The notes beneath the pieces are model-generated. The model had not been told where the DNA came from, ran no database searches, and saw nothing but the letters and a program-made list of their open reading frames with translations. Shown here one piece after another: positions 1-22,849 of a DNA stretch of 22,849 nt. The stretch's first letter is position 1. Each line of letters begins with the position of its first letter. The stretch is from a virus. Made by a program: the position numbers and the translations under genes. The DNA lies in the IMG/VR virus record IMGVR_UViG_3300049595_002668, positions 1 through 22,849 of that record; one strand, given 5' to 3'.

Positions 1-228
1 CTCATGCAGCCACTGGATGCCAGCGGCGGCAGCCAATGGGCGAGCAAGCGCCGAACCTATCAGAGTTACGGGCTGCCCCGTCGACATGGCTTCTTTGATT
101 CTCACCAGCGCAATAGCATCGTTTTTCGCTTGCACAGATCCCTTAATAACAACAAGGCGGCTGTTCCTGGCTTCCGGCGTCCAATAGAGATCGCCGAGCA
201 TCTGTTTCCTGCGCTTTGACTGCCCCAT
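1..228 (-). CDS. Small KRRK-motif phage protein, 3' end cut by window edge
   Basis: An open frame runs from an ATG at 226-228 to the window edge with no stop (76 codons visible), so the C-terminus is missing. The protein begins MGQSKRRKQMLGDLYW, a basic N-terminal motif (MGxxKRRKxxLGxxY) that I recall from short cyanobacterial and cyanophage proteins of unknown function. The rest (ARPLAAAAGIQWLHE at the edge) looks like an ordinary soluble protein. The start overlaps the stop of the upstream 58-aa gene by one base (TGATG), which fits translational coupling and supports both starts. Its function is unknown. Confidence 0.75.
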   Translation of the reverse strand, partial: MGQSKRRKQMLGDLYWTPEARNSRLVVIKGSVQAKNDAIALVRIKEAMSTGQPVTLIGSALARPLAAAAGIQWLHE

Positions 229-404
229 CACACCACCTCCCTCCGCCGACGGCGTACCCAGCGGGTGAGGCGCACGGCGGCCACCAGGGGCCAGACGGCC
301 CCGGCGATCAAGGCGGCAACCCATTCGGCAGGCTCGCGGCATTCGTGAGGCCGCACGACGCTCATCGCGGTGAAGGCACCGGCCCAGCAGTACAGCTCAA
401 GCAT
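228..404 (-). CDS. Small membrane protein, 58 aa
   Basis: The ATG at 402-404 opens a 58-residue frame ending in TGA at 228-230. The protein has a hydrophobic segment around residues 29-44 (VAALIAGAVWPLVAAV) followed by a strongly basic tail (RLTRWVRRRRREVV), predicting one membrane span with a cytoplasmic basic C-terminus. It overlaps the upstream gene by 8 bases and the downstream gene by one base (TGATG), so it is locked into the leftward late operon. No family was recognised. The frame is below 60 codons, but the overlap pattern makes it convincing. Confidence 0.7.
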   Translation of the reverse strand: MLELYCWAGAFTAMSVVRPHECREPAEWVAALIAGAVWPLVAAVRLTRWVRRRRREVV

Positions 405-735
405 CGGAGGCCTCCGGCTGGGGGATGGAGGGCAACTTCTCCCAGCAGCTACCCATCAGGAACCTGACCCACACAGTGCCGTCATTACAGGCGGCGTACA
501 CCTTGTCATCGGCCGCGACCATCGCCGTCACCACGCGCGTCGGGGCCGGCGCAGGCGGCGGGGTGGGCTGGGCGGCGGCGTTGCGGCTCCACCACGGTTG
601 GTTGGCAGAAACTACTAGGTAATGCACATTTACGCCATCTTCGGGTCGGCCACCTGGCTCGCAGCGGACTTGCACCTGCTTATTGGCATCCGCATCCTTT
701 GATGTTGGCAGGCGATTAGTAATCCATTCGGTCAT
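397..735 (-). CDS. Hypothetical phage protein (MTEWITNRLPT type), 112 aa
   Basis: The chosen start is the ATG at 733-735 (MTEWITNRLPTSKDADA), because it overlaps the upstream stop as TGATG; the open frame extends 15 codons further upstream but would run into the preceding gene. The N-terminal pattern WITxRLPTxxDAD and a tryptophan-containing centre (ANQPWWSRN) recur, as I recall, in small phage and cyanobacterial prophage proteins. A Pro/Ala linker near residues 58-65 separates the N-terminal part from a C-terminal segment (VYAACNDGTVWVRFL, then WEKLPSIPQP) that looks like a single beta-propeller-like strand repeat. No enzymatic motif is visible and the function is unknown. Confidence 0.75.
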   Translation of the reverse strand: MTEWITNRLPTSKDADANKQVQVRCEPGGRPEDGVNVHYLVVSANQPWWSRNAAAQPTPPPAPAPTRVVTAMVAADDKVYAACNDGTVWVRFLMGSCWEKLPSIPQPEASDA

Positions 736-938
736 CACTTGGCCTCCACGCGCAGTTCGACAAACAGAGCATCCCACCACGTCGCCTTAGGGCCAGTGGT
801 GAAGCGGTTGTAAGCGGCTGCCTCTTGGGATGCCTCAAAATAGACCGGCGCAGCGATAAAAAGACCGGCTACGCCGAACCATAGAAGAACCGTCAAGGCG
901 GCTTCCCAAATGTCTTGGATTGGGTCTGAACGCTTCAT
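735..938 (-). CDS. Small single-span membrane protein, 67 aa
   Basis: The start is placed at the ATG at 936-938 (MKRSDPIQDIWEAAL). A hydrophobic stretch around residues 14-31 (LTVLLWFGVAGLFIAAPV) predicts one membrane span. It is followed by EASQEAAAYNRFT and the C-terminal pattern WWDALFVELRVEAK, an arrangement (xxYNRxTG...WWDAxxVELRV) I have seen in small phage and prophage membrane proteins of unknown role. The stop overlaps the next gene start (TGATG). A 43-base gap separates it from terL upstream. A lysis or superinfection role is possible but not shown. Confidence 0.75.
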   Translation of the reverse strand: MKRSDPIQDIWEAALTVLLWFGVAGLFIAAPVYFEASQEAAAYNRFTTGPKATWWDALFVELRVEAK

Positions 939-981
939 GGTGCATTGGTGAACACCCCCGCAGCATAGCACCGCGGCCCAC

Positions 982-2337
982 CTAGTACACCCTTCGCATC
1001 CCCCGCACCACGCGTCCCGCACTGCCGCGCTCCACGGCATACCGCCGATGCACCACATAGCCCAGTGCATCGGCCATGTGGTCGTGGCCGGTCTCCTTGT
1101 CCGGTACCCCCTTCTCGTCGTATGCCTGCAGCTCTAGGCTTTCGATCGTCTTTCGGCACCGCGGATGAACCCAGAGGCGGGTCTGGCCGTGGCCGTTCTC
1201 CAGCAGTGCCTGCACCGCTGCGACACGATCCCGGATCGGTGGGTTCGCTGCTGGTGACTGGTTGCTGATCCCGTAGCTCTGCAGGATCGCCACATCAGAC
1301 CGGCTGGAATTGGTCGAACGGTTCGCACCCGACGCATCAGGATGGCCGAGGATCTGCGCTCGTGGGTAGCGGCTGCGGATCTCCTGCCCCATGGCATCAG
1401 TGTCGTGGGCACCGGCGATCTCATCCCACACCCACAGCTGCCCCCTGCGCTCGACTGCCAGAACGGCATTGCAGTTGCCGACGTTGAAGTCGCAACCCAT
1501 CAGCAGGGCCTCATCGTCCAGGTCGGGTTCGTCGAATGCGACGACGTGCAGATCCCGCCGGAACCGGTCGTAGACCATCCCCGCGGTCAGGTTGACGAAC
1601 TCACCGTCGAGGTAGGCCCGCAACAGGTTCGGGTCATAGTTGGCCTGGAGTCGCTCGATGAAGTCCGGCGGCAGGTGTGGATTGTCGGTCGTGCGCATCC
1701 GCACCAGACGACGATCCGCCCGGCCTTCTGCCTCATCTGAGGCAAACGTCTTCCACATCCACCGGAAGCCCTCCGGTGTCGAGGCTGCGGCAAACTGCCG
1801 GACGTTACCGGCCCGCAGGCGGCCGAGGATCTTGGGGAACGCCCGTGCTGCAATGCTGGGCGCGACGGTGTCGATCTCATCAGCCAGCACCCACGCGAGG
1901 TTCAGGCCGATGATGCGGGTCCAGTTCTCAAATGACCGGCACAGGATCTTCGTCGCTCCGCCCGGCAGCATCAGGACGTATTCCGGCAGGGGTGATGACC
2001 GGAAGGTGTAGGGGATGCCGTAGGACTCCAGGAAGCTGTCGAACTCCGGCAGCCAGATGTCGCGGATCAGCGGCCCTGTGGGCTCCAGGACGGCGCCTTG
2101 AAAGCCAGGGTTGAGCATCGCCATGGCAACCGCCTTAGCACATAGCGCATGGGTCTTGCCGGCGCCATAGCCTGCGGAACACCCGAGGATCTCAACCTGC
2201 GAATCCTGAACGAAATCCCGCTGGCGTGGGTGCAGATCGTCGATGATCGCGGCGAGGGTGGCATCAGCATCAAAAAAAACAGCCTCCTCATCGAATGAGA
2301 GGAGACTGCCTGGATCTTGACAATCGAGCAGCCCCAT
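982..2337 (-). CDS. terL: Terminase large subunit
   Basis: This is the ATPase/nuclease that cuts and pumps phage DNA into proheads at the portal vertex. The 451-aa protein has a Walker A motif SAGYGAGKT at residues 54-62, a Walker B LAWVLADEID at about 147-156 and a coupling motif AAASTPEG at 183-190. The C-terminal RNase H-like nuclease carries MGCDFNVGN (Asp283), LWVWDE (301-306), GHPDASG (331-337) and GHDHMADALGY (417-427), the last supplying the late acidic residue. Length is usual for the family. The ATG at 2335-2337 overlaps the upstream stop as TGATG. Genes upstream include a terminase-small-like protein, consistent with a packaging module at the head of the late operon. Confidence 0.96.
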   Translation of the reverse strand: MGLLDCQDPGSLLSFDEEAVFFDADATLAAIIDDLHPRQRDFVQDSQVEILGCSAGYGAGKTHALCAKAVAMAMLNPGFQGAVLEPTGPLIRDIWLPEFDSFLESYGIPYTFRSSPLPEYVLMLPGGATKILCRSFENWTRIIGLNLAWVLADEIDTVAPSIAARAFPKILGRLRAGNVRQFAAASTPEGFRWMWKTFASDEAEGRADRRLVRMRTTDNPHLPPDFIERLQANYDPNLLRAYLDGEFVNLTAGMVYDRFRRDLHVVAFDEPDLDDEALLMGCDFNVGNCNAVLAVERRGQLWVWDEIAGAHDTDAMGQEIRSRYPRAQILGHPDASGANRSTNSSRSDVAILQSYGISNQSPAANPPIRDRVAAVQALLENGHGQTRLWVHPRCRKTIESLELQAYDEKGVPDKETGHDHMADALGYVVHRRYAVERGSAGRVVRGMRRVY

Positions 2338-2567
2338 CAGGCAGCCGTGAGGCCACAGGCAGGTGATACGGCCTCGTCCTCCTCATCGTCGTCACAGACC
2401 TCGTCCTCGTCCTCATCGTCGTCATCCTCATAGGCGCCAACGATCAGAGCGTGCTGAGCAACCGCGAGGGCAGCGATCATCTCAGCAACGGTGGCCTCCT
2501 GCTCATCGACGATGATGGTGTCGAGCAGCTCAACGAAACTTGCCACGGTGGTGGTTCGGTGCCCCAC
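2337..2567 (-). CDS. Small protein with acidic tail between terS-like gene and terL
   Basis: The frame ends at 2337-2339, overlapping the terL start. Starts are non-ATG: GTG at 2565-2567 (chosen because it lies just after the upstream stop), GTG at 2544-2546, or TTG at 2589-2591, which would overlap the terminase-small-like gene by 20 bases. The 76-aa product has a hydrophobic/amphipathic N-terminal half (VAEMIAALAVAQHALIVGAY) followed by a run of Asp/Glu (YEDDDDEDEDEV and onward), ending SPACGLTAA. No family was recognised. The tight TGATG coupling to terL supports that it is translated; a DNA-mimic or scaffold-like role for the acidic tail is only a guess. Confidence 0.6.
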   Translation of the reverse strand: MGHRTTTVASFVELLDTIIVDEQEATVAEMIAALAVAQHALIVGAYEDDDDEDEDEVCDDDEEDEAVSPACGLTAA

Positions 2568-2571
2568 CAGT

Positions 2572-2892
2572 CTAGGCCTTCGTCCGCGCAATACCGCTGG
2601 CCTTGTCGATGCAACCCAGCGCCACCATCAGGTTGCCATCCCGTCGCGCCTGCATCTGCAACGTCTCCAACTGCGCCAGCTGAATCGCGGCATACGTCGG
2701 CCGTGGAATATCCCAGTCGCTACAGATCTGCAATCGTGCCGCCTGCAGCATTGAGCCCGCCAACGTCTGGCTATAGCCCCATTCCTCGCATGCGTGCTTC
2801 ACACATGCACGCCCGCTGAAACCATGGCAGATCATGTCTGCCATCTTGCTGATGTGATCATCACGCAGATCAGCAGGCACGATCTGTCCCAT
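2572..2892 (-). CDS. Putative terminase small subunit
   Basis: This 106-aa protein starts at the ATG at 2890-2892 (MGQIVPADLRDDHIS); a TTG three codons upstream is an alternative. It contains a helical N-terminal region resembling a helix-turn-helix (KHACEEWGYSQTLAGSMLQAA) and a helical second half (AAIQLAQLETLQMQARRDG followed by ALGCIDKASGIARTKA) typical of small terminase proteins, whose helix-turn-helix binds packaging sites and whose helices oligomerise. The call leans on position, two genes before terL and on the same strand, as much as on sequence. Other small DNA-binding phage proteins would also fit. Confidence 0.65.
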   Translation of the reverse strand: MGQIVPADLRDDHISKMADMICHGFSGRACVKHACEEWGYSQTLAGSMLQAARLQICSDWDIPRPTYAAIQLAQLETLQMQARRDGNLMVALGCIDKASGIARTKA

Positions 2893-2904
2893 CGGCGGCA
2901 ATCG

Positions 2905-3216
2905 TTAAGCGCAGCCTACAGCGGCCTGCAGGGAGTCCAGGACAAGGGGCGGTAGGTCAGCCCTTGCCGGATCCATCGCACGCGGGTTCCATCGGCCCTG
3001 AGACGGCTCCCAGACGGCAAGGGTCTCAAGGGTGCAGCGGCCACCATCGCGGCGGTGCTCGACCACAAAGGCCGGGACGGTCATTGGCAGCTGCGTGACG
3101 CGGTAACCGGCGTGATCACAGAGGAGTCGAAAGAGGGCCATGCGGTGGTCTGGTGTGCCCACCCAGCGTAGCCGACCGCTATTGAGAAATCCCCCCCCGT
3201 CTGCCATACCTGGCAT
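2905..3216 (-). CDS. Hypothetical protein at the head of the late operon, 103 aa
   Basis: This is the first gene leftward from the control region. The frame ends in TAA at 2905-2907. Possible starts are ATG 3214-3216, ATG 3205-3207 and ATG 3139-3141; the first two fall inside AGGTATG repeats, so the real start could be downstream and those ATGs part of an operator. Visible features are LRWVGTPDHRMALFRLLC, AFVVEHRRDGGRC and WEPSQGRWNPRAMDP, with no known motif. Near its 5' end is an uninterrupted run of eight G residues (3191-3198 on the other strand), a potential slippage site. Function is unknown. Confidence 0.65.
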   Translation of the reverse strand: MPGMADGGGFLNSGRLRWVGTPDHRMALFRLLCDHAGYRVTQLPMTVPAFVVEHRRDGGRCTLETLAVWEPSQGRWNPRAMDPARADLPPLVLDSLQAAVGCA

Positions 3217-3414
3217 ACCTAGCCATACCTCCCCCTATATTCCCCTACACGCCCCTATATGCGTGTCCTGACACCCTTACCCCCCCCCTTAACACCGATT
3301 AGGAAATAGGTATGGTAGGTATGGCAGGTCTGACGCCGCTAGTCGCTGACTGGCTTTTCAGCGATGGGGTAGGTATGACAGAGGTATGCCAGGCATGGCA
3401 GCGCTGCCATACCT
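3202..3414. promoter_or_regulatory. Divergent control region with AGGTATG heptamer array
   Basis: The heptamer AGGTATG occurs eight times in about 210 bases. Minus-orientation copies are at 3205-3211, 3214-3220, 3224-3230 and 3408-3414; plus-orientation copies are at 3308-3314, 3317-3323, 3371-3377 and 3382-3388. Neighbouring copies are spaced 9-11 bases, roughly one helical turn. Most extend to AGGTATGgCA. Between the two groups lie three 10-bp units beginning CCCCTATAT/CCCCTACAC (3232, 3242, 3252) and the inverted repeat GTGTCCTGACAC (3263-3274). The array lies between the leftward late operon and the rightward RHH/primase genes, so it is probably an operator, a replication origin, or both. 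Same-face spacing of short repeats is typical of ribbon-helix-helix operators and of iterons. Confidence 0.7.
3395..3410. promoter_or_regulatory. 16-bp perfect palindrome, operator-like
   Basis: ATGGCAGCGCTGCCAT is a perfect palindrome at the right end of the AGGTATG array, 57 bases before the RHH gene start. It is continuous with flanking repeat copies (aggtatgcca on the left, catacct on the right), so it may be two repeat half-sites facing each other and a dimer-of-dimers binding site. Confidence 0.6.
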
Positions 3415-3466
3415 CAGATCCATTCTCAATAAGCCAGGTGTGGCAGGCCTCCTGGCCGTTGCGGCA

Positions 3467-3658
3467 ATGATCCGGAGTGCTACGGTGGGACCCCGCCGAC
3501 GACCGCCTGTGTGCCAGCACGTGAGCATCAAGCTGCCCTTAGATTTCCTGGAATGGGCAGAGGCCAAGGCGCGTGAGAAGCGCCAGACGCGAAGCGCGAT
3601 CATTCGGGACGCGATCCTTGAGGCGATGAACCGGGACCAAGCAACCGCCCGGGTCTGA
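3467..3658 (+). CDS. Ribbon-helix-helix (CopG/Arc-like) DNA-binding protein
   Basis: The C-terminal half is a compact ribbon-helix-helix unit: a beta strand HVSIKLPLDF, helix one (LEWAEAKAREKR) and helix two (TRSAIIRDAILEAMNRD). RHH proteins bind short repeated sites as dimers and often repress their own operons. The ATG at 3467 gives 63 aa. The open frame extends to an ATG at 3386, but that ATG and the following sequence lie in the repeat array, so I prefer the shorter form; a GTG at 3521 (VSIKLP) is another choice. No clear Shine-Dalgarno site is seen. The gene lies immediately right of the heptamer/palindrome array, its likely binding site, and ends one base before the primase ATG. Confidence 0.75.
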   Translation: MIRSATVGPRRRPPVCQHVSIKLPLDFLEWAEAKAREKRQTRSAIIRDAILEAMNRDQATARV

Positions 3659-3659
3659 G

Positions 3660-5792
3660 ATGGGGGCGATCATTGATGCCGCCCGGGGCCGCTGGCCTCA
3701 GGTGCTGGCGGATCTTGGCGGCCTGACGGAGAAGCACCTGAGCGGACGGCATGGGCCGTGTCCGCTGTGTGAGGGAACGGACCGGTTTCGGTTTGATGAC
3801 CAGGGAGGGACCGGGAGCTGGTTCTGCAACCAATGCGGTGGCAAGAACCAACGCGGCGGTGGCGGGTCAGGGCTTGAGCTATTGGCCCGGAAACGCGGCT
3901 GGACGCCCCGGGAAGCGCTGAAGCACGTCGGCCGGTACCTTGACGCCCCCGACACCTCGGACGCCCCGCGCAAGGCCCCAGAGACGCCATGGCGGCAACC
4001 GGAGCGCCCACCAGCCGATGCACCGCCTCCGCCCCTGGATCGTGGGGCGACGGCTCGCTGGTGTTACCGGGACGCCAGTGGAGCGCCCCTGTTCTGGGTT
4101 TTGCGGCTGGAACTGAGCAACGGGGCGAGGGCGTACCCGCACGTGGTGTGGCTCAACGGCGGCTGGCACCGGCCGAACAAGCGCCGTGATGGGTTCAGCT
4201 GCGATTGGCCCACACCACGGCCGCTCTATGGCCTCCCAGACCTTGCAGAGCGGCCTGAGGCGCCGGTGCTGGTGGTCGAGGGTGAGAAGACCGCCGACGC
4301 GGCGCGTGGGCTACTGCCCGACTGGGTCGTATGCACGTGGTCAAACGGTGCCAAGAGCCACGGCAAGGCCGACTGGGCACCGCTGCGGAATCGTGACTGC
4401 TGGCTGGCACCAGACAACGACCTGGACGGCCGGAACGCCATGGCCGCGGTGGGTGATGTGCTGCGGGCCCAGGGGTGCCGGGTGCAGGTGGTCGGCCCAC
4501 CACCGGAAGCCACGGAAGGATGGGACCTGGCCGATGCGAAGGATTGGACGACGGCACAGACGGAGGAATGGCTGCGGGGAGCGCAAGCGGTCGAGGGTAA
4601 ACAGTTTGATGGGCTGATCCGCAGGCGGACGAGTGATGAACCAAAGGCGTTGGATGCGGGGTTGCTGCTGGCGATGCTGCGGGTGAAGGCATCGGACGGC
4701 CAGACGTTGCGGTACAACACCTTTAACCAGACGATAGAGCTGAATGGTGAGCCGATCGAAGGGATCGAGCGGTTCTACCTTAAGCTGGCAGATATGGGCT
4801 ACACGATCAAAAAACAGATGGCGCAGGATTGCTTGGTCGAGATCGCGAAGGAATACAAATACGACCCGGTGAGGATGTATCTGGAGCACGTCGAGGCCAC
4901 GACGGAACCGGGCTATATCGACCAGCTGGCGACGACCTACCTACGGCCTGAGGATGCGGCCCTGAATGAGCCGACCTTGTATGACGCAATGATCAAGGCC
5001 ACATTGATCGGTGCGGTGCGGCGTGCGTTGGAGCCAGGCTGCAAGCATGACACCTGCTGCGTCATCGCTGGCGTCCAGGGGGCACGCAAGTCAGCCTTCT
5101 GGCAGGTGCTGGGTGGGCCATTCTTCAGTGATCAGTTGAGCACGCTGCAGAAGTTGACCGATGAACAGCTGAAGCTGCATCGGAGCTGGATTATGGAATG
5201 GCCGGAGCTTGACCACATCATGAGCCGCGGCCATTCGGGGCAGATCAAGGCATTCATCACGACCCAACGTGACCTATTCCGTGCACCCTATGGGGCAGCA
5301 GTAGAGGAACACCCGCGGCGTGGGATTATCGTGGCAACGGTCAACAAGACCGATGGATTGCTGATTGATGACACGGGTAACCGTAGGTTCTGGATCATCC
5401 CGACGACGTTGAGCGAGGACAACCAGATCAATACGGCAGGGTTACAGCGTGAGCGTGATGCGATCTGGTGTGCAGCGGTGAAGGCATACCGGAGGGGCGA
5501 GAGCAGCTTCCTGCCGGTGCACCTGCTGCGGCAGGTCAGGGAGGAGAATGAGAACTACGTGACGGAGTCGCCATGGATGGCGGCAGTACAGGAATGGATC
5601 AAAGCGCCAGTGAATGCCGGGCGACCACTGACCACGGAAGTCCTACTGAAAGAGGCGATTCAGAAGCCAGTGGGGCAGCAGAACCGGGCGGATCAGATGA
5701 TGGTGGGCGACATTCTGCGGCGGCTGGGATATTCCAAGACACGAAAGCTGGTCAACGGTCGTCGTGAGTGCCATTACACGCTTGATCCTTGA
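3660..5792 (+). CDS. VapE-family primase/helicase with zinc finger and TOPRIM-like domain
   Basis: This is a likely replication initiator primase-helicase of 710 aa. The N-terminus carries a CHC2-like zinc-binding region (CPLC at 34-37, CNQCG at 56-60) as in DnaG/phage primases. A TOPRIM-like segment follows (VLVVEGEKTADAAR at 203-216; LAPDNDLDGRNA at 249-260). The C-terminal half is a virulence-associated protein E type ATPase with a Walker A variant AGVQGARKSAFW (470-481), a Walker B-like SWIMEWPELD (509-518) and the conserved VNKTDGLLIDDTGNRRFWII region (561-580). Length fits fused primase/VapE proteins. The start overlaps the end of the RHH frame (TGAGATG). The last 41 bases overlap the oppositely oriented nuclease gene. 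Confidence 0.92.
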   Translation: MGAIIDAARGRWPQVLADLGGLTEKHLSGRHGPCPLCEGTDRFRFDDQGGTGSWFCNQCGGKNQRGGGGSGLELLARKRGWTPREALKHVGRYLDAPDTSDAPRKAPETPWRQPERPPADAPPPPLDRGATARWCYRDASGAPLFWVLRLELSNGARAYPHVVWLNGGWHRPNKRRDGFSCDWPTPRPLYGLPDLAERPEAPVLVVEGEKTADAARGLLPDWVVCTWSNGAKSHGKADWAPLRNRDCWLAPDNDLDGRNAMAAVGDVLRAQGCRVQVVGPPPEATEGWDLADAKDWTTAQTEEWLRGAQAVEGKQFDGLIRRRTSDEPKALDAGLLLAMLRVKASDGQTLRYNTFNQTIELNGEPIEGIERFYLKLADMGYTIKKQMAQDCLVEIAKEYKYDPVRMYLEHVEATTEPGYIDQLATTYLRPEDAALNEPTLYDAMIKATLIGAVRRALEPGCKHDTCCVIAGVQGARKSAFWQVLGGPFFSDQLSTLQKLTDEQLKLHRSWIMEWPELDHIMSRGHSGQIKAFITTQRDLFRAPYGAAVEEHPRRGIIVATVNKTDGLLIDDTGNRRFWIIPTTLSEDNQINTAGLQRERDAIWCAAVKAYRRGESSFLPVHLLRQVREENENYVTESPWMAAVQEWIKAPVNAGRPLTTEVLLKEAIQKPVGQQNRADQMMVGDILRRLGYSKTRKLVNGRRECHYTLDP

Positions 5793-6069
5793 CGACCTCG
5801 ACGCTGAAGCCCAGATCACGCAGCTCCTGGATTCGGTGCTCTTGGATGGGTGACAGGCGCCCACGAGAGGCCTTGACTTCGACGAAGAGGATGCCGCGGT
5901 CGGGATGGCATAGCAGAAGATCCGGCAGACCTGCGACGGATGTACGCAGGAGCCGGATCACATACCATCCGTCGGCCTTGTATTGCTTAACCAACCTTGC
6001 CTGAAAGGCTGCCTCGGTCCGCTCTGAAGTGGGCTGCGGTATAGGACTCCTTCGCCCGGACTTTGTCAT
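5752..6069 (-). CDS. VRR-NUC domain nuclease
   Basis: This 105-aa stand-alone VRR-NUC protein belongs to the PD-(D/E)XK nuclease fold. Visible catalytic set: Glu19 (TEAAFQARLV), GLPD at 47-50 with Asp50, FVEVKA at 62-67 with Glu64 and Lys66, and Gln76 in LSPIQ. Phage VRR-NUC proteins can act as structure-specific nucleases in recombination or packaging. Its start overlaps the helicase end by 83 bases, which is long, but the overlapping segment contains the conserved Glu19, so the full-length start at 6067-6069 is favoured. The 3' end overlaps the end of the primase gene by 41 bases in convergent orientation. Confidence 0.9.
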   Translation of the reverse strand: MTKSGRRSPIPQPTSERTEAAFQARLVKQYKADGWYVIRLLRTSVAGLPDLLLCHPDRGILFVEVKASRGRLSPIQEHRIQELRDLGFSVEVVKDQACNGTHDDR

Positions 6070-7258
6070 AGACCTTCAGTTCAAGGGAGTTGGCCGCAAG
6101 GATCCAGTGTACGCGCGGCGGGACGGTACGACCAAGGGCCGAGGCACGGTCGCGACCCTGCAGGTAGGAGAGGGCCGAGTAGTCGATACCGAGGAAGACG
6201 AGATCATCGGCGGGCGAGAGATTGACCCCTTCGCGTGAGGCCTGCACCTGCCCGATGAAGACGGAATCAGGCCGTGCGGCGAACTCCTCGGGTGAGTCAG
6301 TGGCCAGTGGGCCATAGGCCTGCCGAAGCATGACCCCTTCGGCCTGGAAGCAGTACAGAACTGCCAATCGTCCTCCCTCGATCCTATTGAGGATGTAGCG
6401 CACCTTGTTGGTGTCGAGGATGACCCCTTCGGCTGCCCCTTCTGGGATCACGGTGCCGGAGTACATCTGCCGGAGCTTCGACATCTGCTTGGCTGCGGTA
6501 TCAGCCACGACGGGCCACTGTCCTCTGCCAACGGTGACCACGCCATCCCGCATGAGCTTCCCGGCGTCGGCATAGGTTTGGGGTGCCATCCGCACCTGAT
6601 GGACCTGCTCGATGATCTGAGTTTGAAAGCCGGCCTGCTGCTGGGTGATGCGCACCATGTGCGGCGCCAGGTCGGCCATGATGATTTCCGGATTGGCGTA
6701 GGAGTAGTCGTTGACCTCCTGACCGGTGCCGACCCGCTTGGTGCGGATGTTGACGTAATCCGCGGCGGCCCACTTGTAGAACGACGGCTCCTGCCATGGG
6801 ACGGCGGTGGAGAGGCCAGCGGCAGAGGCAATGCGGACCTGGTGGTAGAGCTGCGAGAGGGACTCGGGGGAGGGTGTACCGGAGAGCAGGATGCAGCGGC
6901 CGTAGTCGAGCCGCGCCACCTGCCTGGCCCGCAGGGATGCTTTCGGGTAGGCCCCGAGGCAGTGGGCCTCGTCGAGGATGAGGAGGTCGTAATGGCCCAC
7001 GAGCTTATGGACCTGCTCGTAGTTGGTGACGTGCACCCGATCGTTGAGGCCGAGGGCGTCCCGGTCTGCCTCGATGGAGGCGATGGCCTTCTTCTTGGTG
7101 AGGAACAGGCAGCGCGTGACCATCATGCGGCGCGCGACCTCAAGGACGGTGAGGGTCTTGCCGACGCGCACTTCCCCGGCGAGGTAGGCCCAGCCGTCAC
7201 GGGAGACGCGGGTGAGAAGGTCGTCTGCGGCTGCGAGCTGGTGTGGTCGTAGGTCCAT
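5987..7258 (-). CDS. SF2 DEAD/SNF2-type helicase
   Basis: This is an ATP-dependent DNA translocase or helicase of 423 aa. Motifs in order: RPHQ (4-7, Q-motif-like), Walker A GEVRVGKT (28-35), motif Ia region LFLTKKKA, Walker B/motif II LLILDEAH (92-99), motif III LLSGTPSPES (124-133), motif V SREGVNLSPADDLVFLG (341-357) and motif VI QGRDRASALGR (367-377) with the arginine finger. This is a compact phage SNF2-like architecture. It lies directly upstream of the VRR-NUC gene and overlaps it, so the two are probably expressed and may act together. Its ATG (7256-7258) faces the plus-strand operon across a 163-base divergent region. Confidence 0.93.
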   Translation of the reverse strand: MDLRPHQLAAADDLLTRVSRDGWAYLAGEVRVGKTLTVLEVARRMMVTRCLFLTKKKAIASIEADRDALGLNDRVHVTNYEQVHKLVGHYDLLILDEAHCLGAYPKASLRARQVARLDYGRCILLSGTPSPESLSQLYHQVRIASAAGLSTAVPWQEPSFYKWAAADYVNIRTKRVGTGQEVNDYSYANPEIIMADLAPHMVRITQQQAGFQTQIIEQVHQVRMAPQTYADAGKLMRDGVVTVGRGQWPVVADTAAKQMSKLRQMYSGTVIPEGAAEGVILDTNKVRYILNRIEGGRLAVLYCFQAEGVMLRQAYGPLATDSPEEFAARPDSVFIGQVQASREGVNLSPADDLVFLGIDYSALSYLQGRDRASALGRTVPPRVHWILAANSLELKVYDKVRAKESYTAAHFRADRGSLSGKVG

Positions 7259-7421
7259 CGTGAAGATTCTCGGTGGTGAGCGGTGGCGATCCCCGCTGAG
7301 CTATGGTAGGCTATGTGCATCGGGAGGCAACCGCCTCTCACGGGGCACTGACCCCTGGCCCGCAGGGAGCCTGCCAGATCGTCGGCAATCCCTGCACCCC
7401 CACCACCACCACCCACCACCC
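7259..7421. promoter_or_regulatory. Divergent intergenic region between helicase and recombination operon
   Basis: This 163-base gap separates the minus helicase/nuclease unit from the plus operon, so it should carry promoters for both. On the plus strand it contains an extended -10-like TGgTAGGCT (7304-7312), a hairpin GAGGC-AACC-GCCTC (7324-7337), a second weak stem (GGGG at 7342-7345 with CCCC ten bases later) and a CCACC tract (about 7401-7421) running into the ATG. No convincing minus-strand promoter was picked out. Confidence 0.55.
7304..7312 (+). promoter_or_regulatory. Possible extended -10 promoter for the plus operon
   Basis: TGgTAGGCT has the TGn extension plus a -10 hexamer matching the consensus at the first, second and last bases. 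A -35 at 17-base spacing (TGGCGA, 7284-7289) is weak. The start site would be near 7319-7320, placing the GAGGC/GCCTC hairpin at the very 5' end of the transcript, as at the promoter near 13095-13123. Confidence 0.4.
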
Positions 7422-7607
7422 ATGACCAAATACCAAGCGACCTACGCGATGGTTGTGCAGATCGTCGTTGAGCTTGATGAAGACGACATCGAGCGTGCAC
7501 AAGCGGAGGCCCGGCTGATACAGCCATCGGTCGAGCTGGCCAACCTGCGCGGCCACGCATGGATCGACGACACCGCCACCCTTGCGCCGATGGTGACCGC
7601 ACGATGA
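7422..7607 (+). CDS. Small acidic-centre hypothetical protein, 61 aa
   Basis: The frame starts at the ATG at 7422 (MTKYQATYAMVVQIVVELD) right after the CCACCACC leader; an open extension upstream to 7212 runs into the leader and the divergent gene, so it is rejected. The product has an N-terminal beta strand pattern (YAMVVQIVVELD) followed by an acidic helix (EDDIERAQAEARL), a common layout in small phage proteins. No family was identified. Its stop overlaps the next gene start (ATGA at 7604-7607), so it heads the recombination operon. Confidence 0.75.
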   Translation: MTKYQATYAMVVQIVVELDEDDIERAQAEARLIQPSVELANLRGHAWIDDTATLAPMVTAR

Positions 7608-8392
7608 ACCCTGCTGCATACCACGCACATCCGGCCCTGTCGGCCACGCGGCTCAAGCGTGCCCTGACCGGCACTGCCCGTCGGTTCCACGTCCCGGTCG
7701 AGCGCACCGACGCCATGCGGCAAGGGTCGCTGATCGACTGCCTGGCCTTGACGCCTGGCCTGTTCGAGCACCGCTACATCGTGGCGCCTGAGGGCCTTGA
7801 CCGCCGCACCAAGGACGGCAAAGCATGGTGGGCGGAGGCCAGCCAAGGGAAGCGCGAGATCATCAGCCACGAGTGGCACGTCACGGCCGCCAGCATCGTG
7901 GTGCATCTGCTCAGTGACCCGGCGATCCGGCCGCTGATCGATCGAGCATCGCAGCAGATTCACTTCTGGTTTGATGCTGATGGTGTTGAGTGCCGGTACC
8001 TGCCGGACATCGAGGCGCCGGGCCTGCTGGTCGACATGAAGAAAGCCGCCCGCACCGACCCTGCTGGATTCGCGGCTGACGCCTATGCCCGCGGCTACGA
8101 CGTGCAGATGGCTCATTACCTGTTGGGCCATCTCAACAAGTTCGAGACCACCGACATCCCGCGCCTTGGCTTCATTGCCTACGAATGGCACCAACGGCCT
8201 GATGTGGGGCTCTACTGGCTGCCGGGCGAATGGCTCGAAGAGGGCCTGCGCCGCCGCGAGATCGCCAAGGCCCGGGTGTTGGAGTGGGAGGCCCATCTGA
8301 CCAACACCAGCCATCCGGAGCAGACGCTGCCCCTACCGCGGTGGGCGGGCTTCGACGGCCCAGCCCCTGAGCTTGCCCCTGAACACTTCTGA
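7604..8392 (+). CDS. RecE-like PD-(D/E)XK exonuclease
   Basis: This 262-aa protein matches the exodeoxyribonuclease VIII/DUF3799-type nucleases that resect double-strand ends in phage recombination. Features: HPALSATRLKRAL at the N-terminus (substrate entry helix), GSLIDCL (41-47), the catalytic core CRYLPDIEAPGLLVDMKKA with Asp135, Asp144 and Lys146 (the PD...DxK pattern), and the RecB-family motif YDVQMAHY with Tyr165, Gln168 and Tyr172. The start at 7604 is chosen from the ATGA overlap with the upstream stop. The next gene is a Rad52-type annealase, giving the classic exonuclease plus annealing protein pair (compare RecE/RecT or Red). Confidence 0.9.
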   Translation: MNPAAYHAHPALSATRLKRALTGTARRFHVPVERTDAMRQGSLIDCLALTPGLFEHRYIVAPEGLDRRTKDGKAWWAEASQGKREIISHEWHVTAASIVVHLLSDPAIRPLIDRASQQIHFWFDADGVECRYLPDIEAPGLLVDMKKAARTDPAGFAADAYARGYDVQMAHYLLGHLNKFETTDIPRLGFIAYEWHQRPDVGLYWLPGEWLEEGLRRREIAKARVLEWEAHLTNTSHPEQTLPLPRWAGFDGPAPELAPEHF

Positions 8393-8397
8393 TCACC

Positions 8398-9027
8398 ATG
8401 ACCTTCACCACAGAACAGATCACCCAGCTGCAGGCACCGCTCAACCGTGGGGCCGTCCAGCAGCGCAGCCAGTCGGGACGGCAGCTGAGCTACCTCGAGG
8501 GTTGGCACGTGATCGCGGAAGCCAATCGGATCTTTGGCTTTGATGCCTGGACCCGAGAGACGATCGAGATCCGCTGCGTCAGTGAGCGCGAACGCGGGAT
8601 TGGCCGCGACCAGAAGCCAGGGTGGGGCGTCACGTACATCGCCCGGGTGCGGGTCATGGTTGACGGGCTGGCCCGTGAGGGCTGCGGCGCCGGCCATGGC
8701 ATCGACGCAGATCTGGGGCTGGCGCATGAATCGGCGATCAAGGAGGCCGAGACCGATGCGATGAAACGTGCCCTGATGACGTTCGGCAACCCCTTCGGGC
8801 TGGCGCTGTATGACAAGCAGCAACGGCAGGTGCAGGACGAACCGCAGCAGTCGGCGGCATACCTGGCGGGTGAGAAGGCGATCCAAGGTGCCAAGACCGC
8901 GGCAGAGCTTGCGACGATCCGTGATCGGATTGATCTGCGGCTGACGAATGGCGACCTGTCTGTCGAGGATGCCACTGCCCTGAGAGAGCAGCTGGCATCT
9001 GCTGCCGAACGACTTGGTGCTGCATGA
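8398..9027 (+). CDS. Rad52/Rad22-family single-strand annealing protein
   Basis: This 209-aa phage Rad52-like recombinase pairs complementary single strands produced by the adjacent exonuclease. Evidence is the N-terminal annealing domain: LSYLEGWHVIAEANRIFGFDAW (residues 30-51, quoted in part: EANRIFGFDAW), VTYIARVRVMVDG (78-90), GAGHG (97-101), and the hallmark AHESAIKEAETDAMKRAL (109-126) with FGNPFGLALYDK (129-140). The C-terminus is a variable helical tail. It begins 5 bases after the exonuclease stop and ends overlapping the next gene (ATGA at 9024). Confidence 0.95.
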   Translation: MTFTTEQITQLQAPLNRGAVQQRSQSGRQLSYLEGWHVIAEANRIFGFDAWTRETIEIRCVSERERGIGRDQKPGWGVTYIARVRVMVDGLAREGCGAGHGIDADLGLAHESAIKEAETDAMKRALMTFGNPFGLALYDKQQRQVQDEPQQSAAYLAGEKAIQGAKTAAELATIRDRIDLRLTNGDLSVEDATALREQLASAAERLGAA

Positions 9028-9236
9028 CCGAGACCGGACTAACACCACCTCAGCTGGCCGACCGCTGGGGATTGAGCCAGCACACATTGAGAGGCTGGCG
9101 ACTGCGCGGGATTGGCCCTCCATGGGTCACCCGCCCGCGGCTTGGCACCCCATACGGCCAAAGCCGCGTCCTGTACCCCCTGCCTGGCGTCCTGGCCTTC
9201 GAGGAAGCGCAAGGCATCACACCTATCAAACCCTGA
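9024..9236 (+). CDS. MerR/excisionase-like helix-turn-helix protein
   Basis: This 70-aa protein has a winged-helix pattern: LTPPQLADRWGLSQHTLRGW (residues 6-25) is a helix-turn-helix, RLRGIGPPWV follows as the wing entry, and RVLYPLPGVLAFEE (48-61) matches the 'R-x-Y-x-x-x-D/G-V-x-x-F/Y-E' ending of AlpA/excisionase-type HTH_17 proteins. It is a DNA-binding regulator or excisionase-like factor. It overlaps the rad52-like gene by 4 bases and precedes ssb by 5 bases, so it is coexpressed with the recombination genes. No integrase lies in this window, so a regulatory role is more likely than excision. Confidence 0.8.
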   Translation: MTETGLTPPQLADRWGLSQHTLRGWRLRGIGPPWVTRPRLGTPYGQSRVLYPLPGVLAFEEAQGITPIKP

Positions 9237-9241
9237 GAGCA

Positions 9242-9589
9242 ATGAACAGCATTACGATTGTGGGCCGCGCTGGCCGTGACCCTGAGGTGAAGTTTCTGGA
9301 CGGCGGTAAGGTCGTCGCAAAGCTGAGCCTGGCGTCCAACGGATGGAGCAAGGAAGCCGAGACGAACTGGTTCGACCTGGAGATCTGGGGCAAACAGGCC
9401 CAGGTGGCGGCTGACTATGTGAAGAAGGGAAGCCAGATTGGTGTCGTCGGCACGATCAAGACGGAGGGATGGACCGACAAGACGACGGGCCAGAAGCGAA
9501 CGAAACAGGTAGTCAATGTGAACACGCTGCAGCTGCTGGGCAGCAAGCCTGCCGGCGCCGGCTCTGCCCCTGCCGATGAGGAGTTCTGA
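9242..9589 (+). CDS. ssb: Single-stranded DNA-binding protein
   Basis: This 115-aa OB-fold SSB starts MNSITIVGRAGRDPEVKF and has the conserved core WFDLEIWGKQAQVAADYVKKG, the VVGTIK strand and the NVNTLQLLGSK end. It binds single strands made during replication and recombination. The C-terminus is short and acidic (ADEEF), equivalent to the DDIPF protein-interaction tip of bacterial SSBs. The ATG at 9242 is preferred; an upstream extension in frame overlaps the HTH gene. Its wording is close to what I recall for picocyanobacterial SSB and suggests host origin. It ends overlapping the next gene (TGATG). Confidence 0.95.
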   Translation: MNSITIVGRAGRDPEVKFLDGGKVVAKLSLASNGWSKEAETNWFDLEIWGKQAQVAADYVKKGSQIGVVGTIKTEGWTDKTTGQKRTKQVVNVNTLQLLGSKPAGAGSAPADEEF

Positions 9590-9843
9590 TGACCTTGTGG
9601 AACCGAGTGTTGAACTTCATCCAGACCGCCCAACCGGGCGACAGCCTGGCCCTGTCGACCGACGCCTGCTGCGAGATGCGGCAGGGGATCTGGCTGCAGG
9701 CCGAACGGTCGCTGGCCCGCCGTGATCTGTTCGTCCACTGCCAGAACGAGGTGCCCCGGCTGGTGCGCCACGGCGGTGCCGCTGAGGTGCTGCGGACGGC
9801 GGGGGATCTGGCGGAGCGGACCGGCCGGGAGGTGATGTCGTGA
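9589..9843 (+). CDS. Hypothetical protein, 84 aa
   Basis: The frame starts at the ATG at 9589, sharing a base with the ssb stop (TGATG), and ends with TGA overlapping the GTG start of the next gene (GTGA). The product ([18 protein letters not shown] at the N-terminus; [20 protein letters not shown] mid-protein) looks soluble and helical, with two adjacent cysteines (DACCEM). No family was recognised. Tight coupling on both sides makes it a real gene of the recombination/early operon. Confidence 0.75.
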
Positions 9844-10517
9844 CTGCCACCGAACTGCAGGAGATGCTGCGCCTTCACGTGCTATGGCTGCAGAATGATC
9901 CGGAGGGGGTCAGGGCCAACCTGAGCAGGGCCAACCTGTACGGGGCCGACCTGAGCGGGGCCGACCTGAGCGGGGCCGACCTGAGCAGGGCCAACCTGTA
10001 CGGGGCCAACCTGAGCGGGGCCAACCTGTACGGGGCCAACCTGAGCGGGGCCGACCTGAGCGAGGCCAACCTGAGCAGGGCCAACCTGTACGGGGCCAAC
10101 CTGAGCGGGGCCGACCTGAGCGGGGCCAACCTGAGCAGGGCCAACCTGTACGGGGCCAACCTGAGCAGGGCCAACCTGAGCAGGGCCAACCTGAGCGGGG
10201 CCGACCTGAGCAGGGCAAAGGGGCTGCCAATCGTGGCAGATGCTCCAGCGCGGCTGCAGGCGGTGGCTGCGCAGGTTCTCAGCAACCCCGATTGCCTGCG
10301 GATGACCTGCTGGCACAGCAACTGCGGCACCAGCCATTGCCTTGCCGGCTGGGCCATTCACCAGGCCGGGCCGATCGGGGCCACGCTTGAAGCGCTCCAT
10401 GGGGCGCACCTGGCAGGCTTGCTACTGCTGGGGCATGACGCCGCAGCACGGTTCTATCAGTCGAACGAACAGGTCATTGAATGGCTGCGGTCGATCAGCC
10501 GCGACGGCGGGCCGTGA
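9840..10517 (+). CDS. Pentapeptide-repeat protein with [12 protein letters not shown]-terminal domain
   Basis: This 225-aa protein has a short N-terminal helix ([20 protein letters not shown]), then 20 consecutive A(D/N)LxX pentapeptides (residues 25-124), which should form a right-handed quadrilateral beta-helix of about five coils, and a C-terminal domain (residues 125-225) containing [18 protein letters not shown] and [13 protein letters not shown]. The C-terminal domain type is, as I recall, found with pentapeptide repeats in other phage proteins; its role is unknown. Some pentapeptide proteins mimic DNA and act on gyrase, but that is not shown here. The start is GTG (9840), overlapping the upstream stop (GTGA). 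Confidence 0.88.
9912..10211 (+). repeat. 15-bp tandem repeats encoding 20 pentapeptides
   Basis: Twenty in-phase 15-base units alternate a few near-identical forms (for example gggccaacctgagca and gggccaacctgtacg). The low nucleotide divergence between units suggests recent expansion by slippage or recombination, so the copy number may vary between related phages. The repeats also keep antisense frames open, which are not genes. Confidence 0.9.
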
Positions 10518-10573
10518 AGCCCCCACAGCGATCAGATCGTTGCCGACCGAACCCACCGCACCTTGGAGGACTA

Positions 10574-10942
10574 ATGGACCCGAACTACCGCGCCAGTGAA
10601 GGGCAGTGGACCAGCGTTGAAGACAAGGCCATTCGTCATCGACTTGCAGGCTCTGAATGCCTCCTTGAACTTCGCTCCCGCATCGAGGCGCTGGAGGCCG
10701 CGCAGCAGCTGGCCAACCATATTGCTGGCGCCAGCAAAATGGTTGCTCCGCCCGCGCCTGCCGGTGGGCTGGTGGAGCGGGTGGCTCACCTGCTGGCCAT
10801 GCGGTTCAGCAAGTCGTGCCCTGGCACCGACTGCACGCCGTTCGCCTGCGACGTGCTCCGCGAGGTGGCGGCATGGCTGCGGTCGGAGCCGTGGCTCGGT
10901 CGAGCCGCTGCAGACCGACTGGAGCAGGAGGCCAACCAATGA
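10574..10942 (+). CDS. Hypothetical protein, 122 aa
   Basis: The ATG at 10574 is preceded by a good Shine-Dalgarno site GGAGGA at 10565-10570, one of the few in the window, which fixes the start (MDPNYRASEGQWTS). The protein has a coiled-coil-like helix (LLELRSRIEALEAAQQLANH), a linker (APPAPAGGLV) and a helical C-terminal part with Cys residues (SKSCPGTDCTPFACDVLREVAAWL). This C-terminal pattern recurs, as I recall, in small cyanophage/prophage proteins without known function. The stop overlaps the next start (ATGA). Confidence 0.75.
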   Translation: MDPNYRASEGQWTSVEDKAIRHRLAGSECLLELRSRIEALEAAQQLANHIAGASKMVAPPAPAGGLVERVAHLLAMRFSKSCPGTDCTPFACDVLREVAAWLRSEPWLGRAAADRLEQEANQ

Positions 10943-11145
10943 TCCGCGTCACAAGCAACGGCGGCTGGATCGGCCCGCTGTGCTGGTCGAACACCCTGCC
11001 TGCCATCGTGGTCCCTGATTATCGATTCGCTGGCATCACCAGCTGCCTGCAGCCCTGGGGCCGCACCTACTGGCGCCTGCCGGGGGAGCCGTTCCGGCCG
11101 CTCACGAAACACAAGCAGTACACCGTCACCGAGAGCTTCCAATGA
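10939..11145 (+). CDS. Hypothetical protein, 68 aa
   Basis: The ATG at 10939 (MIRVTSNGGWIGPLCW) overlaps the upstream stop and has AGGAGG about ten bases upstream, so the start is well supported. The product is rich in aromatic residues (LQPWGRTYWRLPGEPFRPL) and probably forms a small beta-rich domain. No family was recognised. It ends with TGA overlapping the next start (ATGA at 11142). Confidence 0.7.
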   Translation: MIRVTSNGGWIGPLCWSNTLPAIVVPDYRFAGITSCLQPWGRTYWRLPGEPFRPLTKHKQYTVTESFQ

Positions 11146-11606
11146 CCACCGACTTCCGCGCCTTGTGCGCTGAGCTCTATGAGTGGCTGTGCGCATTTGC
11201 CTTGCGCGCTCCTCTTGACATAGGCAGTAAGGATGAGGATGAGCATGATCTGGCCTGCTCACTTAACCAGTTACTCGTCCGAGCCCGCGCCGCGCTGTCC
11301 GCCCCGGAGCAGGGGCCGACCGTCATGGAGATCATCGCCATGGCCGATGAGATCGAGGATGAATGCCTCGGGCAGGTCGATCTGGTCCGGCGTGCCCTCG
11401 CCCGCTGGGGCCGCCCTGCCGTCGAGCCGGTGCCGGTCGCTGAGCGGTTGCCGGGGGATCAGCTGTGCTGGTGGTTTGAGGCAGACGAAGACGGTGGCTA
11501 TGGCAGTAACTGGACCTTGCTGCGCATTCGTGGCAGCGCCATTGGTTACACCCACTGGCTGCCCCACTGGGCGCTGCCGGTGCCGGAGGAGGGGGCCGAT
11601 GGCTGA
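11142..11606 (+). CDS. DUF551-like phage protein, 154 aa
   Basis: The N-terminal part is helical (FRALCAELYEWLCAFAL; ARAALSAPEQGPTVMEIIAM). The C-terminal part resembles the DUF551 domain: RLPGDQLCWWFEADE (about 112-126), then WTLLRIRGS and the conserved ending THWLPHWALPVPE. DUF551 proteins are small, common in phages and prophages, and of unknown function. The start overlaps the upstream gene as ATGA and the end overlaps the zinc-ribbon gene by 8 bases. Confidence 0.75.
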   Translation: MTTDFRALCAELYEWLCAFALRAPLDIGSKDEDEHDLACSLNQLLVRARAALSAPEQGPTVMEIIAMADEIEDECLGQVDLVRRALARWGRPAVEPVPVAERLPGDQLCWWFEADEDGGYGSNWTLLRIRGSAIGYTHWLPHWALPVPEEGADG

Positions 11607-11781
11607 CCTGAACTGCACCCACACTCACCTCCCGGTCTGCCCTTACTGCGGCCATGTTGATTCAAGCCCATGGGAAATTGACCTTGCATCCGATGACGTT
11701 GCTGAAGTGACGTGCGGCGAATGTGATATGGACTACACGCTGTGCCAGCACGTCAAAGTGACCTACACATCCAAGCAATGA
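11599..11781 (+). CDS. Small zinc-ribbon-like protein, 60 aa
   Basis: The ATG at 11599 gives a 60-aa protein with two putative metal knuckles, CPYCGH (residues 15-20) and CGECDMDY (around 40-47), plus other Cys and His residues (CTHTH, LCQHV). Spacing fits a small zinc ribbon. A longer in-frame extension upstream overlaps the DUF551-like gene and is not credible. It could be a DNA/RNA-binding or adaptor protein; nothing more specific can be said. It ends with ATGA overlap to the next gene. Confidence 0.75.
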   Translation: MADLNCTHTHLPVCPYCGHVDSSPWEIDLASDDVAEVTCGECDMDYTLCQHVKVTYTSKQ

Positions 11782-12056
11782 AACAACCTCTCTCCCCCGC
11801 CGCGCAGGCGGTGCTGGATGCCTTCCTGAACGGCTACATCTGCAAGTCAAGTTGCAATGTTGCGTTTGATGCTGACCGCAATGGCATCGCCGCCGCCCTC
11901 CGCGCTCTGGCGGAGCAAATGCCAAACAGCTACCCGGCAAGCCTAGAGCAAATGCCAGAGGATGCTCGCCGCTGGTATCGCCTTGGGTTTGGCGCAGCTG
12001 GTAACTGCGACCGCTCATGGCTGAGTGCCATCGCCGCCGAGCTGAAGGGCAAATGA
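11778..12056 (+). CDS. Tandem paralog 1: small helical phage protein, 92 aa
   Basis: It begins MKQPLSPAAQAVLDAFLNGY and ends DRSWLSAIAAELKGK. The N-terminal motif QPLSPAAxAVxDAF recurs, as I recall, in small cyanobacterial and cyanophage proteins. It is a close paralog of the gene at 12136-12399: both share PLSPAA at the N-terminus and an almost identical 50-residue C-terminal half (ALRALAEQMPNSYPA, then EDARRWYRLGFGAAGNCDRSW). The centre differs (a Cys-containing segment CKSSCNVAF here). It overlaps both neighbours as ATGA. Confidence 0.75.
   Translation: MKQPLSPAAQAVLDAFLNGYICKSSCNVAFDADRNGIAAALRALAEQMPNSYPASLEQMPEDARRWYRLGFGAAGNCDRSWLSAIAAELKGK
11895..12044 (+). repeat. Direct repeat, copy 1 (with 12241-12390)
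   Basis: About 150 bases are repeated with a fixed offset of 346 bases at 12241-12390, differing at about four positions. The repeat covers the 3' halves of the two paralogous genes and could recombine to delete the 28-aa gene and fuse the paralogs. Confidence 0.85.
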
Positions 12057-12139
12057 TGGTCAACATCGACAGCGATTCCGTCCTGAATGTCATCGTCATC
12101 CTGGCGTTTCTGTATTACTCCTCGCGCAAATCACGATGA
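12053..12139 (+). CDS. 28-aa single-span membrane peptide
   Basis: A tiny frame starts at the ATG at 12053 (a second ATG at 12056) and ends with TGA at 12137-12139. The peptide has a short polar N-terminus (MMVNIDSDS), a hydrophobic core (VLNVIVILAFLYY) and a basic end (SSRKSR), a typical one-span micro-membrane protein. It overlaps the upstream stop as ATGA and the downstream start as ATGA, filling exactly the space between the two paralogs. This precise fit is the main evidence; the function is unknown. Confidence 0.6.
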   Translation: MMVNIDSDSVLNVIVILAFLYYSSRKSR

Positions 12140-12399
12140 ACCAACCTCTCTCCCCCGCCGCCAATGCCGCCTGGGAAGCGTTCAACGAAGTAGCTGAACG
12201 TGTCGGCGTGTTCGAGGACTACGGCGACGCGCTGGCGGCTGCCCTCCGCGCTCTGGCGGAGCAAATGCCAAACAGCTACCCGGCATGCCTGGAGCAAATG
12301 CCAGAGGATGCTCGCCGCTGGTATCGCCTTGGGTTTGGCGCAGCTGGTAACTGCGACCGCTCATGGCTGAGTGAAATCGCCGCCGAGCTGGAGTCCTGA
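12136..12399 (+). CDS. Tandem paralog 2: small helical phage protein, 87 aa
   Basis: It begins MNQPLSPAANAAWEAFNEVA and ends DRSWLSEIAAELES. Its last 50 residues are nearly identical to those of the gene at 11778-12056, and the DNA there differs at only about four positions over 150 bases, so the two arose by recent duplication or gene conversion. The middle (RVGVFEDYGDALAAALRAL) is distinct. The start overlaps the 28-aa gene as ATGA. A 58-base gap follows before the RTX-like gene. Confidence 0.75.
   Translation: MNQPLSPAANAAWEAFNEVAERVGVFEDYGDALAAALRALAEQMPNSYPACLEQMPEDARRWYRLGFGAAGNCDRSWLSEIAAELES
12241..12390 (+). repeat. Direct repeat, copy 2 (with 11895-12044)
   Basis: This is the second copy of the 150-base direct repeat described at 11895-12044, in the same orientation and the same reading frame. 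Confidence 0.85.
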
Positions 12400-12457
12400 C
12401 CCCGCGGCCCGCCGGAGCCGCACCCAATCCGGCCATCATCCACCGCATTCCCATCAC

Positions 12458-13057
12458 ATGGCCATCATCAAAGGCACCCTCAAGGCCGACATCCTGATCG
12501 GCACCGCTGCAGCCGATCAGTTCCACGTCAACAATCAAGGCGACACCATCATCAACGGCAACAGCCAGGACCAGGTGCTCTCCACCCTGGCGTCCTACCA
12601 GTTGCAAGACGGCCTCGGCAGCCTCGTGCTGGGCTCTGGCGCTGACGTGGGCATCGGCAACGACCTTGCCAACCGGATCGGCGGCAACCAGCGGAATAAC
12701 CTCCTCGACGGCGGGGCCGGCATGGACGAGCTGACCGGCGGCGGTGGAGCGGACGTGTTCCGCTTCAGCCATGCCGGGCAGGCCCACGCCGACTTCGTCA
12801 CTGACTTTCAGGTTGGCGTCGATCGGATTGCCATCAACGGCGCAGCGTTTGGCATCGCAGCTGGCACGCCGGTCGGCTATGAGCTGAACCAGCAGGCGAC
12901 CACCACGGCCCCGACGTTCCTGCGCTACGGCAGCCAGGGGACGGCCCAGTTGATCTACTTCGACCGGGACGGGATCGGCGGCGAGGCTGCGCAGCTCCTA
13001 TGCACCCTGCAGACGTTCGCTGGGGCCACCTCGGCGGCTGATTTCGCCATCATCTGA
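12458..13057 (+). CDS. RTX-type calcium-binding repeat protein
   Basis: This 199-aa protein has the glycine/aspartate-rich nonapeptide pattern of hemolysin-type (RTX) proteins: LVLGSGADVGIGNDLANRI (57-75), GGNQRNNLLDGGAGMDELTGG (76-96), then GADVFRF (97-103) and the typical flank FVTDFQVGVDRIAING (113-128). These fold as a calcium-binding beta roll; in bacteria they are often secreted by type I systems or surface-exposed. No catalytic domain is attached and there is no signal peptide. The upstream in-frame extension to 12371 overlaps the paralog gene, so the ATG at 12458 is preferred. In a phage it might be a virion or host-surface protein, or a moron gene; this is inference. Confidence 0.85.
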   Translation: MAIIKGTLKADILIGTAAADQFHVNNQGDTIINGNSQDQVLSTLASYQLQDGLGSLVLGSGADVGIGNDLANRIGGNQRNNLLDGGAGMDELTGGGGADVFRFSHAGQAHADFVTDFQVGVDRIAINGAAFGIAAGTPVGYELNQQATTTAPTFLRYGSQGTAQLIYFDRDGIGGEAAQLLCTLQTFAGATSAADFAII

Positions 13058-13094
13058 GGCCAGCGGGGGCGTGACGGACTGTTGCGCCCTCCCC

Positions 13095-13123
13095 TTGGCA
13101 ACGGTGGGACCCGGTGTTACTAT
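13095..13123 (+). promoter_or_regulatory. Sigma-70-like promoter before the membrane-HTH gene
   Basis: TTGGCA (13095-13100; 5 of 6 consensus bases) and TACTAT (13118-13123) are separated by exactly 17 bases, and the -10 is extended by TGt. The start site would fall near 13130. It lies in a 106-base gap after the RTX-like gene, so the downstream genes, ending with the two sigma factors, may be expressed separately. Confidence 0.6.
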
Positions 13124-13131
13124 CAAGCCAT

Positions 13132-13146
13132 GGGGCACGACGCCCC
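13132..13146 (+). promoter_or_regulatory. 5' leader hairpin
   Basis: GGGGC-ACGAC-GCCCC forms a perfect 5-bp stem immediately after the predicted start site and before a CCACCACC leader and the ATG at 13164. No T-run follows, so it is not a standard intrinsic terminator. It could stabilise the transcript or modulate translation. Confidence 0.45.
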
Positions 13147-13163
13147 GCCACCACCATCCACCA

Positions 13164-13352
13164 ATGACCACCACCCTTTGCCTTGCAGCAACGCTGCTGG
13201 CCATCCTCACCATCCCCGTTCTGATCCTGCTGTGGGCGACGGAGTCCAGGGATCAGCGGATTCGCCGCTGGCGTGCTGATGGCATGAGCCAGCAGGCGAT
13301 TGCTGACCGCCTCGGCATCACCCGCTACGCCGTCCGCCGCGCCCTTGCCTGA
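13164..13352 (+). CDS. Membrane-anchored helix-turn-helix protein, 62 aa
   Basis: The ATG at 13164 follows the CCACC leader. Residues 5-25 (LCLAATLLAILTIPVLILLW) form one membrane span. It is followed by a basic stretch (RDQRIRRWRADG) and a resolvase/Hin-type helix-turn-helix MSQQAIADRLGITRYAVRRA (41-60). The positive residues after the span predict that the HTH faces the cytoplasm. A small membrane-tethered DNA-binding protein is unusual; it could regulate transcription from the membrane or anchor phage DNA. Similar Hin-like HTH endings are common, but the fusion to a span is what stands out. It sits directly behind a good promoter. Confidence 0.75.
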   Translation: MTTTLCLAATLLAILTIPVLILLWATESRDQRIRRWRADGMSQQAIADRLGITRYAVRRALA

Positions 13353-13355
13353 GCT

Positions 13356-13982
13356 ATGTATCCACTCACCACCACCACCCGGCGCCTGATGGCGCATCAC
13401 CCCTGCAAAGAGGGGATCGCCAGACTTGCCGCCCATCTCGGCACGACTGAACCCAACGACCAGCCGATCGGCTACGACGTGCTGCTCGATGCGCTTGACC
13501 TTGATGATGCTCTCTGGTGCTGCAGGGCCGAACCGCAGCACGACCGCATCTGGCGACGGCATGTCGTCTGGTGCGCCAGGCAGGTGCAACACCTGATGAC
13601 CGATGAGCGCAGCCTGTCCGCACTGGATGTAGCCGAACGCCACGCCAATGGAGAGGCCACAGATGAGCAGCTGGCCGCCGCACGGGCCGCCGCAGGGGCC
13701 GCCGCACGGGCCGCCGAATGGGACGCCGTAGGGGCCGCCGAATGGGACGCCGTAGGGGCCGCCGCACTGGCCGCCGCACGGGCCGCCGCAGGGGCCGCCG
13801 CACGGGCCGCCGAATGGGACGCCGCATGGGCCGCCGCATGGGCCGCCGCACGGGACGCCGCAGGGGACGCCGCACGGGCCGCCGCATGGTACGCCGCATG
13901 GGACGCCGCACGGGCCGCGATGCGCGATCGGCAGGCGGCTGCCTTCCGACAACTCGTCACCACCGGTACCCTCCCTGACTGA
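13356..13982 (+). CDS. Alanine-rich repeat protein, 208 aa
   Basis: The N-terminal 100 residues form a conserved-looking domain: HHPCKEGIARLAAHLG, PIGYDVLLDALDLDDALWCCRA and RSLSALDVAERHANGEATDE. I recall this as a family of phage/bacterial proteins in which the C-terminus is a variable Ala-rich helix. Residues 107-190 are Ala-rich with interspersed Arg, Trp and Asp (ARAAAGAAARAAEWDA, AAWAAAWAAARDAAG), probably a long amphipathic helix or coiled coil. The function is unknown. The start lies 3 bases after the upstream stop (TGAGCTATG). Confidence 0.8.
   Translation: MYPLTTTTRRLMAHHPCKEGIARLAAHLGTTEPNDQPIGYDVLLDALDLDDALWCCRAEPQHDRIWRRHVVWCARQVQHLMTDERSLSALDVAERHANGEATDEQLAAARAAAGAAARAAEWDAVGAAEWDAVGAAALAAARAAAGAAARAAEWDAAWAAAWAAARDAAGDAARAAAWYAAWDAARAAMRDRQAAAFRQLVTTGTLPD
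13675..13919 (+). repeat. GCCGCC-type tandem repeats in the Ala-rich gene
   Basis: Degenerate 6-, 12- and 24-base units built from gccgccgca, cgggccgcc and tgggacgcc are repeated in phase with the reading frame. Repeat-driven length variation between relatives is likely. The composition keeps several antisense frames open. Confidence 0.8.
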
Positions 13983-13985
13983 GCT

Positions 13986-14147
13986 ATGAAAGCAACAATC
14001 GATGTCGAAGGGGTGCTCACCGTCATCCCCGAAAACGAATGCGAAGCCTACGCATTGAAGCGATGGCAGCAGAACTACAGGACGGGCGACGACACAAGCC
14101 TTCTGTGTCTGGCATGGGACTTTCCGCTTGAGGGCGCCGAACCATGA
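13986..14147 (+). CDS. Small hypothetical protein, 53 aa
   Basis: The ATG at 13986 follows the upstream stop by 3 bases (TGAGCTATG) and the TGA at 14145-14147 overlaps the next start as ATGA. The product (MKATIDVEGVLTVIPENECE at the N-terminus; SLLCLAWDFPLEGAEP at the C-terminus) has a beta hairpin-like start and an aromatic C-terminal patch. I recall similar MKATIDxxGxLTIxPE... small proteins in phages, with no known role. Both junctions support it strongly despite its size. Confidence 0.75.
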   Translation: MKATIDVEGVLTVIPENECEAYALKRWQQNYRTGDDTSLLCLAWDFPLEGAEP

Positions 14148-14611
14148 TCGAGAACCACTACCGCGGTTATGCCGCGATTGGCCTTAACCGGCCCAAAACA
14201 CCACACAACATCGGAAGCGTCATGCGTGCTGCCGGTTGCTATGGGGCGTCAGTCGTCTGCATCGCCGGTCAGCGATTCGCAAGATCCAGCACCGACACCC
14301 AACAGCAGCATCGGCATACACCTGTCATCACGTGCGACGACCTCCACGACGTGATCCCATATGGGGCTGTTCCTGTGGCGGTTGACTTGATCAGCGATGC
14401 AATCCCACTGCCTGAATATGTGCACCCTGAAAGGGCCTTCTATATCTTCGGCCCTGAGGATGGCACACTCGGCCGGCAAACGATTGAATGGTGTCGAGAT
14501 GTGATCTACATCCCGACTCGATACTGCATGAATCTTGCCGCGACCGTGAACGTGGTCCTTTATGACCGCATGGCCAAGCGTGGCGAGCAATCTCAGCAGT
14601 TCGCCACCTGA
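14144..14611 (+). CDS. SPOUT (TrmH/SpoU-family) RNA methyltransferase
   Basis: This 155-aa knotted methyltransferase likely 2'-O-methylates tRNA or rRNA using S-adenosylmethionine. The three SpoU motifs are visible: NRPKTPHNIGSVMRAAG (15-31, with Asn22 and the catalytic Arg28), IFGPEDGTLG (101-110) and YCMNLAATVNVVLYDR (127-142). It is the minimal single-domain size, like TrmL, without an added RNA-binding domain. It overlaps the upstream 53-aa gene (ATGA) and sits just before two sigma genes. It could modify host tRNA during infection; the substrate cannot be told from sequence. Confidence 0.92.
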   Translation: MIENHYRGYAAIGLNRPKTPHNIGSVMRAAGCYGASVVCIAGQRFARSSTDTQQQHRHTPVITCDDLHDVIPYGAVPVAVDLISDAIPLPEYVHPERAFYIFGPEDGTLGRQTIEWCRDVIYIPTRYCMNLAATVNVVLYDRMAKRGEQSQQFAT

Positions 14612-14614
14612 GCC

Positions 14615-15466
14615 ATGGCCAACCTCATCACCGCGGCGCTGCGGGTGCCGCTGCTGCATCGAGATCAGGAGATCGCCCTAGGCCGGCAGGTGCAGGCCTG
14701 GATGGCCATCCGCGACACAGAACCCACCACCGCCGCCGATCGCCGCACCTGGCGTCGTGGCATCCGCGCCAGGGATCAACTGGTCGTCCATAACCTGCGC
14801 TTCGCCTATCGGTTCATCAGCCGTCATCTGCGGTGCTGCAAGACCCTCGACCGTGAGGACCTGCTGCAGGCCGCCACCATTGGCCTGACACGTGCCGCCG
14901 AGCTGTTCAAGCCGGAGCACGGCTATCGGTTCGTGACCTACGCGACCCTGTGGATCCGGCAGGCGGTGGATCGTGAGATCTGGATGGCTGATGATCCGAT
15001 CCGGATCCCGGCCAACCTGCACACCATGAAGGCCAAGATCGGCAGCCTGACCAGTTCTGGCATGAGTCCAGAGGATGCGATGGCGGCGGCATTGCAGGGC
15101 CGCACGACACCGCCGGAACTGCTTGAGGCGGCACTATCCGTCACCCGTCCCCTGGCATCGCTTGACGGCCCGGTGCGCGACTGCCCGGACCTCAACCTGC
15201 ATGAGACGATCGCTGATGGTGGCCCGTTGCCGCTGGATCTGGTCGCCGATGAGATCGGCACTGAACTGGTGCAGGTGCATGTGTTGCGGCTCAGGGACTT
15301 GCAGCGCGACATCATCGAGCGGGTCTATGGGTTCAATACAGAACCGCAACCGATGACCGCCATCGCCCGCGAGACCAAGCGGAGCCGACAGGCGGTGAAA
15401 CAGATCCACGACCGCGCTATATCTCAACTGGAGCGAATGATCAACGCTGACCCTGCCATCCAATGA
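14615..15466 (+). CDS. Sigma-70 family sigma factor 1
   Basis: This 283-aa sigma has a region 1.2-like start (VPLLHRDQEIALGRQVQAW), region 2 (residues 54-122: VVHNLRFAYRFISRHL, DREDLLQAATIGLTRAAELF, then GYRFVTYATLWIRQAVDREI), a short region 3, the spacer LDGPVRDCPDLNLHETIAD and a region 4 helix-turn-helix (LRDLQRDIIERVYGF, MTAIARETKRSRQAVKQIHD). It should direct host RNA polymerase to particular promoters. It diverges from host housekeeping sigma in region 2.4 and in the -35-binding helix, so it may recognise phage promoters. It is coupled to the second sigma by an ATGA overlap. Confidence 0.93.
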   Translation: MANLITAALRVPLLHRDQEIALGRQVQAWMAIRDTEPTTAADRRTWRRGIRARDQLVVHNLRFAYRFISRHLRCCKTLDREDLLQAATIGLTRAAELFKPEHGYRFVTYATLWIRQAVDREIWMADDPIRIPANLHTMKAKIGSLTSSGMSPEDAMAAALQGRTTPPELLEAALSVTRPLASLDGPVRDCPDLNLHETIADGGPLPLDLVADEIGTELVQVHVLRLRDLQRDIIERVYGFNTEPQPMTAIARETKRSRQAVKQIHDRAISQLERMINADPAIQ

Positions 15467-16308
15467 CCACCACCACCGTCCACATCTCCCACGGCTATCA
15501 GACCTTCATGGATGCCGTGAAGCGGTACAAGCTGCTGACGGCAGAGGAAGAGATCCTGTTGGCCCGCAAGATTGCCAAAGGGTCGAAGCGTGCCCATGAA
15601 CGGATGATGCTGTGCAATCTGAGGCTGGTTGCCAAGATTGCAAGCACCATCTTTCATAAGCGCCGGCCGCAGACGTTAACGATTGAGGATCTGTTCCAGG
15701 CTGGGACCTTCGGCCTGAGTCGTGCCGTCAGCGGGTGGGATCCTGAGCGCGGCTATAAGTTCTCGACGTATGCCTACTGGTGGATTCAGCAGGCGATCAA
15801 TCGAGAGATCATGTATCAGGACGGTGCGATCAGGCTGAAGACCAGACCGCAGCGGTTGCTGTCGCAGGTGTCGACGTGGATGGCCCGCAATGGGCAGCAG
15901 CAGCCGACGCTACGTGATGCTGTTGATGCGTTGGGGCTGGACTACGACGAGGTGCTGGGCTACATCAGCGCCCAGCTGGGACCGGTGAGCCTAGATAAGG
16001 TGATCGGCGATAGTGACGACCTGGACTTGGGGAGTGTGCTGCAGGGCGATGGTGACCCGTCGGAGTATGTCGAGGCCATGGAGCTATGCGGGAGGGTGCA
16101 TGAGGCGTTGGATGCGTTGGAACCCGAAGAGGCCCATGCGATACGGGCAACCTATGGGATCTGCACTGATCATGATGCGATGTCGATTCGAGAGTATGTC
16201 CGGGAGCACGACGTGACGCAGTTTAAGGCGGAGAGGCGAATCAGGGGTGGGATTGTAAAGCTGAGAAGACTTCTTGCATCAACCACGCAATTTTCGAGCG
16301 CGAGGTAG
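15463..16308 (+). CDS. Sigma-70 family sigma factor 2
   Basis: This 281-aa sigma carries a strong region 2: MLCNLRLVAKIASTI, LTIEDLFQAGTFGLSRAV and DPERGYKFSTYAYWWIQQA (93-111), the last close to cyanobacterial RpoD-family sequence. Region 3 (PTLRDAVDALGLDYDEVLGYIS) and the spacer (PVSLDKVIGDSDDLDLGSVL) are recognisable. Region 4 (residues 214-272) is poor: the helix-turn-helix is not clear (SIREYVREHDVTQFKAERRI), so it may bind -35 elements differently or depend on another factor. It is only distantly similar to its neighbour. The last 68 bases overlap an opposing small gene. Confidence 0.93.
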   Translation: MTTTTVHISHGYQTFMDAVKRYKLLTAEEEILLARKIAKGSKRAHERMMLCNLRLVAKIASTIFHKRRPQTLTIEDLFQAGTFGLSRAVSGWDPERGYKFSTYAYWWIQQAINREIMYQDGAIRLKTRPQRLLSQVSTWMARNGQQQPTLRDAVDALGLDYDEVLGYISAQLGPVSLDKVIGDSDDLDLGSVLQGDGDPSEYVEAMELCGRVHEALDALEPEEAHAIRATYGICTDHDAMSIREYVREHDVTQFKAERRIRGGIVKLRRLLASTTQFSSAR

Positions 16309-16441
16309 CATCCTGATCAGCGAGCAGGACAGCATATTCTAGAACGCCATTGAAGTCGCCGCGGTCGTGCATTTCTCGGAGGCAACGCTTATGACCTTCG
16401 GCGATGAACTGATCTTCCACACGATACACAAGGGGTTTCAT
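16241..16441 (-). CDS. Small conserved phage protein at the end of the late operon, 66 aa
   Basis: The ATG at 16439-16441 gives MKPLVYRVEDQFIAEGHKRC and continues LREMHDRGDFNGVLEYAVLL and DQDATSRSKIAWLMQEV; a GTG two codons upstream is possible. It looks soluble and helical. I recall the sequence type from small phage/prophage proteins with no known role. It is the last leftward gene of the right-hand minus block, 142 bases after the endolysin gene, and converges on the second sigma gene with a 68-base overlap. No intrinsic terminator was found at this convergent junction. Confidence 0.7.
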   Translation of the reverse strand: MKPLVYRVEDQFIAEGHKRCLREMHDRGDFNGVLEYAVLLADQDATSRSKIAWLMQEVFSALQSHP

Positions 16442-16619
16442 GTGCACGCCTGAAAGTTGCCCTAGGTTGCCGACATTGCAACAGGTCGAGACTGATGATG
16501 GACCGATGTGGCTGGGCTGCTATGACGGGCAGTGCTGGCAGCACCACCAGCGGTGGCAGGTGATGGTATGGCTGCAGGCCCGGTCACGCCCGGATCAGCA
16601 ATGCCCAGCCGGTAGCTGA
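16440..16619 (+). CDS. Possible small protein, 59 aa (uncertain)
   Basis: A plus-strand frame from the ATG at 16440 to the TGA at 16617 reads MCTPESCPRLPTLQQVETDD, then PMWLGCYDGQCWQHHQRW and VMVWLQARSRP. The aromatic-rich, G/C-ending codons in the second half look coding, and it occupies an otherwise empty stretch. Against it, there is no Shine-Dalgarno site, its ATG overlaps the ATG of the opposite-strand gene, and its end overlaps the endolysin stop. An internal ATG (GPMWLG) is an alternative start. The function is unknown. Confidence 0.4.
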   Translation: MCTPESCPRLPTLQQVETDDGPMWLGCYDGQCWQHHQRWQVMVWLQARSRPDQQCPAGS

Positions 16620-17744
16620 GCCGTCGGGCATCCAGCGAGGCAGCCAGTTCCGGCGGCTGTAGCGGATCCCGGCGCCATTGGCATTGGAGACATAGCCGCC
16701 GTTGACGAGGTTGGCTTCACCGTTGGGGTCGTTGTGGTAGAAGGCGTCGGCATCGAAGCCGATCGCGACCGTCCAATGGCCCCCACCGGATGGGGACGTG
16801 GCAGAGCCATGGTGCAACCAGCCGACAGGCACCGGCCGCCCGGCACGCAGCTCAGCTTCGAGTAGGTCCGGCCCGCAGTTGGTCCGCAGGGTGGCCTCAA
16901 TGCCAAGGGACCGGAGGGCTGCCAGCTGGGCATGTGCGTCGGTGGTATCACCGAACTTGGCCCGGATGACGTTGTAGGCGTCGTCGGACGTGACCTTGCC
17001 GTAGAACGCGGCGACCATGGCGCACGATGAGCTGAAGCACTCGCGGAAGCCAGCGCCAGAGACGTTGTCGTTCTGCGAGAAGTAGGGCACCTGCAGCCGG
17101 ACGGACGCCGCCTGCACAGCCTCGCCCCATAGCTTGGCCTCAGCATTACGACGGCGGCGCAGACCCGCCTCTGACGGGCCGCCGGGATTGACGTAGAGCC
17201 GCATGGCATCGGGCACCGCGGGCCAGTTGCCGTCGCGTAGGGCCTTGGTGATGGTGTCAAAGCCTGAGGCACCGTAGAAGCCAGCCCCGACGTTGTAGGC
17301 GAAGCTCAGGATGGCGGCCTGTTGCCGTGCTGAGAGCTTGCGCCAGGTCGGGATCGACCGGCCTAGCTTGGGCTCCAGCACGTCGCGGACGTGGCTGTCG
17401 AGCATCTGATCGGCGACCCCCCGGGTGATGGTGTCGCCCTGCTTCACCCGGGACCCGTCGAAGTGCGTGGTTGCACCCCAGCCGATGGTCCACGGCTCAC
17501 CGCCGGTCTCGGGATCGGGGTAGGCCAACAGACGGCACCCCTCGAACTCCCGAATCAACGGCAATGCCAGCTTGACCGCGGGATTGTCCGGTGCCTTCGG
17601 TGGTGGGCCAGCACGGAACATCTCGAAGAAGCGTTCCCGCGCCTCTGGCGTCAACCCTTCATCCAGCCAGTTCCATGCCGCGGCCTGATGAGGTTCGGGC
17701 GGGTTAGGGGTGAAGCGTGCAGCGTCGATGAGTTTGCCGGTCAT
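16584..17744 (-). CDS. Modular endolysin: GH24 lysozyme plus C39-like peptidase
   Basis: This is the probable lysis enzyme, 386 aa from the ATG at 17742-17744 (MTGKLIDAARFTPNPP); the frame is open 58 codons further upstream but there overlaps the preceding gene. Residues 58-210 are a T4-type glycoside hydrolase 24 lysozyme with Glu68 (REFEGCRLLAYPDP), Asp77 and Thr86 (WTIGWGAT) as the catalytic set, plus LSFAYNVGAG and NPGGPSEAGLRRRRNAE. Residues 215-386 resemble a papain-like C39-type peptidase with LQVPYFSQND, a candidate Cys236 (RECFSSSCAM), His323 (GGHWTVAIGFD) and Asp339 (YHNDP). It could cut both glycan and peptide bonds. No signal peptide is seen, so export probably needs the holin. 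Confidence 0.93.
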   Translation of the reverse strand: MTGKLIDAARFTPNPPEPHQAAAWNWLDEGLTPEARERFFEMFRAGPPPKAPDNPAVKLALPLIREFEGCRLLAYPDPETGGEPWTIGWGATTHFDGSRVKQGDTITRGVADQMLDSHVRDVLEPKLGRSIPTWRKLSARQQAAILSFAYNVGAGFYGASGFDTITKALRDGNWPAVPDAMRLYVNPGGPSEAGLRRRRNAEAKLWGEAVQAASVRLQVPYFSQNDNVSGAGFRECFSSSCAMVAAFYGKVTSDDAYNVIRAKFGDTTDAHAQLAALRSLGIEATLRTNCGPDLLEAELRAGRPVPVGWLHHGSATSPSGGGHWTVAIGFDADAFYHNDPNGEANLVNGGYVSNANGAGIRYSRRNWLPRWMPDGSATGWALLIRA

Positions 17745-17941
17745 AGCTGGTGGGGCGGTTGTTGGAATAGGGAGAACAGTTGAGAGCCGAGGCCAAGGAC
17801 GGTAGCGGTCGTGAGTTGCCATTCCTGCTGGCACTGCTGCGACCGACTGCCGGCGCGGATCTCGCAGACGCTGACCTGTGCAACGGCAAGACCTAGGGCC
17901 GTACCCCAGACGATGCAAAGGAGGCGCAGGAACAGGATCAT
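17741..17941 (-). CDS. Small membrane/exported protein in lysis cassette, 66 aa
   Basis: The ATG at 17939-17941 overlaps the upstream stop (ATGA) and the TGA at 17741 overlaps the endolysin start (ATGA). The protein begins with a hydrophobic signal-like or membrane segment (MILFLRLLCIVWGTALGLAV), then has two Cys in VSVCEIRAGSRSQQCQQEW and a second moderately hydrophobic stretch (TTATVLGLGSQLFSLF). Two spans would suit a small holin; the single N-terminal segment with a Cys pair would suit a periplasmic lysis accessory. No lipobox is seen. A lysis role is inferred from position. Confidence 0.7.
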   Translation of the reverse strand: MILFLRLLCIVWGTALGLAVAQVSVCEIRAGSRSQQCQQEWQLTTATVLGLGSQLFSLFQQPPHQL

Positions 17942-18198
17942 CGGCGGACAGATTCCAGGCGGGTCAGGCGGGTGTCTTGGATTCTGTCGCCGGCCTCGAT
18001 CTTGGTGATGCGGCTGTCGAAGTCTTCGGCCTTTTCGACTAGTTGCTGCTGATTGTGCAGGATCCGATCCAGCTGCCGCGGCACGGTCCACGAAAGCCAA
18101 CCGACACCACAGATGGCACCAATGACCAGCCATGAAACGGAGGTTGCGATGACCTCGCGCCAATCGAGGAGGGGCCTCCGATTGTCATTGCCGGTCAT
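17938..18198 (-). CDS. Membrane protein with coiled coil (holin or i-spanin-like), 86 aa
   Basis: From the ATG at 18196-18198 the protein has a short charged N-terminus (MTGNDNRRPLLDWREV), one membrane span (about 19-38: TSVSWLVIGAICGVGWLSW) and a C-terminal coiled coil with heptad spacing (LDRILHNQQQLVEKAEDF, then SRITKIEAGDRIQDTRL). An N-terminal span plus extracytoplasmic coiled coil is the layout of inner-membrane spanins such as Rz; a span plus coil also occurs in some holin-associated proteins. It is coupled to the next lysis gene by ATGA. The exact lysis role is unproven. Confidence 0.72.
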   Translation of the reverse strand: MTGNDNRRPLLDWREVIATSVSWLVIGAICGVGWLSWTVPRQLDRILHNQQQLVEKAEDFDSRITKIEAGDRIQDTRLTRLESVRR

Positions 18199-18232
18199 GC
18201 GTCTCGGTGCTGCATCCTCGGGCTAGCTTGCC

Positions 18233-18868
18233 TCAGAGGACTGCGCCAGGACCCATGACGAGGATCATGCCGTTTGTTGCGTTGACCCGAGCGACGACGC
18301 CCATGGGTTGACGATTGGCCGGTGCCGTTGCGGTGAGGCCACCACCAGATGCGACGTAGAGGGTGGCATTGATGGTGTAGGTGTTGGTCGGCACGTCGTT
18401 GAGCTTGCCGTGGGTGATGATGTGGCCATCATGACCGGCCGCCAGGTCATCACCGATGAGGCCAACGGCAGGCATGGTGGCGAGGCTGGCGGCATTAGCG
18501 CGACGGACCAGCATTCGATCGGTGCTGCCGACGTTGCCGGTGACATAGACGGGCGTGCCTTTGGTCAGGGTGATGCTGTCGTCGTTGCGGACATGGACAA
18601 AGATCGACCCGGTGAGCTCACCGTGCAGCTCATCGGCGGTTGCGACACCGGTGATGGTGAGGCCAGCGAAGGTCGGTGAATCGGTTGCCCCCAACTCGTC
18701 AAGGCGGGTTTTGTCGGCACCATTGAGCAGGCCGGCCTGGGTGGTCGTGGCCTGCGGCAGGGTCACGTCAGTACCACTGGAGCTGGTGACGACCATCGTG
18801 GTCGTGGTGCGGGTGCCGACTGCCAGATCAGTGACGCCGGTCGTGACTTCGACGACGTAATCAGCCAT
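18233..18868 (-). CDS. Phage structural (fiber- or decoration-like) protein, 211 aa
   Basis: The N-terminal part contains Thr-rich strands (TTTTMVVTSSSGTDVTLP) and the pattern TTTQAGLLNGADKTRLDEL, common in phage fiber-type proteins as a shaft/trimerisation element. The C-terminal part (ITLTKGTPVYVTGNVGS, AVGLIGDDLAAGHDGHI, TLYVASGGGLTAT) matches a beta-rich repeat I recall from cyanophage tail-fiber and virion-surface proteins. It is therefore probably an outer virion protein. The start (18866-18868) overlaps the upstream stop as TAATG. A 34-base gap precedes the lysis genes. Confidence 0.78.
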   Translation of the reverse strand: MADYVVEVTTGVTDLAVGTRTTTTMVVTSSSGTDVTLPQATTTQAGLLNGADKTRLDELGATDSPTFAGLTITGVATADELHGELTGSIFVHVRNDDSITLTKGTPVYVTGNVGSTDRMLVRRANAASLATMPAVGLIGDDLAAGHDGHIITHGKLNDVPTNTYTINATLYVASGGGLTATAPANRQPMGVVARVNATNGMILVMGPGAVL

Positions 18869-19239
18869 TAGGGAACCTCCGTGAAACCTTCGGTGGGCAA
18901 TAGTCGCCCGTCAAGGTGGTAAATGTCGAGACCGCCGCTCGGCTCGTCAAATTTCACGTCATAGCCAGCACCACGGGCCAAGTCGATGACGGCAGTGATC
19001 GCCCGGGGGAAGGTGATGTTGAACCGTCCGACCGCGAGGCTGACTTCAGTGATGACGGCATCACCAAGCTTGGCGTTACGGCTGCGGTCTGGGTTGAGGC
19101 TCCACACGGCGCAGTAGATCCGGCCTGCGTAGGTTGACAGGTCCACCGTTGCGCCTGCGGTGTTCTTGATCGTGATGGCAACGACCGTATCACCGCGGCG
19201 CTTGACCGGGATATCGAGAGTGGTCCAGGCTGGGAGCAT
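18868..19239 (-). CDS. Probable tail/baseplate protein (BppU-N-like), 123 aa
   Basis: This beta-rich protein begins with an aromatic patch (MLPAWTTLDIPVKRRGDTV) and continues VVAITIKNTAGATVDLSTYAGR, quoted in two parts: IKNTAGATVDLST and YAGRIYCAVW. The 'RRGDT...ITIKN..G...DLS...GRIY' pattern, then VGRFNITFPRA and YDVKFDEPSGG, resembles the N-terminal BppU-type domain of phage baseplate and fiber-associated proteins. It likely joins the fiber to the tail. It overlaps the downstream structural gene (TAATG). The assignment is by pattern only. Confidence 0.65.
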   Translation of the reverse strand: MLPAWTTLDIPVKRRGDTVVAITIKNTAGATVDLSTYAGRIYCAVWSLNPDRSRNAKLGDAVITEVSLAVGRFNITFPRAITAVIDLARGAGYDVKFDEPSGGLDIYHLDGRLLPTEGFTEVP

Positions 19240-19242
19240 GGC

Positions 19243-19629
19243 CTAGCTTGCCTCAACTTCACAGAGGACCTGATTGGACGGGCCGACGTTTTCGGAAACG
19301 CCGAGATTGGTGACGATCATGCCGGGGAACTCCAGCAGCAGACGATCGGTCAGCACCATGAGCGGTGTGCGACCGCTCCAGTCGACCAGATAGACCTGCC
19401 AGACCTTACGGGCCTGCTGCTGACGGTATGCCGGGACTGCCTCGGGCACAGGTTCGCGGTAGATCACGACCTCTAGGCCCTCGACCGTGGTGCCGCTGGG
19501 CCTGCCTTCCCCTTCAGCCCGTACGGCAATGGCAGGGGTGAGGGTGCCGTTCTGGAGGCGGTAGCGGCCCAGGTCATCCCGTAGGACGCCTTCGACGCGG
19601 TCGCGCAGCTGTCGGACGGTTGTGGTCAT
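19243..19629 (-). CDS. Putative tail-completion/terminator-like protein, 128 aa
   Basis: The protein begins MTTTVRQLRDRVEGVLRDDL, has a linker and a beta-rich core (LEVVIYREPVP, VWQVYLVDWSGR, LMVLTDRLLLEFPG) and ends SNQVLCEVEAS. The N-terminal helix plus beta sheet with a WQVYLVDW strand resembles small tail terminator or head-tail completion proteins, but no definite family was recognised. It lies between the 167-aa and 123-aa structural genes in the leftward operon; junctions on both sides read TAGgccATG. Confidence 0.55.
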   Translation of the reverse strand: MTTTVRQLRDRVEGVLRDDLGRYRLQNGTLTPAIAVRAEGEGRPSGTTVEGLEVVIYREPVPEAVPAYRQQQARKVWQVYLVDWSGRTPLMVLTDRLLLEFPGMIVTNLGVSENVGPSNQVLCEVEAS

Positions 19630-19632
19630 GGC

Positions 19633-20136
19633 CTAGATTCCCGCCAGCAGCAGATCAGATTCAATCCAGCCGCCATGGTTCCGCTGCGGGATCTTGACGG
19701 TCCAGGTGAGTAGCTGCCGGTCCAGGTCGCGGATCGTGATGATGCCAGCATTGAGGCCATGGCAACCGACGAGGCCGCCGCGGATGTTGACGCCCTCCCA
19801 TGTTGGCGCCAGCACCCAGAGGCGCCCACAGTCGGACCGTAGGGCCCGACAATCGGGCTGGCGGCCTGCGGTGTCGGCCTGGGCCTGTGCGAGATGCCAG
19901 GCGGCTAGCAGCTGGTCGGGCAGCTTCCGCTCAGCACGTAGGGCGAGCATGACGGCGACAACAGCAGGGCTGAGCGAATCGCCGGACACCTCGGGGTCAT
20001 GGGTGCCATAGATCCACCAGTCGCGCTCGCCTAGGGCCTTGGTCTCCGTCTTCTTGTTGATGTTGAACAGCAGGGCCGTCAGCTGGGCGATGGGCCGTTC
20101 TGCCCGTGCCGCGGCGTCCCGCTGCTGGGTTCGCAT
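19633..20136 (-). CDS. Hypothetical virion-associated protein, 167 aa
   Basis: The ATG at 20134-20136 (MRTQQRDAAARAERPIAQL) leaves 29 bases after the upstream gene. Recognisable stretches are DWWIYGTHDPEVSGDS, VVAVMLALRAERKLPDQLL, GLNAGIITIRDLDRQLLTW and the ending HGGWIESDLLLAGI. No domain was identified, but position among structural genes and the absence of enzymatic motifs suggest a tail or head-tail protein. The stop lies 3 bases before the next ATG. Confidence 0.65.
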   Translation of the reverse strand: MRTQQRDAAARAERPIAQLTALLFNINKKTETKALGERDWWIYGTHDPEVSGDSLSPAVVAVMLALRAERKLPDQLLAAWHLAQAQADTAGRQPDCRALRSDCGRLWVLAPTWEGVNIRGGLVGCHGLNAGIITIRDLDRQLLTWTVKIPQRNHGGWIESDLLLAGI

Positions 20137-20165
20137 GGCCCGTAGGGCATCCCGGACGACCCAGG

Positions 20166-20810
20166 TCAGTTCTTGACCGAACGTTTGGCGGTGGAACTGT
20201 CCGGGGTAGTGGTGGGCAAGATCCCAGAAGGTGGAGGCCCAGGTTCGACCTGGCTTACGTCGGCCTGACCCTCCGGCGGCTTTTTTAGCACGTCCTCCGT
20301 CATGGGTTCCGGCGGGTCAGCCTTGACGGCCTGTTCATCCTGCCAGAGGGCATAGAGGCCATCGATGAGCACCCGCGGCTGACGGCGCACGTCATCGATG
20401 GTGGCGGCGGCCTGTCCGCAGCGGTGGCGGAGCAGGGTCAGGACTGCCGCGAGACGTTGGGTCTGGAACTCCCGGAGCCAGTCGCGCTTGATGGTCTCCA
20501 GCTGCTGCGCATGGGCCAGGGCGATCTCAAGGGCTGCCGGTTCCTGCGCGACACCAGCGAGGTGGGCCTGGATGATGGCGTAACCCTCGGCGCGGGTGAT
20601 GCCGTGCTCAACGTGCCAGGCCTCAGCGAGCTTGGCTGCAGCCTCAAAGGTGGAGGGCTGGTCGGCCTGGATCAGGGTGTAGTCGGTGTCTTCATCGGTG
20701 GTGATGCCGCCGAGGACCGGGACCGCGATGATGCCAGAGGCAGTGGTGCCGATGAGGCGTGGTGCACCGGCGGCTGCGGGTGGGGTGGTGTAGGTGAGGT
20801 TGAGGGTCAC
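20166..20810 (-). CDS. Hypothetical virion-associated protein, 214 aa
   Basis: The start is GTG (20808-20810), overlapping the stop of the upstream 35-aa gene as GTGA. The N-terminal third is beta-rich (MTLNLTYTTPPAAAG, GTTASGIIAVPVLGG), the middle is helical (FEAAAKLAEAWHVEHG, LEIALAHAQQLETIKRDWL) and the C-terminus is Pro-rich and disordered-looking (KPPEGQADVSQVEPGPPPSG). No family was recognised. It could be a tail assembly chaperone or minor tail protein given its context; that is inference. Confidence 0.65.
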   Translation of the reverse strand: MTLNLTYTTPPAAAGAPRLIGTTASGIIAVPVLGGITTDEDTDYTLIQADQPSTFEAAAKLAEAWHVEHGITRAEGYAIIQAHLAGVAQEPAALEIALAHAQQLETIKRDWLREFQTQRLAAVLTLLRHRCGQAAATIDDVRRQPRVLIDGLYALWQDEQAVKADPPEPMTEDVLKKPPEGQADVSQVEPGPPPSGILPTTTPDSSTAKRSVKN

Positions 20811-20914
20811 TTGGCAGCGGCGAGGGTGGCGGCGGTCTGTTCGTTACGGAGAAGGGAAGCGCGGTTAGCAGCCTGCTGGCGTGCGAGCTTGGCGATCAGT
20901 TGATGGCTGGTCAT
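20807..20914 (-). CDS. 35-aa helical mini-protein between structural genes
   Basis: The ATG at 20912-20914 overlaps the upstream stop as ATGA and the TGA at 20807-20809 overlaps the downstream GTG as GTGA. The peptide (MTSHQLIAKLARQQAANRAS at the start, TAATLAAAK at the end) is predicted helical and basic with no membrane span. The frame exactly fills the space between two structural genes, which is the main support. The function is unknown. Confidence 0.6.
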   Translation of the reverse strand: MTSHQLIAKLARQQAANRASLLRNEQTAATLAAAK

Positions 20915-22554
20915 GCGCTAATGATGCTCACCGCGAGTGCAGCGTAGCGGCCTGGTGGTGTGCGGTTCTCGAAAGTGGTGTAGGGCGGGTTATAGCCAAA
21001 AAACCAGTTGCCACGAGTGGAATCCAGGAGGGGGCGAAGTTGTGCGCGTGGAATCCTGACGGGATAGTAGGGGCTGCTGGCATTGTCGTCGCCATCTTTG
21101 GCGAAGTTGAATGTGACCACGTCCGTCGCTTGATCGTAGACAATGCGCGGTTCAAATCGCCGGAGTCGATAGGTCGGCACATAGCCTGCAGGGATAGGGC
21201 TGAACCATGCCGCATGGTTCTCGATGATCTGATCGTAGGTTTCGGGGCCGCCTTCGGTGGCGATGTTGCTGCGGCTGGCGGCGCTGAACTTAGCCCGATA
21301 TGCTGAGTATGATGACTCGAACCCATCGCTGAAGTCTTGATCACTGGGGAACGGGACTGAGATGCCGGTCGGGCCGACGCGATACCGCGGGGCTTTCAGC
21401 CTGAATAGTGGATGGCTGTACGATGATGTCAGGTAAGAGTAGGTCTTGTATGGCCTCTGCGTCAGTCCGGCAGACAGAACAAAGGTAGGATCATCATTTA
21501 GCGGGTTCGGTGGGAGATCATCAACCGGGACACCTTGCAGGTCAGAGGCCCACCTGACTTCAGCGGCTGGCACCTGATCCCATGTTGCATAGGACCGGAT
21601 CATGTAGAACCGCAGGCCACTGATAGCAGTAGGGGGCCAGTTGCCGCCCGTGAATGTGTAACGAACCTGACCGGCCACACTGCGATCGACGGCGGTAATG
21701 GTGTAGAGCTTGTCCGAATCTGGGTAGAGGTAATATTGCATAAAGCTATTGGCAGCATCACGCGTTGAAGATGACTCATAGATAACGAACGGCACAATCC
21801 GCACCTGTTCACCAACCGCCAGCAGGATTGCACAGCCGGCGCGATCGTTGCTGTCGGGTGCGCTGGTTTGGGTGTAGACCTGAGCGATGATGTCAGAACC
21901 GTCGTAACCCATCGCAAACCCACGCGGTCCCATGACGTGGGCATAGACCATGTAGGGGAACTCCTGCGCCGTGGGATCAGTGCGGATATCGACGAACTGC
22001 GGCGGCGACATGGTGGCCACGTCGGTGCCATCAAGGCTCAATGCACGAGGCAGGACGGCATACGACTGGCCAAAGGAGAACGAGAGGCCACGTTGATGAA
22101 TGGCTGTATAGGGCCGGTACAGGCGCTGATAGACGCCACCGGCCTGTGGGGCGCGACCGTCGAAGTCGTGCCATTCCTCACGGGTGAACGGTGGCGCCGT
22201 GACGGTTACCAGCTTGCCTGTGGCCGGCTCAGCGCGGGTGTTGAGGATTGCTGCGGCTTGCGATCCTGAGGTGGCACCATCAGGGAACGACCAGTCGGGA
22301 AGGTCAATGAAGGTGCAGGAGATCAGCAGAACCGTCGGCGCACCTGTTGGTGTCGCGGCTGGCTCCTCGACCCGGCGGGTGAAGGATGGCGGGGCCGCCT
22401 TGGCGATGGCCTGGCGGCGCTTCTGCTCAACGGCGGCCCGTTCGCGCTTCTGCCGTTCCTGTTCGGTTAGGGCCTTGCGGTTGGATGCCTGCTGGCTGAG
22501 CAGACGGTTGAGCAAAGCCGACCCTTTCAGGATGACGTTGATGATCGTGGCCAC
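20911..22554 (-). CDS. Large virion protein of unknown type, 547 aa
   Basis: The start is GTG (22552-22554), two bases after the upstream stop. Residues about 5-22 are hydrophobic/amphipathic (INVILKGSALLNRLLSQQ), followed by a charged coiled-coil segment (LTEQERQKRERAAVEQKRRQ) and then a long beta-rich domain with many aromatic residues (DWSFPDGATSGSQ, YQRLYRPYTAIHQRGLSFSF, SDGFESSYSAYRAKF, RGNWFFGYNPPYTTFENR). The composition suits a tail or fiber-associated virion protein. No family was recognised. Confidence 0.7.
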   Translation of the reverse strand: MATIINVILKGSALLNRLLSQQASNRKALTEQERQKRERAAVEQKRRQAIAKAAPPSFTRRVEEPAATPTGAPTVLLISCTFIDLPDWSFPDGATSGSQAAAILNTRAEPATGKLVTVTAPPFTREEWHDFDGRAPQAGGVYQRLYRPYTAIHQRGLSFSFGQSYAVLPRALSLDGTDVATMSPPQFVDIRTDPTAQEFPYMVYAHVMGPRGFAMGYDGSDIIAQVYTQTSAPDSNDRAGCAILLAVGEQVRIVPFVIYESSSTRDAANSFMQYYLYPDSDKLYTITAVDRSVAGQVRYTFTGGNWPPTAISGLRFYMIRSYATWDQVPAAEVRWASDLQGVPVDDLPPNPLNDDPTFVLSAGLTQRPYKTYSYLTSSYSHPLFRLKAPRYRVGPTGISVPFPSDQDFSDGFESSYSAYRAKFSAASRSNIATEGGPETYDQIIENHAAWFSPIPAGYVPTYRLRRFEPRIVYDQATDVVTFNFAKDGDDNASSPYYPVRIPRAQLRPLLDSTRGNWFFGYNPPYTTFENRTPPGRYAALAVSIISA

Positions 22555-22556
22555 GA

Positions 22557-22849
22557 TCAGGCGTCGTTCTGGCTGAAGGTTAGGGTATAGGTCTTGGATT
22601 GACCGGCGGCCAGCGTGATCGAGGGGGATTCCACGATGATGGAATGCACGTAGGTCTCGGTTGCGATTCGGATCACCACCGTGTCATAGGAGAACCCAGC
22701 CCCGGTCGCGGTGAAGGTGGCAGTGATGGCTGGGACTTCGACCCGGCCAGTCCCTGCCTGGTAAACACCAGTTCCGAGGGTGCCGGTAACAGCAGCGTAA
22801 CCAGTACCACCACCAACCTCAACAGCACTCCAGGCGCTGTGCGTGGATT
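22557..22849 (-). CDS. Structural protein C-terminus, 5' end cut by window edge
   Basis: A minus-strand frame with no stop runs from the window edge to TGA at 22557-22559 (97 codons). The visible part is Gly/Thr/Val-rich and beta-like (AVEVGGGTGYAAVTGTLG, FTATGAGFSYDTVVIRIA, ITLAAGQSKTYTLTFSQNDA), matching tail or fiber-type virion proteins. It is too short at the 5' side to assign a family. It is continuous with the structural operon and precedes the 547-aa gene by 2 bases. Confidence 0.75.
   Translation of the reverse strand, partial: STHSAWSAVEVGGGTGYAAVTGTLGTGVYQAGTGRVEVPAITATFTATGAGFSYDTVVIRIATETYVHSIIVESPSITLAAGQSKTYTLTFSQNDA

Follow-up and report, generated by a model that had tools for sequence, protein, structure and literature searches.

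A coupled pair of sigma-70-type genes, probably acting at the early-to-late switch, closes the early operon of a small cyanosiphophage

Results

Two intact sigma-70 family genes close the early operon

The early operon of a cyanosiphophage ends in two adjacent genes, S1 and S2, that are intact and evolutionarily constrained, are predicted to encode proteins with a sigma fold and are conserved as a pair in related phages. We consider it probable that S1 and S2 are functional phage sigma-70-type factors that jointly redirect the host RNA polymerase at the early-to-late switch. In the mechanism that we propose, S1 and S2, the two closing genes of the early operon (about 3386 to 16308), would be translated in a coupled manner, and their products would displace the host sigma from the cyanobacterial RNA polymerase core or compete with it there. 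They would switch on the late operon, which carries the packaging, head, tail and lysozyme genes, from a control region near 3140-3470. The job done in relatives by a single sigma would here be split between two proteins whose promoter-reading parts have diverged differently, and S1 and S2 would most likely differ in the promoters they favour or in the timing of their action.

The genes of the pair are as follows.

14615-15466, + strand: S1, sigma-70 family factor of 283 aa (ORF list, Pfam, AlphaFold2, Foldseek, dN/dS, conserved columns)
15463-16308, + strand: S2, sigma-70 family factor of 281 aa (ORF list, Pfam, AlphaFold2, Foldseek, dN/dS, conserved columns)
15463-15466, + strand: ATGA stop/start overlap of S1 and S2 (sequence; same overlap in the related records G001, G002 and G003 and in the distant phage G052)

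A preliminary description had reported two complete sigma-70 genes sharing four bases, and both open reading frames were found at exactly the positions it gave. The ATGA overlap makes translational coupling of S1 and S2 likely. Region 2 of the sigma-70 family was matched twice in the record of the window (the whole stretch of 22,849 nucleotides analysed here), by S1 and by S2 only. In S1, a weak region 1.2 is followed by a non-conserved insert, region 2, region 3 or a linker, and a region 4 helix-turn-helix; Pfam recognised region 2 (E 6e-12, 45.5 bits for a cut-off of 24) and region 4 (E 4e-6, 26.6 bits for a cut-off of 24.1). The insert between regions 1.2 and 2 is shared by S1 with other cyanosiphophage sigmas, whereas S2 lacks it. 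S2 comprises regions 1.2, 2 and 3 and then a region 4 with a diverged sequence and a predicted fold; its Pfam region 2 match reached E 4e-14 (52.7 bits for the same cut-off of 24), region 1.2 was above its cut-off (E 1e-7), region 3 was slightly under (E 1e-4), and the Pfam search gave no region 4 match even at E <= 10. This last segment is nevertheless covered collinearly by two whole-length profiles, rpoS TIGR02394 (residues 10-273) and sigma70-ECF TIGR02937 (46-270).

The best NCBIfam family for both proteins, by far, is the cyanobacterial RpoD-like group 2 family TIGR02997, with 122 bits for S1 and 154 bits for S2. As these scores lie far below the membership cut-off of 384.5 bits, the two proteins are best described as RpoD-like and not as members of the family. 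Searches of solved structures with S1 and S2 returned SigA, RpoD and RpoS subunits throughout. The two sigmas are 28% identical over 205 aa (BLASTP, E 6e-22), so that calling them unrelated-looking, as was done at first, was too strong.

Genome context

The window is a fragment of a cyanosiphophage genome of ~42.5 kb, with about 21 kb missing from the late module. It matches G003 (IMGVR_UViG_3300042560_001019; 42,622 bp) in two blocks at about 92% identity, and the 127-bp exact terminal repeat of G003 indicates that this record is a circular assembly of about 42.5 kb. The early block, on the + strand, extends from ~3386 to the sigma pair and encodes a ribbon-helix-helix (RHH) protein, a VapE-type primase, a RecE exonuclease, a Rad52-type annealing protein and an SSB. 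The late operon, on the - strand, runs from ~3216 via the terminase and, after the missing part, reaches a lysozyme gene that faces S2. A terminator was looked for between S2 and this gene, and none was found.

16584-17918, - strand: lysozyme/endolysin gene, last of the late operon and convergent with S1/S2 (Phage_lysozyme, E 1e-23)

Some neighbouring genes vary among relatives. A SpoU-type RNA methyltransferase gene (14144-14611) has been inserted immediately ahead of S1 together with a gene for an alanine-rich repeat protein (phrog_18326), in the segment 13358-14607; both genes are absent from the three relatives, in which a gene with a predicted HTH stands 3 bp before S1. Upstream of the pair, 13071-13352 encodes a small protein that is hydrophobic near its N-terminus and ends in an HTH similar to sigma region 4, and regulation of the pair by this protein is possible. 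A pentapeptide-repeat protein is encoded at 9840-10517, in a slot (9749-10569) whose content differs from relative to relative. Inside the early block, a SNF2-type helicase gene and a nuclease-like gene (5752-7258, - strand) run against the early operon, and the DNA upstream of the helicase, from 7259 onwards, is replaced in relatives. The stretch 7259-7421, put forward earlier as a promoter worth testing, was dropped as unconserved among relatives.

The tandem pair is conserved in close relatives and rare elsewhere

The expectation that related phages would keep the pair was borne out: it is intact in G001, G002 and G003, which come from three other samples, with 98% identity for S1, 95% for S2 and an identical ATGA overlap. 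The recurrence of the pair in these contigs and in a distant phage rules out a frame or assembly artefact.

IMG/VR was scanned with three alignments and two single proteins; these scans, each taken to its best 80 matches, yielded at least 308 sigma ORFs in at least 131 clusters at 90% identity; the counts of loci and pairs that follow describe this sample and are not a census. Among the matches listed, 108 clusters had at least 1 kb on both sides, and six of them pair up within 1 kb. A tandem pair was present at 3 of about 105 sigma loci among these matches, namely in the clade of the window, in G052 and in G056. G052 is a 43-kb phage of 50% G+C whose shared replication proteins are 36-47% identical to those of the window, its other genes being at most ~35-65% identical; the last two genes of its early block are sigmas that share the same ATGA, and a convergent lysozyme gene comes next. 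In G056, the two sigmas are separated by a 197 bp gap and lie beside the lysozyme gene.

The location itself is common. Nearly all cyanosiphophages sampled carry a sigma at the same spot, and among the matches listed, 48 clusters extended 3 kb or more downstream of the sigma, and in 45 of these a lysozyme gene no more than 5 kb away is convergent with it. The S1/S2 pair, placed at the end of its block and convergent with the lysozyme gene, occupies the usual position of this lysozyme-side cyanosiphophage sigma. A limited search of the open-access literature found no description of a coupled RpoD-like pair at the single-sigma site of relatives in so small a genome.

Both sigmas are predicted to fold and are under purifying selection

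AlphaFold2 predicted regions 1.2, 2, 3 and 4 for both proteins, with a mean pLDDT of 80.3 for S1 and 82.3 for S2. In the prediction for S2, region 4 forms a helix-turn-helix with helices at 221-231, 242-249 and 253-272, in blocks of pLDDT ~80-93. The best Foldseek matches of both models were all sigma subunits in initiation complexes, the first being an actinobacterial sigmaA/HrdB for S1 (8dy9 chain F, E 9e-12) and sigmaS for S2 (5ipl chain F, E 3e-14). It should be noted that the whole-chain TM-scores are low, about 0.4, because the placement of the domains differs, which is to be expected when domains sit on flexible linkers and are predicted without the core enzyme; the structural support of these models is thus limited to the domain folds.

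Between the window and G003, dN/dS was 0.07 for S1 and 0.12 for S2, within the 0.03-0.27 of the other genes, and the purifying selection on the pair resembles that on the replication and packaging genes. Region 4 of S2 taken by itself had 5.0 non-synonymous changes in 175 sites, compared with 13 synonymous ones in 53 sites. Describing this segment as degenerate was therefore an overstatement, given its collinear profile matches, predicted helix-turn-helix and purifying selection. The dN/dS values rule out S2 as a decayed copy, and AlphaFold2, Foldseek and dN/dS together indicate that neither sigma is decayed or devoid of the fold, so that the outcome named in advance as counting against the pair did not occur.

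Regarding the origin of the pair, a quick maximum-likelihood tree placed S1 and S2 among phage sigmas and did not make them sisters; both branches are very long, at ~2.6-2.7 changes per column, which makes this branching order tentative. Holding the two together was not rejected (AU p 0.80). A recent tandem duplication is ruled out by the 28% identity, whereas an old one is compatible with the AU result. Direct capture of a host sigma is unsupported, since the nearest cellular relatives are about 39% identical; a tree with S2 among the host sigmas was not rejected (p 0.74).

These observations bear on the alternative that the pair is a redundant duplication, in which one sigma was duplicated or a second one picked up and both copies, doing the same job, are kept for dosage or by drift. 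We regard this as unlikely. The two genes do share a place, an operon and, presumably, coupled translation, the AU test leaves a sister relation standing, and one sigma suffices in most relatives. Redundant copies would be expected to decay, however, whereas S1 and S2 are both constrained despite the long separation implied by their low identity and by the insert found in S1 only, and they are not sisters in the free tree.

The switch probably acts on the divergent control region

The late and early operons diverge from a control region, listed here with the first early gene.

3140-3470, no strand assigned: control region separating the divergent late (-) and early (+) operons (conservation, repeats, promoter scan)
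3386-3658, + strand: first early gene, ribbon-helix-helix (CopG-type) protein (RHH_1, E 9e-5, over cut-off)

The segment 3180-3420 is nearly unchanged in four contigs whose genes differ by about 8%. Eight of the nine AGGTATG sites of the window fall within 210 bp of the control region, where AGGTATG(G) forms short tandem arrays on both sides and in either orientation. RHH proteins commonly bind such repeats; the region (3180-3450) is thus a probable operator array by its sequence, and the product of the first early gene is a candidate regulator of it. The annotated starts of the ORFs at 3386 and 3216 lie within the repeats and have probably been set too far upstream; the first early gene probably starts downstream of the repeats.

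A consensus scan, which has little power at 63% G+C, detected no sigma-70-type promoter on the late strand of the control region, in agreement with the initial remark that the DNA upstream of the late operon lacks a clear host promoter. On the early strand, the same scan gave one weak sigma-70-type site (3289-3316, 9 of 12 positions, 0.3 expected). The missing late-strand site is consistent with a late promoter dependent on a phage factor, and we infer that the control region is the likely target of the early-to-late switch. In the promoter motif search TATAAT was absent, and no pair of distinct motifs attributable to S1 and S2 was found, a result that counts against the proposed mechanism. 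The sequence ATATAGGGG occurs twice, 20 bp apart, at 3232-3260 on the - strand, reading in the late direction, with no further copy in the window or in G003; it is a candidate late promoter element, although two copies are too few to define a motif.

The same region suggests another arrangement, in which the late switch is operated by the RHH protein acting at its operators, by replication, or by both, leaving the sigmas to serve a few auxiliary or host promoters. The RHH gene is the first of the early operon, eight of nine AGGTATG sites crowd into 210 bp of nearly invariant DNA, a repressor-like RHH protein with such operators could time the late operon alone, and some phage sigmas are dispensable, for example g120 of SP10 (PMC9429907). 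By contrast, phages of this group carry a sigma at the early/late boundary as a rule, a pattern that speaks for a core role, and a switch by the RHH protein and a switch by the sigmas are mutually compatible. We therefore think it quite unlikely that the sigmas are confined to such an accessory part, and retain their joint action on the late operon as the preferred explanation.

S1 and S2 are altered in different promoter-reading segments

The 45 alignment columns conserved in at least 85% of relatives were compared across 134 rows. Departures from the conserved residue numbered 12 in S1, the highest of all rows and mostly within region 2, and 9 in S2; the relatives depart at 2.2 columns on average and at 10 at most. 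At region 2.3/2.4 the two proteins are altered at different residues. In S1, the first tryptophan of the dyad is replaced by leucine (W433L equivalent) and the serine of FSTY by valine (S428V equivalent). S2 keeps both tryptophans of the dyad, and the arginine of WWIRQ is a glutamine (R436Q equivalent). Both proteins lack the glutamate of the DL-Q-E-G motif of region 2.2. We take these altered positions to correspond to E. coli W433, S428, R436 and E407. The tryptophan dyad opens the -10 element, and in E. coli the DL-Q-E-G glutamate helps core binding, so that its loss weighs against the proposed role of the pair. Region 4, by contrast, is more canonical in S1 than in S2. The contrast drawn at the outset between an S1 with normal domains and an S2 with a degenerate C-terminus thus has to be redrawn: the deviations are split between the two proteins, and region 2 is the more altered in S1.

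As the residues that differ lie at the sites that read the -10 and -35 elements, distinct promoter choice by S1 and S2 is likely. A division of labour or a sequential cascade is plausible as a hypothesis. The alternative that one of them, probably S1, serves host takeover, mainly titrating the core RNA polymerase or silencing host transcription that depends on sigma, with promoter reading left to the other, would suit the 12 departures at 45 columns, the most of 134 rows, with losses in the segment that reads and melts the -10 element including one dyad tryptophan, but is improbable given that S1 has the more canonical region 4 (Pfam match over cut-off) and is the more constrained protein (dN/dS 0.07 vs 0.12 for S2).

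A third, late-module sigma-like gene

The window record ends short of the part of the genome that, in G003, holds a third sigma-like gene.

L051:17679-18386, - strand: third sigma-like gene of G003, region 2 only, 235 aa (Pfam region 2 over cut-off)

On the late strand, this gene immediately follows the one for the head-tail adaptor (phrog_477), and Pfam region 4 was not found in its product. It is 99-100% identical in nine further contigs, except for one truncated copy at 98%. Relatives of the protein, 181-214 aa long, occur in other cyanosiphophages (L045, L395 and L404 are among them), and those of G104 and G057 are again encoded directly after a head-tail adaptor gene. In G007, G057, G102, G104 and G105, an ordinary sigma is present elsewhere in the record besides the gene of this third type. 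ORF003 of the Prochlorococcus phage P-SS2 is a distant relative of the same late-module family (39 bits).

We tentatively extend the proposal to a three-factor programme in a 42.5-kb siphophage, a possibility in which we place limited confidence. Co-translated S1, with altered -10 reading and melting and a canonical region 4, and S2, with the melting residues kept and a diverged region 4, would open distinct promoter sets; the region-2-only factor of the late head-tail module would act last or on another promoter class; and at least three phage lineages would have gained or kept the tandem.

Discussion

Cyanosiphophages are the least understood cyanophages, and a limited open-access literature search found no experimental study of their gene timing. 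The tandem pair, together with the third sigma-like gene of its close kin, suggests an unusually elaborate gene-switching system for a 42-kb virus. Two sigmas of nearly equal length that are coupled and differently altered offer a natural test of how promoter reading may be divided within one small genome, and the pair points to a third, previously unlinked family of late-module sigma-like proteins. S1 and S2 would also supply small, orthogonal sigma factors for cyanobacteria.

The closest known systems are the cyanosiphophages S-CBS1, S-CBS3, KBS-S-2A and S-LBS1, whose single sigma, annotated as rpsD4 or cyanobacterial RpoD-like, belongs to the same superfamily, is 31-37% identical to S1 and stands at the end of the early/replication block. 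In S-CBS1, S-CBS3 and S-LBS1 it is convergent with the lysozyme gene, as are S1/S2; in KBS-S-2A it faces minus-strand genes, lysozyme being unannotated there. Unlike the phage of the window, these four phages have one sigma only, with a region 2 near consensus and no coupled second gene.

Two sigmas in one phage, thought at first to be unusual, are not so by themselves. The siphophage P-SS2 has two (PMC2784084), ORF113 of group 2 and ORF003 of group 3, the latter beside the terminase gene. It resembles the phage studied here as a cyanosiphophage with one sigma near the replication genes and one in the late/packaging part, but its sigmas are far apart, neither tandem nor coupled, and one of them is of the group-2 type instead of two. 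Three sigmas each are encoded by SPO1 (the middle sigma gp28, the late sigma gp34 and a third) and by SP10, including a sporulation-like sigma, and there the sigma cascade is proven (PMC9429907). These phages likewise carry several sigmas in one genome; they are myophages of more than 130 kb with a Bacillota host, and are likened here by description and not by sequence. SPO1 uses different sigmas for its middle and late classes; a comparable split between S1 and S2 is a hypothesis.

The phage-encoded sigma for late genes of T4 (gp55) and of cyanomyophages, described in PMC5780444, provides an analogue for the role that S1/S2 likely have here; according to the same source, T4 late transcription also requires gp33 and the gp45 clamp. 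Unlike gp55, S1 and S2 have a predicted set of regions from 1.2 through 4, and the profiles they group with are cyanobacterial RpoD-like.
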